Positions 1-64,000 of a stretch of DNA of 64,000 bases are shown one piece after another. The first letter of the stretch is position 1. Every line of letters begins with the position of its first letter. Position numbers and translations under genes: made by a program. Where the stretch lies: positions 1 through 64,000 of the forward strand of contig JAUYQP010000013.1 in the NCBI GenBank assembly GCA_030697205.1, written 5' to 3'. A model generated the notes under the pieces. The model was not told the DNA's origin, searched no databases, and was given only the letters and a program-made list of their open reading frames with translations. The DNA comes from Mycobacteriales bacterium (GTDB taxonomy: Bacteria > Actinomycetota > Actinomycetes > Mycobacteriales > SCTD01).

Positions 1-197
1 ACGCCCTGCTGGTCGGCGGCCACCAGGATCGGGGTGCCGTGCTCGTCGGTGCCCGAGACCATGAGTACGTCGTGTCCGGCCATCCGCATGTAGCGGCTGA
101 AGACGTCGGAGGGCACACCGAAACCGGCAACGTGGCCGATGTGGCGCGGGCCGTTGGCGTAGGGCCAGGCGACCGCGGTGAGCACGTGGCGGGACAT
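1..197 (-). CDS. metG: Methionyl-tRNA synthetase, N-terminal part (runs off left edge)
   Basis: Only the first 65 codons are in the window; the rest lies to the left. The protein begins [20 protein letters not shown] and carries the class I synthetase signature HIGHVAG plus the downstream stretch [10 protein letters not shown], which together are characteristic of cytosolic methionyl-tRNA synthetase, the enzyme that charges tRNA-Met. The ATG at 195-197 is preceded after 7 nt by a TAGGGT box, so the transcript is probably leaderless. It is transcribed away from rsmI's 3' end. Identity is secure from the motifs despite truncation. Confidence 0.93.
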
Positions 198-204
198 GCC
201 ACCA

Positions 205-210
205 ACCCTA
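205..210 (-). promoter_or_regulatory. -10 box of metG (TAGGGT), leaderless arrangement
   Basis: TAGGGT on the minus strand lies 7 nt before the metG ATG, leaving no room for a ribosome binding site. This spacing recurs at many genes in the window. Confidence 0.6.
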
Positions 211-289
211 GTGAGCCCGTGACCGGTCCTCGACGGGTTTGTCGTCAGCGGGCCGTCACGCCCCCTGCAGCTCCATCATCGATCGAGGG

Positions 290-1123
290 CTAGGGCTGCG
301 CCTGGCGCTTCGCCGCGACGACGGCGTCGTAGACGGCGCGGCGCGGGGCGCCGGTCTCCGACGCGACCGCGGTGACGGCCTCCTTGCGGGTCAGGCCGGC
401 CGCCTCCCGCAGGGCCACCTCGGCGGCGAGGTCGAGGTCCGCGCGGACCTCCTCGGCACCGGCGAGGACCAGGGTGATCTCGCCGCGAACCTCGCCGGTC
501 GCCCACTGCGCGAGCGAGCCCAGGGTGCCGCGCAGCACCTGCTCGTAGGTCTTGGTCAGCTCCCGGCACACGACGGCGCGGCGGTCCGGGCCGAGCACCG
601 AGACCATGTCGGCGAGCGCGTCGGCGAGCCGGTGCGGCGCCTCGAAGAGCACCACCGTGCGGCGCTCTGCCTGCAGCTCGGCCAGCCGGGTCCGCCGCGC
701 CCCGGCCTTGCGGGGCAGGAAGCCCTCGAAGCAGAAGCGGTCGCTGGGCAGGCCCGACACGGCCAGCGCCGTGGTCACCGCTGAGGGCCCCGGCAGGCAG
801 GTCACCGGCAGGTCCTCCGCGGCGGCGGCCGCCACCAGCCGGTAGCCGGGGTCGGAGACCGACGGCATGCCGGCGTCCGTGACGAGCAGGACGGTCCGGC
901 CCTCGCGCAGCGCCTCGAGCAGGACCGGCGTGCGCTCGGCCTCGTTGGCCTCGTAGTAGCTGACGAGGCGCCCGGTGTAGGTGACGCCCAGGTCGTGGCA
1001 CAACCGCGTCGTACGACGGGTGTCCTCGGCGGCGAGCACGTCGGCGGTCGCGAGCGCGTCGCGCAGCCGCTGGCTCGCGTCGCCCGGCTGCCCGATCGGG
1101 ACACCGGCGAGGACGAGGGGCAC
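290..1123 (-). CDS. rsmI: 16S rRNA 2'-O-ribose methyltransferase (C1402)
   Basis: A 277-aa SAM-dependent methyltransferase of the tetrapyrrole-methylase fold. It begins VPLVLAGVPIGQPGD and contains AAEDTRRTTRL near residue 34 and VTDAGMPSVSDPGYRLV further on, both RsmI hallmarks. RsmI methylates the ribose of C1402 in the decoding centre of 16S rRNA, together with RsmH. The reading frame stays open further upstream, but the GTG at 1121-1123 gives the usual family length and is preceded after 6 nt by a CAGACT box, so I chose it. It is divergent from the O-mannosyltransferase gene; metG, rsmI and pmt are neighbours in many actinobacteria. Confidence 0.93.
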   Translation of the reverse strand: MPLVLAGVPIGQPGDASQRLRDALATADVLAAEDTRRTTRLCHDLGVTYTGRLVSYYEANEAERTPVLLEALREGRTVLLVTDAGMPSVSDPGYRLVAAAAAEDLPVTCLPGPSAVTTALAVSGLPSDRFCFEGFLPRKAGARRTRLAELQAERRTVVLFEAPHRLADALADMVSVLGPDRRAVVCRELTKTYEQVLRGTLGSLAQWATGEVRGEITLVLAGAEEVRADLDLAAEVALREAAGLTRKEAVTAVASETGAPRRAVYDAVVAAKRQAQP

Positions 1124-1174
1124 GCGAGCAGTCTGCCCGGCCACCGGGTCCCTGCGCGGAGCGGCTCCGGCTCC

Positions 1175-1180
1175 TAGGCT
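1175..1180 (+). promoter_or_regulatory. -10 box of pmt (TAGGCT), leaderless arrangement
   Basis: TAGGCT ends 7 nt before the ATG of the mannosyltransferase gene at 1188. It lies in the 64-bp divergent space shared with rsmI. Confidence 0.55.
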
Positions 1181-1187
1181 GCGCGCC

Positions 1188-2786
1188 ATGACGGCCACGC
1201 TCGAGACCGCCCCCGTCGTCGTGCCGCCGGCCGACGCGCGTCCCACCTGGCGCGAGCGACTTCAGCCGCTGACGAGCAGTCGGGGCGGCTGGCTCGCCAC
1301 GCTGCTGGTCGCGCTCATCGGCGGGCTGCTGCGCTTCGTCCGCCTCGACATCCCGGGCACCGGCGTCGAGGCCAAGAACGGCGGGACCTTCGGCGCGGGC
1401 AAGATCTTCGACGAGATCTACTACGCCTGCGACGCGAAGAACCTGCTCCGCTACGGCGTCGAGCGCAACGCCGCCGACGGCAACTCCGACTGCCTGGTCA
1501 CCGACGGCGGCAGCTTCATCGTCCACCCGCCGCTCGGCAAGTGGGCGATCGCGATGGGCCAGTGGGCCTTCGGCGAGACCAGCACCTTCGGGTGGCGCTT
1601 CTCGGCGGCGTTGTTCGGCACCCTGACGATCGTGGTGCTGGTGCGCGCGGCGCGCCGGATGACCGGGAGCACCCTGCTCGGCTGCCTCGCCGGCCTGCTG
1701 CTGGCGCTCGACGGACTGCACTTCGTGCAGAGCCGGGTCGCGATGCTCGACATCTTCCTGTGCTTCTGGGTCACCGCTACTTTCGCCTGCCTCGTCGTCG
1801 ACCGCGACACGGTCAGGCAGCGGCTCGCCGATGCCGACGACGACGACCTCGACGGGTGGGGGCCACGGGTCGGGCGCCGTCCGTGGCGGCTCGCCGCCGG
1901 CATCTGCATCGGTGCGGCCGTCGCGACGAAGTGGAGCGCGCTGTTCTACGTGGTCGTCCTCGTGCTCATGGCCTTCGCGTGGGAGGTCGGCGCCCGGCGT
2001 ACGGCCGGGGTCGTCGCCCCCGTGCGCGCCACCGTCGTCCGCTCCGTCGCGCCGCTGCTCCTCACCCTGCTCGTCCTGCCCGCCGCGCTCTACGTCCTGT
2101 CGTGGGCGGGGTGGTTCCTCACCGACGAGGGCTACGACCGCAACTGGGCGGCCAGCAACCCGGCCAGCGGGCTCGCGACCCTGCTGCCCGACGACCTGCG
2201 GTCCTGGTGGCAGTACCACCGCGAGATCTTCGGCTTCCACGACAACCTGTCGTCGCCGCACCCCTACCAGTCGCACCCGATCGGCTGGCTGCTGCTCGCC
2301 CGGCCGGTGTCCTACTACTACCCGCAGGGCGTCGGCGCCGGGGAGTACGGCTGCACCGCCGCCTCCTGCGCCCGGGAGGTCCTCGCGATCGGCACGCCGG
2401 CGATCTGGTGGGCGACCATCCCGATGCTGGTCGTGTGCCTGTGGCTCTGGGTCTCGCGCCGCGACTGGCGGGCCGCCGCGGTGCTCGTCATGGTCCTCAC
2501 CGCGATCGTGCCGTGGGTCCGCGACGACCTCGACGGCCGCACGATGTTCCTGTTCTACGCCCTGCCGGCGGTGCCCTTCATGTGCCTCGGCCTGGCGCTG
2601 GTCGCCGGCTGGGCGCTCGGCGGTCGCGACGCCACACCACGACGCCGGGCAGCCGCGTCCGCAGGGATCGGGGTCTACGTCGCCGCGGTGCTGCTCAACT
2701 TCGTCTTGCTCTACCCGGTCCTCGCCGCGCAGACCCTGGCCTACGACGACTGGCGGCTGCGGATGTGGTTTTCCACCTGGATCTGA
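1188..2786 (+). CDS. pmt: Dolichyl/polyprenyl-phosphate-mannose-protein O-mannosyltransferase
   Basis: A 532-aa integral membrane glycosyltransferase of the PMT (GT39) family. A TM segment near residues 35-50 is followed by the acidic motif KIFDEIYYACDAKNL in the first extracytoplasmic loop, which holds the Asp-Glu pair needed for catalysis in this family. About ten further hydrophobic segments follow, and a large loop contains the HDNLSSPHPYQSHP stretch. Family knowledge: actinobacterial Pmt moves mannose from polyprenyl-phosphomannose to Ser/Thr of proteins exported by Sec. The ATG at 1188 was chosen because a TAGGCT box sits 7 nt upstream; the open frame extends further upstream without homology. 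It is divergent from rsmI. Confidence 0.93.
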   Translation: MTATLETAPVVVPPADARPTWRERLQPLTSSRGGWLATLLVALIGGLLRFVRLDIPGTGVEAKNGGTFGAGKIFDEIYYACDAKNLLRYGVERNAADGNSDCLVTDGGSFIVHPPLGKWAIAMGQWAFGETSTFGWRFSAALFGTLTIVVLVRAARRMTGSTLLGCLAGLLLALDGLHFVQSRVAMLDIFLCFWVTATFACLVVDRDTVRQRLADADDDDLDGWGPRVGRRPWRLAAGICIGAAVATKWSALFYVVVLVLMAFAWEVGARRTAGVVAPVRATVVRSVAPLLLTLLVLPAALYVLSWAGWFLTDEGYDRNWAASNPASGLATLLPDDLRSWWQYHREIFGFHDNLSSPHPYQSHPIGWLLLARPVSYYYPQGVGAGEYGCTAASCAREVLAIGTPAIWWATIPMLVVCLWLWVSRRDWRAAAVLVMVLTAIVPWVRDDLDGRTMFLFYALPAVPFMCLGLALVAGWALGGRDATPRRRAAASAGIGVYVAAVLLNFVLLYPVLAAQTLAYDDWRLRMWFSTWI

Positions 2787-2822
2787 CGCCGGCCGGGCCC
2801 CTCGCGCACAGCCCCGTCATGG

Positions 2823-2872
2823 GGATGTGGCGATCACGGACGCTCAGGCTCACGGGCATGATCGCCACATCC
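2823..2872. repeat. Intergenic inverted repeat, 14-bp perfect arms, 22-nt loop
   Basis: GGATGTGGCGATCA at 2823-2836 is the exact reverse complement of 2859-2872. It lies between the 3' end of pmt and tRNA-Ala, which converge. No T-tract follows on either side, so it is not a textbook intrinsic terminator, but it could work as a bidirectional one. Similar elements lie at 4054, 19241 and 44254. The rest of the 2787-2935 space holds nothing else I recognise. Confidence 0.7.
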
Positions 2873-2933
2873 GGGGCCGGTGGGAGACGACGAGAGCCCC
2901 GGGCCGGTCGGCCTCGGGGCTCACGTGCGGACG

Positions 2934-3009
<76 letters not shown>

Positions 3010-3041
3010 GTCGGTCGTGCGGTGCGAAACGCTACCAGCCG

Positions 3042-3944
3042 TCAGTCGCCGACCGCGCGCCGCCGCTCGAGGATCGAGTCGAGCTCGTCGTCGTCGTCGA
3101 GAGCCCGGCCGATCGGGCCGTCGAGGATGTCCAGACCGGCGTCGAGCGTCGCGCTCCACTCGCCGGGCTTGGTGAGGTCGAGGACCCGCGGGCGGCGCGG
3201 CGGGGCCACGGCCTTGGTGACGTAGGTCGGGACCGGCACGGGCACCGGCGACCAGGCCTCGCCGAGGCTGCCGGCGACCGGCTCGTCGTGGCGGGCGGCC
3301 GGGGCGGGCAGCGGTGCGGTGAGCGGAGCGGGCCGCGCGGGCATCCGGTCCGGGATGCCGACGACGTGCGCCGGGGTGACGCCGCGAGCCGCGCGACCCA
3401 CCTGGGCAGCTGCTGCGACAGCGACCGGGGCGGGCCGGCCCGTGGCCGCGCGGACCGGTGCGGCGGGACGGGCCGTCGTCGCCGGGCGGGCGGGAGCGGC
3501 GGCGCGGGCCGGTGCGGACGCGCGGACCGGCGGGCGGTGCGTCGTACGCGCTGCCTTGAGCTGCGCCTGTCGGCGGCAGTGCACGACGAAGGCGACCACG
3601 AGGGCGTCGAGCAGCAGGTGGACCCACAGCAGCGGGCCGGCGACGAGCGACCCGAGCAGGGTGACGGCGGCGGCGGCCAGCAGGCCGAGGAGGGTACGCC
3701 GACGGCGGACCGCGAGCGACACCGTCGGCGCGGGCGCGCGGGGCGCGGGCAGGACGACCAGCGAGCGCTGCCCGACCCGGCTGGTCGAGGACGTGCCCTC
3801 GCGCCGGCTCAGGACCCGCATCGCGTCGCTGAAGCGGTCGACCGACGACAGTGAGGAGGTGGAGTCGTGCGACCGCAGCGCCATCGGCACCAGCACCGCG
3901 AGCCACGCCCCCACGATGACCAGGAGGATCAGGCCGCTACCCAC
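3042..3944 (-). CDS. sepX: Divisome membrane protein SepX / Glp receptor GlpR
   Basis: A 300-aa membrane protein. It starts with a hydrophobic segment (VGSGLILLVIVGAWLAVLVP), continues with a short cytoplasmic stretch, has a second double-hydrophobic block around residues 80-124, and ends in a long Ala/Pro/Arg-rich region with an acidic tail (DDDDELDSILERRR). The organisation, and the position downstream of galU, a MoeA-like glp and a RimJ-type acetyltransferase, match the locus of GlpR in corynebacteria and SepX in Streptomyces, membrane proteins that act with FtsZ and Glp in division and polar growth. Identification rests on synteny and topology, not on a catalytic motif. The GTG start has a TAGCGT box 7 nt upstream. 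Confidence 0.8.
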   Translation of the reverse strand: MGSGLILLVIVGAWLAVLVPMALRSHDSTSSLSSVDRFSDAMRVLSRREGTSSTSRVGQRSLVVLPAPRAPAPTVSLAVRRRRTLLGLLAAAAVTLLGSLVAGPLLWVHLLLDALVVAFVVHCRRQAQLKAARTTHRPPVRASAPARAAAPARPATTARPAAPVRAATGRPAPVAVAAAAQVGRAARGVTPAHVVGIPDRMPARPAPLTAPLPAPAARHDEPVAGSLGEAWSPVPVPVPTYVTKAVAPPRRPRVLDLTKPGEWSATLDAGLDILDGPIGRALDDDDELDSILERRRAVGD

Positions 3945-3951
3945 GGCGACG

Positions 3952-3957
3952 ACGCTA
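3952..3957 (-). promoter_or_regulatory. -10 box of sepX/glpR (TAGCGT), leaderless arrangement
   Basis: TAGCGT on the minus strand ends 7 nt before the GTG start, so this gene can be transcribed independently of the upstream galU-glp-moa-rimJ operon. Confidence 0.5.
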
Positions 3958-4053
3958 ACGACGGGTGACCGTCAGGCGTCGGACGCGCGCCGGTGTGTCG
4001 CGCACCGCTTTGCCGCAGGACAGGGTGCTCTCACCTCACCGTCCCTCCCCACG

Positions 4054-4108
4054 CGTTGCGTCCTGCGGGCGGCGTTGCACCTCGACGCTCACGGCGTAGG
4101 ACGCAACG
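4054..4108. repeat. Inverted repeat, 11-bp perfect arms, at the 3' end of the acetyltransferase gene
   Basis: CGTTGCGTCCT at 4054-4064 is complementary to 4098-4108; one mismatch then two more pairs extend it inward. The right arm lies inside the last codons of the acetyltransferase gene and the left arm lies beyond its stop, which suggests a 3'-end hairpin between this gene and sepX/glpR. No T-tract follows. Confidence 0.5.
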
Positions 4109-4700
4109 AGGGGTTGGGGCGGTCGTCGGTCAGGGCGTAGCCGACGTGGTCGCGCCAGGCGCCGTCGATGTGCAGGTAGCGCAGGTGCAGGGCCTCCTCG
4201 CGGAAGCCCAGCTTCTCGACGACCCGGCGCGAGGCGGTGTTCTCCGGCCGGACGTTGGCCTCGATGCGGTGCAGCCCGACCGGGCCGAAGCAGTGGTCGA
4301 CGACGAGCCCGAGGGCGGTCGGGACGATGCCGCGACCGGCGTGGCGGCCGTCGACCCAGTAGCCGACGGCGGCGCTGTCGAAGGCGCCGCGCACGATCCC
4401 CGACACCGTCACCTGGCCGACGAAGCGGCCCTGCCAGGTCACCGCGAAGGGCAGGCAGCGACCACCCCGAGCCTCCGCACGCAGCTGGCGCAGCATGACG
4501 GCGAAGACGCCGGCGGTGTGGCGCTCCGCCCAGCTCGCGGTGGGCGGGCCGAGCCGCGCGGGCGCGCCCTCCCACGGGGCGAGCCAGGCCTCGTTGGCCT
4601 GCCGCACCTCGACCCACGCGACGGTGTCACGCAGGCGCAGCGGCCGCACGCCGACGTCACCGCTCGACAGCGACACCGGCCAGCCCGGCGCGGTCGCCAC
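4089..4700 (-). CDS. GNAT-family N-acetyltransferase, RimJ/RimL type
   Basis: A 203-aa protein of the GNAT_3 (RimJ/RimL) group, which acetylates N-termini of ribosomal or other proteins with acetyl-CoA. Visible features are VSLSSGDVGVRPLRLRD at the start, the acetyl-CoA loop region YWVDGRHAGRGIVPTAL, and the closing motifs ANVRPENTASRRVVEKLGF, all typical of the family. It sits between moaB (3 nt apart) and sepX/glpR, the same place as the rimJ-like gene in the corynebacterial galU-glp-rimJ-glpR cluster. The substrate cannot be read from the sequence. The last codons overlap one arm of an inverted repeat. Confidence 0.88.
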   Translation of the reverse strand: MATAPGWPVSLSSGDVGVRPLRLRDTVAWVEVRQANEAWLAPWEGAPARLGPPTASWAERHTAGVFAVMLRQLRAEARGGRCLPFAVTWQGRFVGQVTVSGIVRGAFDSAAVGYWVDGRHAGRGIVPTALGLVVDHCFGPVGLHRIEANVRPENTASRRVVEKLGFREEALHLRYLHIDGAWRDHVGYALTDDRPNPSLRPTP

Positions 4701-4703
4701 CGG

Positions 4704-5201
4704 TCAGTGGTCGCCGCCGCGCAGCTGCGCGACGGCGTGCCCGACGACCGGGGCGAGCACGGCGACGCCGTCGCGCACCCCGCCGGTCGAGCCGGGCAGG
4801 TTGACGACGAGCGTCGTGCCGATGGTGCCGGCGACGCCACGCGACAGGATCGTCGTCGGCACGGCCTCGCGGTTGTACTGCCGCAGCGCCTCGACCAGCC
4901 CCGGCGCCTCGCGCTCGAGCAGCGGCCGGGTGGCCTCAGGGGTGACGTCGCGCGGGGACAGCCCCGTCCCTCCCGTGGTCACCACCAGGTCGTACGACGC
5001 TGCCGCTGCCTCGCGCAGCGCCCGCTGGATGTCGGCGACCTCGTCCGGCACCACGACCACCGGTGGGCAGGCGAACCCCAGGTCGGTGAGGAGCTCTGCG
5101 AGGAGCGGGCCGCTGCTGTCGTGGCGGGCCCCTCCGTGGGAGCGGTCCGACACGGTGACGACCTGCGCGCGGGCGCCCGGCGGCAGGCCTACCGCGCCCA
5201 C
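4704..5201 (-). CDS. moaB: Molybdenum cofactor biosynthesis protein MoaB/Mog
   Basis: A 165-aa MoCF-domain protein that adenylylates molybdopterin or acts with MoeA in molybdate insertion. It contains VVTVSDRSHGG near the start, the molybdopterin-binding loop TTGGTGLSPRDVTPEAT, and NLPGSTGGVRDG toward the end. Start choice: the GTG at 5199-5201 gives the family length and overlaps the 3' end of moaC by 13 nt; the frame is open further upstream but only as an overlap with moaC. It belongs to the minus-strand operon galU-glp-moaC-moaB-acetyltransferase. MoaA, MoaD and MoaE are not nearby. Confidence 0.92.
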   Translation of the reverse strand: MGAVGLPPGARAQVVTVSDRSHGGARHDSSGPLLAELLTDLGFACPPVVVVPDEVADIQRALREAAAASYDLVVTTGGTGLSPRDVTPEATRPLLEREAPGLVEALRQYNREAVPTTILSRGVAGTIGTTLVVNLPGSTGGVRDGVAVLAPVVGHAVAQLRGGDH

Positions 5202-5656
5202 GTGCCGCTCCTGCCCCCGGACTTCGCGTCGACCTGCACCGCGGTGATGACGGCGGCGCGGTCGACGGCCTTGGTCATGTCGACGACCGTCAGGCAGGCC
5301 ACCGTGACGGCCGTCAGGGCCTCCATCTCCACGCCGGTGCGGTCGGTGGTGCGGACCGTGGCGGTGACCGCGACCCCGGCGTCGTCGACGGCCAGGTCGA
5401 GGTCGACTCCGGTGATCGCGAGCGGGTGGCACAGCGGGACGAGGTCGGGGGTGCGCTTGGCGGCCATGATCCCGGCGACCCGTGCCACGGCGAGCACGTC
5501 GCCCTTGGGGACGGCGCCGTCGCGCAGCAGGGCGACGCACTCGGCGGACAGCTCGACGCGACCGGTGGCGGTCGCGGACCGGGCCGTGACGTCCTTCGCG
5601 GAGACGTCGACCATGCGGGCCGCGCCCTCGTCGTCGAGGTGGGTGAAGCCGGTCAC
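5189..5656 (-). CDS. moaC: Cyclic pyranopterin monophosphate synthase
   Basis: A 155-aa MoaC, which works with MoaA to convert GTP to cyclic pyranopterin monophosphate, the first step of molybdenum cofactor synthesis. Signature stretches are MVDVSAKDVTARSATA, KRTPDLVPLCHPLAITGV with its active-site Cys-His, and VEMEALTAVTVACLTVVDM. The GTG at 5654-5656 overlaps the glp stop codon (GTGA), showing translational coupling; the 3' end overlaps moaB. Confidence 0.95.
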   Translation of the reverse strand: MTGFTHLDDEGAARMVDVSAKDVTARSATATGRVELSAECVALLRDGAVPKGDVLAVARVAGIMAAKRTPDLVPLCHPLAITGVDLDLAVDDAGVAVTATVRTTDRTGVEMEALTAVTVACLTVVDMTKAVDRAAVITAVQVDAKSGGRSGTWAR

Positions 5657-6864
5657 CGGCCGCGCCGCTCGAGGACGAGGACCTCGACCGCGCCGCCGGG
5701 CTCGATGCGCTCGACGTCCTCGGGCACCACGGCGAGGGCGTTGGCCCGGGCCATGCCGGCAAGCAGGTGGGAGCCGGCGCCGGAGACCGGACTGACGACG
5801 TAGACCCCGTCCATGACCTCGAGCTGCACCCGCAGGAAGGAGCGCTTGCCGGGCGGGGAGTCCAGCGCGGTCAGCGACTTCGCGACGACCCGCGGCCGCT
5901 CGACGGGGGTGGCGCCGAGCATGGTGCGGATCGCCGGACGGACGAAGCACTCGAACGACACCAGTGCACTGACCGGGTTGCCGGGCAGGCCGAAGACCGG
6001 GGTGCGGTCCGGGCCGATGGTGCCGAATCCCTGCGGCATGCCGGGCTGCATCGCCACCCGCTCGAAGGCGACGTCGCCGAGACGGGCGAGCACCTCGCGC
6101 ACCACGTCGTAGGCGCCGACCGACACCCCGCCGCTGGTGACGATGAGGTCGGCGCGGACGAGCTGGTCCTCGATCGCGTCGGCGAGCCGACGCGGGTCGT
6201 CGGGGACGAGCCCGACGCGGTAGGCGATGGCCCCGGCCTCCACCGCCGCGGCGGTCAGCGCGGGGCTGTTGCTGTCGGCGACCATCCCGGGGCCGAGCGG
6301 CTCGCCGGGCTCGACCAGCTCACTGCCGGTGGACAGCACGACGACCCGCGGGCGCGGCCGGACGTGCAGACGCGACCGACCCACCGCAGCGGCGAGCCCG
6401 ATCTGCGCCGCACCGAGGTGGGTGCCGGCGGTCAGCACGACCTCGCCTGCCTGGACGTCCTCGCCGGCCCGCCGGACGAAGGCCCCCGGCTGGGGTGCGC
6501 GGTCGATGCGGACCTGCGCGACACCGCCGTCGGTCCACTCCAGCGGGACCACCGCGTCGGCGCCGGCGGGCAGCGTCGCGCCGGTCATGATGCGCACGCA
6601 CAGGCCGGGCTGCACCCGCAGTGGCGACGCCGGCCCGGCGGCCACGTCGCCCACGACCGGCAGCGTGACCGGCAGCGACGTGAGGTCGGCGGTCCGCACG
6701 GCGTAGCCGTCCATCGAGCTGTTGTCGAAGCCCGGCAGCGGCGCGGGGGCGACCAGGTCCTCGACGAGCACGCAGCCGTGGGCGTCCATCAGGCCGAGCT
6801 CGAGCGGGGGCAGCACGGAGACGACCGACAAGACGTCGGCGAGGTGCTGGCTGACCGGCTTCAC
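5653..6864 (-). CDS. glp: MoeA-like molybdopterin molybdotransferase / gephyrin-like Glp
   Basis: A 403-aa MoeA-family protein. Domains: N-terminal MoeA domain (FDNSSMDGYAVR), central MoCF domain (TSGGVSVGAYDVV, PVFGLPGNPVSALVSFECF), and C-terminal domain IV. MoeA inserts molybdate into adenylylated molybdopterin. In corynebacteria the paralogue next to galU, rimJ and glpR (Glp) links the divisome to the membrane receptor GlpR; the same neighbours here suggest that role, while moaB and moaC in the same operon also support a cofactor role. The GTG start at 6862-6864 overlaps the galU stop (GTGA). Whether it is enzyme, division protein or both cannot be decided from sequence. Confidence 0.9.
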   Translation of the reverse strand: MKPVSQHLADVLSVVSVLPPLELGLMDAHGCVLVEDLVAPAPLPGFDNSSMDGYAVRTADLTSLPVTLPVVGDVAAGPASPLRVQPGLCVRIMTGATLPAGADAVVPLEWTDGGVAQVRIDRAPQPGAFVRRAGEDVQAGEVVLTAGTHLGAAQIGLAAAVGRSRLHVRPRPRVVVLSTGSELVEPGEPLGPGMVADSNSPALTAAAVEAGAIAYRVGLVPDDPRRLADAIEDQLVRADLIVTSGGVSVGAYDVVREVLARLGDVAFERVAMQPGMPQGFGTIGPDRTPVFGLPGNPVSALVSFECFVRPAIRTMLGATPVERPRVVAKSLTALDSPPGKRSFLRVQLEVMDGVYVVSPVSGAGSHLLAGMARANALAVVPEDVERIEPGGAVEVLVLERRGR

Positions 6865-7742
6865 GCCCGGGCGTCCAGCCACTCGCGCAGCCAGGCGGTG
6901 AAGGGCGGCCCGAGGTCCTCGCGGTCGGCAGCGAGCCGGACGACCGCCTTGAGGTAGTCCAGCCGATCGCCGGTGTCGTAGCGGCGGCCACGGAAGACGA
7001 CGCCGTGCACGGGCTCGAGCGAGATGAGCTCCTGGAGCGCGTCGGTGAGCTGGATCTCGCCGCCGCGACCGGGCGGGGTGCGGCGCAGGACGTCGAAGAC
7101 CGTGGGCGACAGGACGTAGCGGCCGATGATGGCGAGGTTGCTCGGGGCCTCGTCGACCCGTGGCTTCTCGACCAGGCCGGTGATGCGGACGACGTCGCCG
7201 GTGCCCTCGACAGCGGCGCAGCCGTAGAGGCTGATCTGGTCGTGCGGCACCTCCATGAGGCACACGACGCTGCCGCCCTCGCGCTGCTGCACGGCCACCA
7301 TCTCCTCGAGCAGGTGGTCTCGCTCGTCGATGAGATCGTCACCGAGCAGCACCGCGAAGGCCTCGTCGCCGACGTGAGGCGCCGCCGCGAGCACCGCGTG
7401 GCCGAGGCCCTTGGGGTCGCCCTGCCGCACGTAGTGCACGGTGGCCAGCTCCGAGGTGGCCCGGACCAGTGCGAGCTTGGCGGTGTCGCCCTTGGCCTCG
7501 AGCGACATCTCCAGCTCGACGTTGCGGTCGAAGTGGTCCTCGAGCGGGCGCTTGCCACGACCGGTCACCATGAGCACGTCGGTGAGGCCGGCGCGGACGG
7601 CCTCCTCCACGACGTACTGGATGGCGGGCTTGTCGACGACCGGGAGCATCTCCTTGGGCGTCGCCTTGGTGGCGGGCAGGAAGCGCGTGCCGAGGCCGGC
7701 TGCGGGGATCACGGCCTTCGTGATGGTCGAGCGGAGGGGCAT
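6861..7742 (-). CDS. galU: UTP-glucose-1-phosphate uridylyltransferase
   Basis: A 293-aa nucleotidyltransferase that makes UDP-glucose from UTP and glucose-1-phosphate for cell envelope polysaccharides. The N-terminus carries the family signature AGLGTRFLPATKATPKEM, followed by DKPAIQYVVEEA; a later VEKP contributes the substrate lysine. Full length for GalU. It heads the operon galU-glp-moaC-moaB-acetyltransferase, with a TAGGGT box 6 nt before the ATG, so the operon mRNA is probably leaderless. Confidence 0.96.
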   Translation of the reverse strand: MPLRSTITKAVIPAAGLGTRFLPATKATPKEMLPVVDKPAIQYVVEEAVRAGLTDVLMVTGRGKRPLEDHFDRNVELEMSLEAKGDTAKLALVRATSELATVHYVRQGDPKGLGHAVLAAAPHVGDEAFAVLLGDDLIDERDHLLEEMVAVQQREGGSVVCLMEVPHDQISLYGCAAVEGTGDVVRITGLVEKPRVDEAPSNLAIIGRYVLSPTVFDVLRRTPPGRGGEIQLTDALQELISLEPVHGVVFRGRRYDTGDRLDYLKAVVRLAADREDLGPPFTAWLREWLDARA

Positions 7743-7748
7743 GCCGCG

Positions 7749-7754
7749 ACCCTA
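7749..7754 (-). promoter_or_regulatory. -10 box of the galU operon (TAGGGT), leaderless arrangement
   Basis: TAGGGT on the minus strand ends 6 nt before the galU start codon, with no Shine-Dalgarno sequence between. Confidence 0.6.
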
Positions 7755-7786
7755 GTGGCCGCGCGTGACCGGACCGTGCCGTGCGC

Positions 7787-9763
7787 TCAACGGGTGTCGA
7801 GGTCGCTGAGGTCGACGACCCGCGGGCCGGCGGTGCGCCAGGTGTCGCGGCCGGAGTCCTTGGCGTCGTAGAGCGCCTCGTCGGCGCGGCGCAGCAGGGT
7901 CGACGACGACGCGCCGTGCAGCGGGAAGACCGCGACGCCGATCGAGACGGTGACGTCGACAGGGTCCTGGCCGGGGTCGCCGAAGGGGCGTCGGCGCACA
8001 GCGTCGCAGATCCGCTCGGCGGCCTGCTGACCACCCTCCTCGTCGGTCTCCGGCAGGACCACGACGAGCTCCTCCCCGCCGTAGCGGGCCAGGGTGTCGA
8101 CGTCGCGGACCTGGCTCTTGACCCGGCCCGCCAGCTCGACGAGGACGGCGTCGCCGCGCGGGTGGCCGTGGGTGTCGTTGACCGCCTTGAAGTGGTCGAC
8201 GTCGATCATGAGCAGGGTCAGCGGGCGGCCGAAGCGGGCGGCGCGCTCGATCTCCTTCGCGACCGTCATCGTGAAGTAGCGGTAGTTCCACAGACCGGTG
8301 AGGCCGTCGGTGATGGACAGCCGCTGGGCCTCCTCGTGGAGCACGACGTTGTCGACGGCCACCGACGCCTGCGAGGCGAAGGTGCGGATGGTGGCGAGGT
8401 CGGACTCGGTGAAGTCCTCCGCGTCGGCCCGGTCGAACAGGTCGAGCACGCCGATGACCTGGCCGCCGGACCGCAGGGGCACCGCGATCATGCTGGTGGC
8501 GGTCGGCTCGCCGACCGCGCCGTGCAGCGCACCTGGACCGATGCCGACGCGGCCGACGACCGGCTCGCCGCCGGACGCGACACGACCCGAGACCCCGGTG
8601 CCAGCGGGCATCCGCAGGTCGTCGGGGATGCGGTGCGGCTCGAGCCCCCTACCGACCCGCAGGACGAGCTCGGAGCGGTCCGGGCTGAGCAGCAGCACCA
8701 TGCCGGCGCGGGCGCGGGTCGCGGCCATCGCGGTCTCGAGGACGACGGCGAGGATGCCGTCGAGGTCGTGGGTGCTCGACAGGGTGTCGCCGAGCCGGGC
8801 GAGCCCGGCCTGCAGCTCGTCGCGGCTGGCCTCGAGGGCGCGGATGTAGGTCCGCAGGTCCTCGGTCATGTCGTTGAAGGCCGCGGCGAGGGTCCCGACC
8901 TCGTCACGGGAGCGCACGGGGATCGTGGTCTCGAGGTCACCGGCGGCGATGCGGGCCGCCGCCTCGCCGAGCTCCTCGAGGGGCCGGGTGGTGGCGCGGG
9001 CCAGCACCAACGCGATGAGCGACGCCAGGCCGACCGCGCCGAGCAGGACGAGCGAGGCGACCGGCAGCACACCGGGCCCGGCCTCCACGGGCTCGACGAC
9101 GAGCAGCCCGAGGGGCTGGGACTCGGTGGCCCGGCGGAAGACGGCCGCCTGGCCGCCCACCACGACCCCGTCACCCCCTGCCGCGCGGGCGGCGTCGAGC
9201 AGCGCGCCGGAGACGGTGCCCGTCGCGGCCACGACCCGGTCACCGGCGTAGAGCGCGACGACGTCCTTGCGGGTCGCGTCGCGCAGCAACGTCGCGAAGC
9301 GGGTGTCGACCTCGAAGGCCGCGATGACGGTGCCCGCGGGGGCGCCGGTCGGGGTGCGCAGCTCGAGGACCTGGGTGATGAACGGCTCGTCGACGGCCGC
9401 GCCGGACTCGCAGCTGACGGGGGTCGTCGGCAGCCGACCCGACTCCCCCACCAGGTCGCCGGAGCTGTCCAGGACACGCAGTCCGTCGGCGATGCCGCCC
9501 TCGACCAGCCGGGCGAGCTCGGGAGTCGCCACCTTGGGTCCGAGCCCCGACGAGGCCCGGCCCGCGGCGATGGCGGCGGCCTGCGCCCGATGGCAGTAGC
9601 CGGCGAGCACGTTCGACGCGGTCTGAGCGGTGTCGGACAGCCCCGACAGCTGGCGGCCCTCGACGGCCGCGGGCACGAGGCGCATGACGAGCACGGCGCC
9701 GACGAGCAGCGGCACGAGGACGACGAGGACGAACGCCACCGTCAGGCGGGTGCGCAGCGTCAC
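7787..9763 (-). CDS. Membrane diguanylate cyclase with HAMP, GAF and GGDEF domains
   Basis: A 658-aa sensor. An N-terminal TM (residues about 5-28) and a second TM (VASLVLLGAVGLASLIALVL, about 235-255) flank an extracytoplasmic sensor region; a HAMP linker (TTRPLEELGEAAARIAAGDL), a GAF domain (about 330-480) and a GGDEF domain follow. The catalytic signature is GGEEL at 562-566, a functional-looking variant of GGDEF. RDVD lies five residues before it, the position of the product-inhibition I-site. It should make c-di-GMP from two GTP under control of periplasmic and GAF ligands. A GA-rich ribosome binding site precedes the GTG start, so unlike many neighbours it is not leaderless. Confidence 0.93.
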   Translation of the reverse strand: MTLRTRLTVAFVLVVLVPLLVGAVLVMRLVPAAVEGRQLSGLSDTAQTASNVLAGYCHRAQAAAIAAGRASSGLGPKVATPELARLVEGGIADGLRVLDSSGDLVGESGRLPTTPVSCESGAAVDEPFITQVLELRTPTGAPAGTVIAAFEVDTRFATLLRDATRKDVVALYAGDRVVAATGTVSGALLDAARAAGGDGVVVGGQAAVFRRATESQPLGLLVVEPVEAGPGVLPVASLVLLGAVGLASLIALVLARATTRPLEELGEAAARIAAGDLETTIPVRSRDEVGTLAAAFNDMTEDLRTYIRALEASRDELQAGLARLGDTLSSTHDLDGILAVVLETAMAATRARAGMVLLLSPDRSELVLRVGRGLEPHRIPDDLRMPAGTGVSGRVASGGEPVVGRVGIGPGALHGAVGEPTATSMIAVPLRSGGQVIGVLDLFDRADAEDFTESDLATIRTFASQASVAVDNVVLHEEAQRLSITDGLTGLWNYRYFTMTVAKEIERAARFGRPLTLLMIDVDHFKAVNDTHGHPRGDAVLVELAGRVKSQVRDVDTLARYGGEELVVVLPETDEEGGQQAAERICDAVRRRPFGDPGQDPVDVTVSIGVAVFPLHGASSSTLLRRADEALYDAKDSGRDTWRTAGPRVVDLSDLDTR

Positions 9764-9833
9764 GCCCCGCTCCCCTCGTCACCCGGCCAGGCCGCGCGGC
9801 AGCCCGGTGCCCCCGCCCTGCCATGCTCCCACG

Positions 9834-10352
9834 GTGGAGCCCAGTGGCGGAGAGGCCGGACGGCACAGCGCGAAGTCCGCCATCCGGAGCAACGTCCTCG
9901 CCGCGCGCCGCGACCTCACCGAGGACACCCTCGAGGCGAGTGCCCGGCGCACGACTGCGGCACTGCGACCGCTGCTCGCGCAGGCGGCGCGCGTCGCGTC
10001 GTACTCCCCCCTGCCCTTCGAGCCGCGCCCGCCGCTCGTCGAGGGCGCCCTGCTGCCCGTGCTGCTCGGCGACGGTGACCTCGACTGGGAGGTCGAGGGA
10101 GTACGCCGGGGGGTGGCGGCCGTCGCGGGTGTCGACCTGGTGATCGTGCCCGCCGTCGCCGTCGACCGGTCGGGGGTGCGGCTCGGGCGGGGCGGTGGCA
10201 GCTACGACCGGGCGCTGGCGAGGACCGGCGCTGTGACGGTCGCCCTGCTGCACGACGGCGAGCTCTTCGACGCGCTGCCGGTCGAGCCGCACGACGTGCG
10301 GGTGGGGTGGGTCGTGACGCCGTCACTGGGCCTGGTGGGATTGACCGCATGA
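9834..10352 (+). CDS. 5-formyltetrahydrofolate cyclo-ligase (short form)
   Basis: A 172-aa enzyme of the 5-FCL family that converts 5-formyl-THF to 5,10-methenyl-THF with ATP. The N-terminal basic helix (KSAIRSNVLAARRDL) and the signature RLGRGGGSYDRALAR are both present. It is shorter than the usual 190-200 aa: the middle section is reduced, with LLPVLLGDGDLDWEVEG followed almost at once by DLVIVPAVAVDRSGVRL. The GTG start at 9834 has a CATGCT box 6 nt upstream, which supports it. The stop overlaps the carbonic anhydrase start (ATGA). Active-site residues I can see are kept, so I regard it as functional. Confidence 0.88.
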   Translation: MEPSGGEAGRHSAKSAIRSNVLAARRDLTEDTLEASARRTTAALRPLLAQAARVASYSPLPFEPRPPLVEGALLPVLLGDGDLDWEVEGVRRGVAAVAGVDLVIVPAVAVDRSGVRLGRGGGSYDRALARTGAVTVALLHDGELFDALPVEPHDVRVGWVVTPSLGLVGLTA

Positions 10353-10849
10353 GCGATGCGTTCGACGACGTACTGACGGCCAACCGCGACTTCGCGGCGG
10401 AGTTCGTAGACGACGGGCTGCCGGGCAGGGCCGCCCGCGGCCTGGCCGTCGTGACCTGCATGGACTCGCGCATCGAGCCGCTGCGGATGCTCGGCCTGCA
10501 GCGCGGCGACGCGAAGATCCTGCGCACCGCCGGCGCGCGCGTCACCGACGACGTCCTGCGCAGCCTCGTCCTCGCCCACCACCTGCTCGGCGTCGACCGG
10601 GTCGTCGTCGTGGCCCACACCGACTGCGGCATGGCCAAGGTGACCGACGAGGTCGTGCACGCGACCATCGCCCGGGAGAGCGGCGTCGACAGCCGGTCGC
10701 TGGACTTCCACACGATCACCGACCAGACGGCCACGCTGCAGCACGACGTGCAGCGGATCCGCTCGCTGCACTACCTGCCCGACGCGATGCCGGTCCTCGG
10801 CGCGATCTACGACGTGCGCACCGGCCGGCTGACCGTCGAGGTCCCCTAG
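10349..10849 (+). CDS. Beta-class carbonic anhydrase
   Basis: A 166-aa zinc enzyme that hydrates CO2 to bicarbonate. The beta-class zinc ligands and catalytic pair are visible: Cys with Asp-Ser-Arg in VVTCMDSRIEPLRM, and His-x2-Cys in VVVVAHTDCGMAK. The short length resembles the compact actinobacterial beta-anhydrases. Its ATG overlaps the stop of the cyclo-ligase gene by 4 nt, so the two are co-translated. Confidence 0.94.
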   Translation: MSDAFDDVLTANRDFAAEFVDDGLPGRAARGLAVVTCMDSRIEPLRMLGLQRGDAKILRTAGARVTDDVLRSLVLAHHLLGVDRVVVVAHTDCGMAKVTDEVVHATIARESGVDSRSLDFHTITDQTATLQHDVQRIRSLHYLPDAMPVLGAIYDVRTGRLTVEVP

Positions 10850-10947
10850 CTCGTCGGCGGTGTGGCTCTCGCCACTGCGTCGAACCGGGCACGCCCGGTG
10901 GCCGTACGAACGTTGATAACTGCATCACCCCATCGAGAGGACCGCTC

Positions 10948-11397
10948 GTGCTCGTCACCCGGACCGCCACTGCCCTCGGCGCCGCTGCCCTGCTCTCCCT
11001 GACCGCCTGCGGTGGGGGTGAGGACGACCCGACGCTGTCCGCCCCGACCACCGCGGGTGGCCCCACGACCGGCGCGACCACGGGCGGGACCGCGCCCGCC
11101 GCCGGCAGCACCCTGCTCGCGCTGGTCGGCACGAAGGAGTCGCCGCAGGCCTTCGAGATCTCGCTGACCGACGAGACCGGCAACGCCGTGACGACGCTGG
11201 CCGCCGGCACCTACTCGATCAAGGTGACCGACGAGAGCACCATCCACAACTTCGCCCTCAAGGGCGACGGCGTGGAGATGGAGACCAGCGTCGACGGCAA
11301 GGAGTCGCCGACCTGGAGCGTGACCTTCAAGGCCGGCGACTACACCTACATCTGCGACCCGCACCCGAGCATGAGCGGCAGCTTCAGCGTCACCTGA
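10948..11397 (+). CDS. Cupredoxin (plastocyanin-like) lipoprotein
   Basis: A 149-aa exported lipoprotein. A signal peptide ends with the lipobox SLTAC at residues 18-22, then a Gly/Thr-rich linker to about residue 55, then a cupredoxin domain. Type 1 copper ligands are visible: His in STIHNFAL, then Cys, His and Met in the loop CDPHPSM. It probably carries electrons at the outer face of the membrane; the partner is unknown. The GTG start at 10948 has GAGAGG 9 nt upstream. Confidence 0.85.
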   Translation: MLVTRTATALGAAALLSLTACGGGEDDPTLSAPTTAGGPTTGATTGGTAPAAGSTLLALVGTKESPQAFEISLTDETGNAVTTLAAGTYSIKVTDESTIHNFALKGDGVEMETSVDGKESPTWSVTFKAGDYTYICDPHPSMSGSFSVT

Positions 11398-11526
11398 CCG
11401 CCGACGGCTGGGTCGACGCCTGTGGACGCGCGCCGGGGGCACCTGGCACACTTGGCACTCACCACCCGCGAGTGCCAGCCAGTCACGCCACTCGCCGCTG
11501 CACCGCCCGACGCCCGAGGAGAGACC

Positions 11527-11829
11527 GTGCCGACCTACCAGTACGCCTGCACCGCGTGCGGAGAGTCGCTGGAGGCCGTCCAGTCCTTCACCGACGCCGC
11601 GCTCACGGAGTGCCCGGCGTGCGGGGGTCAGCTCCGCAAGGTCTTCTCCGCCGTCGGCGTCGTCTTCAAGGGCTCCGGCTTCTACAAGACCGACAGCCGG
11701 TCGTCCTCGAGCAGCGCCGACAAGCCCGCCGCGAAGACCGACAGCCCGAAGACCGACAGCACAAAGACCGAGAGCACCCCTTCGGCCAAGCCTGCCGCCG
11801 CGAGCACCTCGAGCACCCCCGCGGCCTGA
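11527..11829 (+). CDS. FmdB-family zinc ribbon protein
   Basis: A 100-aa protein beginning VPTYQYACTACGESLEAVQS, with two CxxC pairs (CTAC and CPAC) forming a zinc ribbon in the first 40 residues, then a Ser/Lys/Thr-rich low-complexity tail with repeated KTDS units. FmdB-family proteins are putative regulators of unclear function. GAGGAGA precedes the GTG start. It usually lies near 5-FCL, mtnP and mscL in actinobacteria, as here. Confidence 0.88.
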   Translation: MPTYQYACTACGESLEAVQSFTDAALTECPACGGQLRKVFSAVGVVFKGSGFYKTDSRSSSSSADKPAAKTDSPKTDSTKTESTPSAKPAAASTSSTPAA

Positions 11830-11831
11830 CG

Positions 11832-12194
11832 TCAGGCGACGTGCGCGACGAGCCGTTCGGTCGCGACGTTCGAGACCACCTGCTCGGGAAGGCCGAGCGC
11901 GCTGAGGAGCTCGACGAGCGCGGTCAGACTGCGTTGCCCGCTGACCCGGACCCGAGTCTGGTCCGGCAGGTGTGAGTCGAGCCGAGCGACGAGGGCGTAG
12001 ACCCGACCCTCGAGCTCGAGGAGCAGCTCGGCACTGCGCCCCATCTCGTCGGTGACGTCGTGGAAGGGCAAGCCGGTGTGCTGGCTCAGGTCCGCCGCAG
12101 ACATGTCGAGATCAGCCAGGTAGCGCAGCTCGAGACCCTGCTCGACGAGGACCTCCACCGGGAGGACCTTCGCCTGTGACTTGTCGGCGCTCAT
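11832..12194 (-). CDS. Hypothetical protein, second gene of an overlapping pair
   Basis: A 120-aa soluble, acidic, mostly helical protein starting MSADKSQAKVLPVEVLVEQG. I recognise no domain. Its ATG overlaps the stop of the 108-aa gene upstream (ATGA), so they are co-translated. It ends 2 nt from the fmdB stop (convergent). The pair looks inserted into an otherwise conserved actinobacterial gene order (fmdB next to mtnP). Confidence 0.7.
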   Translation of the reverse strand: MSADKSQAKVLPVEVLVEQGLELRYLADLDMSAADLSQHTGLPFHDVTDEMGRSAELLLELEGRVYALVARLDSHLPDQTRVRVSGQRSLTALVELLSALGLPEQVVSNVATERLVAHVA

Positions 12195-12517
12195 GCGTCC
12201 TCCTTCCGGAGGATTCTCGTCACCTCGACCGGGATCTCAGCGTAGTCCTCGTCACGCGTCGGGTCATGTCCGAGCGTGACGTCATGGCGCCACCCGGACC
12301 AGTTCGCCTCGACGGGGTCTCCGTTGCGGTCCGGCTGAACGCTGGTCACGAACTCGATGCCGGATGCTCCTGGTGGGAGCGGCCCGTAGTACGCCTGGGC
12401 CAAGGGCCGGTCGCCGCTGAACCGTGACGGGTACCCCCGTAGCCGGCCGGTGCGCTTGATGAGCTCCGCATCTGCGTCGGTCTGCGTCAGGGAGTGCAGC
12501 CGGTAGTAGTCGCTCAC
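12191..12517 (-). CDS. Hypothetical protein, first gene of an overlapping pair
   Basis: A 108-aa protein starting MSDYYRLHSLTQTDADAELI, rich in aromatic residues, with AYYGPLPPGASGIEFVTSV in the middle. No family recognised. Codon use differs from neighbours: roughly one sixth of codons end in A or T, and rare codons AGA, CTA and TTG occur, which suggests recent acquisition. It could be one half of a toxin-immunity or antitoxin pair with the following gene, but nothing in the sequence proves that. Confidence 0.7.
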   Translation of the reverse strand: MSDYYRLHSLTQTDADAELIKRTGRLRGYPSRFSGDRPLAQAYYGPLPPGASGIEFVTSVQPDRNGDPVEANWSGWRHDVTLGHDPTRDEDYAEIPVEVTRILRKEDA

Positions 12518-12651
12518 AGCTGCTCCTGGTCGACCCGCCGAGTCGGCGAACTCGCGGCGGTGTCGCGCGCACGCTAGGGCTGGCCGTCACCGACGCCAGC
12601 GAGACCGCAGACCGACCTGTGGACGACGGGCGCGAGGCCCGGATCGCGTCC

Positions 12652-12657
12652 TAGGGT
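12652..12657 (+). promoter_or_regulatory. -10 box of mtnP (TAGGGT), leaderless arrangement
   Basis: TAGGGT ends 7 nt before the mtnP ATG. The 147-bp space 12518-12664 shows nothing else convincing. Confidence 0.6.
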
Positions 12658-12664
12658 TCTGCGC

Positions 12665-13459
12665 ATGGCAGACATCGGCGTCATCGGGGGCTCCGGCTTC
12701 TACCGCTTCCTCGCCGACGTCCGCGAGGTCGAGGTCGAGACGCCGTTCGGCCCGCCGAGCGACCCGGTCGTCGTCGGTGTCGTGGGAGACCGCGAGGTGG
12801 CGTTCCTCCCGCGCCACGGCGCCGACCACCGCTTCCCGCCGCACCGCATCCCCTACCGCGCCAACCTCTGGGCGCTGCGCGCGCTCGGGGTCCGCCAGGT
12901 CCTCGCGCCCTGCGCGGTCGGCGGCCTGCAGCCGCACCTCGGGCCGGGGTCGCTCGTCGTCCCCGACCAGCTCGTCGACCGCACCTCGGGCCGTCCCCAG
13001 ACCTTCTACGACGACGGCACCGTCCACGTCGCCTTCGCCGACCCCTACTGCCCGGTCGGGCGCGCCGTCGCCGTCGAGACAGCTCGCACCCACGACTGGG
13101 AGCCCACCGACGGCGGCACCTGCGCGGTCGTCGAGGGCCCGCGCTTCGGCACCCGCGCGGAGTCGCAGTGGTTCGCAGCGCAAGGCTGGTCGATCGTCAA
13201 CATGACCCAGCACCCCGAGGCTGTCCTCGCCCGCGAGCTCGCCCTCTGCTACACCGCGATCGCCCTCGTCACCGACCTCGACGCCTCCGTCGAGGGAGCA
13301 GGCGGCGTGACGATGGAGGAGGTCTTCCGGGTCTTCGGCGACAACACCGAGCGACTGCGCGCACTGCTGTACGACGTGGTCGCGGGCCTCCCCCTCGAGC
13401 GGACCTGCCCGTGCGCCGGGGCGCTCGACGGGATGGACCTCCCGCTGGCCTTGCCGTGA
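12665..13459 (+). CDS. mtnP: S-methyl-5'-thioadenosine phosphorylase family protein
   Basis: A 264-aa purine nucleoside phosphorylase of the MTAP group. Features: IGVIGGSGFY at the N-terminus (phosphate site), LPRHGADHRFPPHRIPYRAN, and the active-site region TCAVVEGPRFGTRAESQWF followed by WSIVNMTQHPEAVLARE. It cleaves methylthioadenosine to adenine and methylthioribose-1-phosphate in methionine salvage; a methylthioinosine or purine nucleoside specificity cannot be excluded. The stop overlaps the next gene's GTG (GTGA). Confidence 0.9.
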   Translation: MADIGVIGGSGFYRFLADVREVEVETPFGPPSDPVVVGVVGDREVAFLPRHGADHRFPPHRIPYRANLWALRALGVRQVLAPCAVGGLQPHLGPGSLVVPDQLVDRTSGRPQTFYDDGTVHVAFADPYCPVGRAVAVETARTHDWEPTDGGTCAVVEGPRFGTRAESQWFAAQGWSIVNMTQHPEAVLARELALCYTAIALVTDLDASVEGAGGVTMEEVFRVFGDNTERLRALLYDVVAGLPLERTCPCAGALDGMDLPLALP

Positions 13460-14061
13460 CCCCGGCCGACCTGCGCCGGGCGGTCCGCCGCCACCGCGCG
13501 CTGCTCGCCGCGGGCCTCGCCGCCGGTGCGGTCGCCGCCGGGCTGTCGGTCGCCGCCCCCGCCCCGCCACCGACCGTCGAGGTGCTCGCGGCCGCCCGCG
13601 ACCTCGTCGCCGGCGCGGTCGTCGCGCAGGAGGACCTGACCCGGGTCGCGCTGCCGGTCGCCGCCGTGCCGTCCGGGGCGCTGACCGACTCCTCGCTCGC
13701 GCTCGGCCGGCTGCTCGCCGGGCCGGTCCGCCGGGGCGAGACGCTCACCGACGTGCGCGTCGTCGGCTCCGGCCTGCTCGAGAAGGCCACGATCGGGACC
13801 GTCGCGGTGCCGCTGAGACTGGCCGACCCGGCGGCCGCGGCGCTGCTGCGGGCCGGCGACCGGGTCGACGTCCTCGCGGCCACCGACGGCGCGCCCGTGG
13901 CAGCCACCGTCGCGAGCGGCGTCGAGGTCCTCGCCGTGCCGTCCGCTGTCGGTGACCTCGGCGAGGGCGGCCTCGTCGTGGTCGCGACGACACCCGAGGT
14001 GGCGGCCCGCCTCGCCGCCGCAGCGGTCGGGGGGCGGCTGTCGGTGACGGTGCGGCGCTGA
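13456..14061 (+). CDS. SAF-domain protein (CpaB/RcpC-like)
   Basis: A 201-aa protein with one N-terminal membrane anchor (residues about 14-35), then a SAF domain (VEVLAAARDLVAGAVVAQED) and an RcpC/CpaB-like C-terminal region (GTVAVPLRLADPAAAALLRAGDR trimmed to its core AVPLRLADPAAA, then VDVLA). CpaB proteins belong to Flp/tight-adherence pilus machines, but no other pilus genes are here, and in actinobacteria this gene commonly sits alone between mtnP and mscL. Its actual role is uncertain. The GTG start overlaps the mtnP stop. Confidence 0.8.
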   Translation: MTPADLRRAVRRHRALLAAGLAAGAVAAGLSVAAPAPPPTVEVLAAARDLVAGAVVAQEDLTRVALPVAAVPSGALTDSSLALGRLLAGPVRRGETLTDVRVVGSGLLEKATIGTVAVPLRLADPAAAALLRAGDRVDVLAATDGAPVAATVASGVEVLAVPSAVGDLGEGGLVVVATTPEVAARLAAAAVGGRLSVTVRR

Positions 14062-14103
14062 GCCTCTCGTCGTACTCCTCCTGGCGTGGCAAGGTGCGGT
14101 CTC

Positions 14104-15660
14104 GTGAGCGACTCCTACCGGGTGTGGGGCTGGGGCGACCCGGCTGACGAGCCGACCGCGCAGGGGCTCACCGAGCTCGCGCCCTACGTCGCCGCGGTCA
14201 CCGGCGTCGCGGTGCAGCCACCCGAAACGCCCGGGCCGCTACCGGTCGTTGCGCCCTCCCGTCGGCTCGGCGCGCTGCCGGCGTCGCTGCGCGACCTTGC
14301 CTCCGACGACCCCGTCGACCGGGCCAGGCACGGGATCGGGCGGGCCTACCGCGACCTGATCCGCGGGCTGCGCGGCGAGCTCGTCGATGTGCCGGACCTC
14401 GTGCTGAGGCCGGCAGACGAGCAGGGCGTCGTCGACGTCCTCGACTGGTGCGCGTCGGTCGGGGCCCCGGTCGTGCCCTTCGGCGGCGGGTCGTCGGTCG
14501 TCGGTGGCGTCGAGCCGCGCGGCCTCGAGACCGCGGTGTCGCTCGACCTGTCGCGGCTCGCTGGTCTCGTCGAGGTCGACGCCACCAGCCGCGCGGTGCG
14601 GCTGCGGGCGGGGACCTTCGGACCGGCCGCCGAGCAGGCCCTTAAGCCGCACGGCCTGACGCTGCGCTTCTACCCCCAGAGCTTCGAGCGCTCGACCGTC
14701 GGTGGCTGGGTCGCGACCCGCGCCGCCGGTCACTTCTCGACCGGGGCGACGCACGTCGACGACCTCGTCGAGTCGGTCCGGGCGGTGACGCCGGTCGGGG
14801 TGTGGGAGTCGCGGCGGCTGCCGGGCTCCGGCGCCGGGCCCTCGCCGGACCGCCTGCTGCTCGGGTCGGAGGGGACCCTCGGCGTCCTCACCGAGGCGTG
14901 GCTGCGGGCCCAGCCCCGGCCGGCCCACCGGTGGCAGGCGACGCTGGCCGCGCCGACCTTCACGGCGGGCTGCGAGGCGGTGCGGCTGCTGGTGCAGTCG
15001 GGCGCGCGGCCCGCGACCTGCCGGCTCGTCGACGCCGCCGAGTCGGCGCTGACCGGCACCCTCACGACCGGCGAGGCCGCGCTCGTCCTCGGCCTGGAGT
15101 CGCTGCACGACCCGGTCGACGGCGCATCCCTGCTCGACCTGCTGCAGGGCGCCGGCCTGCGGGTCGTCGAGGCCGGTGCCCGCGGCGCCGCCGGCGAGTC
15201 GTGGCGGTCGACCTTCGTCCGCGCGCCCTACCTGCGCGAGTCGCTCGTGCTGCTCGGCGTCCTCGTCGAGACCTTCGAGACCGCGATCACCTGGGACCGC
15301 CTCGACGCGCTGGTGACGTCGGTGACGGCCGCGGTCGAGGACGCGCTGCTGCGGGTCTGCGGGGGTGGGCGCGTGACGTGCCGACTGACACACGTCTACG
15401 CCGACGGCGCTGCGCCGTACTTCTCCGTCTTCGCCCCCGCCCGGCGCGGCAGCGAGGTCGCGCAGTGGGACGAGGTGAAGGTCGCCGCGTCGGAGGCGCT
15501 CGCCGCCGCGGGCGGCACGATCACGCACCACCACGCGGTCGGGCGCGACCACCGGCCCTGGTACGACGAGCAGCGGCCGGAGCCCTTCGCGATCGCGCTG
15601 CGGGCAGCCCGTGCGGCCCTGGACCCCGCGGGCGTACTCAACCCGGGAGTGCTGGTGTGA
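14104..15660 (+). CDS. FAD-linked oxidase, alkyldihydroxyacetonephosphate synthase-like
   Basis: A 518-aa flavoprotein. It has an N-terminal PCMH-type FAD-binding domain (FGGGSSVVGGVEPRG for the pyrophosphate loop; PQSFERSTVGGWVATRAAG) and a C-terminal FAD-oxidase domain ending THHHAVGRDHRPWYDEQ, then DPAGVLNPG. The arrangement matches the AGPS/GlcD superfamily; in actinobacteria the substrate of these genes is mostly unknown, so ether-lipid synthesis is only one option. The GTG at 14104 is preferred because a CAAGGT box lies 8 nt upstream and the 6 codons before it are not conserved-looking. Confidence 0.87.
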   Translation: MSDSYRVWGWGDPADEPTAQGLTELAPYVAAVTGVAVQPPETPGPLPVVAPSRRLGALPASLRDLASDDPVDRARHGIGRAYRDLIRGLRGELVDVPDLVLRPADEQGVVDVLDWCASVGAPVVPFGGGSSVVGGVEPRGLETAVSLDLSRLAGLVEVDATSRAVRLRAGTFGPAAEQALKPHGLTLRFYPQSFERSTVGGWVATRAAGHFSTGATHVDDLVESVRAVTPVGVWESRRLPGSGAGPSPDRLLLGSEGTLGVLTEAWLRAQPRPAHRWQATLAAPTFTAGCEAVRLLVQSGARPATCRLVDAAESALTGTLTTGEAALVLGLESLHDPVDGASLLDLLQGAGLRVVEAGARGAAGESWRSTFVRAPYLRESLVLLGVLVETFETAITWDRLDALVTSVTAAVEDALLRVCGGGRVTCRLTHVYADGAAPYFSVFAPARRGSEVAQWDEVKVAASEALAAAGGTITHHHAVGRDHRPWYDEQRPEPFAIALRAARAALDPAGVLNPGVLV

Positions 15661-15743
15661 CCTGCAGGTAGTAGCCGTCGGACCTCTTGCAGGTCCATGA
15701 TCGCAACGTCAGCCCCCCCCCGCTCTCACCCCGAGGAGTGCAC

Positions 15744-16187
15744 GTGGACGGCTTCAAGAAGTTCCTGCTACGCGGCAACGTCGTCGACCTCGCCGTCGGT
15801 GTCGTCATCGGTGCGGCGTTCGGCGCGGTGGTCACCGCCTTCACGACCGGCCTCCTCACGCCACTGATCGGGCTGTTCGGCAACAAGAGCTTCGATCAGT
15901 ACCAGGCCTGCCTCAAGGGCGCCTGCACGATCGCCGACGACGGCACCGTCGACGGCGTCCTCCTGCGCTACGGCGCCGTCCTCACCGCACTGCTCAACTT
16001 CGTCATCGTCGCGGCCGTCATCTACTTCTTCGTGGTCAAGCCCATCGGCCGACTGATGGACAAGTTCAAGACCGAGCCGGAGCCCTCCGACCCGGTCAAG
16101 GAGTGCGCGGAGTGCCTGTCGAAGATCCCGGTCGCGGCGACCCGCTGCGCCTTCTGCACCGTCGAGCAGCTCGAGGCCGTCGGCTAG
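15744..16187 (+). CDS. mscL: Large-conductance mechanosensitive channel with Cys-rich C-terminal tail
   Basis: A 147-aa MscL. It starts VDGFKKFLLRGNVVDLAVGV, TM1 runs into GAAFGAVVTAF, a periplasmic loop has two cysteines (CLKGACTI), and TM2 is FVIVAAVIYFFVVKPI. The C-terminal cytoplasmic part ends in an unusual motif with two CxxC pairs, ECAECLSKIPVAATRCAFCT, which looks like a small zinc ribbon. MscL opens under membrane tension to release osmolytes on osmotic downshock. The GTG at 15744 follows CCGAGGAG at 5-nt spacing; an alternative GTG lies two codons upstream inside that ribosome binding site. Confidence 0.93.
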   Translation: MDGFKKFLLRGNVVDLAVGVVIGAAFGAVVTAFTTGLLTPLIGLFGNKSFDQYQACLKGACTIADDGTVDGVLLRYGAVLTALLNFVIVAAVIYFFVVKPIGRLMDKFKTEPEPSDPVKECAECLSKIPVAATRCAFCTVEQLEAVG

Positions 16188-16345
16188 CTCTTCTCCTCGT
16201 GGTGCGGCGGGCGCTCGCTCAGGAAGCGCTCGTCGTCCTGCGGGGTCTCGTCGCGCTCGACCGGCTCCGCGCGGGGCTCCTCGCCGGGCGGCGTCGCGCC
16301 CGGCGGACCCACCGCCCGCCGCCTGCGTCTGCCCGCCTCCGCCAC
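16184..16345 (-). CDS. Small acidic/basic hypothetical protein, convergent with mscL
   Basis: A 53-aa open frame, too short for many gene finders. It starts VAEAGRRRRRAVGPPGA, has an acidic middle, and ends RFLSERPPHHEEKS. Its stop codon overlaps the mscL stop on the other strand. The biased charge pattern (basic start, acidic end) and high GC3 look protein-like, and short proteins with a similar ERPPH-type end seem familiar from actinobacteria, but I cannot name a family. Moderate confidence that it is translated. Confidence 0.45.
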   Translation of the reverse strand: MAEAGRRRRRAVGPPGATPPGEEPRAEPVERDETPQDDERFLSERPPHHEEKS

Positions 16346-16386
16346 CCCGCCGAGGCTAGTCGCGGCCCGGTAGCCTGGGTCGGCCA

Positions 16387-16459
16387 GCCTCCGTAGCTCA
16401 GTGGATAGAGCGCCTCCGTCCTAAGGAGGGCGTCGGGAGTTCGATTCTCTCCGGGGGCA
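16387..16459 (+). tRNA. tRNA-Arg (anticodon CCT)
   Basis: A 73-nt cloverleaf. Acceptor stem GCCTCCG/CGGGGGC, anticodon stem CCTCC/GGAGG with loop GTCCTAA giving anticodon CCT, which reads AGG. T-loop TTCGATT. A TAGCCT box at 16371-16376, 10 nt before the first base, is the likely -10. No CCA is encoded. Confidence 0.95.
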
Positions 16460-16607
16460 CCCCCTCCTCGTGCAGGCGACGTCATGTCGGGGATGACGAC
16501 GTGTGCTGCCCGGCCCGTGAGGGCCAGCAGAGTCTGGTCCTGCTGACCGTGGCAACAGGTCCCGACGGACCATGTACTCAGGTGTCTGCACTGCCGATGG
16601 TGTCCGG

Positions 16608-17051
16608 GTGACCGACCACGACTCCCTGACCCGGTCGACCGCGCACGTCGAGGCGCCTGTCGGCAGCATCCCCACCCAGCGCGTCCCCGCGCGGGAGGCC
16701 CGCTACGCCGCGGCCCCGCTCGACCTCGCCGACCCCGGCGTGCTGCTGCGGTCCTGGATGCAGACCCTCCACGGCCCGGGGCTCGACCCGCGACCGCGCA
16801 CCACCGGCCCGCTGCCGAGCGCGCGCCAGCTGCTCCCGACGGTGCTGTCCTGGCACGTCGCCTACGCCGTGATCGCGCTCGCAGGCGCCCTGGCCGTGCA
16901 GCGCAGCGGCTCCGGGTCGGTCGTCGCCGACGAGCTCGCCGCCGCCGGGCGACCCGGTCTCGTCGTCGCGACGCTGCTGCTGTGGTGGGGCGGGGTGGCC
17001 GCGGCGACGGTGCTGTGGTGGGCCGGGGTCGCGAGCACCCGGAACCGCTAG
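16608..17051 (+). CDS. Hypothetical membrane protein with two C-terminal TM segments
   Basis: A 147-aa protein: about 80 hydrophilic residues with many Pro/Arg, then two hydrophobic segments (VLSWHVAYAVIALAGALAV and LVVATLLLWWGGVAAATVLWW). No family recognised. I prefer the GTG at 16608 because a GATGGT box lies 6 nt before it; an ATG at 16572 would add 12 residues. It ends 4 nt inside the 3' end of mftF (convergent). Confidence 0.6.
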   Translation: MTDHDSLTRSTAHVEAPVGSIPTQRVPAREARYAAAPLDLADPGVLLRSWMQTLHGPGLDPRPRTTGPLPSARQLLPTVLSWHVAYAVIALAGALAVQRSGSGSVVADELAAAGRPGLVVATLLLWWGGVAAATVLWWAGVASTRNR

Positions 17052-18433
17052 TCGGGTCGTCGCAGCGACGGCAGCAGCGGTCGTGCGGTGCGGTGCCTGA
17101 GCGCACCGGCCCAGACCCCGAGGCCGTAGGCGAGCTCGTCCACCGCGCGGACCGCCGTCCACCGCACCGGGTCCACCGGCGGGCGCAGCCGGGCCCACTC
17201 GACGACGTGCGGGAGCACCGCGAGGGCGACGCCCGTGCGGCCACGGACCAGCAGCGGCGCGAGCGAGCCGAGGACCCGGCCGAGCCGCTGGGCGGTCCCG
17301 CTGACGCCCTGCGCGACCGTGACGGCGGCGACCTCACCGGGCAGCCCGTCGAGCTGTCGGGCGAGCCTCACCGTCGGGACGGCGGCGGCCAGCAGCGCCG
17401 GCCCCGGCCGGCGGGTCAGCAGCAGCGCGACGACGGCGGTCGGCCACGGGCGCAGCACCAGGTGGGTGAGGCGCACCCCGTGGCGCGTCGCGAGGGGCGC
17501 GGCCGAGGTGCCGTAGCGGAACCGCCTCGTGAGCACACCCCGCCAGGTCTCGGGCTCGACGTGGGCCACCTCCACCGACGGGTCGTAGCGCACCGTCCAG
17601 CCCGCGTCGTGCAGCCGCCACGCCAGGTCGACGTCCTCGCCGTAGCGCAGCGCCGGGTCGAAGGCCGGCTCCGGCAGGGCTGCGACCCGCACGAGCAGCG
17701 CGGCGGTCGGGACGTAGGCGACGGCACCGCCCGGTCGCACCCGAGCCGGGTGCGCGCCGAGGTCGAGCGGGCTGCGGGCCGCCGACACCCGCCCCCGCAC
17801 GGTCGGCCCCGCCGTCCCCACCACTCGCGGCGCGACCGCCGCGACAGCCGGGTCGGCGAGGTGCCCCAGCAGCCGTGACAGCCAGTCCGCCGGGGGGCGG
17901 CAGTCGCTGTCGACGAAGGCGGCGTACGCCGTGCCCGTGTGCGCGAGCCCGCTCGTGCGAGCGGCCCCCGGCCCCCCGCAGGTCTCGCGCCGGACGAGTC
18001 GGGCGCCGTGCCGCGCGACGACCGCCGCGACCGCTGCGGGGTCGAGCGACCCGTCATCGACGACGACCACCGGAGCCGCCCGGCCGAGGGCGGTGAGGCA
18101 ACCGTCGAGCTCAGCGGCCCGGTCCTTCACGGGCACGACGACGGTCACGTCGGCCACCGCAGCCGGCCGTGGCCGGGGGTGGGCGAGGCCGCCGTCGAGC
18201 AGGGTGCGCGCCAGTCGCTGCGAGCCGACCCGCCCCTGCGCGAGGCCGGCGAGCACGGCACCCGCGGTCGGCCCGAGCCGCAGCAGCCGACCCGGGTCAC
18301 CGCCGAGCAGCACCCGCCCGTCGGCCGACCGCCGCACCCGCGGGTCGAGGTGCACCGGCAATCCCTCGGGCAGCCGGTCCGACAGCGGACCCGCAGGGCG
18401 GTCGCTCCGGGCAGCCGGACCGCCCGGTGTCAC
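17048..18433 (-). CDS. mftF: Mycofactocin glycosyltransferase MftF
   Basis: A 461-aa family 2 glycosyltransferase. The N-terminal 80 residues carry the MftF-type start (LPEGLPVHLDPRVRRSADGR, GRVLLGGDPGRLLRL). The GT-A domain follows with VTVVVPVKDRAAELDGCL, VDDGS, FVDSDCRPP (acidic metal/donor site) and YGEDVDLAWRLHDAGW; the C-terminus is hydrophobic. MftF adds a beta-1,4-linked oligoglucose chain to premycofactocin. Its GTG overlaps the SDR stop (GTGA). It closes the minus-strand mycofactocin operon. Confidence 0.92.
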   Translation of the reverse strand: MTPGGPAARSDRPAGPLSDRLPEGLPVHLDPRVRRSADGRVLLGGDPGRLLRLGPTAGAVLAGLAQGRVGSQRLARTLLDGGLAHPRPRPAAVADVTVVVPVKDRAAELDGCLTALGRAAPVVVVDDGSLDPAAVAAVVARHGARLVRRETCGGPGAARTSGLAHTGTAYAAFVDSDCRPPADWLSRLLGHLADPAVAAVAPRVVGTAGPTVRGRVSAARSPLDLGAHPARVRPGGAVAYVPTAALLVRVAALPEPAFDPALRYGEDVDLAWRLHDAGWTVRYDPSVEVAHVEPETWRGVLTRRFRYGTSAAPLATRHGVRLTHLVLRPWPTAVVALLLTRRPGPALLAAAVPTVRLARQLDGLPGEVAAVTVAQGVSGTAQRLGRVLGSLAPLLVRGRTGVALAVLPHVVEWARLRPPVDPVRWTAVRAVDELAYGLGVWAGALRHRTARPLLPSLRRPD

Positions 18434-19206
18434 AGCGACAGGCCGCCGTCGACGGCGAGCGTCGCCCCCGTCACGGCGCCGCTGCCCGCACCCGCCAGCC
18501 ACACGATCGCGGCAGCCACCTCAGCCGGGTCGACGAGCCGCCCGAGCGGCTGCTGGCTCGCGAAGTCGTGGGCGGACTCGAGCCGGTAGAGCCGGGCGCT
18601 CTCGTCGAGCACCCGCGTCTCGGTGGAGCCGGGACTCACGGCGTTGGCCGTCACGCCCGTGCCGGCGAGCTCGGCAGCCAGGCCACGGACCAGGCCGGTC
18701 ACCCCGGCCTTGGCCGCGCAGTAGGCCGCGAGCTGCGGCAGCCCTCGGGTCGCGGCGGCCGACGCGACCGCGACGAAGCGACCCGAGCGGGGCGCGGGGC
18801 GGCGTAGCAGCGCGGGCACGCCGACCCGCGCGGCCGTGACGACCCCGCCGAGGTCGACCTCCAGTACCGCGCGGACCTGCTCCTCCGGCTGCTCCCACAA
18901 CGGCACCCCGCCGGCGACGACGCCGGCGACGGCGAGCACCGCGTCGAGCCCGCCGAAGCGCTCCTCGGCGACCGCCACGGCCGCGCCCAGGGCCGCGCCG
19001 TCGCAGGTGTCCGCGACCACCGCCAGGGCCCCGGTCTCGGCGGCCAGCGCGTCGAGCTCCTCGCGGGTCCCGAGCCCGTAGGGCAGCCGCGGGTCGTCCG
19101 CGCACCGGTCGGTGGCCACCACCGCCCAGCCGTCCGCCGCGAGCGCCCGCACCGTCGCGGCCCCGATGCCGCGCGCCGCCCCCGTCACCAGCGCGACCCG
19201 CGTCAC
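18430..19206 (-). CDS. Mycofactocin-coupled short-chain dehydrogenase/reductase
   Basis: A 258-aa SDR. NAD site TGAARGIG at residues 9-16; catalytic Ser in FVAVASAAATRG and Tyr-x3-Lys in AAYCAAKAG. After the second strand (VVATDRCAD) there is an insertion, RLPYGLGTREELDALAAETG, of the type found in mycofactocin-dependent SDRs that bury their NAD so it cannot exchange and must be recycled by mycofactocin. The location between mftE and mftF agrees. The substrate, an alcohol or hydroxy acid, is unknown. Separated from mftE by 112 bp with an inverted repeat. Confidence 0.88.
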   Translation of the reverse strand: MTRVALVTGAARGIGAATVRALAADGWAVVATDRCADDPRLPYGLGTREELDALAAETGALAVVADTCDGAALGAAVAVAEERFGGLDAVLAVAGVVAGGVPLWEQPEEQVRAVLEVDLGGVVTAARVGVPALLRRPAPRSGRFVAVASAAATRGLPQLAAYCAAKAGVTGLVRGLAAELAGTGVTANAVSPGSTETRVLDESARLYRLESAHDFASQQPLGRLVDPAEVAAAIVWLAGAGSGAVTGATLAVDGGLSL

Positions 19207-19240
19207 GGCTGCCCCTCCGTCGTACGCCCCTCATCCGCGA

Positions 19241-19295
19241 ATGGGGATCCCCGTTCGCACATCCGGGAGCCTGCGCGCAGAACGGGGATCCCCAT
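19241..19295. repeat. Perfect 16-bp inverted repeat between mftE and the SDR gene
   Basis: ATGGGGATCCCCGTTC at 19241-19256 is exactly complementary to 19280-19295, with a 23-nt loop. Each arm also contains the palindrome GGGGATCCCC. It is the only real gap in the mycofactocin operon and could reduce read-through into SDR-mftF, stabilise the upstream mRNA end, or bind a protein. Confidence 0.75.
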
Positions 19296-19318
19296 ACGCA
19301 CCAAGGTGTGCAGCCGCG

Positions 19319-20002
19319 TCATGCGGGCTCGACCGTCAGCCAGGCGACGACGGTGGCCTCCAGGTCGTCGACGGCCTCGGCGAGCAGCGCGCGGCCCTCC
19401 TCCGCCGAGGCCCCCGCGGGGTCGCCGAGGACGCCGTTGGTCGAGACGGCGCGCAGGCCGTCGCGCCGCAGCGCGGGCAGGATCTCAGCCAGCGGCGCGA
19501 CCTCGCCCGCGTCGCGCGCAGGCCCCACCCGTGAGGGGTCGAGCGCGAGCTGCACCGAGGTCTCGGTGCGGCCGGCGTGGGCGTCGCCGCGCCAGCGCGG
19601 GGCCCAGACGAGCACGTCGCGCGACTCGGCCCGCAGCCGCGCGGCCGCGGCGGCGAGGGTCGGCGCGTTGCCGCCGTGGCCGTTGACGAGCAGCACGTGG
19701 CGGAAGGTCTCCGTCGCCGAGCGCACCAGCTCGATGAGCAGCAGCTCGAGCGCCTCGTGACCGATCGACAGCGTCCCGGCAAAACCGGCGTGCTCGCCGC
19801 TCGCGCCGTAGGGCACGGCCGGGGCGACGACGACGTCGGTACGCCGCTCGGCGAGGCCGTGCGCGAGAGCGACCGCGATGTCGGTGTCGGTCGACAGCGG
19901 CAGGTGGGGGCCGTGCTGCTCGGTCGACCCGAGCGGCACGGCCAGGACCTCGTCGGGGACGGCCGGCCAGGTCAGGTCGCCCAGCCGCGCACCCGCCGTC
20001 AC
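19319..20002 (-). CDS. mftE: Mycofactocin precursor peptide peptidase MftE (creatininase family)
   Basis: A 227-aa creatininase-family metallopeptidase. Metal ligands are visible in PLGSTEQHGPHLPLSTDTDI (Glu, His, Asp) and near VLLVNGHGGNAPTL; YGASGEHAGFAGTLSIGH is also typical. MftE releases the C-terminal Val-Tyr-derived product (AHDP) from the MftC-modified MftA peptide. The GTG at 20000-20002 overlaps the ETF-beta stop. The product then needs oxidation by MftD, which is not encoded in this window. Confidence 0.94.
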   Translation of the reverse strand: MTAGARLGDLTWPAVPDEVLAVPLGSTEQHGPHLPLSTDTDIAVALAHGLAERRTDVVVAPAVPYGASGEHAGFAGTLSIGHEALELLLIELVRSATETFRHVLLVNGHGGNAPTLAAAAARLRAESRDVLVWAPRWRGDAHAGRTETSVQLALDPSRVGPARDAGEVAPLAEILPALRRDGLRAVSTNGVLGDPAGASAEEGRALLAEAVDDLEATVVAWLTVEPA

Positions 20003-20862
20003 GTGACCGCCCAGCCGGTGCGGGCCTCGGTGAGGTAGCCGTGGCGGACGAGGAAGTCGAGCAGCACGTCGGCGGCCTCGGCGGCGTCGACCGGCCCGAC
20101 GACGGTCGGCGGCTCGTGGGAGAGCAGCGCGCCGGTGAGGGCGAGCAGCCGCTCGCGGGGCGAGCCGGTCGGGGGCGCGACGTGGCGCGGGCGGGGCCGC
20201 GAGGCGCGGGCCGCGACGACCCGCACCCGCGACGGGCCGACGGCCACCGGGGCGACCGGGACCTCGAGCGACGCCGCGGCCAGGGCGGCGGGCAGCGGCG
20301 CGCGACGCAAACGCACCCCCGCGCCCTCGACCGAGCAGACCGCCGGGGTCGGCACCCGCATCCGCTCGCGGCGGCCGAGGTCGAGCCGTCGCTCGGCGAG
20401 CAGCTCGCCGTCGACGAGCTCGAGGGAGACCAGGCCGGGGGCCTGCACGCAGCCGAGCTCGTGGGCGACGAAGGCCGGCAGCGCACCCGTCCCCCGGTCG
20501 GCGCTGCGGTCCGCGCAGAGCACCAGGTCGGGGCGCTCGCCGCCCAGGGCCGCGACCAGCGCGCGGGCGAGGACCTGCTCGTCGGCGGCGAGCTCGTCGA
20601 CGTAGGAGGGCGTCCACGCGACCCGTCGTACGTCTGCTCCGAGGGCCGCCGCGTCGCGCAGCGAGGCGTCGACCTCGGGACCGCCTGCGGACATGGCGAG
20701 CACCGTGCCGCCGGTGGCCTCCGCGATCCGCAGCCCGTGCTCGAGCGCGGCCGCGTCGGCGGCCGACGGCGCGGCCGCGCGGGGGTCGCGCGCGACGGCA
20801 CCGGTGAGCGGGTCGACCTCGGCTCGCAGGTCGGTGCAGCGCAGCAGGACGACGACTCTCAT
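19999..20862 (-). CDS. Electron transfer flavoprotein beta subunit (mycofactocin-associated, FixA-like)
   Basis: A 287-aa ETF-beta with the nucleotide-binding Rossmann-like fold: LLRCTDLRAEVDPLTG at the start, ALEHGLRIAEATGG, and PDLVLCADRSADRGTGALPAF. The usual C-terminal arm that contacts the alpha subunit is present but rich in Pro/Arg (RASRPRPRHVAPPTG). It pairs with the alpha subunit encoded three genes upstream. Together with FixC and FixX this forms a FixABCX-type set. Four-nt overlap with mftE and 4-nt spacing to fixX show operon membership. Confidence 0.88.
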   Translation of the reverse strand: MRVVVLLRCTDLRAEVDPLTGAVARDPRAAAPSAADAAALEHGLRIAEATGGTVLAMSAGGPEVDASLRDAAALGADVRRVAWTPSYVDELAADEQVLARALVAALGGERPDLVLCADRSADRGTGALPAFVAHELGCVQAPGLVSLELVDGELLAERRLDLGRRERMRVPTPAVCSVEGAGVRLRRAPLPAALAAASLEVPVAPVAVGPSRVRVVAARASRPRPRHVAPPTGSPRERLLALTGALLSHEPPTVVGPVDAAEAADVLLDFLVRHGYLTEARTGWAVT

Positions 20863-20866
20863 CGGC

Positions 20867-21172
20867 TCACCCGTGCCGGAAGACGACGCCGTGGCCGCCG
20901 TCGGGGTAGGACCACGACAGCGCGCCCTCGCTGTTGCACACCTGGTAGCAGGTGCCGCACTCGAAGCACTGCTCGTAGTTGAACAGGATGCCGCCGTCGC
21001 TGGTCGGCGCGAACAGGTCGGCCGGGCAGGCCGTCACGCAGGCCTTGGTGGTGCAGGACCGGCACACGTCGCTGTCCACGACGATGTGGGCGCGCTCCGC
21101 GACCCGGAACTCCACCGTCGCCATCCGGTCCTCGAACGCGATGCCGTCGTACGCCTGAGAGCTGTCGCTCAC
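20867..21172 (-). CDS. FixX-type 4Fe-4S ferredoxin
   Basis: A 101-aa ferredoxin-like protein with Cys motifs CRSCTTKACVTACP and CFECGTCYQVCN. FixX and the C-terminal domain of ETF-quinone oxidoreductase have this form and pass electrons from FixC flavin to quinone or ferredoxin. Its ATG overlaps the fixC stop (ATGA). Confidence 0.92.
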   Translation of the reverse strand: MSDSSQAYDGIAFEDRMATVEFRVAERAHIVVDSDVCRSCTTKACVTACPADLFAPTSDGGILFNYEQCFECGTCYQVCNSEGALSWSYPDGGHGVVFRHG

Positions 21173-22482
21173 CGGAACACCCTCCCGCCCGCGATCGCGT
21201 CCGCGGCAAGGTGCCGCAGCTTGACGCCGTTGCGCTTCGCCGACCGGCGCAGCAGCGCCAGCGCGCCCGGCTTCGCGGTCGGGTTGGTCACCGTGAACAG
21301 CCCCTCGACGAGGTCCGCGACCAGCCCCGGGTAGCGCTGCTGCACCCGCTCGCTGAGCACCAGCCCCGGCGCACCCCGCAGGCGCTTGTGGTCCTGGAGC
21401 ACGAAGGTCGACTCAAGGTCCCGACGGTACGCCGACAAGGCCCGCCTCGAGCTGTCCCCCTGCTGCGCCGCCGCCGCGGCCGTGCGCCCGGCTGCGAGAC
21501 CGGAGCCGATCGCGAAGTTGACGCCCTCGAGCCAGATGCCCGCAGCGAGCGTCATGCCGGCCGCGTCGCCCGTGACGAGCATCCCGTCGATGGCGAGCTC
21601 GGGGAAGGCGTCGTAGCCACCCTCGGGGATGAGGTGGGCGGTGTACTCCTTGACGCTCGCCCCCCGCAGCCACGGGGCGACCGCCGGGTGGGCCTTGAGG
21701 TCCGCGACGAGCTGCTCGGGGCGGACCTTCGCGGCGGCGAGGTGCTCGAGGGAGACGACGACGCCGACCGAGACGGTGTCGCGGTTGGTGTAGAGGAAGC
21801 CGCCGCCCGGGATCCCGCGGGTGCAGCCGAGGATCTCGACGTCGACGCCCTCGTCACCGCTCACCCCGAAGCGCTCGTCGATGACGTCGCGCGGCAGCGC
21901 CAGCACCTCCTTCACCCCGAGGGTGTGGTGCGTGGCGTCGGCGCGCGGCAGCAGGCCGGCCTCCTTGGCGAGGAAGCTGTTGACGCCGTCGGCCGCGACG
22001 ACGACGGCCGCGCGCAGGTCGCCGTCGGGCCGGTCGGTGCGGACCCCGACGACCTTCCCGGTCTCGTCGCGGAGCAGCCCGGTGGCGACCGTGCTCGTCA
22101 CGAGATGCGCGCCGGCCTCGACAGCCTTGCCCGCGAGCCAGCTGTCGAAGTCGGCGCGGAAGGTCGTGCAGCCGTTGTAGGGCGCCTGCCCCCACGCGGC
22201 CGTGCGGAAGTCGACGGTGAGGGCCTGCGTCTCGGTGAGGACCATCGTCGAGCGCCGGGTCACCCAGCGCTGGAAGGGGACCTCCTCCCACCACCGCGGC
22301 AGGACCTCGTCGAGGACCCGGCCGTAGACGACGCCGCCGTAGGCGTTCTTCGAGCCGGGGAAGGGCCCGCGCTCCAGCAGCACGACGCGCGCGCCGGCTC
22401 GGGCAGCAGTCAGCGCGGCCGAGGACCCGGCCGGTCCGGCGCCGACGACGATGACGTCGTAGTCGTGTGAGGCGTCGTTCAC
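21169..22482 (-). CDS. FixC-like FAD-dependent ETF:quinone oxidoreductase
   Basis: A 437-aa flavoprotein. Dinucleotide motif DVIVVGAGPAGSSAAL at residues 9-24, ERGPFPGSKNAYGGVVYG, then AADGVNSFLAKEAG, and the late FAD motif DGMLVTGDAAGMTLAAG. It matches FixC / ETF-QO, which accepts electrons from ETF and reduces quinone with FixX. The GTG at 22480-22482 overlaps the ETF-alpha stop (GTGA). No nif genes are present, so a nitrogen-fixation role is unlikely; the mycofactocin operon gives the context. Confidence 0.92.
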   Translation of the reverse strand: MNDASHDYDVIVVGAGPAGSSAALTAARAGARVVLLERGPFPGSKNAYGGVVYGRVLDEVLPRWWEEVPFQRWVTRRSTMVLTETQALTVDFRTAAWGQAPYNGCTTFRADFDSWLAGKAVEAGAHLVTSTVATGLLRDETGKVVGVRTDRPDGDLRAAVVVAADGVNSFLAKEAGLLPRADATHHTLGVKEVLALPRDVIDERFGVSGDEGVDVEILGCTRGIPGGGFLYTNRDTVSVGVVVSLEHLAAAKVRPEQLVADLKAHPAVAPWLRGASVKEYTAHLIPEGGYDAFPELAIDGMLVTGDAAGMTLAAGIWLEGVNFAIGSGLAAGRTAAAAAQQGDSSRRALSAYRRDLESTFVLQDHKRLRGAPGLVLSERVQQRYPGLVADLVEGLFTVTNPTAKPGALALLRRSAKRNGVKLRHLAADAIAGGRVFR

Positions 22483-23465
22483 GGGGTGACTCCCAGCCGC
22501 TCGGCGAGCTCGTCGAGCAGGGCGCGCGCGTCGGTGACGAGACCGAGGTCGGCCATCGCGGTCATCGGGCACGACGGGTCGAGGTTGACGCTGACGACGT
22601 GGCGCGGGGCGCCGAGGCCGCCGGTGTGCTGACCCGCGCCGGCGACGCCGAGTGCGAGGTAGAGCTCGGGGTCGACGCTCACCCCGGTCGTGCCGATCTG
22701 GCGGTCGTGGTGGACCCAGCCCGCGTCGGTGACGACCCGGGTCGCACCGGTGCTCGCACCGAGCCGGGTGGCGAGGGCTCGCAGCAGGTCGAAGGTCTGC
22801 CGGGCGGTCGCGTCGTCGGCGCCGTGCGGGACGAGGCCGGCGCCGCCGCCGACGACCCGCGCGGCCTCCGAGAGGTCCATCGTCTCGGGGTCGGGCGGCA
22901 GCACCGCGAGCCGCTCCGCATCGACGCCGCCGCTCGCATCGAGCAGCAGCTCGAGCAGCTCGCCGTTGGTCGGGCGCAGCGGGCTGCGGCAGCCCGGCAG
23001 CAGCGTCACGACGGCCGGGCCGTCGCAGCGCACGTCGACGTCGAGCCGACCGTCGAGGCGCGACAGGGTCGCGGTGACTCCGTCGTCGTCGACACCCGCC
23101 GCCGAGGCCCAGGCCAGGAGGGGCCGGTCGAGCGCGGCGGCCAGCCGGGGCGCGAAGTCGCGACCGTCCGGGCTCGCCGGCAGCACGACCAGGCGCACGT
23201 CGCGCAGCAGCGGCACGAGCGCCGCCGACAGGCCGGCGGGTGCGGCACCGGCGGTCTCGGCGTACCACGTGCGGGTGGCCCCGAGCTCGGCCGCGGCCTC
23301 CGCGGTGCCCGAGCCGACGAGCAGCACCCGACCGCTCGCCTCCGCCGCCGCCTCCGCCGCTCCGACCGGGAGCTGGCCCGCGCGCACGATGACGAGCGCG
23401 AGCCGGCTCACCTGCAGCGGCTCGACCTCGGCGGTCGCGCCGAGATGGGTGGAGGTCACGGTCAC
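22479..23465 (-). CDS. Electron transfer flavoprotein alpha subunit (mycofactocin-associated, FixB-like)
   Basis: A 328-aa ETF-alpha. The C-terminal FAD-binding domain is clear: VTDAGWVHHDRQIGTTGVSV, PELYLALGVAGAGQHTGGLG and VSVNLDPSCPMTAMADLG. Compared with the general ETF-alpha pattern (RQVGQTG, SGAIQH) several FAD-contact residues differ, in keeping with a dedicated subfamily. Overlaps fixC and the OYE gene by 4 nt each. Confidence 0.9.
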   Translation of the reverse strand: MTVTSTHLGATAEVEPLQVSRLALVIVRAGQLPVGAAEAAAEASGRVLLVGSGTAEAAAELGATRTWYAETAGAAPAGLSAALVPLLRDVRLVVLPASPDGRDFAPRLAAALDRPLLAWASAAGVDDDGVTATLSRLDGRLDVDVRCDGPAVVTLLPGCRSPLRPTNGELLELLLDASGGVDAERLAVLPPDPETMDLSEAARVVGGGAGLVPHGADDATARQTFDLLRALATRLGASTGATRVVTDAGWVHHDRQIGTTGVSVDPELYLALGVAGAGQHTGGLGAPRHVVSVNLDPSCPMTAMADLGLVTDARALLDELAERLGVTP

Positions 23466-25414
23466 AGCGACACCGCCACCCGGTGGCCCTCGACGACCGC
23501 GGCGTGGGCACGGCGCGGGGCGAGGCAGTCACCGATGCGGTGCACGGGGAAGGGCGCGTCCGCCAGGGCGTGCCACAGCGCGTCGTCGGCCCGCTGCTGC
23601 ACGGCGCAGACGACCCAGTCGCAGGTCAGCGTGACGTCGGTGCCGGTCGGGTGGTGCTGCAGCTGCAGCACGATGCGGTCGCCCTCGACGGTCGCGTCCA
23701 TCGGCACGACGTCGGTGCGCTGCGCGATGCCCTTGGCCTCGGCCTTCACGTTCCAGGTCTCGAGGTCGAGGGTGATGCCGAGGTCCTGGCCGACGACCAT
23801 GCCGGGGGTGACGACCTCGACGTCGCAGCCACGGTCGGCGAGCAGCTCGGCGACCGAGGTGGCCTGGTGGAAGCCGAGGTCGTCGACGACGACGACGCGC
23901 CCCGACGGCGCGGCCCGCCCCTCGAGGACGTCGCGCACGTCGACGACCCGCGCGGCGTCACCGGCCCACCAGGGCCGGTTCGGGACCGCTCCGGTGGCGA
24001 GCACGACCACGTCGGGGAACTCGCCGAGCAGCAGGTCGGCGCTCGCGTCGTACGACGTCTTGATGTCGACGCCGACGCGCTGCGCGGCCGAGACGAGGTT
24101 GCGGGTGATGTCGAGGAACTCCGCCCTGCTCGGGACACTCGCGGCGATCGGCACCTGACCTCCGAGCCGCTCCGAGCGCTCGAAGAGCGTGACGTGGTGA
24201 CCGCGCTCGGCCGCGGTGACAGCGGCCTGCAGACCGGCCGGACCGCCCCCGACGACGAGGACCCGCTGCGACCGGCGGGTCGGCATCGGCAGGGCGACCG
24301 ACTCGTGGCCTGTGCGGGGGTTCTCGATGCAGCCGAGCCAGCGGTTGAGGCCCATCCGCCCGACGCACTCCTGGTTGCACGACAGGCAGGTGCGGATGTC
24401 TGCGGCCTGGCCGGAGCGGGCCTTGCGGACGAAGTCGGGGTCGGCGATCTGGCCGCGCACGACCCCGATGAGGTCGGCCTGACCGGCGGCGATCGCGCGG
24501 TCCGCCTGGGTCGGGTCCTTGAAGCGACCGACGCCGACGACGGGGATGCTGACCGCCTCGCGGATCGCCGACGGGATGAACATCGCGTAGCCCGGCGGCA
24601 CCTGCATCGAGGCCTCGATCATGTAGAGCGTCGCGGTCGCGACCCCGATCGAGGTGTTGACGTAGTCGACCTGACCGGTCGCGTCGCACAGCCGCGCGAC
24701 CTCCACGGCCTCGTCGATCGTCGTACCCCCCTCGATGAGCTCGTCGCCGCACAGCCGCACACCGAGCGCCTTCGTCGGGCCGAGGACGGAGCGGACCGCG
24801 GCGACGACCTCGAGCAGCAGCCGGGCGCGGTTGGCGAGGCTGCCGCCGTAGGCGTCGGTGCGCAGGTTGGTCGCAGGGCTGAGGAAGCCGCGCACGATGG
24901 AGGAGTGGCTGCACTGCAGCTCCACGCCGTCGAAGCCGCCGGCGACGCAGTGCTCGGCGACGAGGGCGTAGCCGTCGACGACCGAGCGGATCTCGGCGTG
25001 GTCGAGGGCCTTCGGGACCTCGCGGAAGAGCGGGTCGGGTACGGCGCTCGGCGCCCAGACCGGCAGCCGGCTGTACATGCTGGAGGCCTGCCCGCCATTG
25101 TGGTTGAGCTGCGCGAGGATCGGCGTGCCGTGGGCGTGCACCGCCTCGGTGATGCGGCGGTAGCCGGGGACGACCCGCGGGTCGAAGCCGTGGATGAGCT
25201 TCTCGTAGGGCCAGTCGGTGACGTGGGTCGAGTGCTCCTCGGTGATGATCAGGCCGGCGCCGCCCGCGGCCCGGGCGGCGTAGTAGGCCGCGTGCTGCTC
25301 GGTCGCCATCCCGTCCTGCGCGTAGTTGGTGAGGTGGGCGCTGAAGACCACGCGGTTCTGCACGGTCAGCGGACCGATGCGCAGCGGCGACAGCAGGTGC
25401 GGGTAGCGGCTCAC
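23462..25414 (-). CDS. Mycofactocin-system FadH/OYE-family oxidoreductase 2
   Basis: A 650-aa protein with the three-domain layout of 2,4-dienoyl-CoA reductase: an FMN-binding OYE barrel (residues 1-340), an FeS segment with cysteines spaced C-x2-C-x3-C-x11-C (TCLSCNQECVG), and C-terminal FAD/NAD domains (VLVVGGGPAGLQAAV). The OYE barrel keeps the classical SPATNLRTDAYGGSLANRAR. It should move electrons between FMN, 4Fe-4S, FAD and a nicotinamide or ETF partner. HMM families of this type are known from mycofactocin loci, but the substrate is not established to my knowledge. Confidence 0.9.
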   Translation of the reverse strand: MSRYPHLLSPLRIGPLTVQNRVVFSAHLTNYAQDGMATEQHAAYYAARAAGGAGLIITEEHSTHVTDWPYEKLIHGFDPRVVPGYRRITEAVHAHGTPILAQLNHNGGQASSMYSRLPVWAPSAVPDPLFREVPKALDHAEIRSVVDGYALVAEHCVAGGFDGVELQCSHSSIVRGFLSPATNLRTDAYGGSLANRARLLLEVVAAVRSVLGPTKALGVRLCGDELIEGGTTIDEAVEVARLCDATGQVDYVNTSIGVATATLYMIEASMQVPPGYAMFIPSAIREAVSIPVVGVGRFKDPTQADRAIAAGQADLIGVVRGQIADPDFVRKARSGQAADIRTCLSCNQECVGRMGLNRWLGCIENPRTGHESVALPMPTRRSQRVLVVGGGPAGLQAAVTAAERGHHVTLFERSERLGGQVPIAASVPSRAEFLDITRNLVSAAQRVGVDIKTSYDASADLLLGEFPDVVVLATGAVPNRPWWAGDAARVVDVRDVLEGRAAPSGRVVVVDDLGFHQATSVAELLADRGCDVEVVTPGMVVGQDLGITLDLETWNVKAEAKGIAQRTDVVPMDATVEGDRIVLQLQHHPTGTDVTLTCDWVVCAVQQRADDALWHALADAPFPVHRIGDCLAPRRAHAAVVEGHRVAVSL

Positions 25415-27336
25415 GGGTGCGCCCCCGCCGGGGCGGCGCCGCAGAGCTCGAGGGCACGGCGGCGACCCTCGAGGACGGCCTCAAGCACGGTGCGCGGCGC
25501 GACGCAGTCGCCGGCCCGCGGGTGCCCCGGGAGCGCCGGGTCCGGGAGCCGGTGGCCGCAGTCGACGAGGACCGCGCAGTCGATGGTGCGGCGCTCACCG
25601 GTCCACACGTGCTCGAGCACGGCGGTGCCGCCGGAGGCGGAGCGGAGCAGGGCCTTGAGCTCACGGCGTACGCCGAGCCGCTGCAGCCGGGTGTTGCAGT
25701 CGGCGAGGTCGCCGGTGAGGGACAGCAGCGTGCCGGCGATCGGGTCGGCGGTGACGAGCGTGACGTCGCGCCCGGTGAGGGCGAGGTGCTCGGCGACGGC
25801 GACACCCGCGGTGCCTCCGACCGGGTCATGGACGACCACCGGACCAGGAGGGACCTCGCCGGTCAGGGCCGCGCGGACGTCGAGCAGGACCGTCGGGTCG
25901 ACCGTCGGCCCGGGCTGCCCGTCGGCCTCCGGGGTGCGCCCGTGGGTGCGGTCGGCGGGCACACTGCCGGTCGCGACGACGACGTCACCGGTCACGGGCT
26001 CGCGGACCTCGCTGCCCAGGCGGACGTCGACGCCCAGGCGACGGCACTCGGACTCGAGCCAGCCGAGGTAGGCGCTGAAGCGACCGCGACCGGGCAGCTG
26101 GGCCCACTCGCGGACGGCGCCGCCGAGGCCGGGCGCCCGCTCGTGCAGGACCACCCGGTGACCGCGACCGGCGAGCACCCGCGCGGCCTCGAGACCGGCG
26201 GGGCCGCCGCCGACGACGGTGACGTCGCGCGGGTGGTCGAGCCCCTCGGGCGCGGGGTCGGTGAGCTCGTGGCCGGAGCGGGGCTCGACGACGCACGACA
26301 CGATCGGGTTGCGCGCGTCGCGGACCCGGCAGGCCTGGTTGCACAGCACGCAGGGGCGCGGCGCGACACCGGCGCGGGCCTTCGCGACGAGCTCCGGATC
26401 GGCGACCTGCGCGCGGGTCATCTCGACGAGGTCGGCGGTGCCGTCGACCAGCGCCTGCTCGGCCATGGCCGGGTCGACGACCGAGCCCTGCAGGACCACC
26501 GGCACACGCACGGCGGCCTTGAGCTGCGCGGTCAGGTCGCGGTTGAACCCTGGCTCGACGTGGGCGTCGGGGCGGTAGGCGCTGCCGGCGTAGGGGCCTG
26601 CACGCACCACGACGAGCAGGTCGATCAGGTCCTGCACGCCCGCAGCGGTGGCGACCGCGTGCTCGGGGGTGATGCCGGCCCAGGGGGCGAGCTCGTCGCA
26701 GGACAGCCGGAGGGAGACGATCGCGTCGGGGGCTTCGGCGCGCACCGCGGTGAGGACCTCGCGCAGCAGCAGGGCCTTGTCGTCGCCGTAGCCGTCGCCG
26801 CGCTGGTTGGTCAGGCCGGACAGGAACTGCCGTAGCAGGCTGCGGTCACCGGCCTCGACCTCGACGCCGTGGCAGCCCGAGTCGACGGCGAGGCGGGCCG
26901 CGTCGGCGAAGCCCGCGACGACGGCGGCGATCTCGGTCGGTCCCATGACCGCGGGCAGCTCGCGGCTGACGACGTCGGCGACCGGCGACGGCGCCCACAG
27001 CACCTGCTGGGAGTAGGCGCTGGAGCCCTGCAGGCCGGTGTGGCCGAGCGAGGCGAGGACGAGCGCGGGGGCAGAGGCCGCGGCGACGGCCGCCCAGCCG
27101 GGGCCGCACTCCGCCGCGAGCGGCGCCCGCTCGTAGGGCCAGTCGTCGGCGGTGACCGACGCGGTCTCGGTGACCACGACGCCTGCACCACCGGCCGCGC
27201 GCGCGGCGTAGTAGGCGACGTGGCGGTCCGACAGGGCGCGACCACCCGGTCGACCGAGGTTGGTCTCGTGCGGGCCGAAGACGACGCGGGAGGGCGCCTC
27301 GTGGCCGCGCAGGACGACCGGACCGGTGAGCAGCAT
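25411..27336 (-). CDS. Mycofactocin-system FadH/OYE-family oxidoreductase 1
   Basis: A 641-aa paralogue of the next gene with the same layout: OYE barrel, FeS segment PCVLCNQACRV with the same C-x2-C-x3-C-x11-C spacing, then VTVVGGGPAGLEAARVL. The barrel is more diverged: where the partner has YGGSLANRAR it has YGDDKALLLRE, and QLNHNGGQ is replaced by SLGHTGLQ. So the two are not redundant copies. The ATG at 27334-27336 touches the mftC stop (TGATG). Possibly an obligate partner of oxidoreductase 2 or of the ETF. Confidence 0.9.
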   Translation of the reverse strand: MLLTGPVVLRGHEAPSRVVFGPHETNLGRPGGRALSDRHVAYYAARAAGGAGVVVTETASVTADDWPYERAPLAAECGPGWAAVAAASAPALVLASLGHTGLQGSSAYSQQVLWAPSPVADVVSRELPAVMGPTEIAAVVAGFADAARLAVDSGCHGVEVEAGDRSLLRQFLSGLTNQRGDGYGDDKALLLREVLTAVRAEAPDAIVSLRLSCDELAPWAGITPEHAVATAAGVQDLIDLLVVVRAGPYAGSAYRPDAHVEPGFNRDLTAQLKAAVRVPVVLQGSVVDPAMAEQALVDGTADLVEMTRAQVADPELVAKARAGVAPRPCVLCNQACRVRDARNPIVSCVVEPRSGHELTDPAPEGLDHPRDVTVVGGGPAGLEAARVLAGRGHRVVLHERAPGLGGAVREWAQLPGRGRFSAYLGWLESECRRLGVDVRLGSEVREPVTGDVVVATGSVPADRTHGRTPEADGQPGPTVDPTVLLDVRAALTGEVPPGPVVVHDPVGGTAGVAVAEHLALTGRDVTLVTADPIAGTLLSLTGDLADCNTRLQRLGVRRELKALLRSASGGTAVLEHVWTGERRTIDCAVLVDCGHRLPDPALPGHPRAGDCVAPRTVLEAVLEGRRRALELCGAAPAGAHP

Positions 27337-28514
27337 CAGCGGGCGAGCCCCGCCAGGGGGCTCTCGTCGCAGCCCTTGCTGGGCGGCCGCATGCCGATCG
27401 TCACGGGCACCGGACCGCCGCGGACCCCGCCCTTGTGGGAGTGGTCGCCGGTGGGTCGCGGAGCTGAGACGACGCCCGCGAGCGCGCTCTCGCCGTAGCC
27501 CTGCACGCACTCGGGGTCCGGGCCGTCGAGCGGCAGGCCGGTGAAGAACTTCGCGGCCATGCAGCCTCCGCGGCAGGCGTCGTAGTGCTGGCACGACGCG
27601 CAGCTGCCACCGCTCTGCGGCTCGCGCAGCTCGCGGAAGAGCTCCGACTCCCGCCACACCGTGGCGAAGCCGCCGGGCGAGCGGACGTTGCCGGCGAGGA
27701 AGGAGTCGTGGATGGCGAAGGGGCAGGCGTAGACGTCACCGACCGGGTCGATGAGGCAGACGACGCGACCGGCGCCGCACAGGTTGAGGCCGGGCAGCGC
27801 CTCGCCGAACGCCGACAGGTGGAAGAACGAGTCGCCGGTGAGGACGCCCTCGCCGTGGCGGACCAGCCAGTCGTAGAGCTCGCGCTGCTGCGCGGCCGTG
27901 GGGTGCAGGTCGTCCCAGACGTCGGCGCCGCGACCTGAGGGTCGCAGCCGGGTGAGCCGCAGCGTCGCGCCGAAGCGGTCGGCGAGCGCCTTGAAGTCGT
28001 CGAGCTGGCCGATGTTGTGGCGGGTGCAGACGACCGACACCTTCGCGTCGCGGAAGCCCGCGTCGGCGAGGTGCTGCAGGGCGCGGGTCGCGGTCTCGAA
28101 GGAGCCGGCGCCGCGCACCGCGTCGTTGACGTCGGCGGTCGCGCCGTCGAGGGAGATCTGCACGTCGACGTAGTCGCTGGCCGCGAGCCGGGCCGCGGCC
28201 GCCGCGTCGATCTTGATGCCGTTGGTGGAGAACTTCACCCCGACCTGGTGGGCCGTCGCGTAGTCGACGAGCTCCCAGAAGTCGGAGCGCACGGTCGGCT
28301 CGCCGCCGCCGATGTTGACGTAGAAGACCTGCATCCGCTGCAGCTCGTCGATGACCGCCTTGCACTCCTCGGTCGACAGCTCGCGCGGGTCGCGCCGGCC
28401 GCTGCTGGACAGGCAGTGCACGCACGCGAGGTTGCAGGCGTAGGTGAGCTCCCAGGTCAGGCAGATGGGCGCGTCGAGGCCGGCCTCGAAGTGCTCGATG
28501 AGGGTGGCGGTCAC
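27336..28514 (-). CDS. mftC: Mycofactocin radical SAM maturase MftC
   Basis: A 392-aa radical SAM/SPASM protein. The SAM cluster motif Cys27-x3-Cys31-x2-Cys34 lies in TYACNLACVHC; GGGEPTVR follows. The C-terminal SPASM cysteines include those in LNLCGAGRVVC, YACPF, SCASCQHYDACRGGC and PEC. MftC decarboxylates the C-terminal tyrosine of MftA and crosslinks it to the preceding valine. The GTG at 28512-28514 overlaps the mftB stop. Confidence 0.96.
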   Translation of the reverse strand: MTATLIEHFEAGLDAPICLTWELTYACNLACVHCLSSSGRRDPRELSTEECKAVIDELQRMQVFYVNIGGGEPTVRSDFWELVDYATAHQVGVKFSTNGIKIDAAAAARLAASDYVDVQISLDGATADVNDAVRGAGSFETATRALQHLADAGFRDAKVSVVCTRHNIGQLDDFKALADRFGATLRLTRLRPSGRGADVWDDLHPTAAQQRELYDWLVRHGEGVLTGDSFFHLSAFGEALPGLNLCGAGRVVCLIDPVGDVYACPFAIHDSFLAGNVRSPGGFATVWRESELFRELREPQSGGSCASCQHYDACRGGCMAAKFFTGLPLDGPDPECVQGYGESALAGVVSAPRPTGDHSHKGGVRGGPVPVTIGMRPPSKGCDESPLAGLAR

Positions 28515-28786
28515 TGGAGCATCCCCGTGGTCTCGAGGGTGGTCAGGGCACGGGCGTAGCGGGGCAGCTCGCCGTCGGTGATGCCGGCGACCGCGCAGGC
28601 CTCGCGGGTGGTGCGGGTGCCGTCGAGGGCCTCCACCGCGGCGAGCAGCCGCGGCTCCTTGAGGAACGACAGCCGGCGGGTGCCGAAGTGGTAGAGCAGC
28701 GCTCCGAAGCGCTCCGGGCGCACCGCGACCTGCGGGTGCAGCCGGAGCGGCCGGTCGAGCACGGGGGCGGGGGCGGGGGCGGGCAC
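28511..28786 (-). CDS. mftB: Mycofactocin peptide chaperone MftB (RRE protein)
   Basis: A 91-aa RiPP recognition element protein that delivers MftA to MftC. After a Pro-Ala-rich start (VPAPAPAPVLDRP) it has the MftB core RFGALLYHFGTRRLSFLKEP. Its GTG at 28784-28786 overlaps the mftA stop codon by one base (TAGTG). The longer open frame upstream runs antisense to nothing useful and through mftA, so it was rejected as the start. Confidence 0.93.
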   Translation of the reverse strand: MPAPAPAPVLDRPLRLHPQVAVRPERFGALLYHFGTRRLSFLKEPRLLAAVEALDGTRTTREACAVAGITDGELPRYARALTTLETTGMLQ

Positions 28787-28941
28787 TAGTAGACGCCGCA
28801 CATCCCGTCGATGGAGACGTCCTCGACGAGCACGTCCTCCTCGACGACCTCGACGGGCGGAGCGGTCTCGAGGTCGGCCTCGACGACGGTCTCGATGGCG
28901 GTCTCGATGGCGGTGTCGATGACATCGATGGGAGCGGTCAT
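28786..28941 (-). CDS. mftA: Mycofactocin precursor peptide MftA
   Basis: A 51-aa peptide, below many length cut-offs. It starts MTAPIDVIDTAIETAIET, is strongly acidic, and ends with the conserved core IDGMCGVY whose last Val-Tyr becomes the redox cofactor. It is longer than the roughly 30-residue precursors I remember from mycobacteria because of an N-terminal Glu/Thr/Ile-rich extension that contains a short repeat (AIET twice). AAGGAG lies 8 nt before the ATG. First gene of the operon. Confidence 0.97.
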   Translation of the reverse strand: MTAPIDVIDTAIETAIETVVEADLETAPPVEVVEEDVLVEDVSIDGMCGVY

Positions 28942-29025
28942 GCGTGGTACTCCTTAGCGCGAGGGTGACAGCCGTCACAACGTGTGATGCACCATAGATG
29001 CACTCGGTGCAGAAGGGAAGACCCC
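28942..29025. promoter_or_regulatory. Divergent mftA/mftR control region
   Basis: An 84-bp space between the start codons of mftA (minus) and mftR (plus). It holds GTGAC-agcc-GTCAC (28967-28980) and TGCACC-(12 nt)-GGTGCA (28988-29011), both inverted repeats suitable for a TetR dimer. MftR is known to repress mft genes in mycobacteria and to respond to acyl-CoA; autoregulation here is inferred. The mftA ribosome binding site AAGGAG lies at its left end. Confidence 0.6.
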
Positions 29026-29613
29026 ATGGCAGGGCGCGGCCGACCGCCGTCCACGACGCACGACGAGCTGTCCGACCTCGGCCTGCGACTGTTCGTCGAG
29101 CGCGGCTTCGACGAGACGACCGTCGACGACATCGCCGCCGCCGCCGGCATCGCGCGCCGCACCTTCTTCGGCTACTACCCGTCGAAGAACGACGTCGTCT
29201 ACGGCGACTTCGGTGCGCTGCTGTCGGCGATGCGCGCCCACCTGTCGGCCACCCCCGCGACGGTGCCCGTGCTCGACGCGGTGCGAGACGCGGTCATCGC
29301 CTTCAACCGGGTCGGCCCGGCCGCGGAGGACCTGCACCGCGAGCGGATGCGGCTCATCCTGCACACGCCCGCGCTGCAGGCCCACTCGACGCTGCGCTAC
29401 ACCGCCTGGCGCTGCGTCGTCGCCGACTTCGCCGCCGAGCGCTTCGGCTGCGACGTCGAGGACCTGCGCCCGCAGCTGGTCGCCCACACCGCCCTCGGTG
29501 CCGCGCTCGCGGCCTACGAGCAGTGGCTGCACCAGCCCGGCTCCGACCTCGACAAGCTGCTCGACGAGGCGCTGCGCTGGGTCGCCCACGGCCTCGCGAC
29601 CGAGCTGTCCTGA
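29026..29613 (+). CDS. mftR: TetR-family mycofactocin regulator MftR
   Basis: A 195-aa TetR regulator. The N-terminal helix-turn-helix is VDDIAAAAGIARRTFFGYYP, preceded by LGLRLFVERGFDETT. Divergent from mftA, in the position of MftR in mycobacteria. The ATG at 29026 follows AGAAGGGAAG; an in-frame ATG 14 codons upstream would put the coding sequence inside the operator region. Likely represses the mft operon and itself. Confidence 0.9.
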   Translation: MAGRGRPPSTTHDELSDLGLRLFVERGFDETTVDDIAAAAGIARRTFFGYYPSKNDVVYGDFGALLSAMRAHLSATPATVPVLDAVRDAVIAFNRVGPAAEDLHRERMRLILHTPALQAHSTLRYTAWRCVVADFAAERFGCDVEDLRPQLVAHTALGAALAAYEQWLHQPGSDLDKLLDEALRWVAHGLATELS

Positions 29614-29647
29614 CCGCCGGCCGGCCGCTCTGTGCTGGACTCCTGAC

Positions 29648-30199
29648 ATGAGCGTCGACAGGGACCGGGCCGAGGCTGCTGTCCGCGAGCTGCTCAGCGC
29701 GCTCGGTCAGGATGTCGCCCGCGAAGACCTGCGCGACACGCCACGGCGGGTCGTCGCGGCGTACGACGAGCTCTTGACCCCGACCGACTTCGACCTCACG
29801 ACGTTCCCCAACGACGAGGGGTACGACGAGCTGGTCCTCGTGCGCGACATCCCCTTCCACTCGCTGTGCGAGCACCACCTGCTGCCGTTCGTCGGGACGG
29901 CCCACGTCGCCTACCTCCCCGGCGACCGCATCCTCGGGCTGTCGAAGCTGGCCCGCGTGGTCGAGCGGTTCGCGCGGCGGCTGCAGGTGCAGGAGCGGAT
30001 GACGCAGCAGATCGCGACCTGGCTGCGCGAGGAGCTGCAGCCCAAGGGCGTCGGCGTGGTGCTGGAGGCCGAGCACATGTGCATGCGGCTGCGCGGCGCG
30101 AAGGCGCCGGGCACGTCGACGGTCACCTCGTCACTGCACGGCGCGCTGCGCGACAGCGCGCGCACGAGGGCGGAGTTCCTCGACCTCGTGCGCCGCTGA
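29648..30199 (+). CDS. folE: GTP cyclohydrolase I
   Basis: A 183-aa enzyme converting GTP to 7,8-dihydroneopterin triphosphate for folate or other pterins. Zinc and active-site residues are in FHSLCEHHLLPFVGTAHVAY and AEHMCMRLRGAK; RILGLSKLARVVERFARRLQ is the central helix. It follows mftR by 34 nt on the same strand and may be co-transcribed. No other folate genes are nearby, which raises the question of why it sits in this island. Confidence 0.94.
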   Translation: MSVDRDRAEAAVRELLSALGQDVAREDLRDTPRRVVAAYDELLTPTDFDLTTFPNDEGYDELVLVRDIPFHSLCEHHLLPFVGTAHVAYLPGDRILGLSKLARVVERFARRLQVQERMTQQIATWLREELQPKGVGVVLEAEHMCMRLRGAKAPGTSTVTSSLHGALRDSARTRAEFLDLVRR

Positions 30200-30215
30200 C
30201 CGCCGTCGGGGGAGG

Positions 30216-31121
30216 TCAGCCGCCGTAGGACTTCGGCTGGCCGTAGGCGTTGGTCTGCGGCGCGGCCTCGGCGACGAGGCCGGGCAGCACCTCGTGGAGC
30301 TCGGCGACCTCGAAGCCGCCCTCCTTCTCGTAGGCCGGGCCGACGGCCCAGCCCTCGGCGACCGACACGTGCCCGGCGCGGACGTTGAAGACCTTGCCGT
30401 TGACCTCGCACAGTGGCGAGCCGAGCCAGGCGACGAGAGCCACGATGTGCTCGGGGCCGCCGGGGTTGACCCAGCCGGTGCGGGCCTCGAGCTCGTCGAG
30501 CCGCTCCTTGTAGCCCGTGAGGCCCTCCGTCATGGAGGTCAGCGCGGACGGGGCGATGGCGTTGGACAGCACGCCGTAGCGCCACAGCTCCTCGCCGAGG
30601 ATCTGCGTGAACGCCGCGATGCCGGCCTTCGCCGCGCCGTAGTTGGCCTGCCCCGCGTTGCCGAAGATGCCGCTCGGCGAGGACGTGTTGACGATGCGGG
30701 CGACGCGCTGGGCGCCCCCCTTCGACTGCTCGCGCCAGTAGGTCACGGCGTGCTTGGTCGGCGCGAAGGTGCCGCGCAGGTGCACCTTGATGACCGCGTC
30801 CCAGTCGTCGAGGCTCATGTTGACGAACATCCGGTCGCGCAGGATGCCCGCGTTGTTGACCAGTGTGTCGAGGCCGCCGAAGGTGTCGATCGCGGTCTGC
30901 ACGAGCCGCCCGGCACCGTCCCAGTCGGAGATGTCGTCGGTGTTGGCGACCGCCTCACCACCGGCGGCGCGCACTTCCTCGACGACGGCCTGCGCGCCGT
31001 CGGCAGAGACGTCGTTGACGACGACCCGCGCGCCCTCCTGCGCGAACAGCAGCGCCTCGGCCCGACCGATGCCGCCACCCGCTCCCGTGATGACGACGAC
31101 CCGACCGTCACTGCTGGCCAC
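30216..31121 (-). CDS. Short-chain dehydrogenase/reductase (hydroxyacyl-CoA dehydrogenase-like)
   Basis: A 301-aa SDR. NAD site VVITGAGGGIGRAEALLFAQ, NAG motif in LVNNAGILRDRMF, catalytic Ser in NTSSPSGIFG and Tyr-x3-Lys in ANYGAAKAG. The region resembles the dehydrogenase part of peroxisomal-type multifunctional enzymes (3-hydroxyacyl-CoA dehydrogenase). It lacks the insertion of mycofactocin-type SDRs. GAGGAG precedes the GTG start. Its 3' end faces folE 16 nt away. Confidence 0.88.
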   Translation of the reverse strand: MASSDGRVVVITGAGGGIGRAEALLFAQEGARVVVNDVSADGAQAVVEEVRAAGGEAVANTDDISDWDGAGRLVQTAIDTFGGLDTLVNNAGILRDRMFVNMSLDDWDAVIKVHLRGTFAPTKHAVTYWREQSKGGAQRVARIVNTSSPSGIFGNAGQANYGAAKAGIAAFTQILGEELWRYGVLSNAIAPSALTSMTEGLTGYKERLDELEARTGWVNPGGPEHIVALVAWLGSPLCEVNGKVFNVRAGHVSVAEGWAVGPAYEKEGGFEVAELHEVLPGLVAEAAPQTNAYGQPKSYGG

Positions 31122-31218
31122 TGGCTGCTCCTCTGCCTCGCGTGCTCCGACGAGGTCATCCTGCCCACCCAGCGGGAGGCAGTGGCAGGCAGGCCCCGCC
31201 ATGTGCCACCTTCCCGCC

Positions 31219-32211
31219 ATGACGACGACCCTCCTGCTGCTCGACGGCACGACGACGACGGAGATCCCGGCGGCGTACGACGGTGACGCCCTGCTGGTGG
31301 GCGCGGCCGACCTGCTCACCGCGACCGGGTGGGAGCTCAAGCCCGTCGGCCTGTGCCGCGGCGACGTCTGCGTCCCCGTGCCGCTGCCCGACCCCGCACC
31401 ACTGGCCGCCTTCGCCGCCGCCCTGCAGCGCCCACTCGCCGTCGAGGTGCTCGCCGACCGGGTCGTGGCCGTCCTCGGGGAGCCCGGTGGCTCGACCGTC
31501 AAGGTCGGCGACGTCGCGCCGGAGGTGGCGCTGTCCGACGTCGACGGCAACGCCGTCGCGGTCACGGGCACCGGCCGCAAGACCGCCGTCGTCGCGTGGT
31601 CGACGTGGTGCGGCTGCCGCTACGAGCTGCCCGCGTGGAAGCAGCTCGCCGACGAGCTGAAGGCCGACGGCCTCGACGTCGTCACGGTCGCGATCGACGA
31701 GGACCCCGAGGCCGTCCGGCCGTGGGCAGAGACCGCCGACCTGCCGGTCGCCGTCGACCCGGAGCACCGGCTGTCCGACGTCTTCGGGATCGTCAACGTG
31801 CCGTCCGTCGTCTGGCTCGACGAGCAGGGCCGGGTCGCCAAGCCGCCGACGATCGCGCCCGGTGACGACCAGTTCCAGGAGTTCACCAAGGTGGCGTCCG
31901 GCGACCACCACGACGCGCTGCGCCGGTGGGTGCGCGACGGCACCGTGCCCGAGACGCCCGCGCCGGCCGACGACGCCGACCTGCGGACCGCCCGCGCCGA
32001 GCGCCGGCTCGCCGCGTGGCTGCACCGCCACGGCGAGACCGAGGCCGCCGAGCGGCACTTCGCGGCCGCGGTTGCGAAGGCACCGCTGGACTTCACCATC
32101 CGACGCAGCTCGATGCCAATGCGCGGGCAGGACCCCTTCGGCACGGAGTTCTTCGAGCTCTGGGAGGAGTGGAACGACGCCGGTCGCCCCGGCTACACCC
32201 CGACGGCCTGA
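31219..32211 (+). CDS. Thioredoxin-fold (TlpA/ResA-like) protein with Cys-Gly-Cys motif
   Basis: A 330-aa protein. Residues 1-95 are an uncharacterised domain with a Cys pair (GLCRGDVCVPVP); residues 95-240 are a TlpA/ResA-like thioredoxin domain (KVGDVAPEVALSDVDGNAV; cis-Pro region FGIVNVPSVVWLDEQG). At the active site WSTWCGCRYELP replaces the usual CxxC, leaving a CxC. The C-terminal 80 residues form a helical tail ending with WEEWNDAGRPGY. No signal peptide, so probably cytoplasmic. Function unknown; the CxC hints at an atypical disulfide or metal chemistry. Confidence 0.8.
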   Translation: MTTTLLLLDGTTTTEIPAAYDGDALLVGAADLLTATGWELKPVGLCRGDVCVPVPLPDPAPLAAFAAALQRPLAVEVLADRVVAVLGEPGGSTVKVGDVAPEVALSDVDGNAVAVTGTGRKTAVVAWSTWCGCRYELPAWKQLADELKADGLDVVTVAIDEDPEAVRPWAETADLPVAVDPEHRLSDVFGIVNVPSVVWLDEQGRVAKPPTIAPGDDQFQEFTKVASGDHHDALRRWVRDGTVPETPAPADDADLRTARAERRLAAWLHRHGETEAAERHFAAAVAKAPLDFTIRRSSMPMRGQDPFGTEFFELWEEWNDAGRPGYTPTA

Positions 32212-32236
32212 CCGCGCGGTCGGACGCGAGACGGCC

Positions 32237-32242
32237 TAGCGT
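32237..32242 (+). promoter_or_regulatory. -10 box of the photolyase gene (TAGCGT), leaderless arrangement
   Basis: TAGCGT ends 8 nt before the GTG start at 32251. Confidence 0.5.
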
Positions 32243-32250
32243 CGGAGACC

Positions 32251-33597
32251 GTGACGACCGCCCTGCTCTGGTTCCGCCGTGACCTGCGGCTCGCCGACCA
32301 CCCGGCGCTGCTCGCCGCCCGCGACGCCGGCGACGAGGTCGTGCCGGTCTTCGTCCTCGACGACGCGCTGCGCCGACCGAGCGGCGCGGCGCGGCTCGCC
32401 TTCCTCTACGGCTGCCTGCGCGAGCTGCAGGAGCGGACCGGCGGCGCGCTGCGCGTCGTGCACGGTCGACCCGAGGACGTCGTGCCCCGGCTGGTCCGCG
32501 AGACAGGTGCGACCACGGTGCACGTGAGCAGCGACCACGGCCCCTACGGGCGGGGCCGTGACGAGCGGGTGGCCGAGGCACTCGGCGAGGTGCCGCTCGT
32601 CGCGACGGGATCGCCGTACGGCGTCACCCCCGGGACGCTCGCGAAGTCCGACGGCGATCCCTACAAGGTCTTCACGCCGTACTCCCGTGCCTGGCGGGGG
32701 CGCGGGCTGCGCTCCCCCGCCCTCACCCCGCGCAGCGTGCCGTGGAGCGACGGCGGCCTGCGCTCCGACGGCGTGCCGAGCAACCCCGATCTCGTCGACG
32801 TCGTGCTGCCCGAGCCCGGCGAGGCCGCGGCCCTCGCGCGGTGGGCGCAGATCCGCGACGACGTGCTGCCGGACTACAAGGTCACCCGTGACCTACCCGG
32901 GGTCGAGGGAACGAGCCGACTGTCGCCCTACCTCAAGTACGGCTGCGTCCACCCGCGGACGCTGCACGCCGACCTCGGCCGGGGCGAGGGGCCGACGACT
33001 TACGGCACCGAGCTGATCTGGCGCGACTTCTACGCCGACGTGCTCTGGCGCGCGCCGCGGTCGGCCCGCGAGGACCTCACCGACGCGATCCGCGGCCTGG
33101 AGTACGACGAGGGCGCCGAAGCGCACCGCTGCTTCACGGCGTGGGCGAGCGGGCGCACCGGATATCCGATCGTCGACGCGGGGATGCGCCAGCTGCTCGG
33201 CGAGGCCTGGATGCACAACCGGGTCCGGATGATCGTCGCGTCGTTCCTCACCAAGGACCTGCACGTCTACTGGACCCGCGGCGCGCGTCACTTCATGCAG
33301 CACCTCGTCGACGGCGACCTCGCGAGCAACCAGCACGGCTGGCAGTGGACTGCCGGGACGGGCACCGACGCCTCGCCGTATTTTCGGGTCTTCAACCCGG
33401 TCACGCAGGGACAGCGCTTCGACCCGACCGGCGACTACATCCGGCGCTGGGTGCCGGAGCTGCGCGACGTGCCCGGCAAGGCCGTGCACGAGCCGTGGAC
33501 GCTCGACCGGCTGCCCGACGGCTACCCGCGTCGCATCGTCGACCACAAGGCCGAGCGCGAGGAGTCGCTGCGCCGCTACGCCGCCGCCCGCGCCTGA
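32251..33597 (+). CDS. phr: Deoxyribodipyrimidine photolyase
   Basis: A 448-aa cryptochrome/photolyase. N-terminal antenna domain starts VTTALLWFRRDLRLADHPAL; the FAD domain contains SRLSPYLKYGCVHPRTL, GRTGYPIVDAGMRQL, and WMHNRVRMIVASFLTKDLH, the signatures of class I CPD photolyases. It repairs UV pyrimidine dimers with blue light using reduced FAD. Full length; ends 4 nt from the stop of the secreted repeat protein (convergent). Confidence 0.95.
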   Translation: MTTALLWFRRDLRLADHPALLAARDAGDEVVPVFVLDDALRRPSGAARLAFLYGCLRELQERTGGALRVVHGRPEDVVPRLVRETGATTVHVSSDHGPYGRGRDERVAEALGEVPLVATGSPYGVTPGTLAKSDGDPYKVFTPYSRAWRGRGLRSPALTPRSVPWSDGGLRSDGVPSNPDLVDVVLPEPGEAAALARWAQIRDDVLPDYKVTRDLPGVEGTSRLSPYLKYGCVHPRTLHADLGRGEGPTTYGTELIWRDFYADVLWRAPRSAREDLTDAIRGLEYDEGAEAHRCFTAWASGRTGYPIVDAGMRQLLGEAWMHNRVRMIVASFLTKDLHVYWTRGARHFMQHLVDGDLASNQHGWQWTAGTGTDASPYFRVFNPVTQGQRFDPTGDYIRRWVPELRDVPGKAVHEPWTLDRLPDGYPRRIVDHKAEREESLRRYAAARA

Positions 33598-33601
33598 ACG
33601 A

Positions 33602-35548
33602 TCAGCAGGGGTGGTTGGTGTCGTAGGTGACGCTGTCCTGCTGGGTCTGGTACTGCGTCATCACGACCGGCCCGCCCGACGGGCTGCGGCGCTGCTCGCA
33701 GAAGTCCTGCGGCGTCGCGGCCGGGGCGGGGAACAGCCAGACCGGCAGCGTCGGGAAGGCCAGCGCGCCGCCGGTGATGGCCTCCCAGTCCGGGGACGAG
33801 CTGGTCGCGTGGTCGGTGTAGATGCCGGTGCGCACACCGGACTGCGCGAGCCGGGTCACGGCGGCGCGGATGACCTCGCGATTGACGGCCTGCGTCTGCC
33901 AGAACGGCCCGGAGGAGTAGGGACCCTCGACGTCGAGCCACACCATCGGCCGTGACCCGTCGGGGTCGGTGGGCAGGAACGTCAGCGCGTTGGAGAGCAG
34001 GTTCCAGCCGTAGTTCCAGCCGCAGTCCGGGTCGGAGCTCGTGCCGTCGCAGTCACGGGGCCCGGGCCGCTCCCAGTCGGGGTCGTCGGCCCCGGGCGCA
34101 TCGAGGATGACGTAGACCGACGGCTTGCCGGGCAGCGACGACGCCCACGAGTAGGCGTCGGCGAAGCACTGGACCCGGCGGAAGTTGTTGCTGGTGCCGT
34201 CGGTGAGCCCGATGACGGCGAAGGCACCGCCGGTCGGGTGCTGCGCGACGGTGCCGTTGCGGTCACTCGCCCCGCTGGTGTTGCGGCACTGCGGCCAGCT
34301 GATGTCCCAGCCCTCGCCGGCCGGGCCGAACCAGCCGGACACGTCTGCGATGAGCGACAGGGTGCCGGACTCGTTGCGCAGCCGGACCGAGCCGTCCTTG
34401 CCGAGGGTCGCGAAGACCGCGTTGGGGGCCGTCTGCCCGCGCACGACGTTGAGATTGCTGACCGTCGGGACGGCGCCGTCGTCGGAGGTCGGGTAGACGC
34501 GCACGTCGCTCGACGACGACACGCCGGTCGCGGTGACGTTGAGGACCGCCGCGGTGGCGGTCGGGTGGACCAGCCGCCCCCCACCGACGACGAGGTCAGC
34601 CGTCGCACCCGCACCGAGCGGCGAGCGCGTCTCTCGCTGGTCGAGCAGCCGCAGCGGGTCGACCGGGTGGAAGACCGCGCCGTCGGTGCCGGGGACGTAC
34701 CAGCCCGACAGGTCGACGACCAGGTGCACGAAGCCCGCCTCGTTGCGCAGCGAGACCGCGCCGTTGCTGCCGACCGCGACGACCACGGCTGCAGGGACGG
34801 TGCGACCGCGCGGCGAGTTGAGGTTGCTGACCGTCGGGGGCGACGCCGCGCCCGAGGGGTAGACGCGCACGTCGGTGCCCTCGGTGCCGCCCACCGCGGT
34901 GACGTTGAGGACGACCGCGCTGGCCGCCTCGGGAGCGCCCTTCTCGCCACCCCGCACGACGAGGTCGCGCACCTCTCCGGGCCCGACCGCGCCCGTGCCC
35001 TCACGGGTGTCGACCAGCCGCCGCGGTGCCGCCCCGGTGTAGCTCGCGCCACCGCCGCCCTCGACGTAGTAGCCCGAGAGGTCGGCGATCAGATGGGTCT
35101 CGCCCTTCTCGTTGCGCAGCCGCACCGAGCCGCCCTGCCCGACCTTCACCGTCACGAGGTTGGCGACGGTCACGCCGACGGCGGCGTTGAGGTTGGACAC
35201 CGTCGGGAACGACGCGTCGGCCGGCGTCGGGTAGACCCGAACATCGGTGCCCGAGGTCGGCTGCACGACCGTGACGTTGAGGACGACCGCGGTCGCCCCG
35301 GCCGGCACGCCGTTGACCCCCGCCACGACGAGGTCGACGGTCCCGCCGGGACCGACCGGTCCTGTCTGCGGCCCGACGACGCCCTGCGAGGGACGGGTCT
35401 CCATGACCCGCACGGGCGACAGCGGGACGTAGGTCGACTGGCCGGCCGTCGGGGTCGCGGCGCTCGCCGGCGTCGGCCCGGGCAGGCCGGGCACACCGGT
35501 GACGAGCAGGGCGGCGCTGACGAGCACGGCGGTGCGCAATCGGGTCAT
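33602..35548 (-). CDS. Secreted protein with three beta repeats and a DUF1906/GH25-like domain
   Basis: A 648-aa exported protein. Signal peptide 1-30 (VLVSAALLVTGVPGLPG). Three related repeats at about 41-163, 168-286 and 291-409, each with the pattern AVVLNVT, DVRVYP, PTVSNLN, VRLRNE and a closing SGYY or SGWY. The C-terminal 413-648 domain starts GWDISWPQC, has VWLDVEGPYSSG and TGIYTDHA, and resembles glycoside-hydrolase-like TIM barrels that act on or bind peptidoglycan. Repeats of this kind are found on surface proteins of actinobacteria. A TACTGT box 6 nt before the ATG suggests a leaderless mRNA. Confidence 0.82.
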   Translation of the reverse strand: MTRLRTAVLVSAALLVTGVPGLPGPTPASAATPTAGQSTYVPLSPVRVMETRPSQGVVGPQTGPVGPGGTVDLVVAGVNGVPAGATAVVLNVTVVQPTSGTDVRVYPTPADASFPTVSNLNAAVGVTVANLVTVKVGQGGSVRLRNEKGETHLIADLSGYYVEGGGGASYTGAAPRRLVDTREGTGAVGPGEVRDLVVRGGEKGAPEAASAVVLNVTAVGGTEGTDVRVYPSGAASPPTVSNLNSPRGRTVPAAVVVAVGSNGAVSLRNEAGFVHLVVDLSGWYVPGTDGAVFHPVDPLRLLDQRETRSPLGAGATADLVVGGGRLVHPTATAAVLNVTATGVSSSSDVRVYPTSDDGAVPTVSNLNVVRGQTAPNAVFATLGKDGSVRLRNESGTLSLIADVSGWFGPAGEGWDISWPQCRNTSGASDRNGTVAQHPTGGAFAVIGLTDGTSNNFRRVQCFADAYSWASSLPGKPSVYVILDAPGADDPDWERPGPRDCDGTSSDPDCGWNYGWNLLSNALTFLPTDPDGSRPMVWLDVEGPYSSGPFWQTQAVNREVIRAAVTRLAQSGVRTGIYTDHATSSSPDWEAITGGALAFPTLPVWLFPAPAATPQDFCEQRRSPSGGPVVMTQYQTQQDSVTYDTNHPC

Positions 35549-35554
35549 CGCCTG

Positions 35555-35560
35555 ACAGTA
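35555..35560 (-). promoter_or_regulatory. -10 box of the secreted repeat-protein gene (TACTGT), leaderless arrangement
   Basis: TACTGT on the minus strand ends 6 nt before the ATG at 35546-35548. Confidence 0.5.
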
Positions 35561-35607
35561 GGTGCGGATCGTGATCGTTCGCGCGGGAGGTCTGCGAGGC
35601 TGCCGGC

Positions 35608-36264
35608 ATGAGGATCGCTGCGCGCTTCTGCGGCCCGCCCGGGTCGGCCAACGGCGGGGTCGCCGCCGGCCTGCTCACCCAGCTCACGGGTGGCGACGAG
35701 GTGACACTTCGCCGTCCTCCGCCGCTCGAGACCGACCTGCGGGTCGAGGGCCACGAGGTGTACGACGGGGAGCACCTCGTCGCGACGAGCGCCCTGGCGG
35801 GCGTGGACGTCACGCCACCGGACCCGGTCGACGTCGCGACCGCGCGGGCCGCGGGCGCGGGCTTCCGCGACGGTGTCGAGCACCCCTTCCCGCGCTGCTT
35901 CGTCTGCGGCAGCGAGCGTGACGCACCCGACTCGCTCGGCCTGCGTCCCGGGCTGCTCGCGCCCGACCGCACGGCCGCGGTCTGGGTGCCGCAGGACGAC
36001 AGCCCCGTCATGGTGTGGGCCGCACTGGACTGCCCGGGCGGCTGGGCGTCGGGCTACCCGGCCCGCCCGATGGTGCTCGGCCGGATGGCGCTCGACCTGC
36101 GGGCACTGCCGGTCGCGGGCGAGGAGCACGTCGTGCAGGGCTGGGTCACCGGCCGCGACGGCCGCAAGACCCACACCGGCACGGTGCTGCACAGCCCGGC
36201 GGGTGAGGTCCTCGCGGTCGCCCGGGCAACCTGGCTCACCGTCGACGTCACTGCTCTGGGCTGA
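35608..36264 (+). CDS. Hotdog-fold thioesterase-like protein
   Basis: A 218-aa protein that looks like a double hotdog of the acyl-CoA thioesterase type: MRIAARFCGPPGSANGGVAAG at the start (Gly-rich, Asn in the catalytic position), then PRCFVCGSERDAPDSLGL, a Cys pair linking the two halves, and VWAALDCPGGWASGYPARP in the second half. Function is inferred from fold-level resemblance only. The last 17 nt overlap the 3' end of the convergent MFS gene. Confidence 0.65.
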   Translation: MRIAARFCGPPGSANGGVAAGLLTQLTGGDEVTLRRPPPLETDLRVEGHEVYDGEHLVATSALAGVDVTPPDPVDVATARAAGAGFRDGVEHPFPRCFVCGSERDAPDSLGLRPGLLAPDRTAAVWVPQDDSPVMVWAALDCPGGWASGYPARPMVLGRMALDLRALPVAGEEHVVQGWVTGRDGRKTHTGTVLHSPAGEVLAVARATWLTVDVTALG

Positions 36265-37489
36265 CCAGCTCACGGGTGTCGTAGCGCCGGAAGCGCGGCA
36301 CCGCGGCGCCGATCGCGGTGGTGAGGCCGACGACCGCGAGTCCACCCGCGACGACCGCGCCCTGCAGGCCGACCAGCTCCGCGCCACCTCCGGCGCGGGC
36401 GTCGCCGAGCCGCGGTCCGCCGGCGACGACGACGATGAAGACCCCACCGAGCCGGCCGCGCATCTCGTCGGGCGCAGCGGCCTGCAGGATCGCGGTGCGG
36501 AAGACCGCAGACACCATGTCGGAGGCGCCCGCGGCGGCGAGGAAGAGCAGCCCGAGCAGCAGCGAGTCGGTCAGCCCGAAGGCCGTGATCGCGAGGCCCC
36601 AGGCGACGATCGCGCCGAGGACCGCGAGGCCCTGGCGGTGGACGCGACCGAGCCAGCCGCCGAAGACCGCGCCGACGAGCGCCCCCGCCGCGAGCGCAGA
36701 GTAGAGCGCGCCCGCGGTCTGCGGCCCGCCGCCGTAGACCTCCTCGGCCAGCGCCGGGAACAGCGCCCGCGGCATCGCGAAGACCATCGCGACGATGTCG
36801 ACGACGAAGGTCATCAGCAGCACCGGCTGGGTGCGCAGGAAGGCGAGCCCCTCGACCACCGAGGCCGTCCCGGCCTTGCGCCCGCCGCCCTCGGGCGGCA
36901 TCGCGGGCAGCCCGCGCACGGCGAGCAGCACGAGGCTGAAGGACATCAGGTCGACGAGGTAGGCGGAGGTGTAGCCGTAGCGCGCGACGAGCAGCCCGGC
37001 GAGCAGCGGCCCGAGGGTGACGCCGAGGTTGAACTCGACCTGCTTCACCGCGTTGGCCGCGGGCAACAGCTCGGTCGGCAGCAGCCGGGGCAGGAAGGCC
37101 TGCCGGGCCGGCGAGTCGACGGCGAACAACCCCGCCTGCCCGGCGACCACGGCGTAGAGCAACCAGGTCTGCTCGAGGCCGGCCGCGGCCTGCGCGACGA
37201 GCACGCCGCTGAGCAGCACCTGCCCGACGGTCGTGATGAGCACGAGCCGCCGCCGGTCGACCGCGTCCGCGACCGCCCCGCCGTAGAGCCCGAAGACGAT
37301 GAGCGGAACCAGCCCGGCGAGGCCCACCAGCCCGACGGCCGCCGCCGAGCGGGTCTGCGCGTAGACCTGGATCGGGACCGCGACCATCGTGACCTGGGTC
37401 CCGATGACGGAGACCGCGTCACCGGCGACGAGCCGGCGGTACGCCGGGGAGACCCGCAGTGGGGTGAGGTCGAGGAAGGCGCGCCTCAC
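36248..37489 (-). CDS. MFS transporter (Bcr/EntS-like drug exporter type)
   Basis: A 413-aa major facilitator with about 12 TM segments, starting [20 protein letters not shown]. The MFS motif between TM2 and TM3 is [14 protein letters not shown]. The layout is that of MFS_3 (enterobactin-exporter-like) permeases; substrate unknown. Its GTG start overlaps the pdxH stop (GTGA), so pdxH and this gene form one minus-strand unit. Confidence 0.85.
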
Positions 37490-38139
37490 GGGGAGAGCCG
37501 CTCCACGACCCAGCCCTCGCCGTCGCGCCGGAAGCGCAGCCGGTCGTGGAGCCGCGACGGTCGGCCCTGCCAGAACTCCACCGTCTCGGGCACCACCCGC
37601 AGCCCGCCCCAGAAGGGCGGCAGCGGCACCTCCTCGCCGGCGAAGCGCTCCTCCAGCTCGGCGGCGCGGGCATCGAGGACGTCACGCCCACGGATCACGC
37701 TCGACTGGCGTGACACCCAGGCCCCGACCTGCGACCCCCGCGGGCGGGAGGCGAAGTAGGCCGCGGACTCCTCGCGGCTGACCTCCTCCACGCTCCCGAC
37801 GACGCACACCTGCCGCTCGAGCTCGACCCAGGGGAAGACCAGCGACGCGCGCCGGGTCGCGAGCGCCTCGGTGGCCTTGCGGCTGGTGAGGTTGGTGAAG
37901 ACCACCAGGCCGCGCTCGTCGAGGCCCTTGCAGAGCACGGTCCGCGCGCTGGGCGTGCCGTCGGGCGCGACCGTGCCGAGCACGACCGCGCCCGGCTCGG
38001 GAAGGACGGCCGCGTCGACCAGCCAGGCCGCGAGCTGGGCGTGCCAGCCGGGGGCGAGGTCGGCCTCCGACAGCCCCGCACGCGCGTAGTCGCGGCGCAG
38101 CGCGGCGAGGTCGAGGGTCACCACGGCAGCCTGCCTCAT
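37486..38139 (-). CDS. pdxH: Pyridoxamine 5'-phosphate oxidase
   Basis: A 217-aa FMN enzyme that makes pyridoxal 5'-phosphate. Typical stretches: [68 protein letters not shown], and [19 protein letters not shown] at the C-terminus. Two starts are possible: the ATG used here, or the GTG six codons later ([10 protein letters not shown]). A short hairpin, CCCCC-TGCCA-GGGGG, lies just upstream at 38140-38154. Divergent from the citrate synthase gene. Confidence 0.95.
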
Positions 38140-38208
38140 CCCCCTGCCAGGGGGCACGGCAGAATGCTGGTGACACTCATCGACGAGCGCATGACGAGCG
38201 GAGCCCCG

Positions 38209-40711
<2,503 letters not shown>

Positions 40712-40723
40712 GGCCTGGCGCGC

Positions 40724-41530
40724 TCAGCCCGGCAGCAGTGGCGGGACGGCCGCGGCGGAGCCCAGCTGCCACGTCGTGCCGACCTCGTCGTACTCCCCTG
40801 CAAGGGCCCGGGCGATCGCGACGTAGGCGTTGCGCGCGGCGACCAGCCCCATGTGGCTGCCGCGCACCTCGACGTTGCGCGCGTAGGGCACGACGCAGGA
40901 CTGCCACCGCACCACCTCGTCGGAGCGGGTGAACAGCGACACCAGCCGCGGACCGTCGGGCCACTCCTGCCGGTAGGCCGCGCCGTAGGGGCAGGCACAG
41001 GCCTCGGTGAGGCAGCCGCGCGAGCGCCGCTCGGTGTCGCGTTGCAGCCGCGAGCGGGCCAGCGAGGCGGCCCGCTCGAGGGTGAGGTTGTGGATGGTGA
41101 AGGGTGCTGCGAGGGGCGCGGCGAGGGTGACCACCCGACGGACGGCGGCCGGCTCGGACTGCGCGATCGCCTTGGCCAGCAGGCCCCCGCGGGAGTGACC
41201 GACGAGGGAGACGGGGCCGCTGTCGGCCGCGAGCGCGAGCACCCGCGGCAGGACCTTCGCCAGGGTGCGGTCCGAGCAGTCGACGTGCCAGGCGATGGAG
41301 GAGGAGTGCGCGGCGTAGCCGATGCGGCCGAGCCACCGGGTCATCACGCGCATGTACCAGTCGCCGGTGACCGCCGGGGGCAGGACGACGACCGCGGACC
41401 CGTCGCCATGCGGCACCCCCCGCCCGGCGACGACGTCGGAGCGCAGGAAGCGGGCCAGCTCCCACGGCGGGCGGACCCGCGAGACCCCACCGGCGAGCTG
41501 GCCGGCCGCGCGCAGCGGTCCGCCGCTCAC
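40724..41530 (-). CDS. Alpha/beta hydrolase (lipase-like)
   Basis: A 268-aa alpha/beta hydrolase. Nucleophile elbow SLVGHSRGGLLAKAI, an oxyanion region near AVVVLPPAVTGDW, and GSHMGLVAARNAY near the end with the probable catalytic His. An acidic residue lies around LFTRSDEVVRW. It follows the wax ester synthase gene with a 4-nt overlap (GTGA), suggesting a joint role in neutral lipid handling. Confidence 0.85.
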   Translation of the reverse strand: MSGGPLRAAGQLAGGVSRVRPPWELARFLRSDVVAGRGVPHGDGSAVVVLPPAVTGDWYMRVMTRWLGRIGYAAHSSSIAWHVDCSDRTLAKVLPRVLALAADSGPVSLVGHSRGGLLAKAIAQSEPAAVRRVVTLAAPLAAPFTIHNLTLERAASLARSRLQRDTERRSRGCLTEACACPYGAAYRQEWPDGPRLVSLFTRSDEVVRWQSCVVPYARNVEVRGSHMGLVAARNAYVAIARALAGEYDEVGTTWQLGSAAAVPPLLPG

Positions 41531-42927
41531 GGCCGCGCTGCCACCGCGAGCAGCTCGTCGAGCGACGGGCGGACCTGCGCGGCGAGCGCGCGGAGGTCCG
41601 GGATCCGGTCCGCGCAGGCGATGAAGCCGACCCCGACGGTGTCGGCGTAGCTGACGATCGTGACGTTGAGGCCGGCGCCGTCGAGGACCGGTCCGAGGGG
41701 GACGAGGGCGTCGATGCGGGCCCCCGCGAGGTAGAGCGGGATCGGCGGCCCGGGCACGTTGGACAGCACCAGGTTGTGGATGACCGGGTGGACGTCGGCC
41801 AGCCGCAGCGCGCCGTAGGCCCGCGCCGCGAACGACACCAGGATCGGCTCGACCAGGGCGCCCGCCTGCTCGACGATGTCACCGCCGAGCGCCCGCTGGT
41901 CGGCCTTGCCGGCCGCCGTCGCGGCCTTGATGGCCTCCAGCCGCTCGACGGGGTCGGCAAGGTCCGTGGCGAGCGTCGAGAACATCGCGGAGGCCTGGTT
42001 GCCCCCGCGCTGGCCCTCGCGGCGCACGTTGACGGGCAGCACCGCGATCAGGCTCGCGTCGAGCGAGCCGTCGAGGTAGCGGTGGAAGGCACCACCGACC
42101 ACCGTCATCATCACGTCGTTGAAGGTGCCGCCGAGCGCCTTCTTCACCGCCTTCACGTCGCCCATCGGCACGTCGACCAGGGCCACGACCCGGCGACCGG
42201 TGACGCTGCCGTTCCACGGCGCGCGCGGTCCCTGGAAGGGCATGGTGCCGCCGGCGGACTCGCCGCTGCGACGGGTCCGCACCAGGCCGGTCACGGCCTT
42301 GGCGGCCGACGGGACGAGCCGCGCGATGCCGACCGGGCGGGTGACGACGCCCTTGACGGTGTGGCCGAGCATCTCCGGAAGGCCCGGCCGGCGGCGGCGC
42401 TCGGCGACCAGCCGCGAGGCTTCGTAGATCTCTCCTGCGGTGCGCCCCTCGGGTCCGAGGTCGACGAGCTGGGCGAGCACATCGCCGGCCGCGACCCCGT
42501 CGACCAGGCAGTGGTGGACCTTGACGACGACGGCCACCCGGCCGTCCTCGAGGCCCTCCACGACGAGCACCTGCCACAGCGGGCGCGACCGGTCGAGCTG
42601 CACCTCGGCGAAGTCCGCGACCGCCCGCTCGAGCTCCTCGACACCACCTGGCGCGGGCAGGACGACATGGGTGACGTGCTCGGCCACGGGCACGTCGATG
42701 AGGTCGACCCAGACCGGGTGGTGCAGCCGGAGCGAGGTGGCCGACAGCTTGCGCCGGAACTCCGGGATGAGCACGAGCCGCGACGCCAACAGCTCACGGA
42801 CTCGCTCGAACCCGAAGCCCTCCTTGGCGGTCGAGGGGTCGAGGACGAGGACGCCGCAGACGTGCATGTGCATCGACGGCGTCTCGAAGTACAGGAAGGC
42901 CGCGTCGACGCCGCTCATCTGCTCCAC
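41527..42927 (-). CDS. Wax ester synthase / acyl-CoA:diacylglycerol acyltransferase
   Basis: A 466-aa WS/DGAT enzyme. The catalytic motif HHCLVDG is at residues 138-144; MSGVDAAFLYFETPSMHMHV is the usual start and LVLSNVPGPPIPLYLAG is the conserved C-terminal block. These enzymes make triacylglycerol or wax esters as storage lipid. The GTG start has a CATGGT box 6 nt upstream, so possibly leaderless. Upstream divergent gene is an esterase. Confidence 0.93.
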   Translation of the reverse strand: MEQMSGVDAAFLYFETPSMHMHVCGVLVLDPSTAKEGFGFERVRELLASRLVLIPEFRRKLSATSLRLHHPVWVDLIDVPVAEHVTHVVLPAPGGVEELERAVADFAEVQLDRSRPLWQVLVVEGLEDGRVAVVVKVHHCLVDGVAAGDVLAQLVDLGPEGRTAGEIYEASRLVAERRRRPGLPEMLGHTVKGVVTRPVGIARLVPSAAKAVTGLVRTRRSGESAGGTMPFQGPRAPWNGSVTGRRVVALVDVPMGDVKAVKKALGGTFNDVMMTVVGGAFHRYLDGSLDASLIAVLPVNVRREGQRGGNQASAMFSTLATDLADPVERLEAIKAATAAGKADQRALGGDIVEQAGALVEPILVSFAARAYGALRLADVHPVIHNLVLSNVPGPPIPLYLAGARIDALVPLGPVLDGAGLNVTIVSYADTVGVGFIACADRIPDLRALAAQVRPSLDELLAVAARP

Positions 42928-42974
42928 GGCGACACCATGGCAGATCGCCTGGCCGCGTGCAGCAGACTGGCCAG

Positions 42975-44189
42975 ATGCCGGTGGTCCTGCTCGCGCTCGG
43001 GTGCCTGGCGCTGCTGGCCGCGCTCAACGCGACCCGACCCCTGCGGTGGACCCCCGCGCTGCTGCCGTCGTTCTTCAGCGCCTGGCTGACCGCCGAGCTC
43101 GCACCGCAGGTGATGGTCCTGACCGTCGCGCTCGCCGGGACCGCAGCCGCACTGGGTGGGCTCGCGACCACGACGGGTGCTGTCGGCCTCGCTCTCGCCG
43201 TACTCGCCCTGCTGCTCCTCGGCCGGATCGTGCTGGAAGCCGAGCGGGCCGCGGACGTCGCCGACGACGTCCTGTCGGAGCTGCCCGACCTCTCACCGCG
43301 CGACGACGTCACGCGCGGGCTGCGCCGGTGGTTCGTGCCGCTCGCCTTCCGCCACCCCGACGTCGTGCACGTCAAGGACGTCCGCTTCTCCGACGAGCAC
43401 CGCCGGCTGCGCCTCGACGTCTTCCACCGCAGGGACCGACCCACCGGCTGCCCGACGCTCGTGCAGGTCCACGGCGGAGCCTGGGTCATCGGCAAGAAGG
43501 AGGAGCAGGGCCGCCCGCTCATGCTCCACCTCGCCGCGCTCGGCTGGGTCTGCTTCGCCCCCAACTACCGGCTGTCGCCGGGGGCGACCTGGCCCGACCA
43601 CCTCATCGACGTCAAGCGCGCCATCGCGTGGGTGAGGGAGCACGGCCAGGAGTACGGCGCAGACCCCGGCTTCCTGGTCCTCACCGGAGGGTCGGCCGGC
43701 GGTCACCTCGCCGCGCTGGCCGCCCTGACCGCCGACGACCCGTCCTTCCAGCCCGGCTTCGAGGACGCCGACACGTCGGTGTCGGGGTGCGTGCCCTACT
43801 ACGCCGTCTACGACATCGAGGGCGAGACCGGCACCCGCAGCGACCGGCAGCGCGAGCGGCGGGTGCTGGCTCCGCTCGTGTTCAAGAAGCGGCGGGCCGA
43901 CGCGCTGGAGCTCTACCGCAGCGCCTCCCCCATCGCGCGGGTGCGCGCCGACGCGCCGCCCTTCCTCGTCGTCCACGGCCGCAACGACACGCTCGTGCCC
44001 GTGCAGGAGGCGAGACTGTTCGTCGAGCGGCTGCGCGCGGTGTCCGACCAGCCGGTGCTCTACCTCGAGCTGCCCGGCACGGAGCACGCCTTCGACGTCT
44101 TCCCCTCGATCCGCAACGCCCACGTCGTCCGCGCGGTCGGTCGCTTCGTCGAGCTCCTGCGCCGTCAGCACGCCACCCCCGACCGCTGA
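42975..44189 (+). CDS. Membrane-anchored alpha/beta hydrolase (carboxylesterase-like)
   Basis: A 404-aa protein: three to four N-terminal TM segments (residues 1-90), then an alpha/beta hydrolase domain of the hormone-sensitive-lipase/BD-FAE kind. Oxyanion motif VQVHGGAWVIGKK, nucleophile in LVLTGGSAGGHLAALA, Asp in VVHGRNDTLVPVQE and His in GTEHAFDVFPS. I start at the ATG at 42975 because a CAGACT box ends 6 nt before it; an ATG at 42957 would overlap that box. Divergent from the wax ester synthase gene by 47 bp. Confidence 0.87.
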   Translation: MPVVLLALGCLALLAALNATRPLRWTPALLPSFFSAWLTAELAPQVMVLTVALAGTAAALGGLATTTGAVGLALAVLALLLLGRIVLEAERAADVADDVLSELPDLSPRDDVTRGLRRWFVPLAFRHPDVVHVKDVRFSDEHRRLRLDVFHRRDRPTGCPTLVQVHGGAWVIGKKEEQGRPLMLHLAALGWVCFAPNYRLSPGATWPDHLIDVKRAIAWVREHGQEYGADPGFLVLTGGSAGGHLAALAALTADDPSFQPGFEDADTSVSGCVPYYAVYDIEGETGTRSDRQRERRVLAPLVFKKRRADALELYRSASPIARVRADAPPFLVVHGRNDTLVPVQEARLFVERLRAVSDQPVLYLELPGTEHAFDVFPSIRNAHVVRAVGRFVELLRRQHATPDR

Positions 44190-44253
44190 CCCGCCCCTCT
44201 CGCAGTTCCCCACCCGCCGCTGCCGGGCCACGCCAGCCCCGGGGCCCCACCAT

Positions 44254-44313
44254 GATCACCAGGCGGTCTGCTCGCCGACACGCAGCGTGTCCCGTGCAGA
44301 CCGCCTGATGATC
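44254..44313. repeat. Intergenic inverted repeat, 18-bp arms with one mismatch
   Basis: GATCACCAGGCGGTCTGC at 44254-44271 pairs with 44296-44313 with a single mismatch; the inner 12 bp are perfect and the loop is 24 nt. It lies between the convergent esterase gene and a small membrane protein gene. The 265-bp space 44190-44454 has no other recognisable content, except a run of 7 G directly after the repeat. Confidence 0.7.
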
Positions 44314-44454
44314 TCCGGAGATCGGGGGGGTGCGGGGGTCCGTGGCCGCCCGCGACCAGCGGCGAGACCGGACTCGGTCAGGTCTCCGCGCCCTGGCGCG
44401 CAGCCCTCACCGAGACGCGGGGGACGGCGTGAGCCCCGCGTGCCGCAGCCGACC

Positions 44455-44670
44455 TCACCCAGGGCGGCGGCGGGACACGCCCACGACGCACAGGACGACA
44501 GCGACGAGGACCCCGCCCTGCACCCACTCGCCGAACGGCGTCCCGTAGCCGAACAGGCTGTCGCAGCGCGGACGTGCCTCGTCACTGCTCTGGCTGCACG
44601 TCACGGGCGCGAGCAGGGCGACTGCCAGGACGAGCACGCCAGCCGCGAGGTGGAACCCCTGTCTGCGCAT
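44455..44670 (-). CDS. Small hypothetical membrane protein
   Basis: A 71-aa frame with two hydrophobic segments (FHLAAGVLVLAVALLAPV and VQGGVLVAVVLCVVGVS) joined by a short loop with two Cys, and a basic end (SRRRPG). No family recognised. High GC3 and membrane topology make it plausible. Confidence 0.5.
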   Translation of the reverse strand: MRRQGFHLAAGVLVLAVALLAPVTCSQSSDEARPRCDSLFGYGTPFGEWVQGGVLVAVVLCVVGVSRRRPG

Positions 44671-44735
44671 GACCGGTCGGACGCGCCGCGGGTCGGGAGG
44701 GTTCCGTCAGAGCACGACTGCGCCCTCGCGCTCGT

Positions 44736-46028
44736 CTACTTCCCCCCGGCGACGGGCTGACGCGACAAGCGCGCGGGGCGCACGTGGACGTGCGGGCGGC
44801 GACGCAGGACGTGGGCGTCGAGGCGCACGTCACGGGCCCGGCTGAGCCACAGCGCCAGCCCGATCGAGGCGAGCACGCTGACGGTGCCGCCGACCAGCAG
44901 GCTCGACCGCGGACCGAAGGCCTCCGCCACCGCCCCGATGAGCGGCGCGCCGAAGGGGGTCCCGCCGAGGAACACCAAGACGTAGAGCGCCATGACCCGG
45001 CCGCGGACCTCCGGGTCGGAGCCGAGCTGGACCGTCGCGTTGGCGGCCGTGGTGAAGGTGAAGACCGCGACGCCGGTCGGTACGAGCAGCAGCGCCATCG
45101 TCTCGAAGGTGGGCGCGAGGCCGACGCAGACCTCGAGCAGCCCGAAAACGACAGCAGCCGTGAAGAGCCTCCGCACCGGCGGGGGCCCGGTGCGACGGGC
45201 CGACAGCAGCGCGCCGATGAGCGAGCCCACCGCGAGCATCGAGGTGAGCAGTCCGAACGACGCGGCGCCACGGTCGAAGACCTGGCGGGCGACCAGCGCC
45301 ATCGTGATCTGGAAGTTGAGCCCGAAGGTCCCGATGACGAGCACGAGCAGCATCGTCGCCAGCAGCGTCGGCCGCTCCCGGACGTAGCGCAGGCCCTCGC
45401 GGGTCTGGCCCCTCGCGCGGTCGACCCGACGCGACGGTCGCAGCTCGGCCGTCCGCATGCGGGCGAGCCCGGTGACGACCGCGACGTAGGTGACGGCGTT
45501 GGCGAGGAAGACCCACCCGGTGCCCACGGCCGCGATGGCGAGGCCGGCGAGCGCGGGCCCGACGATGCGGGCGCTGTTGAAGGTCGCGCTGTTGAGGCTG
45601 ACGGCGTTGGGAAGGTCCTCGGGGCCGACCATCTCCACGACGAAGGCCTGCCGCACGGGGGTGTCGACGGCGGCGGCCATGCCGAGACCGAAGGCCAGCG
45701 CGTAGACGTGCCAGAGCTCGACCGCCCCGGTGACGTCGAGCAGACCGAGCGCCAAAGCCAGCAGGCCCATGACGACCTGCACGGCGATGAGCAGCCGGCG
45801 CTTGTCGTAGCGGTCGGCGAGCAGCCCGCCCCAGAGGCTGAAGAGCAGGACGGGGAGGAACTGCAGGCCGGTGACGATCCCGAGCGCGACGCCGCTGCTG
45901 CCCGACAGCTCCAGCACGAGCCAGTCCTGCGCGACGCGCTGACCCCAGGTGCCCGACAGCGACACGACCTGGCCGGTCGCGAAGAGCCGGTAGTTGCGGA
46001 CCCGCAGCGAGCGGAACGTCGGGCTCAT
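44736..46028 (-). CDS. MFS transporter (EntS-like)
   Basis: A 430-aa transporter with about 12 TM segments, starting MSPTFRSLRVRNYRLFATG, the characteristic start of MFS_3 exporters. Loop motif GGLLADRYDKRRLL; PVRQAFVVEMVGPEDLPNAV and LNSATFNSARIVGPALAG are also family-typical. ATG overlaps the stop of the marR gene (ATGA): a regulator-pump pair likely induced by the regulator's ligand. A distant relative lies at 36248. Confidence 0.9.
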   Translation of the reverse strand: MSPTFRSLRVRNYRLFATGQVVSLSGTWGQRVAQDWLVLELSGSSGVALGIVTGLQFLPVLLFSLWGGLLADRYDKRRLLIAVQVVMGLLALALGLLDVTGAVELWHVYALAFGLGMAAAVDTPVRQAFVVEMVGPEDLPNAVSLNSATFNSARIVGPALAGLAIAAVGTGWVFLANAVTYVAVVTGLARMRTAELRPSRRVDRARGQTREGLRYVRERPTLLATMLLVLVIGTFGLNFQITMALVARQVFDRGAASFGLLTSMLAVGSLIGALLSARRTGPPPVRRLFTAAVVFGLLEVCVGLAPTFETMALLLVPTGVAVFTFTTAANATVQLGSDPEVRGRVMALYVLVFLGGTPFGAPLIGAVAEAFGPRSSLLVGGTVSVLASIGLALWLSRARDVRLDAHVLRRRPHVHVRPARLSRQPVAGGK

Positions 46029-46453
46029 GCGCCTGCCAGCTTGTCGAGGACCCCGGCGGCCTGCCGCAGCACCGCGAGCTCTCCCGGCTCGAGCTCGGCG
46101 AGCCGCTGGGCCAGCCACGCCTCGCGGCGACGGCGGTCCTCCTTGAGCAGCGCCGAGCCCTCGGCCGTGCACCGCAACTGCACCTGGCGGCCGTCGGTGG
46201 GGTGTGGCCGGCGTTGCAACAGGCCGGCGGCCTCCAGCGCCGCGACGACCTTGGTCATCGACGGCGGCTGGACCTTCTCGCGCGCGGCGAGCTCACCAGG
46301 CGTCACCCCCGGGTGCCGCTCGACGGTGGCGAGCGCGGCGACCTGGGTCAGGGTCAGCGAGCTCTCGGCGCGCTGCTGGCGCATCCGGCGGGCCAGCCGC
46401 ATGACCGACAGGCGAAGCGTCGACGCGAGGGCGGTCTCGGTGGCGGTAGGCAC
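46025..46453 (-). CDS. MarR-family transcriptional regulator
   Basis: A 142-aa winged-helix regulator. DNA-recognition helix region TPGELAAREKVQPPSMTKVV, wing RRPHPTDGRQVQLRCT. Co-translated with the MFS gene downstream, which it probably controls. Confidence 0.92.
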   Translation of the reverse strand: MPTATETALASTLRLSVMRLARRMRQQRAESSLTLTQVAALATVERHPGVTPGELAAREKVQPPSMTKVVAALEAAGLLQRRPHPTDGRQVQLRCTAEGSALLKEDRRRREAWLAQRLAELEPGELAVLRQAAGVLDKLAGA

Positions 46454-46517
46454 ATCATTAGCCTACCTCATGAGTCTGCCTCACGATCTCGGCCCACGTT
46501 CTCGGCCATCGCGGGGG

Positions 46518-47993
46518 TCAGGTGAGCGCGCGCTCGATCGGGTCGATGCCGAAGTAGACGACGAACAGCGCCGCGACCAGCCACAGCAGCGGGTGCACGT
46601 CACGGGCCCGGCCCTGGGTCGCCTTCAGCAGGACGTAGGAGATGAAGCCCGCGCCGATGCCGTTGGTGATCGAGTAGGTGAAGGGCATGAGCACGATCGT
46701 GAGGAACGCCGGGATCGCGATCGTGTAGTCGTCGAAGTCGATGCCCTTGATCTGCGTGATGAGCAGGAAGCCGACGATGACGAGCGCGGGCGAAGCCGCC
46801 TCGAAGGGGACGATCGTGACGAGTGGTGTGAGGAACAGCGCGAGGACGAACAGCAGCCCGGTCACGACGGAGGCGAGTCCGGTGCGGGCACCCTCACCGA
46901 CACCGGCGGCGGACTCGATGTAGGTCGTCGCCGACGAGACCGAGGCAGCGCCGCCGGCCGCGGCCGCGACCGAGTCGACGAGCAGCACCCGGTCGGCGCC
47001 CGGCAGCCGGTCCTGCTCGTCGAGCAGGTCGGCCTCGCGACCGACCCCGACGATCGTGCCCATGGTGTCGAAGAAGTCCGCCAGCATCAGCGTGAAGACG
47101 AGCAGCAGCGCCGCCACCACACCGACGCGCTCGAAGCCGCCGAACAGCGAGAAGTCCCCGAGCAGGCCGAGGTCGGGGGTGCTGATGACGTCGTCGGGCA
47201 GGGTCGGGGTGTTGAGCTGCCAGCCCGACGGGTTGGACTCGGTCGGCGAGACGAAGGACGGGCCGATGTCGAAGGCCGCCTCGACCGCGATCGCGAGCGC
47301 CGTCGTGACGACGATCCCGAGCAGGATGGCCGCCTTGGTCCGCCGGGCCACCAGCACCGCGGTCAGCAGCAGGCCGACGACGAAGACCACGGTCGGCCAG
47401 CCCTTGAGGTCGCCGGCGACCCCGAGCTCGACCGGCACGGGACCGGTGCCCGTGCGGCGCACGAAGCCGGCGTCGACGAGCCCGATCAAGGCGATGAACA
47501 GCCCGATGCCGACGCTGATCGCGGTCTTGAGCTCGACCGGGATCGCGTGGAAGACCGCGACCCGGAAGCCGGTCAGGACGAGCACACCGATGACGAGGCC
47601 CTCGAGCACCACCAGGCCCATCGCGTCGGCCCAGCTCATCTGGGTCGCGATCGAGAAGGTGACGAAGGCGTTGAGCCCGAGCCCCGTCGCGATCGCGAAG
47701 GGGTAGCGGCCGACGACGCCCATGAGGATCGTCATCACCGCGGCGACGAGCGCCGTGGCCGCGGCGACCTGCGGGATCCCGAGGACCCTGCCGTCGGCGT
47801 CGGGCACCGTCCCGATGATGAGCGGGTTGAGCACCACGATGTAGGCCATTGTGAAGAACGTCGCGAGACCGCCGCGCACCTCACGGCTGACGGTGGAGCC
47901 GCGCTCAGTGATCTTGAAGTAGCGGTCGAGGCCGTTCGCAGGGGCCGGGCGGTCGGTGGACACGGCGGGCTGGTCGCCCGTGGAGGTCGACAT
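46518..47993 (-). CDS. NCS2 family purine permease (AzgA-like)
   Basis: A 491-aa permease of the AzgA-type hypoxanthine/guanine/adenine group. RGGLATFFTMAYIVVLNPLI near the start, ATGLGLNAFVTFSIA, DFFDTMGTIVGVGREA, and SSATTYIESAAGVGEGARTG are its conserved blocks; about 12-14 TM segments. It imports purine bases with protons. Start at the ATG of MSTSTGDQP, 60 bp from the divergent DUF2530 gene. Confidence 0.92.
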   Translation of the reverse strand: MSTSTGDQPAVSTDRPAPANGLDRYFKITERGSTVSREVRGGLATFFTMAYIVVLNPLIIGTVPDADGRVLGIPQVAAATALVAAVMTILMGVVGRYPFAIATGLGLNAFVTFSIATQMSWADAMGLVVLEGLVIGVLVLTGFRVAVFHAIPVELKTAISVGIGLFIALIGLVDAGFVRRTGTGPVPVELGVAGDLKGWPTVVFVVGLLLTAVLVARRTKAAILLGIVVTTALAIAVEAAFDIGPSFVSPTESNPSGWQLNTPTLPDDVISTPDLGLLGDFSLFGGFERVGVVAALLLVFTLMLADFFDTMGTIVGVGREADLLDEQDRLPGADRVLLVDSVAAAAGGAASVSSATTYIESAAGVGEGARTGLASVVTGLLFVLALFLTPLVTIVPFEAASPALVIVGFLLITQIKGIDFDDYTIAIPAFLTIVLMPFTYSITNGIGAGFISYVLLKATQGRARDVHPLLWLVAALFVVYFGIDPIERALT

Positions 47994-48040
47994 GGCACCG
48001 AGGGTCCCACCACCGGAGCCGTTCACGCGTGAACGCCGCG

Positions 48041-48046
48041 TACCCT
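48041..48046 (+). promoter_or_regulatory. -10 box of the DUF2530 gene (TACCCT), leaderless arrangement
   Basis: TACCCT ends 7 nt before the ATG at 48054. Confidence 0.5.
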
Positions 48047-48053
48047 CCGGCGC

Positions 48054-48317
48054 ATGGCGCTGTTCGCGAAGTCAGGGGTCGCGCGGCGACCCGACCCCGA
48101 GCCGCTCGAGACCGACGACGTGCGCGTCGTCGGTGGGCTGGGGGTCCTCTGGGCCGTGGCGCTGGTCGTCCTCGGCATCGCGCGGCTCGCCGGCGCAGAC
48201 GTCCGCGGCTGGTGGCTCGTCATGTGCGCGTGCGGCGCTGCGCTCGGCGTGCTCGGCGTGGCCTACTGCAGACGCCGCCAGGCCGCCATCGCCCGCGACC
48301 GGCTGGCCGCGGGCTGA
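48054..48317 (+). CDS. DUF2530-type small membrane protein
   Basis: An 87-aa protein with a short polar start (PDPEPLETDDVRVVGGLG) and two TM segments (LWAVALVVLGIARLAG and WWLVMCACGAALGVLGVAY). It matches DUF2530, which in Streptomyces lies beside an NCS2 permease and DUF3027, as here. Function unknown. Confidence 0.75.
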   Translation: MALFAKSGVARRPDPEPLETDDVRVVGGLGVLWAVALVVLGIARLAGADVRGWWLVMCACGAALGVLGVAYCRRRQAAIARDRLAAG

Positions 48318-48329
48318 TCGCTCAGCCGG

Positions 48330-49454
48330 TCAGCTGTGGCCGTAGGGGAGGGCAGCTTCGCCCTCCGGGGTGACGACCGGCTCGTCGGCGTGGTCCGCGG
48401 CGGGGTCGACGTGGACGTCCACGACGTGCTCGGGCCCGGACTGCTCGGCCGGCTCGGTCAGCTCCGCCGACCCGGACGGCTCGGTGGCGGTCATCTCGAA
48501 GTCCTCGTGCTCCACGGCGAGCGCCGTCGTGGCGGCGTGCGCGGGGTCGACGACGACCGAGGAGTGGGCGCCGCAGCCGTGGTCGAGCGCGACGACGCGG
48601 CCGTCGTCGGGGGCGAAGCCGTTAGCGCAGGCCCCGAAGCCCTGTGCCAGCCCGCCCGCCAGAGGGACGAGGAAGCCGCAGCTGCGGCAGGGGGCGGGAG
48701 CGGCTTTCGCGAGGGGTGAGCGCGGACCAGCGTCTCCGTCGTACCAGCGCTCGGCGGCGAGCTCGCGACCCTCGAGCGAGAGGACCTTCTCGCGGCCGAG
48801 ACCGAGCTCGCGGTCGAGCTCCCACAGCAGGTCCTGCTGCTCGACGTCCTCGAAGGACGCGACCAGCCGCGGGTCGTCGGGCGAGGTCGGGAGCAGGTCG
48901 CCGGGCGAGAGGTCGCCGGGCTGGATGCGCTCGCTCCAGGGCAGCCACTCGGGGGCGAGCAACGCGCCGCCACCTGGGAGCAGCACGACCTCGTCGACGG
49001 TGACCTCGTCGTGGCCGTCGGCGCGCGAGACGGTGACGGCCCAGCGCCAGCCGACGTAGCCCTTCTCGAGAGCCGCGAAGGAGTGCGTCAGGGTCAGCGC
49101 GCCCTCGGGCTCGACCCCGAGGTGGTCGCCGACCGCACTACCGGCGACCTCGGCCGCGATCGCGCGGGCGGTGTCGACCGCGCCGAGCAGCACGGCGTCG
49201 GGGGCGACCTCGGCAACCGGCTCGGCGATCGGCTCGGAGACGGTCGGTGACTCCTCCAGGGCAGGGGGCGTCTCGACGGGCACAGCAGTCTCCTCGGAGG
49301 GCAGGTCGGTGGGGGCGTCCGGCTCGGCAGGCGCCACACCAGTGTCGCTGGTCACAGCCCCGGCGTGGTCGGCGGTCTCGGGGGTCGCCTCGTCGCGCGC
49401 GGGCGCGCGGGTCCCGGCTAGCCTCGTCCCGACGTCGCGCAACCTGCGCCGCAT
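48330..49454 (-). CDS. DUF3027 protein
   Basis: A 374-aa soluble protein. After an acidic, Pro/Thr-rich first 90 residues comes the DUF3027 core: ALEKGYVGWRWAVTVSRADG, VLLPGGGALLAPEWLPWSER, QPGDLSPGDLLPTSPDDPRL; then a Cys cluster (CRSCGFLVPLAGGLAQGFGA, CANGFAPDDGRVV, HGCGAH) that may bind metal. The tail is acidic. Start is taken at the ATG of MRRRLRDVG; a GTG three codons earlier is possible. Function unknown; synteny is conserved in actinobacteria. Confidence 0.82.
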   Translation of the reverse strand: MRRRLRDVGTRLAGTRAPARDEATPETADHAGAVTSDTGVAPAEPDAPTDLPSEETAVPVETPPALEESPTVSEPIAEPVAEVAPDAVLLGAVDTARAIAAEVAGSAVGDHLGVEPEGALTLTHSFAALEKGYVGWRWAVTVSRADGHDEVTVDEVVLLPGGGALLAPEWLPWSERIQPGDLSPGDLLPTSPDDPRLVASFEDVEQQDLLWELDRELGLGREKVLSLEGRELAAERWYDGDAGPRSPLAKAAPAPCRSCGFLVPLAGGLAQGFGACANGFAPDDGRVVALDHGCGAHSSVVVDPAHAATTALAVEHEDFEMTATEPSGSAELTEPAEQSGPEHVVDVHVDPAADHADEPVVTPEGEAALPYGHS

Positions 49455-49494
49455 GCCTGCCACACCGTCAGCCTGCCAGACCGGAGAGCCGCAC

Positions 49495-49959
49495 ATGACC
49501 CCCCGTCGCCGAGTCCTCGCCGCCGCCACCGCGGCCGTCGCCGCGCTGGGCCTCACCGGGTGCGAGAAGCCGCTGCCGATCGTGACCGTCCAGAGCGGCA
49601 CGACCGTCGAGGTGGCCGAGGCCAGCAGCTGGTGCTTCGGCGAGGCTCCGGGCGTGAAGTGCGTCCAGGGCGACCAGGCCGCGACCGAGCTCGAGGCGAG
49701 CCCCGGCCAGATCGTCTCGGTCGACGTCTCCAAGGAGGTCGCCGACCGCGGCTGGGTCCTGCGCCAGGAGGTCGCGGGCTCGCCGCAGCAGAGCGGCGCC
49801 TACGAGCCGCGCGACGACCACTACTTCACGATCACGATGCCGCCCGTCCCGGTCCAGCTCACGATCACCGCCCTCGACGGCAACAAGAAGGCCGACGGCA
49901 CCTACGACACCACCCAGGAGACCGGGTCCTGGGTCTTCGTCGTCAAGCCGAAGGCCTGA
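49495..49959 (+). CDS. DUF2771-type lipoprotein
   Basis: A 154-aa exported lipoprotein: signal peptide with lipobox GLTGC near residue 20, then EKPLPIVTVQSGTTVEVAEA and a beta-rich domain with a Cys pair (WCFGEAPGVKC). It corresponds to DUF2771, found next to mqnB and DUF3027 in streptomycetes. Function unknown. Its stop overlaps the next gene as CTGA. Confidence 0.78.
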   Translation: MTPRRRVLAAATAAVAALGLTGCEKPLPIVTVQSGTTVEVAEASSWCFGEAPGVKCVQGDQAATELEASPGQIVSVDVSKEVADRGWVLRQEVAGSPQQSGAYEPRDDHYFTITMPPVPVQLTITALDGNKKADGTYDTTQETGSWVFVVKPKA

Positions 49960-50651
49960 CGCTGGCCGGCGTCCTCGCGGTCGTCGCGACCGCGCCGGAG
50001 CGCGACGCGCTGCTGCGCCGGCTCACCACGACCCGCACCCGGGTCGGCCCTTACGACGCGCACGCCGTCGGGGAGGTCACGGTCGTCGTGAGCGGGGTCG
50101 GTCCAGGCCCCGCCGCCGCGGCCACGGCGACCGCCCTCGCGCTGCAGGAGTACGCCGAGGTCCTCTCGCTGGGCATCTGCGGCGGCTTCGCCGGGGCCGC
50201 CTCGATCGGCGACGTCGTGGTCGCGACCGACCTGGTCGCCGCCGACCTCGGTGCGGACTCCCCCGAGGGCTTCCTCGGCCTCGCCGAGCTCGGCTGGGCG
50301 GAGGAGTCGCTGCCCGCCCCCGTCGGCGCGCTGCAGCGCACCTGCGACCGGTTGCGCGAGGCCGGCCTCACCGTCGTCACCGGGCCGGTCGTCACGGTCT
50401 CCACGGTGACCGGCACCGACGCGCGCGCCCGCGAGCTCGCCGAGCGCCACGGCGCGGTCGGCGAGGCGATGGAGGGCCGCGGCGTCGCCGACGCCGCACT
50501 GGCCCACGGCCTCGACGTGCTGGAGGTGCGCGCGGTGAGCAACCTGGTAGGCCGGCGCGACACCGGTGCCTGGCGGATCGGCGCGGCCTTTGAGGTGCTC
50601 GAGCGCGTGGGCGAGGCCCTGTGGTCGCCAGCAGGTCCGGGACCGGGCTAG
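49956..50651 (+). CDS. mqnB: Futalosine hydrolase
   Basis: A 231-aa nucleoside phosphorylase-fold hydrolase that removes hypoxanthine from futalosine in menaquinone synthesis. Conserved stretches: VVVSGVGPGPAAAATATALA, EVLSLGICGGFAGAASIGDV, EAMEGRGVADAALAHGLDVL and EVRAVSNLVGRRD. No ATG, GTG or TTG exists where the protein should begin; CTG codons at 49956 (overlapping the upstream stop) and 49962 are the only candidates. MqnA, often its neighbour, is absent here. Confidence 0.88.
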   Translation: MTLAGVLAVVATAPERDALLRRLTTTRTRVGPYDAHAVGEVTVVVSGVGPGPAAAATATALALQEYAEVLSLGICGGFAGAASIGDVVVATDLVAADLGADSPEGFLGLAELGWAEESLPAPVGALQRTCDRLREAGLTVVTGPVVTVSTVTGTDARARELAERHGAVGEAMEGRGVADAALAHGLDVLEVRAVSNLVGRRDTGAWRIGAAFEVLERVGEALWSPAGPGPG

Positions 50652-50671
50652 GCCCCGAGCTACCCCTCGAG

Positions 50672-51055
50672 CTACGCCTCGAGCTCGGTGGCGATCGCCC
50701 GCAGGATCTGGGCGACCCGCTTGGCCGTGTCGCGGTCCGGGTGCTTGCCGCGCCGCAGCGCCGGCTGCACCTTCGCCTCGAGCAGCTTGATGGTGTCCTC
50801 GAGCATCACCTCGAGCTCCTCCACGGGACGACGGTTGCCCGCCAGCTCCGGCGGGGCGTCGAGGATGCGCACCGACAGGGCCTGCTCGCCGCGCTTGCCG
50901 GCCGCGACCCCGAACTCCAGGCGCATGCCGGCCTTGAGCTCCTCGACGCCCTCGGGCAGCGAGGCCTTCGGGACGAAGACGTCGCCCCCGTCGTCGCGCG
51001 CGGCGAAGCCGAAGCCCTTGTCCTTGTCGTAGAACTTGACCTTGCCGGTGGGCAC
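50672..51055 (-). CDS. Cold-shock domain protein with C-terminal extension
   Basis: A 127-aa protein. Residues 1-66 are a CspA-type OB fold with the RNA-binding motifs GKVKFYDKDKGFGFA and DVFVPKASL; the remaining 60 residues form a helical, charged extension (PVEELEVMLEDTIKLLEAKV). An RNA chaperone by family; the extension is common in this syntenic actinobacterial gene. The GTG start is preceded by GGACGTC; a TAGCCT -10-like box lies at about 51107. Confidence 0.88.
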   Translation of the reverse strand: MPTGKVKFYDKDKGFGFAARDDGGDVFVPKASLPEGVEELKAGMRLEFGVAAGKRGEQALSVRILDAPPELAGNRRPVEELEVMLEDTIKLLEAKVQPALRRGKHPDRDTAKRVAQILRAIATELEA

Positions 51056-51244
51056 GGGACGTCCTCTGCTCTCGAGGCGCCCCTCCTCCTGAGCGGCGCG
51101 CCTGCAGGCTACCGAGCGCAGCCCGGTGACGCGCCCCCTTATGCTCGCGCGATCATCGGCACGAGCCGGGCTCCAGGGGGGCGTTCCGGCTGCCGATGTG
51201 GGAGCGGGGCACGGTGCCCCGCTCGCGCACCAGGGGGGACGTCT

Positions 51245-52480
51245 GTGGCTCGCCGACGCGCCATTGCGCTGACGGCCGCACTGGTCGGCGTGCTGGTCAC
51301 CGCCCTCCCCGCGCTGGACGCCCGCGCCGACACCGGCATGCGGTCGGAGTCGGTCGTCGCGCCCGGCATCGTGAAGCAGACGCACGCCTACGGCACCGGC
51401 GGTAACACGCAGACCCTCGACGTCTGGACCGACGTCACCGAGCCCGACGTGCCCCGCACGCCACGCCCTGCGGTGGTCTTCGTCCACGGGGGCTCCTGGG
51501 CCATCGGCGACAAGTCCGAGTGGGCCAGCCACGCCCTCGAGGTCGCCGAGCGCGGTTGGGTCGCGGCCTCCATCAACTACCGGCGGTCGGGCGACGCTCC
51601 CTGGCCGGCCCAGCGCGACGACGCCTCCGCGGCCCTGGCCTACCTGCAGCGCAACGCCGCCCTGCTCGGCATCGACCGCGACCGCATCGGGGCGATCGGC
51701 GACTCCGCCGGCGGCCACCTCGCCGCCCTGCTCGGCGTCGCCCGCCCCGGCCAGGCGCCGGTGCGCGGCGTCGTGACGCTCTCCGGCGTCAACGACCTAC
51801 CCGGCCTGCTCAAGCAGCCCTCGAGCGGTGGCTGCACGACATCGTCCTGCGGCTACAGCGGGCTCGCGCTGCGGGTCAGCCGCGACCTGATGCGCTGCCT
51901 GCCGGCGAGCTGCGGTGAGGCCTACCGCCAGGGCTCCGCGGGTGCGCTCGTCACCAGCACGTCGCCCGCGACACTGGCCTTCAACAGCGAGGCCGAGCTG
52001 ATCGACCCGCGCCAGGCGTGGGTGATGGACACCGCGCTGCGTCGGGCTGGTCGCGCCAGCCGGGTGCAGGTCTTCTCGGGCTCGCTGCACGCCCGCGGCT
52101 ACCAGGACAAGGTCTTCGAGCCGGCCATGCGCTTCCTCGCGGCCGCGCTCACCCCGGAGACCGCCCCGGCGTACCCCCGTCCGAAGGTCGTCACGACCCT
52201 CGACCTGCCGTCGTCGGTGAGCGCCCGGCGCGGCGTGCCGGTCCGCTTCAGGGGCGTCGTGCGGCCACGCGCCTACGGCAGCTCCGTGGCGCTCCAGGTC
52301 CGCGGCGGAGACGGCGTCTGGCGCACCCTGCGCGGTGTGCCGCTGCTGCGCGGGCAGTACGACACCTACTACGACACCACCTGGACCCCGACCCGCGCCG
52401 GCACCACGGTCTGGCGCACGGTCTGGACCGGTGGCGGTGGCCAGGGCATCAGCAAGACCGTCACCGTCGTCACCCGCTGA
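51245..52480 (+). CDS. Secreted alpha/beta hydrolase with C-terminal beta domain
   Basis: A 411-aa exported protein. Signal peptide 1-30 (IALTAALVGVLVTALPALDA). Hydrolase domain: VVFVHGGSWAIGDKSEW (oxyanion hole) and IGAIGDSAGGHLAALLGV (nucleophile). A Cys-rich loop GCTTSSCGYSG and later RDLMRCLPASC probably form disulfides. The last 100 residues are a beta-sandwich-like domain (VSARRGVPVRFRGVVRPRAY). Probably an extracellular esterase. GGGGGGA precedes the GTG. Confidence 0.87.
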   Translation: MARRRAIALTAALVGVLVTALPALDARADTGMRSESVVAPGIVKQTHAYGTGGNTQTLDVWTDVTEPDVPRTPRPAVVFVHGGSWAIGDKSEWASHALEVAERGWVAASINYRRSGDAPWPAQRDDASAALAYLQRNAALLGIDRDRIGAIGDSAGGHLAALLGVARPGQAPVRGVVTLSGVNDLPGLLKQPSSGGCTTSSCGYSGLALRVSRDLMRCLPASCGEAYRQGSAGALVTSTSPATLAFNSEAELIDPRQAWVMDTALRRAGRASRVQVFSGSLHARGYQDKVFEPAMRFLAAALTPETAPAYPRPKVVTTLDLPSSVSARRGVPVRFRGVVRPRAYGSSVALQVRGGDGVWRTLRGVPLLRGQYDTYYDTTWTPTRAGTTVWRTVWTGGGGQGISKTVTVVTR

Positions 52481-52481
52481 C

Positions 52482-52487
52482 TAGCCT
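52482..52487 (+). promoter_or_regulatory. -10 box of the 76-aa membrane protein gene (TAGCCT), leaderless arrangement
   Basis: TAGCCT begins directly after the esterase stop codon and ends 7 nt before the GTG at 52495. Confidence 0.45.
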
Positions 52488-52494
52488 CGGGGGC

Positions 52495-52725
52495 GTGCCC
52501 CGCCACGCAGCCCCCGACAGCGCCCGCCCCGGTGACCGCCTGGTCGGTGCCGGAGCCGTCGTCTTCCTCGTCGGCCTGGTCGCCGTGATCGCGGTGGTGC
52601 TGCGCTTCCTCAACGACGCGGCGGTGCCGCTGTGGCTGGTGCTCGTCGCCTCGACGCTGCCGATCGGGCTCGCTCTCGCGCTGCTCGGCCTGCTGCGCTC
52701 AGTGCTCTCGCGGCCCGGTCGCTAG
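52495..52725 (+). CDS. Small membrane protein
   Basis: A 76-aa protein with two TM segments (VGAGAVVFLVGLVAVIAVVL and LVLVASTLPIGLALALLGLL). No family named. It overlaps the 3' end of larE by 27 nt (convergent). Confidence 0.6.
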   Translation: MPRHAAPDSARPGDRLVGAGAVVFLVGLVAVIAVVLRFLNDAAVPLWLVLVASTLPIGLALALLGLLRSVLSRPGR

Positions 52726-53514
52726 CGCGTCGTTCATCGACCCCGAACGGAACGCCGCGGCGGTGACGGTCTCGAAGCCGCTGCCCCGCACCAGCTCCGC
52801 CAGCGCGTCGTCCCAGCGGCCCAGCGCGTCGTCATCGAGCTCGACCCGCGCCGAGCCCTCCCCGAGGTCGCGCACCCGCAGGTCGCGGACCTCCCCGAGC
52901 GCGGCGCGCAGCGCGGTCTCCGCCCGGTCGACCCGCGCGAGCCGCGACGGCGTCACCTCGAGTCCGTAGGCGATCCGCGACGCGAGGCACGCGAGCGCCG
53001 GCTTGTCGGCGGTGACCAGACCCCAGCGGCGGCTCGCCTCGCGGACCTGACCCTTCGTGAGGTGCTCGAGCGGGGTGACGGCGCCGCGCTCGGCCGCCGC
53101 GCGGATCCCGGGCCGGAAGCCGGCGACGAGGTCGTCGGCGTTGGTGCCGGTCGCGACGCAGGCCAGCCCCAGCTCGGCCGCCAGCGGGCGCAGGGTGTCC
53201 ACCAGGGTCGCCTTGCAGTGGAAGCAGCGCTCGCCGTCGTTGCGGACGTAGCCCTCGCGCGACAGCTCGTCGGTCCCGGGCGTCAGGTGCCGCACCCCCA
53301 AGGACAGGGCGTACGCCGCTGCCGCCGGCAGCTCCGCCTGGGCCAGCGAGGGGCTCACCGCGGTCGCCGCGACAACCCGCTCGGGGCCGAGGGCCCGGAC
53401 CGCGGCCGCGAGCAGGAACGCCGAGTCGGCGCCACCGCTGAACGCGACGAGCACGCTGCCGAGCCCGCGCAGCCGGTCGTCCAGCTGCACCAGGGCCGCG
53501 TCCAGGTCGTCCAC
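52699..53514 (-). CDS. larE: ATP-dependent sacrificial sulfur transferase LarE
   Basis: A 271-aa PP-loop protein of the LarE family. PP-loop VLVAFSGGADSAFLLAAAVR; EGYVRNDGERCFHCKATL; and KPALACLASRIAYGLEV, which contains the Cys that gives up its sulfur in single-Cys LarE proteins. LarE thiolates the nicotinate-derived precursor of the nickel-pincer nucleotide cofactor of lactate racemase. LarB, LarC and LarA are not in the window. GTG start with a TACTCT box 7 nt upstream. Confidence 0.93.
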   Translation of the reverse strand: MDDLDAALVQLDDRLRGLGSVLVAFSGGADSAFLLAAAVRALGPERVVAATAVSPSLAQAELPAAAAYALSLGVRHLTPGTDELSREGYVRNDGERCFHCKATLVDTLRPLAAELGLACVATGTNADDLVAGFRPGIRAAAERGAVTPLEHLTKGQVREASRRWGLVTADKPALACLASRIAYGLEVTPSRLARVDRAETALRAALGEVRDLRVRDLGEGSARVELDDDALGRWDDALAELVRGSGFETVTAAAFRSGSMNDALATGPREH

Positions 53515-53521
53515 CCGACCG

Positions 53522-53527
53522 AGAGTA
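53522..53527 (-). promoter_or_regulatory. -10 box of larE (TACTCT), leaderless arrangement
   Basis: TACTCT on the minus strand ends 7 nt before the larE GTG. It shares the 54-bp divergent space with the TACAGT box of the next gene. Confidence 0.5.
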
Positions 53528-53556
53528 GAGGGGTCCCGCGCGGGCCCTTCCCGCCG

Positions 53557-53562
53557 TACAGT
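53557..53562 (+). promoter_or_regulatory. -10 box of the secreted TIM-barrel gene (TACAGT), leaderless arrangement
   Basis: TACAGT ends 6 nt before the GTG at 53569. Confidence 0.5.
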
Positions 53563-53568
53563 CGTGAG

Positions 53569-54558
53569 GTGCTTCGTCCCGTCTCGCGCCTCATCCCGCT
53601 CGCCGTCGCGGCCGTCCTGTCGCTGACGGTGTCGACGGCGGCCGCGGACGTCCGCTGGCGGCCGAAGCCGCCGCAGCCGTGCATCGGCGCGCTGCCGCCG
53701 GGCACCCCGCTGTCCTGCCTCGGCACCGCGCCGATCCCGGCGCGCAGCAACACCGTGGCCTACGAGGGGCTCGGCACCTGGCTCGACGCCTACGACTGGG
53801 CGCCGGAGTACGGCGGCACCGTCAAGCCGTCGGCGCTCGACGAGATGCAGCGGCGCGGCATCCGCACGATCTACATCCAGGCCGCCAAGCAGGGCACCCG
53901 GTCGAAGGGCACCCTGCTGTCGCCGTCGCTGCTCGGGCAGTGGCTCGTCGGCGCGCACGCCCGCGGGATACGGGTGCAGGCGTGGTATCTCCCGCTGTTC
54001 ACCGACGTCGCCAAGGACAACGCCTCCCTCGACGCCATCGTGGCCTTCCGCTCCCAGGGACACGCCTTCGACACCATCGGCATGGACATCGAGTGGCGCG
54101 GCGTGACGGACGTGAAGATCCGCAACTCACGGCTCGTCGCGATGTCGAAGCGGCTGCGCGACAAGGTCCCCCACCTCCCGCTCGCCGCGATCGTCGTCGC
54201 GCCGGTCGTCACCAACGACGTGAACAAGAACTTCTGGAACCCCTTCCCCTGGGCAGAGCTCAAGCCGCTCTACGACGTGTGGCAGCCGATGGGCTACTGG
54301 ACCGACCGCAAGTCCACCTCGAAGTGGCGTGACGCCCACACCTCCACGGTCTGGAACGTCCGCTACCTGCGCGAGGACCTGGGCGACCCGAAGGCGAAGG
54401 TCCACTCGATCGGTGGCATCAGCCCCACCGGCGCCGAGGTCCGCGGCTTCGTCAACGCCGCCAACGAGGAGTCCTCGCTCGGCGGCTCGATCTACGACTA
54501 CCCCCACACAGCGGCCTCGGTCTACAAGGACCTGCAGAAGGTCCCCAACCAGGGCTGA
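53569..54558 (+). CDS. Secreted glycoside-hydrolase-like protein
   Basis: A 329-aa exported protein: signal peptide 1-25 (LIPLAVAAVLSLTVSTAAAD), then a TIM-barrel-like domain with GLGTWLDAYDWAPEY, GIRTIYIQAAKQG, GIRVQAWYLPLF, FDTIGMDIEWRG and VWQPMGYWTDR. The buried acidic residues in DIEWRG resemble catalytic sites of glycoside-hydrolase-like families, but no named family can be assigned. Leaderless-type promoter. It shares a general layout with the C-terminal domain of the 33602 gene but little sequence. Confidence 0.75.
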   Translation: MLRPVSRLIPLAVAAVLSLTVSTAAADVRWRPKPPQPCIGALPPGTPLSCLGTAPIPARSNTVAYEGLGTWLDAYDWAPEYGGTVKPSALDEMQRRGIRTIYIQAAKQGTRSKGTLLSPSLLGQWLVGAHARGIRVQAWYLPLFTDVAKDNASLDAIVAFRSQGHAFDTIGMDIEWRGVTDVKIRNSRLVAMSKRLRDKVPHLPLAAIVVAPVVTNDVNKNFWNPFPWAELKPLYDVWQPMGYWTDRKSTSKWRDAHTSTVWNVRYLREDLGDPKAKVHSIGGISPTGAEVRGFVNAANEESSLGGSIYDYPHTAASVYKDLQKVPNQG

Positions 54559-54602
54559 GCGCGTCACCTGAACCAGTCGTGGGCCTCACGCGTCTGCGTG
54601 CC

Positions 54603-55159
54603 ATGACGCACCTGCGCACCGTGGTCGCGCTCGTCGCGCTGCTGCCCGCCCTGGCGCCTGCGGCGACGGACCGTCGTCGGTCACCGCTCCCCTCGCCGCG
54701 CCGTCGGCGATCACCCACCCCCCCCCGCCCGTCACCGCGACTGCCACCTCGACAGCTGTGCCGGGCTCCGTCATCGCGCCTCCCGCGGCCCACCTCGCGC
54801 AGACCGACGACTTCGGGCTCGTCCGCGTCGTGCGTCGGTCGCCGACCGTCGTCGTCGAGGTCGACCGCGTCGACATGTTCGGCGGTGAAGCGGCCGAACG
54901 CGCCGCCGCGGCCAACGGCACGGACGTGTCGAACGACTACTACCTGGTCAACGACGACCCGCGACGCCGCCGCTACGAGGTGCGGGCCGATGCGCAGGTG
55001 TGGGGAAGCATCCGCATGACGCGGAGGGTGGACGGAGCGCGCGTGTCGGTCAGTGACTGGCTGGCGTTCGTGGGTCGCGCGGACTCAGACGGGACGCTGT
55101 TCCACCTCGACCTCGACGCGGGTGTGGTCGTCGGAGTCGAGGAGCAGTACCGGCCCTGA
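54603..55159 (+). pseudogene. Lipoprotein gene with a one-base frameshift after the signal peptide
   Basis: The ATG at 54603 opens MTHLRTVVALVALLPALA, a good lipoprotein signal peptide, but in this frame no Cys follows. One base shifted, the sequence at 54656 reads A-CGDGPSSVTAPLAAPS, a perfect lipobox Cys and mature N-terminus, and continues in that frame to DDFGLVRVVRRSPTVVVEV, ending at 55159. Adding one base near 54656 restores a protein of about 185 aa. A run of nine C at 54718-54726 lies downstream. So this is either a frameshift mutation, an assembly error, or a phase-variable gene. If only the second frame is translated, GTG 54758 gives 133 aa without a signal. Confidence 0.6.
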
Positions 55160-55161
55160 CC

Positions 55162-56814
55162 TCAGCGAGCGGCCGGCCACCAGGTGTCGACGAGGGTGCG
55201 GGTGGTGGGTGGTCGTGGGTCGGGAATGACCGTCAGCAGTTCGAGGGGTGAGTACGACGTGAGGTCCTCGTCGGCCTCGTGTTCGCAGGGGTTGTCGTGC
55301 CGGCGCGGCTCGGGGTCGGACGGCTCGGGGTCAGGTGGCTCGACGATCTCGTGCGTGTCGACTGCCGCGACGTCGAGCAGCTCGCGGAGGTCGGGCGTGC
55401 GGAGCAGTTCCGGCTGTCGGCGCTGCTGCCTCGCCGGGACGGGCTCGTCGCTGCCGCTGTGGGGGGTGGTGAGCCAGCCGTGGGGTCCGAGGCGGCGTCC
55501 GTCGGTGAGGGTGAGGAGGTGCCCTTCGTGCAGGCGGGTGTAGTCGTGTTGGCACAGCGGGACGCTGTTGACGACCGAGGTCGGTCCGCCTTCGCTCCAG
55601 GGAATGGGGTGGTGCATCTCGAGCTGCGCGGGTGGGGCGTGGCAGTGCGCGCGGGCGCACCGGAAGCCCCATTGGGTCATCGCGGCGGTCCACATCGCGT
55701 GAGTGTGCAACCTGACGGTCCGTCCGACGTCCAACGGTTGGCTCGCGGCGTCGAGCACGACCCGGGTCAGCCGGGCGTCGCAGAGGTAGCGGGCCAGGAC
55801 GTGCTCGGGGACGGCCTGACCGTTGGCGTAGGTCGCGGGCGGGACCGGCAGGTCACCGATGACGTCGGCGGGCTGCAGCAGCCCGTCGCGGTCGGTGAAC
55901 AGCGGTTGGGTGAACGGGTCCGGGAACACCGGCCCCGACCCGCCTGCCGATCCGGGACTGATCTGGTGGGCGGCGAAGCGGGCTTCGGGGACGATCACGA
56001 GCAGGTGCGGGGCGGTCCCGCGGACGTGTTGCGCGCCGGCCTGGTCGAGGTAGAACCGGCTGATCCCGACGAGTGCGTCGGCGGTGCGTTGCGCGGGGGT
56101 GCGGGTGTCCCCGGCGCTGTGGTCACCGCGCCGGTAGGCAGCGACGGCGGTCGCGACGAGCTGCCCACCGTCGGCGTCGAGCAGCGCGCTGAGGTCCCAC
56201 ATCTCGTCATAGCCGGGTGTGATCGAGGCGGTCCGGCGGTCGTGGCGGTGCGCGTCATCACGGGCCTTCGGCTCCGGAGCGAGCGCACGGACCCGCTTGT
56301 CGAGCTCGGTCCGCAAGGTCGCTGAGTCAGTCAGCCGTGCGGCCTGGAGGAACGCGGCTTCCTGCGCGGTGAACCACTCCGGTCGACCGGCCCAGACCGT
56401 CCCGATGATGTGACGGCCGAGCAGCGTCAGCGCGGACGCGAGGACCTTCGCGTGCTCCCGGGAGACCTCCCCCGCCGCGAATGCTGCGGAGACCAGCGGC
56501 AACGCGGCGAGCTGCTTGCGCATCCGGACGTGGGTGCGGGCGTCAGCCTCCGACATGCGGGTGCGGGCCCGCAACGCCGACCAGGCCGCTTTGCACCCGT
56601 CGACCCGCCACGCCTCAGTGCGCTCGATCGCGTCCAACGCGGTGAGCTTCGCCGCGGCGATGAGGGCCTCCGCGTGGTGCAGCGCCTCGAAGTCCTCCAG
56701 ACACGAGGCGTCCGCGCGGCCGTCAGCCAAGGCACCAGCGAGGGCAGTGGCGGCGTCGAGGACCTCGGCCACCGCAGGGGAGAGCGACGCACGGGTGGTG
56801 TCGTCGTACGGCAC
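55162..56814 (-). CDS. DUF222 / HNH endonuclease-domain protein (13E12-like family)
   Basis: A 550-aa protein with an N-terminal DUF222 helical region (EDFEALHHAEALIAAAKLTA and following) and a C-terminal HNH nuclease motif CHAPPAQLEMHHPIPWSEGG followed by VPLCQHDYTRLHEGHLLTLT, with both His and Cys ligands in place. Such genes occur in many copies in actinobacterial genomes (REP13E12 family) and their role is unclear; no flanking mobile repeats are visible. GAGGAGGGAGAGG precedes the GTG, unlike the leaderless neighbours. Confidence 0.88.
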   Translation of the reverse strand: MPYDDTTRASLSPAVAEVLDAATALAGALADGRADASCLEDFEALHHAEALIAAAKLTALDAIERTEAWRVDGCKAAWSALRARTRMSEADARTHVRMRKQLAALPLVSAAFAAGEVSREHAKVLASALTLLGRHIIGTVWAGRPEWFTAQEAAFLQAARLTDSATLRTELDKRVRALAPEPKARDDAHRHDRRTASITPGYDEMWDLSALLDADGGQLVATAVAAYRRGDHSAGDTRTPAQRTADALVGISRFYLDQAGAQHVRGTAPHLLVIVPEARFAAHQISPGSAGGSGPVFPDPFTQPLFTDRDGLLQPADVIGDLPVPPATYANGQAVPEHVLARYLCDARLTRVVLDAASQPLDVGRTVRLHTHAMWTAAMTQWGFRCARAHCHAPPAQLEMHHPIPWSEGGPTSVVNSVPLCQHDYTRLHEGHLLTLTDGRRLGPHGWLTTPHSGSDEPVPARQQRRQPELLRTPDLRELLDVAAVDTHEIVEPPDPEPSDPEPRRHDNPCEHEADEDLTSYSPLELLTVIPDPRPPTTRTLVDTWWPAAR

Positions 56815-56967
56815 AGCCTCTCCCTCCTCGCTGACGCTAGTGAAGCATAGGTAGACTGGAGTCGCAAGAACCTAGGAAAAGTCGCGGTGCCGGTCTTTCG
56901 TGCAGCCGGTCATCGTCCCACGCAGCGAAGCCCCCACAGGACCACCTGTGGACAGCACCCAAGGGGC

Positions 56968-57330
56968 TTATTCGCCGCGGGCGAGAGAGCGCAGCTCGGC
57001 CAGGACCATCTGACGCAAGGTGTAGCCGTCGAGCTCGGCATCCGCCGCCGGGGTGGGCGAAGGGATCGCCACCCTCGGCGCAGCCACCGGCGGAGCAGCC
57101 ACCGGGGGCGCGACAACCGGCGGAGCAACAGCCGGGCGGGGGGCCGGGACCAGGCGGGCGATCGCGTCGAAGACCGCGGGCGGAACGGGTTCCGGGACCA
57201 TGCTGAGGTGGCGGGGCGAGGGGTCCGGCACGTCTGCCACCCCGACGACGGGCGGGAGCCAGTCGGGACTGAGTGGGTCGGCGACGGTCACGTCTTGGGC
57301 ATCGGCACGTTCGGGGACAGAGCGGACCAC
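56968..57330 (-). CDS. Hypothetical Pro/Ala-rich protein
   Basis: A 120-aa frame beginning VRSVPERADAQDVTVADPLS, with a repetitive middle of Pro-Ala-Val units (APPVAAPPVAAPRVA) and a helical end DGYTLRQMVLAELRSLARG. No family recognised. The non-random end suggests a real protein. It lies between the HNH gene and the disrupted small frame upstream of the helicase genes. The 153-bp stretch 56815-56967 shows nothing further. Confidence 0.45.
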   Translation of the reverse strand: MVRSVPERADAQDVTVADPLSPDWLPPVVGVADVPDPSPRHLSMVPEPVPPAVFDAIARLVPAPRPAVAPPVVAPPVAAPPVAAPRVAIPSPTPAADAELDGYTLRQMVLAELRSLARGE

Positions 57331-57353
57331 CGGAACGGGTGATCCAGCGCGGC

Positions 57354-57551
57354 TCAGCCCTCGCCGAGCGCGAGCTGCTGACCGTCGGCGTCAGCGCCCA
57401 CCTCGCCGAGCGGAGGAGCCGGTTGCTGCTCCGAGTCCGGCTGGCCGGACGGCGGGGAGCCGACGCCGGGCCGAGGCCGGGACTCCTCCGTCGCTGCCTA
57501 GGCCGAGCCCTCGTCCACACCTTCGTCGGTCACCAGGTCGTCGCGTTCCAC
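57354..57551 (-). pseudogene. Small acidic open frame interrupted by an in-frame TAG
   Basis: From a GTG at 57549-57551, preceded by GGGGTGA, the frame reads VERDDLVTDEGVDEGSA, then TAG at 57498-57500, then continues 47 codons (ends LGEVGADADGQQLALGEG) to TGA at 57354-57356. Both halves have similar acidic, Gly/Gln-rich composition and high GC3. It is divergent from the helicase-associated gene, a place where mycobacteria also have a small hypothetical gene. Read as a nonsense mutation, a sequencing error or chance; low confidence. Confidence 0.3.
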
Positions 57552-57591
57552 AGCTCACCCCTGCCCGCCTGCGGCCGCGCCACACCGCGAC

Positions 57592-57597
57592 TAGCGT
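57592..57597 (+). promoter_or_regulatory. -10 box of the helicase operon (TAGCGT), leaderless arrangement
   Basis: TAGCGT ends 7 nt before the ATG at 57605. Confidence 0.5.
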
Positions 57598-57604
57598 TGT
57601 CCGG

Positions 57605-59953
57605 ATGACCGGGCACCCGCGCTCCCTCGCGGATGCCCTGCGGGCCTGGCCGGACGACCGGCTCGCGGAGTTGCTGCAGGCCCGCCCCGACCTGGCGACG
57701 CCGGTCCCGCCCGATCTCGGGGTGCTGGCCGCTCGGGCCGCCGTGCGGCTGTCGGTCCTGCGGACCCTCGAGTCGCTCGACGCGGTGACGCTCGCCGTCC
57801 TGGAAGCCATGCTGCTGCTCGACGAGCCGCCGACGCTGACGGCGCTGCAGGGGCTCGTCAATGGTGCGGTCGGGCCGGAGCGGCTGCGCGATGCGGTCGA
57901 CCGGCTCGAGGCCCTCGCACTCGTGTGGGGCGTGGACGACGAGCTCCACGTCATCGGTTCGGTCCGGGAGGCGCTCTTCGCCGGCGCGCTCGGCCTCGGG
58001 CGACCCGCCTCCGCTGTGCTCGGGGCTCTGTCAGACCGCCAGCTCGCGGCGATCGCGACGGTCCACGGCGTCGAGGGCAGCGGCCCGGCACCGCTGGTGG
58101 AGCTGCTCGGCGACCGGGAGCGGGTCGCAGCGCTGCTCGCCAGCGCCAGCGAGCAGTCCCGGGAGGTGTTGACGTCGCTCGCGGCCGGTCCGCCGGTCGG
58201 CCAGGTCCGCGACGCCCTGCGGCCGCACACCCCTGACGACGAGGCCAACCCGGTGCGCTGGCTGATCGCGCGCGGGTTGCTCGTCCCGGTCGACGGCGGC
58301 ACCGTCGAGCTCCCGCGCGAGGTCGGGCTGGCCGTGCGCGGTGCCCGCCCCCTGGGCCGCGTCAGCCCGGAGCCGCCCCTCGTCACGACCACGGCGCTCG
58401 GTGTCGCGGCCGTCGACCGCGCCGCTGCCCACGCCGCGGGCGACCTCGTCGCGAAGGTCGAAGCGGTGCTGGAGTCGTGGTCGGTGCAGCCGGCCGTGGT
58501 GCTGCGCGCCGGCGGTCTCGGGGTGCGCGAGCTCAAGCGGACCGCCAAGGAGCTCGACTGCACGGAGCAGGTCGCGGCGCTGGTCGTCGAGGTCGTCGCC
58601 GCGGCCGGGCTCGCGGAGCAGACCGGGTCGGTGGAGCCGGAGTGGGTGCCGACCACCGCCTACGACCAGTGGACCCGCAAGGCGGGCGCAGCGCGCTGGG
58701 CCGCGCTCGCCCAGGCGTGGGTCGCGATGCCGCGCGTCGTCGGACTGGTCGGCCAGCGCGACGACCGCGACAAGGTGCTCGCCGCGCTCGGCCCCGACAT
58801 CCTGCGCCCGGGGATCGTCTCCGACCGCAGCGCCGTCCTCGACGCGCTGCTCGACCTGCCGCCCGGCGAGGTGGCGGATCGCGACGCCCTCGTCGAGCGG
58901 CTGAGGTGGCAGGCGCCGCGACGCGGTGGCCGGGCCCGCGAGGCCGTCCTCGGGTGGGTGCTCGACGAGGCGGAGCTGCTCGGGATCACCGGCCGGGGAG
59001 CGGCAGCGTCGTACTCCCGCTCGTTGCTCGAAGGCGACGAGCGCAAGGCGGTCGACCGCCTCGAGGACCTCCTGCCGGCGCCGCTCGACCACGTGCTCGT
59101 GCAGCCCGACCTCACCGTGGTCGCACCCGGGCCGCTCGAGCGCGAGCTGGCGCGCGAGATCGCGCTGGTGGCCGACGTCGAGTCCACCGGTGGCGCGACG
59201 GTCTACCGCATCAGCGAGGCCAGCGTCCGGCGGGCGCTCGACGCGGGCCGCTCCGCGGACGAGATCGCGCAGCTGCTCACGACCCGTTCGCGCACGCCGG
59301 TGCCGCAGTCGCTGACCTACCTCGTCGACGACGTGGCCCGCCGGCACGGGCGGCTGCGGGTGGGGGCGGCGTCGGCGTACCTCCGCTGCGACGACGAGGC
59401 GCTGCTCGCCGAGGTGCTGGCCGACAAGCGGACCGCGTCGCTGCGGCTGCGCCGGCTCGCGCCGACCGTGCTGCTGTCGACCGCGTCGATCAACGAGGTG
59501 CTCGACGGGCTGCGCGGCGCCGGCTACGCCCCGGCGGCGGAGGCCCCCGACGGTGCGCTGCTCATCGCACGGGCCGACGCGCGTCGAACGACCGCCCGCC
59601 CCAAGCCGCCGCGCCAGTCGGAGCACGTCCTCCGGCCCGAGCAGGCCGCGCTCGCCGTGACGGCGCTGCGCGCCGGCGACGTCGCGTCACGCGCCGCGCG
59701 CCGCGCCCCGGTCACGGTCTCCCGCACCTCCGACGCGCTCGCCGCCCTGCAGGAAGCCGTCCGCGAGACGCGGCAGGTGTGGCTCGGCTACGTCGACGCG
59801 CAGGGCCGCTCGACCTCGCGCGTCGTCGAGCCGCGCGCGATCGAGGGCGGCTTCGTGCTGGCCTTCGACCACCTGCGCCAGGAGGACCGGACCTTCGCGC
59901 TGCACCGCATCACCGGCGTCGCCGCCGTCGAGGACGAGGGTGCCAGCGCATGA
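57605..59953 (+). CDS. Helicase-associated protein (XPB/Ssl2 N-terminal-like domain)
   Basis: A 782-aa protein of the actinobacterial family that precedes XPB helicase (Rv0862c type). It has an N-terminal helical part (LADALRAWPDDRLAELLQAR), winged-helix-like segments in the middle, a region related to the N-terminal domain of eukaryotic XPB (HVLVQPDLTVVAPGPLEREL), and a C-terminal part with QVWLGYVDAQGRSTSRVVEP. No helicase motifs of its own. Probably works with XPB in DNA repair; the mechanism is unknown. The XPB gene starts 37 nt downstream. Confidence 0.87.
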   Translation: MTGHPRSLADALRAWPDDRLAELLQARPDLATPVPPDLGVLAARAAVRLSVLRTLESLDAVTLAVLEAMLLLDEPPTLTALQGLVNGAVGPERLRDAVDRLEALALVWGVDDELHVIGSVREALFAGALGLGRPASAVLGALSDRQLAAIATVHGVEGSGPAPLVELLGDRERVAALLASASEQSREVLTSLAAGPPVGQVRDALRPHTPDDEANPVRWLIARGLLVPVDGGTVELPREVGLAVRGARPLGRVSPEPPLVTTTALGVAAVDRAAAHAAGDLVAKVEAVLESWSVQPAVVLRAGGLGVRELKRTAKELDCTEQVAALVVEVVAAAGLAEQTGSVEPEWVPTTAYDQWTRKAGAARWAALAQAWVAMPRVVGLVGQRDDRDKVLAALGPDILRPGIVSDRSAVLDALLDLPPGEVADRDALVERLRWQAPRRGGRAREAVLGWVLDEAELLGITGRGAAASYSRSLLEGDERKAVDRLEDLLPAPLDHVLVQPDLTVVAPGPLERELAREIALVADVESTGGATVYRISEASVRRALDAGRSADEIAQLLTTRSRTPVPQSLTYLVDDVARRHGRLRVGAASAYLRCDDEALLAEVLADKRTASLRLRRLAPTVLLSTASINEVLDGLRGAGYAPAAEAPDGALLIARADARRTTARPKPPRQSEHVLRPEQAALAVTALRAGDVASRAARRAPVTVSRTSDALAALQEAVRETRQVWLGYVDAQGRSTSRVVEPRAIEGGFVLAFDHLRQEDRTFALHRITGVAAVEDEGASA

Positions 59954-59990
59954 AGGAAGTCCCCGGGCCCGCGCAGGGTTGGACACACCG

Positions 59991-61643
59991 ATGACCACTC
60001 CCGATGGACCGCTGATCGTGCAGAGCGACAAGACGCTGCTGCTCGAGGTCGACCACCCCCTGGCCGGCGAGTGCCGGATGGCGATCGCGCCCTTCGCCGA
60101 GCTCGAGCGCTCCCCCGAGCACGTCCACACCTACCGCCTCACGCCGCTCGGCCTGTGGAACGCGCGCGCCGCCGGTCACGACGCCGAGCAGGTCGTCGAC
60201 GCGCTGGTCCGCTTCAGCCGCTACGCCGTGCCGCACGCGCTGCTCGTCGACGTCATGGACACGATGGACCGCTACGGCCGGCTGACCCTGGAGCAGGACC
60301 CGGTGCACGGCCTCGTGCTGCGCACCACCGACCGCGCGGTGCTCGAGGAGATCACCCGGTCGAAGAAGGTCAGCCCGATGCTCGGCGCCCGCGTCGACCC
60401 CGACACGGTGCTGGCCTTCCCGTCCGAGCGCGGCCGCCTCAAGCAGGCGCTGCTCAAGGCCGGGTGGCCGGCGGAGGACCTCGCGGGCTACGTCGACGGC
60501 GAGGCCCACGCGATCGCGCTCGACGAGAGCGACTGGCAGCTGCGCGACTACCAGCAGCTCGCGGTCGACGGCTTCTGGCACGGCGGCTCCGGCGTGGTCG
60601 TGCTGCCGTGCGGTGCCGGCAAGACGATGGTTGGCGCCGCCGCGATGGCGCGCGCGTCCGCGACCACGCTCATCCTCGTGACCAACACCGTCAGCGGGCG
60701 GCAGTGGAAGTCCGAGCTTCTCAAGCGGACCTCGCTGACGGAGGAGGAGATCGGCGAGTACTCCGGTGAGAAGAAGGAGATCAAGCCGGTCACGATCGCG
60801 ACGTACCAGATCATGACCACCCGCCGGAAGGGCGAGTACACCCACCTCGAGCTCTTCGGCGCCCGCGACTGGGGTCTCGTGGTGTACGACGAGGTGCACC
60901 TCCTGCCCGCGCCGGTCTTCCGGATGACCGCCGACCTGCAGTCGCGCCGGCGCCTCGGTCTGACTGCGACGCTCGTGCGGGAGGACGGTCGCGAGGGCGA
61001 CGTCTTCAGCCTCATCGGCCCGAAGCGCTTCGACGCGCCGTGGAAGGACATCGAGGCGCAGGGCTACATCGCGCCCGCCGACTGCACCGAGGTGCGGGTG
61101 ACGATGACCGACGCCGAGCGGCTGACCTACGCGACCTCGGAGCCGGAGGAGCGCTACAAGGTGGGCGCCACCGCCCACACCAAGATCGCCGTCGTGAAGG
61201 CGCTCGCCGAGCGGCACAAGGACGACCAGGTGCTGGTGATCGGTGCCTACCTCGACCAGCTCGACGAGCTCGGGGCAGCCCTCGACATGCCGATCATCCA
61301 GGGCTCCACGAAGAACGCCGAGCGCGAGCGGCTCTACGACCTCTTCCGCCGCAAGGAGATCCCCGGCCTGGTCGTGTCGAAGGTCGCCAACTTCTCCATC
61401 GACCTGCCCGAGGCCGCCGTCGCCATCCAGGTCAGCGGCACCTTCGGCTCGCGGCAGGAGGAGGCCCAGCGGCTCGGTCGCGTGCTGCGCCCCAAGGCCG
61501 ACGGCCGGTCGGCGCACTTCTACACCGTGATCTCGCGCGACACCGTCGACCAGGACTACGCCGCCCACCGGCAGCGCTTCCTCGCCGAGCAGGGCTACCC
61601 CTACACGATCGTGGACGCCGACGACGTCCTTACCGACGGCTGA
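59991..61643 (+). CDS. DNA repair helicase XPB
   Basis: A 550-aa superfamily 2 helicase. Damage-recognition-like N-terminus (SDKTLLLEVDHPLAGECRMA), Walker A VVLPCGAGKTMVGAAAMARA, DEVH box (VVYDEVHLLPAPVFRMTADL), RLGLTATLVREDG, and motif VI region EEAQRLGRVLRPKADGRSAH. Bacterial XPB unwinds DNA with 3'-5' polarity. ATG at 59991 chosen because the protein there aligns with the family start (MTTPDGPLIVQSDK). Confidence 0.95.
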   Translation: MTTPDGPLIVQSDKTLLLEVDHPLAGECRMAIAPFAELERSPEHVHTYRLTPLGLWNARAAGHDAEQVVDALVRFSRYAVPHALLVDVMDTMDRYGRLTLEQDPVHGLVLRTTDRAVLEEITRSKKVSPMLGARVDPDTVLAFPSERGRLKQALLKAGWPAEDLAGYVDGEAHAIALDESDWQLRDYQQLAVDGFWHGGSGVVVLPCGAGKTMVGAAAMARASATTLILVTNTVSGRQWKSELLKRTSLTEEEIGEYSGEKKEIKPVTIATYQIMTTRRKGEYTHLELFGARDWGLVVYDEVHLLPAPVFRMTADLQSRRRLGLTATLVREDGREGDVFSLIGPKRFDAPWKDIEAQGYIAPADCTEVRVTMTDAERLTYATSEPEERYKVGATAHTKIAVVKALAERHKDDQVLVIGAYLDQLDELGAALDMPIIQGSTKNAERERLYDLFRRKEIPGLVVSKVANFSIDLPEAAVAIQVSGTFGSRQEEAQRLGRVLRPKADGRSAHFYTVISRDTVDQDYAAHRQRFLAEQGYPYTIVDADDVLTDG

Positions 61644-61719
61644 GCGGTCCGCGCCTCCCACCCCTGCCGGCGCAGGCGAGATCGACGGCCCGCCCCTCCG
61701 CTGACCGCGCCTGTCCGAG

Positions 61720-62220
61720 TCAGGGGCAGCGGACGAGCTCGCAGGCCGCGGCGTCGCGCACGACCCGCCAGCGGTCACGCTCGACGAGTCGCAGCTGCTT
61801 GACCACGGCCGTGCCGCCCTCGGGCGCGAGCTCGACACTGACGCGAGCCAACCCGCCCTCCTGCACGACGTCGCCCACGACCCGGACCCTCGTCCGGACC
61901 GCGGCGGCCAGCCTCTCCCGCGCCACGTCGGCGAGGTCGTCGCACAGCTGCTGCTCGCCGCGGCTCTCGGGCTCGTCGGGGGTCGACAGCAAGCGGTAGC
62001 GCGCGCAGTCGCCCGACAGCGTCGCGGTCACCCAGCCCTGCGCGGCCCCGGCCGGGGTGTCGAGCCGACGCAGGTCGATGGCGGCGGTGATGCCGACAGC
62101 GAAGGTCAGCACGACGAGCAGGCCAAGGACCACGACCGGCGTACGTCGTACCTGCCTGGCCGTGCGGGCCTCGTTCTTGCGCTCCCCCGCCAGCTGACGC
62201 TCGGAGACAGGTGGGGACAT
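61720..62220 (-). CDS. Hypothetical membrane-anchored protein
   Basis: A 166-aa protein: basic cytoplasmic start (MSPPVSERQLAGERKNEART), one TM (PVVVLGLLVVLTFAVGITAA), and an extracellular domain with Cys residues (GDCARYRL, QLCDDL, CELVRCP) that may form disulfides and resembles small NTF2/Mce-associated-type domains in layout only. GGATGGGGG precedes the ATG at 62218-62220. Convergent with the XPB gene. Confidence 0.65.
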   Translation of the reverse strand: MSPPVSERQLAGERKNEARTARQVRRTPVVVLGLLVVLTFAVGITAAIDLRRLDTPAGAAQGWVTATLSGDCARYRLLSTPDEPESRGEQQLCDDLADVARERLAAAVRTRVRVVGDVVQEGGLARVSVELAPEGGTAVVKQLRLVERDRWRVVRDAAACELVRCP

Positions 62221-62343
62221 GCCCCCATCCTGCCCGTTCGGCGTGCACACTCGCTGCCGTGGGGGCAGACGTCGGTCAGGGTCACCGGTGGGTGCCGAGC
62301 GTCGGGGTCGACCTCGCGTGCCTGTCGGCGCTGCTCGCCGCCG

Positions 62344-62466
62344 AAGGCGCTGGCCTGGGGCGAGCTCGCGGTGTGGCTGTCAGCCTGGACCTACTGGCCC
62401 TCCTGGTTGCAGCCGACCCTGCTGCCGGTGCTCTTCCCGACCGGTCGCACCGACTCCTCGAACTTC
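62344..62466 (+). pseudogene. Possible remnant of a membrane histidine kinase N-terminus
   Basis: In one frame the DNA encodes KALAWGELAVWLSAWTYWPS followed by WLQPTLLPVLFPTGRTD. The TLLPVLFPTGR motif after a Trp-rich membrane segment is typical of the N-terminal membrane region of actinobacterial sensor kinases and related regulators. No start codon, downstream kinase domain or intact frame accompanies it. I read it as a decayed fragment; it could be coincidental. Confidence 0.3.
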
Positions 62467-62473
62467 TGGGGGG

Positions 62474-62686
62474 TCAGCGCGAGCTGTTGCTCCGCGACGG
62501 GAGCCGGCTCGACGCGGGGCCGATCAGCAGGGTCGAGAGGGCACCGGCCAGCACGCCCCAAAGGACGGGGTTGCCCACCCCTGCGAGGTGCAGACCGACG
62601 CCGACGACCACCCCGACCACGACCGCGACGAGCGCGATCCGCATGAGGTCACCGTCGAAGGAGTAGGCACTGCGCTGTCGGCTCAT
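62474..62686 (-). CDS. Small hypothetical membrane protein
   Basis: A 70-aa frame starting MSRQRSAYSFDGDLMRIALV with two TM segments (IALVAVVVGVVVGVGLHLAG and VLWGVLAGALSTLLIG). No family recognised. The basic tail reads into the supposed kinase remnant, so the 3' end may not be original. Confidence 0.5.
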   Translation of the reverse strand: MSRQRSAYSFDGDLMRIALVAVVVGVVVGVGLHLAGVGNPVLWGVLAGALSTLLIGPASSRLPSRSNSSR

Positions 62687-62780
62687 GACGCGTCCCTACC
62701 CGGAGCGGCTGTGATCCACTCCAGCGCTTCAGCCGCGCCCGGTACGTGCCGATCGTCCCCCTATCCAGCAGGGGGGTTCC

Positions 62781-64000
62781 GTGGACCACCGTCAGCGCAT
62801 GCTGCGGGCAGTCAACGTCTTCGGGTGGGGCGGCGTCGCGCTCTCCACCCTGGTGGCGGTCGTCGCCGAGCGCACGCTCGACGGCACCGCTGGGCTGCTC
62901 GCGATCGGCCTGTGGGCGCTCGCCAACACCGTCAACATGACCGTGGTCAGTGCGATCCCGGTCCTGCTGCGGCGCGCGCCGCACCTTCGGCCCGCCCTGC
63001 GCGGCATCCAGATCGGCCTCTACGTCACCAACCTCGTCGTGCAGAGCGGGTTGCTGGTCGCCGGCGGTGGCCTCGCCACCCCGCTGTGGTTGCTGTTCCT
63101 GCCGACCGTGCTCTTCGCGGCCCTCGACACCTCGCGCGCCGAGGCTCTTGTCTGGAGCCTGCTGACGAGCACGACCCTCGTCGGGTGCGCAGCCGCGACC
63201 GGCACGCTCGACCGCGAGCACGCCGCCGCCCTGGTCACCGGTGTCGTGCTCTTCCCTGCGCTCGCGGCCTACCTCAGCGCCCTGTCAGGTGCGCTCTACG
63301 GCATGCGGGCCGACGCGCGCGGTGCCCGGGCGGCGCTCGCCGGCCGGGTCGGCGAGATCGCCGGCGTCCTCGGCCAAGCCGCCGACGGTGACCTGCAGGT
63401 CAGCGTGACCGCGCACGCCGACGACCACGAGATCGCGCCCCTCGTCGCCGGCATCTCGACCAACCTCGAGGGACTGCGGACGCTGGTGGTGCAGGTCCGC
63501 ACCGGGGGCGAGCAGGTCCGCGCCGCCGCCAGCGAGCTGCTCGCGACCGCGGAGGAGCACGCCGCCTCGGCGACCCAGCAGTCGTCGGCCGTCGCCGAGA
63601 CGACGTCGACCATCGAGGAGCTCGCCGCTACCGCGGCCCAGATCGCCGAGACCTCGCAGGCGGTCGCCCGCTACGCCGAGGAGACCCTGCGCCACGCCGA
63701 GCAGGGCCGCACCGCCGTGTCGCGCAGCGTCGCCGCCATGGACACGATCAACGACCGGGTCGAGGGCATCGCGACCCGGGCGCTCGCGCTGGGCGAGAAG
63801 TCCCACGAGATCGGCCGGATCCTCGACGTCATCGACGACCTGGCCGACCAGACCAACCTGCTCGCGCTCAACGCCGCGATCGAGGCCGCCAGGGCCGGCG
63901 AGCAGGGTCGCGGCTTCGCGGTCGTGGCCGCCGAGGTCCGCAAGCTCGCCGAGCGCTCCCAGGCGTCGGCCGGCCATATCCAGGCACTGGTCGCGGACAT
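62781..64000 (+). CDS. Methyl-accepting chemotaxis protein, 3' end beyond window
   Basis: 406 codons are present; no stop before the right edge. Residues 1-178 form five to six TM segments with no large extracytoplasmic sensor domain ([20 protein letters not shown] to [14 protein letters not shown]). Residues about 182-240 look like a HAMP linker, followed by a long coiled coil and the highly conserved hairpin tip [20 protein letters not shown], then [20 protein letters not shown], which contacts CheA and CheW. So the organism very probably has a chemotaxis system. GTG start after AGCAGGGGGG. Confidence 0.92.

Follow-up and report, generated by a model that had tools for sequence, protein, structure and literature searches.

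In mycobacteria, mycofactocin is specified by the mftA–G cluster, in which the step of MftD, the penultimate one, is needed: according to the parts of the report available to us, a delta-mftD strain of M. smegmatis forms no PMFT and accumulates AHDP (PMC7491314). Clusters without mftD that carry a member of the TIGR03997 family are already published for Saccharopolyspora (PMC11162802, NAR 2024), whose authors mention a FadH/OYE protein of unknown function and cite S. erythraea as a mycofactocin producer. That paper compares clusters, and the main text available to us does not contain the terms ‘electron transfer’, ‘flavoprotein’, ‘FixC’ or ‘ETF’. A further relative is Pno (6-hydroxypseudooxynicotine dehydrogenase), an amine oxidiser from the wider flavoprotein family to which OYE_2 belongs that reduces EtfAB, from which electrons pass through EtfQO to CoQ; in the sections of that study available to us, NAD(P)+, O2 and ferredoxin do not serve as acceptors (PMC7688666).

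The window, a 64,000-nucleotide stretch of a Mycobacteriales contig (JAUYQP010000013.1), has mftR, mftA, mftB, mftC, mftE, mftF and a mycofactocin-coupled SDR in common with the mycobacterial cluster, in the same general order. It differs in having neither mftD nor mftG, and in a six-gene OYE/ETF/Fix block at the place of mftD (Table 1). The OYE_2 family is that of the mftD-less Saccharopolyspora clusters. The operon occupies the minus strand from 28941 to 17048, in the order mftA-B-C, OYE_1, OYE_2, etfA, fixC, fixX, etfB, mftE, SDR, mftF, with mftR divergent from it. Each operon gene overlaps its neighbour or is separated from it by 4 bases; only mftE and the SDR gene stand further apart, at 112 bases. 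With an MftA bearing the conserved C-terminus, MftB, MftC and MftF, the locus is a mycofactocin biosynthesis cluster.

Table 1. Features of the mycofactocin locus in window coordinates. NCBIfam profile scores are in bits, each given with the curated cut-off.
Feature	Coordinates	Strand	Evidence
mftA, precursor peptide, 51 aa, C-terminus IDGMCGVY	28786..28941	-	TIGR03969 43.3 bits, cut-off 25
mftB, peptide chaperone	28511..28786	-	TIGR03967 105.7 bits, cut-off 33; start codon by eye
mftC, radical SAM maturase	27336..28514	-	TIGR03962 666 bits, cut-off 265
OYE_1 (mycofact_OYE_1), FMN/4Fe-4S/FAD flavoprotein	25411..27336	-	TIGR03996 823 bits, cut-off 628; Oxidored_FMN
OYE_2 (mycofact_OYE_2), FMN/4Fe-4S/FAD flavoprotein, proposed AHDP dehydrogenase	23462..25414	-	TIGR03997 988 bits, cut-off 793
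etfA, mycofactocin-associated ETF alpha	22479..23465	-	NF038209 408 bits, cut-off 240; ETF_alpha FAD domain
fixC-like ETF:quinone oxidoreductase	21169..22482	-	7koe_C FixC 270 bits, best solved relative
fixX-like dicluster ferredoxin	20867..21172	-	Fer4 dicluster domains; FixX model 57 bits, below cut-off 166
etfB, mycofactocin-associated ETF beta	19999..20862	-	TIGR04503 306 bits, cut-off 200
mftE, peptidase	19319..20002	-	TIGR03964 296 bits, cut-off 172
Mycofactocin-coupled SDR	18430..19206	-	TIGR04504 346 bits, cut-off 250
mftF, glycosyltransferase	17048..18433	-	TIGR03965 366 bits, cut-off 280; start picked by eye, overlapping SDR stop
mftR, divergent TetR regulator	28984..29613	+	TIGR03968 261 bits, cut-off 225

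All of the genes named in the original prediction are present on the minus strand according to the NCBIfam models, with the Fix genes below their model cut-offs; mftR had been overlooked, and the neighbour of mftC is OYE_1 (TIGR03996), followed by OYE_2 (TIGR03997). The statement that the island lacks mftD and mftG also stands, and the genome-wide search agrees with it. The source genome (4.02 Mb, 59 contigs, completeness rated 100%) has no match at E ≤ 1e-60 to the MftD model (all 20 candidates scored) or to the MftG model TIGR03970 (all 12 candidates scored); no MftD sited elsewhere in the genome was found at that threshold. TIGR04542 likewise gave no match at E ≤ 1e-60 among the 19 of 38 candidates scored. 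It was rejected as the MftG model in favour of TIGR03970 because it underscores in-cluster MftG, which reaches only 206–255 bits against a cut-off of 400 in most genomes of family f2.

The set has an ETF pair, FixC and a dicluster FixX in common with FixABCX of nitrogen fixers and EtfABCX of Thermotoga, but is combined here with a pair of OYE proteins and with the pathway of a RiPP cofactor. The fixC-like product scores 329 bits with NF007450 (cut-off 466), 321 with a second FixC model (cut-off 610) and 26.4 with ETFQO_UQ-bd, slightly below the cut-off of 27.7; since the FixC and FixX scores fall under the model cut-offs, ‘FixC-like’ and ‘FixX-like’ are the safe names. FixABCX-like bifurcation, with electrons split between quinone and ferredoxin, would fit the closeness of this protein to FixC/EtfC of 7koe, which we take to be a bifurcating complex from Thermotoga. 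We nevertheless consider it highly improbable, given the sub-threshold FixC and FixX scores, the weak matches of EtfB to solved ETF beta chains (27–50 bits) and the fact that no NAD-linked partner was seen.

MftD and the module exchange for one another across genomes. In an even sample of 398 genomes of the phylum Actinomycetota, 77 have mycofactocin, five others with MftC hits of 323–340 bits (G261, G150, G249, G309 and G349) having been left out beforehand. MftD is found in 62 of these, the OYE/ETF/Fix module in 15, and both in none. Under strict cut-offs OYE_2 is present in 13 of the 77, with G322, whose gene is truncated at a contig end (787 bits), and G270 (764 bits) slightly below 793. 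OYE_1 and OYE_2 co-occur in all 15 module genomes, and etfB exceeds its cut-off in 12; the contig of G322 stops inside fixC, an ORF with weak ETF similarity occupies the etfB place in G270 (Pfam ETF 21.2, cut-off 26.7), and no etfB was found in G394. The etfA scores of G270 and G394 lie below the cut-off. The gene immediately after mftC is mftD in 37 of the 62 MftD loci, which is where the block stands in the window, and OYE, ETF and Fix genes of the module kind are absent from all 62 (in a stretch of up to 16 kb round mftC). No etfA exceeded its cut-off in the 11 of the 62 MftD genomes that were searched genome-wide.

The exchange has happened repeatedly on the MftC tree, which needs 8 changes between MftD and module, at least 4 of them forced; this is a quick tree, in which G394 and G270 were flagged as long branches. 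The module is present where MftD is missing in 4 of 4 supported contrasts, a number too small for a sign test (p 0.125). The module genes lie at three separate places on different contigs in G081, G151 and G310, and are rearranged in G202, G206 and G326, yet the set is retained in each, so that the linkage exceeds operon hitch-hiking. G218 and G258 were considered as further scattered modules and left unused, as their contigs end in or beside the genes, indicating assembly breaks. Among 42 named loci that are 21.9 kb or longer (one of which, L161, matches G206 of the first sample), all have OYE_1 and OYE_2, 41 each have etfA, fixC and fixX, and one has mftD. In the literature searched, we came across neither this exchange nor the electron route, and no named enzyme for the redox-active core in mycofactocin genomes without MftD (15 of the 77 here). 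The exchange names a likely MftD substitute and a candidate electron acceptor.

NCR, FadH, TMADH, 6-HPON amine oxidase and histamine dehydrogenase can each be aligned to the OYE_2 model over 600+ residues. The closest solved relatives are the reductases NCR and FadH, which counts against a role as amine dehydrogenase. The NADPH-binding GxGxxG of 1ps9 is missing from OYE_1 and OYE_2, which sets them apart from FadH-type 2,4-dienoyl-CoA reductases. This motif of the second Rossmann domain is found in none of 94 OYE_2 and none of 83 OYE_1 sequences (one paralogue and one duplicated genome excluded), although in the alignment the reductase NCR lacks it too. A full-length FMN barrel, 4Fe-4S cysteines and FAD/ADP domains give the architecture of TMADH and histamine dehydrogenase, and the missing motif and linked genes for a putative ETF partner are also those of that group. 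The four cluster cysteines are present in 94/94 OYE_2 and 68/86 OYE_1, with one of them lost in 17/86 OYE_1. An active-site His that OYE_2 has in common with amine dehydrogenases was given no weight, since the same residue is present in ordinary OYEs. OYE_2 has no cysteine for covalent FMN, there being a Leu opposite the Cys of 6de6 in the alignment that presumably binds FMN. In 6l6j, a solved relative of Pno that is 28% identical to OYE_2, this position is Ala, and as the FMN of this type of enzyme is reported not to be covalent (PMC7688666), the Cys is not required in the group. Pno resembles OYE_2 in its FMN/4Fe-4S/ADP-domain fold and in not using NAD(P)+, and its cluster likewise holds genes for an ETF and an ETF:quinone oxidoreductase; as described in the same source, it differs in serving nicotine catabolism and in its use of CoQ, against a presumed menaquinone here. 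The predicted model of OYE_2 has a mean pLDDT of 76, and no pocket was read from it because residues 343–377, in the iron-sulfur region, fall below 50.

Gene content, the lack of MftD and MftG matches, the exchange across genomes, the fold family and the absent motif incline us, by a little, to the view that the OYE_1–OYE_2–EtfA–FixC–FixX–EtfB block is a replacement part for MftD. From these observations we infer a reaction, a choice of OYE, a direction of electron flow and a quinone. MftC and MftE would convert MftA to AHDP as usual, and one flavoprotein, most likely OYE_2, would dehydrogenate the AHDP C–N bond in the manner of TMADH and histamine dehydrogenase, giving premycofactocin and ammonia. 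As the flavoprotein lacks an NAD(P)H motif, the dedicated ETF would take up electrons by way of the iron-sulfur cluster and deliver them to FixC–FixX, from which they would go on to (mena)quinone. MftF would glycosylate the product, and SDRs with bound NAD would reduce the cofactor. As a counterpoint, a biosynthetic step of low flux would hardly seem to call for a respiratory chain of four proteins. We also put forward, more tentatively, a second and oxygen-independent route to the mycofactocin core, in which the TMADH-like pair makes and may recycle the cofactor through ETF–FixCX to quinone, the block having been swapped for MftD many times in Actinomycetota. The exchange makes the questions of an MftD substitute and of MftG-free re-oxidation testable with one enzyme set.

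Counting against replacement of MftD, the search of named module genomes for MftD and MftG, which covered 50 of 80, found MftD in 11 (10 over the cut-off, one in two fragments). It lies in the same cluster in one (Rhodococcus opacus), in a second mft cluster in two, as an orphan gene within the retrieved sequence in six and at contig ends in two. In R. opacus ATCC 51881 a single cluster holds mftD and mftG as well as both OYEs, and its genome yields no etfA of the mycofactocin type above the cut-off (best 131 bits, cut-off 240), so that the OYEs can persist beside MftD and apparently without a mycofactocin-type ETF. A wider lineage of this kind was sought in genus g3, which we take to be Rhodococcus, and abandoned: none of 78 genomes had OYE_2 beside MftD at E ≤ 1e-180, and neither did the controls. 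MftD occurs somewhere in the genome in 11 of 22 Saccharopolyspora genomes, which weakens this genus as proof that an OYE suffices; none of its five genomes of 8.1–8.6 Mb has an MftD over the cut-off.

The persistence of the OYEs beside MftD and MftG in R. opacus would be in keeping with the pair being a mycofactocin-dependent catabolic or detoxifying enzyme (e.g., an ene-reductase) that ETF–FixCX feeds or drains, with MftD loss incidental or covered by another flavoprotein. In R. opacus and several Acidimicrobiales the two OYE genes are separated by an SDR gene, and the kinship with NCR and FadH would fit as well. We judge this distinctly improbable, as it explains neither the absence of MftD at every supported module contrast nor the absent NAD(P)H motif.

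Replacement of MftD, the best-fitting reading, was absent from the original prediction, which had the SDRs reduce mycofactocin, one or both OYEs and the ETF re-oxidise mycofactocinol and FixC–FixX pass electrons to quinone, so that the set replaced MftG; on such a reading the MftD step would fall to something else. The co-occurrence of ETF with mycofactocin was borne out, etfB exceeding its cut-off in 12 of the 398 genomes (12/12 with mftC, 0/316 without mftC, with at most the best five candidates scored per genome). None of the 15 module genomes has MftG over the cut-off, as replacement of MftG would require, but MftG absence tracks the module poorly: 40 of the 62 MftD genomes have neither MftG nor module, and in about 3.5 of the 4 supported contrasts a change of module is accompanied by none of MftG, whereas MftD differs in all four. 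R. opacus, the only named genome with MftG at the mycobacterial level (735 bits), has no ETF–Fix genes in its cluster, in keeping with this role, but of 49 other named module genomes three (G423, G408 and G432) carry MftG-family hits of 428–458 bits (cut-off 387), close to the score of the MftG encoded inside the G198 cluster (435). To our knowledge, alcohol oxidation is not an activity associated with OYE folds. A dedicated respiratory chain would suit a step of high flux, Saccharopolyspora with an orphan MftD retain the module, PMFT, for which PMC7491314 gives −255 mV, could reduce quinone, and a stand-in for MftG in 25% of genomes is left open in the parts of an eLife 2025 paper available to us (PMC11778925). 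Since this reading gives no account of why the module and MftD exchange, we regard replacement of MftG as rather unlikely and favour replacement of MftD.

The two roles could also be divided, one OYE performing the MftD step and the other oxidising mycofactocinol; with ETF–FixCX as their common outlet, one respiratory chain would then serve synthesis and recycling. Two diverged OYEs occur together in 42/42 long named loci and 15/15 genomes, the latter with neither MftD nor MftG over the cut-off. However, OYE_1 and OYE_2 might just as well form a single heteromeric enzyme, and the lost cluster cysteine means that OYE_1 need not relay electrons as a separate enzyme. In R. opacus, moreover, MftD and MftG would make both OYEs redundant, and such a division seems improbable to us.

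The span covered by the original prediction also takes in a GTP cyclohydrolase I gene (folE) at 29642–30199, which does not belong to the mft operon.

The genes named in the original prediction were all found, although mftR had been overlooked and folE, which lies within the span then assigned to the island, is unrelated to the mycofactocin genes. In a profile comparison, 10 of the 12 operon proteins exceeded the curated threshold set for their respective mycofactocin models, and the FixC-like and FixX-like proteins matched theirs under cut-off; NCBI models exist under the name mycofactocin-associated ETF. The window's genome has a completeness rating of 100%, and no match to the MftD model or to either of two MftG-type models was found in it at E ≤ 1e-60, bearing out the claim that mftD and mftG are absent.

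Features of the window and of comparison loci
Feature	Sequence	Position	Strand	Remark
mftA, mftB, mftC, OYE_1, OYE_2, etfA, fixC, fixX, etfB, mftE, SDR, mftF (gene order)	window	28941 to 17048	-	
mftR	window	28984-29613	+	divergent from operon
folE	window	29642-30199		
GlcD-like FAD-linked oxidase	window	14086-15660	+	FAD_binding_4, FAD-oxidase_C; near mftF end
tRNA-Arg (cct)	window	16387-16461	+	just beyond mftF end
Deoxyribodipyrimidine photolyase-like gene	window	32251-33597	+	TIGR03556 347 bits, below cut-off 885
mftR, A, B, C, D, OYE_1, SDR, OYE_2, E, F, G	Rhodococcus opacus ATCC 51881 (L164)	3600-15677		
OYE_1, second cysteine replaced	loci L103, L106, L108, L110, L111, L118, L120, L122, L134, L135, L137, L138, L141, L147, L152, L158, L160			

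In an even sample of 398 genomes of the phylum (completeness of at least 95% asked for), MftC was above cut-off in 82. The mycofactocin-type etfB, scored on no more than the five best candidates of each genome, exceeded its cut-off in 12, all among the MftC genomes and none among the 316 without MftC. A separate MftC-like radical SAM group (G261, G150, G249, G309 and G349), over the cut-off at 323-340 bits and far under the remaining MftC proteins, is possibly another RiPP system; these five genomes were left out, giving 77 mycofactocin genomes. MftD was above cut-off in 62 of them. OYE_2 was above cut-off in 13 and slightly under it in G322 (truncated) and G270, and these 15 genomes are exactly the 15 of 77 without MftD above cut-off.

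Mycofactocin regions were fetched for all 77 genomes, the window included. OYE_1, OYE_2, etfA and fixC, some partial, are present in all 15 module genomes, fixX in 14 (the G322 contig ends within fixC) and etfB, above cut-off, in 12; no OYE, etf or fix module gene was found in the stretch searched around mftC (up to 16 kb) in the 62 MftD genomes. In 37 of these, mftD directly follows mftC, and in four it is elsewhere in the stretch; the other 21 have it beyond the stretch, so even genomes without the module often have an unlinked mftD. The module is split over three separate places in G081, G151 and G310 (family f33) and rearranged in G202, G206 and G326. As the set is kept despite such scattering, its retention reflects function, beyond carriage in one operon.

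A quick tree was built from the 77 MftC proteins and carried a long-branch warning for G394 and G270. On it the MftD/module type changes 8 times, at least four of these on well-supported branches; shuffled labels gave a mean of 13.9 changes, and none of 500 shuffles was as low as the observed number. The window's MftC groups with 25 MftD-type sequences (support 96%). The module accompanies MftD absence in all four independent supported contrasts, too few for a sign test to reach significance (p 0.125).

A scan with the OYE_2 alignment provided a second set of 80 named loci (the best 80 of 493 relatives), in which Saccharopolyspora, Amycolatopsis, Frankia, Prauserella, Kutzneria, Streptomyces and Acidimicrobiales are well represented; among them, the proteins closest to the window's OYE_2 come from 'Frankiales' MAGs (85-88% identity), which makes it probable that the window belongs to this group. 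The 42 of these 80 loci that span at least 21.9 kb hold OYE_1 (42), OYE_2 (42), etfA, fixC and fixX (41 each), etfB (40), mftC (37) and mftD (1). Whole genomes were checked for MftD and MftG in 50 cases (35 with NZ_ records, 15 MAGs): MftD exceeded its cut-off in 10, an eleventh carries it split, and 39 have the module without MftD above cut-off. The mutual exclusion of MftD and module is exact in the even sample but leaky in this set, where mftD lies in the same cluster once (R. opacus), as an orphan six times, at contig ends twice, in a second mftA-B-C-D cluster once, and once both in a second mftB-C-D-E cluster and as an orphan. Orphan mftD genes occur in Saccharopolyspora genomes with the module within the mft cluster (L176, L177, L178, L179, L181 and L182); in several, mftD adjoins an apparent iron-dependent alcohol dehydrogenase, identified by eye.

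The OYE_2 model aligns over at least 600 residues with each of its five closest solved proteins, namely 2-naphthoyl-CoA reductase, E. coli 2,4-dienoyl-CoA reductase, 6-HPON amine oxidase, histamine dehydrogenase and trimethylamine dehydrogenase. At the NADPH-motif position of dienoyl-CoA reductase OYE_2 has VVVVDDLGFHQATS, like histamine dehydrogenase (VVVYDDDHYYMGG), and GxGxxG at the second Rossmann was found in none of 94 OYE_2 and 83 OYE_1 proteins. The four cluster cysteines are kept in 94/94 OYE_2 but 68/86 OYE_1 proteins, a pattern of conservation suggesting that OYE_2 is the member of the pair that relays electrons, while OYE_1 may be a partner subunit. In 17 of the 86, mostly from Amycolatopsis and Prauserella, the second cysteine is replaced by Ser, Thr, Ala or Asp, and one (L138) has lost the fourth iron-sulfur cysteine too. 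The FixC-like protein has as its nearest solved relative Thermotoga FixC (7koe_C), and the FAD domain of ETF alpha is still recognisable.

According to work on M. smegmatis (PMC7491314), MftD converts AHDP to premycofactocin (PMFT) by oxidative deamination, and without it AHDP piles up and no PMFT forms. Oxidation of amines, with the electrons going to ETF and then to quinone, is documented for enzymes that share the OYE_2 fold (PMC7688666). With MftD gone, the module in its place and this precedent from the fold, the simplest account would be that the module does MftD's job, catalysing AHDP to premycofactocin and draining its electrons to the respiratory chain as acceptor. MftD is known from most, not all, mycofactocin species (Haft, 2011, PMC3023750). 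A 2024 NAR paper (PMC11162802) lists 17 Saccharopolyspora clusters that lack mftD but contain TIGR03997, a family without assigned function, and refers to S. erythraea as a mycofactocin producer; in a search with subscription papers mostly outside its scope, it alone paired mycofactocin with a module family such as TIGR03997, no paper joining mycofactocin with an electron transfer flavoprotein was found, and eight mention mycofactocin along with amine dehydrogenase.

The main rival is the route originally predicted, from mycofactocinol through OYE and ETF to FixC-FixX in place of MftG, which is possible alongside replacement of MftD. The respiratory chain is better suited to recycling than to synthesis, and the Saccharopolyspora with both MftD and module agree with such re-oxidation. 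The expected relation to MftG held only in part: MftG is above cut-off in 22 of 77 mycofactocin genomes and in none of the 15 with the module (Fisher p 0.004, kinship uncorrected), but 40 have neither, and MftG needs only three changes on the MftC tree, staying unchanged in about 3.5 of the four supported contrasts. The exclusion also leaks in the second set, since G423, G408 and G432 have MftG matches above cut-off (428-458 bits); among its 50 genomes, from the best 80 of 493 relatives, only R. opacus reaches 735 bits. The 25% of genomes lacking MftG are left open in a 2025 eLife paper (PMC11778925).

The R. opacus cluster shows old and new components coexisting in nature. No etf or fix genes were found in it, nor a mycofactocin-type etfA above cut-off elsewhere in the genome, and its OYE motifs appear intact; the OYE pair can thus coexist with MftD and MftG without a mycofactocin-type ETF. 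This counts against a pure replacement of MftD by the module and agrees with the idea that ETF-FixCX is required only by genomes that lack MftD or MftG. At four loci of Frankia, Pseudofrankia and Solirubrobacter (L102, L109, L123, L167) the module has its own mftR, with mftA-B-C absent from the fetched stretch, as if it were a separately regulated unit; L123, at a contig end, holds the OYE genes alone. Six loci of Acidimicrobiales and related MAGs (L113, L117, L130, L133, L136, L144) carry, like R. opacus, an extra SDR between OYE_1 and OYE_2.
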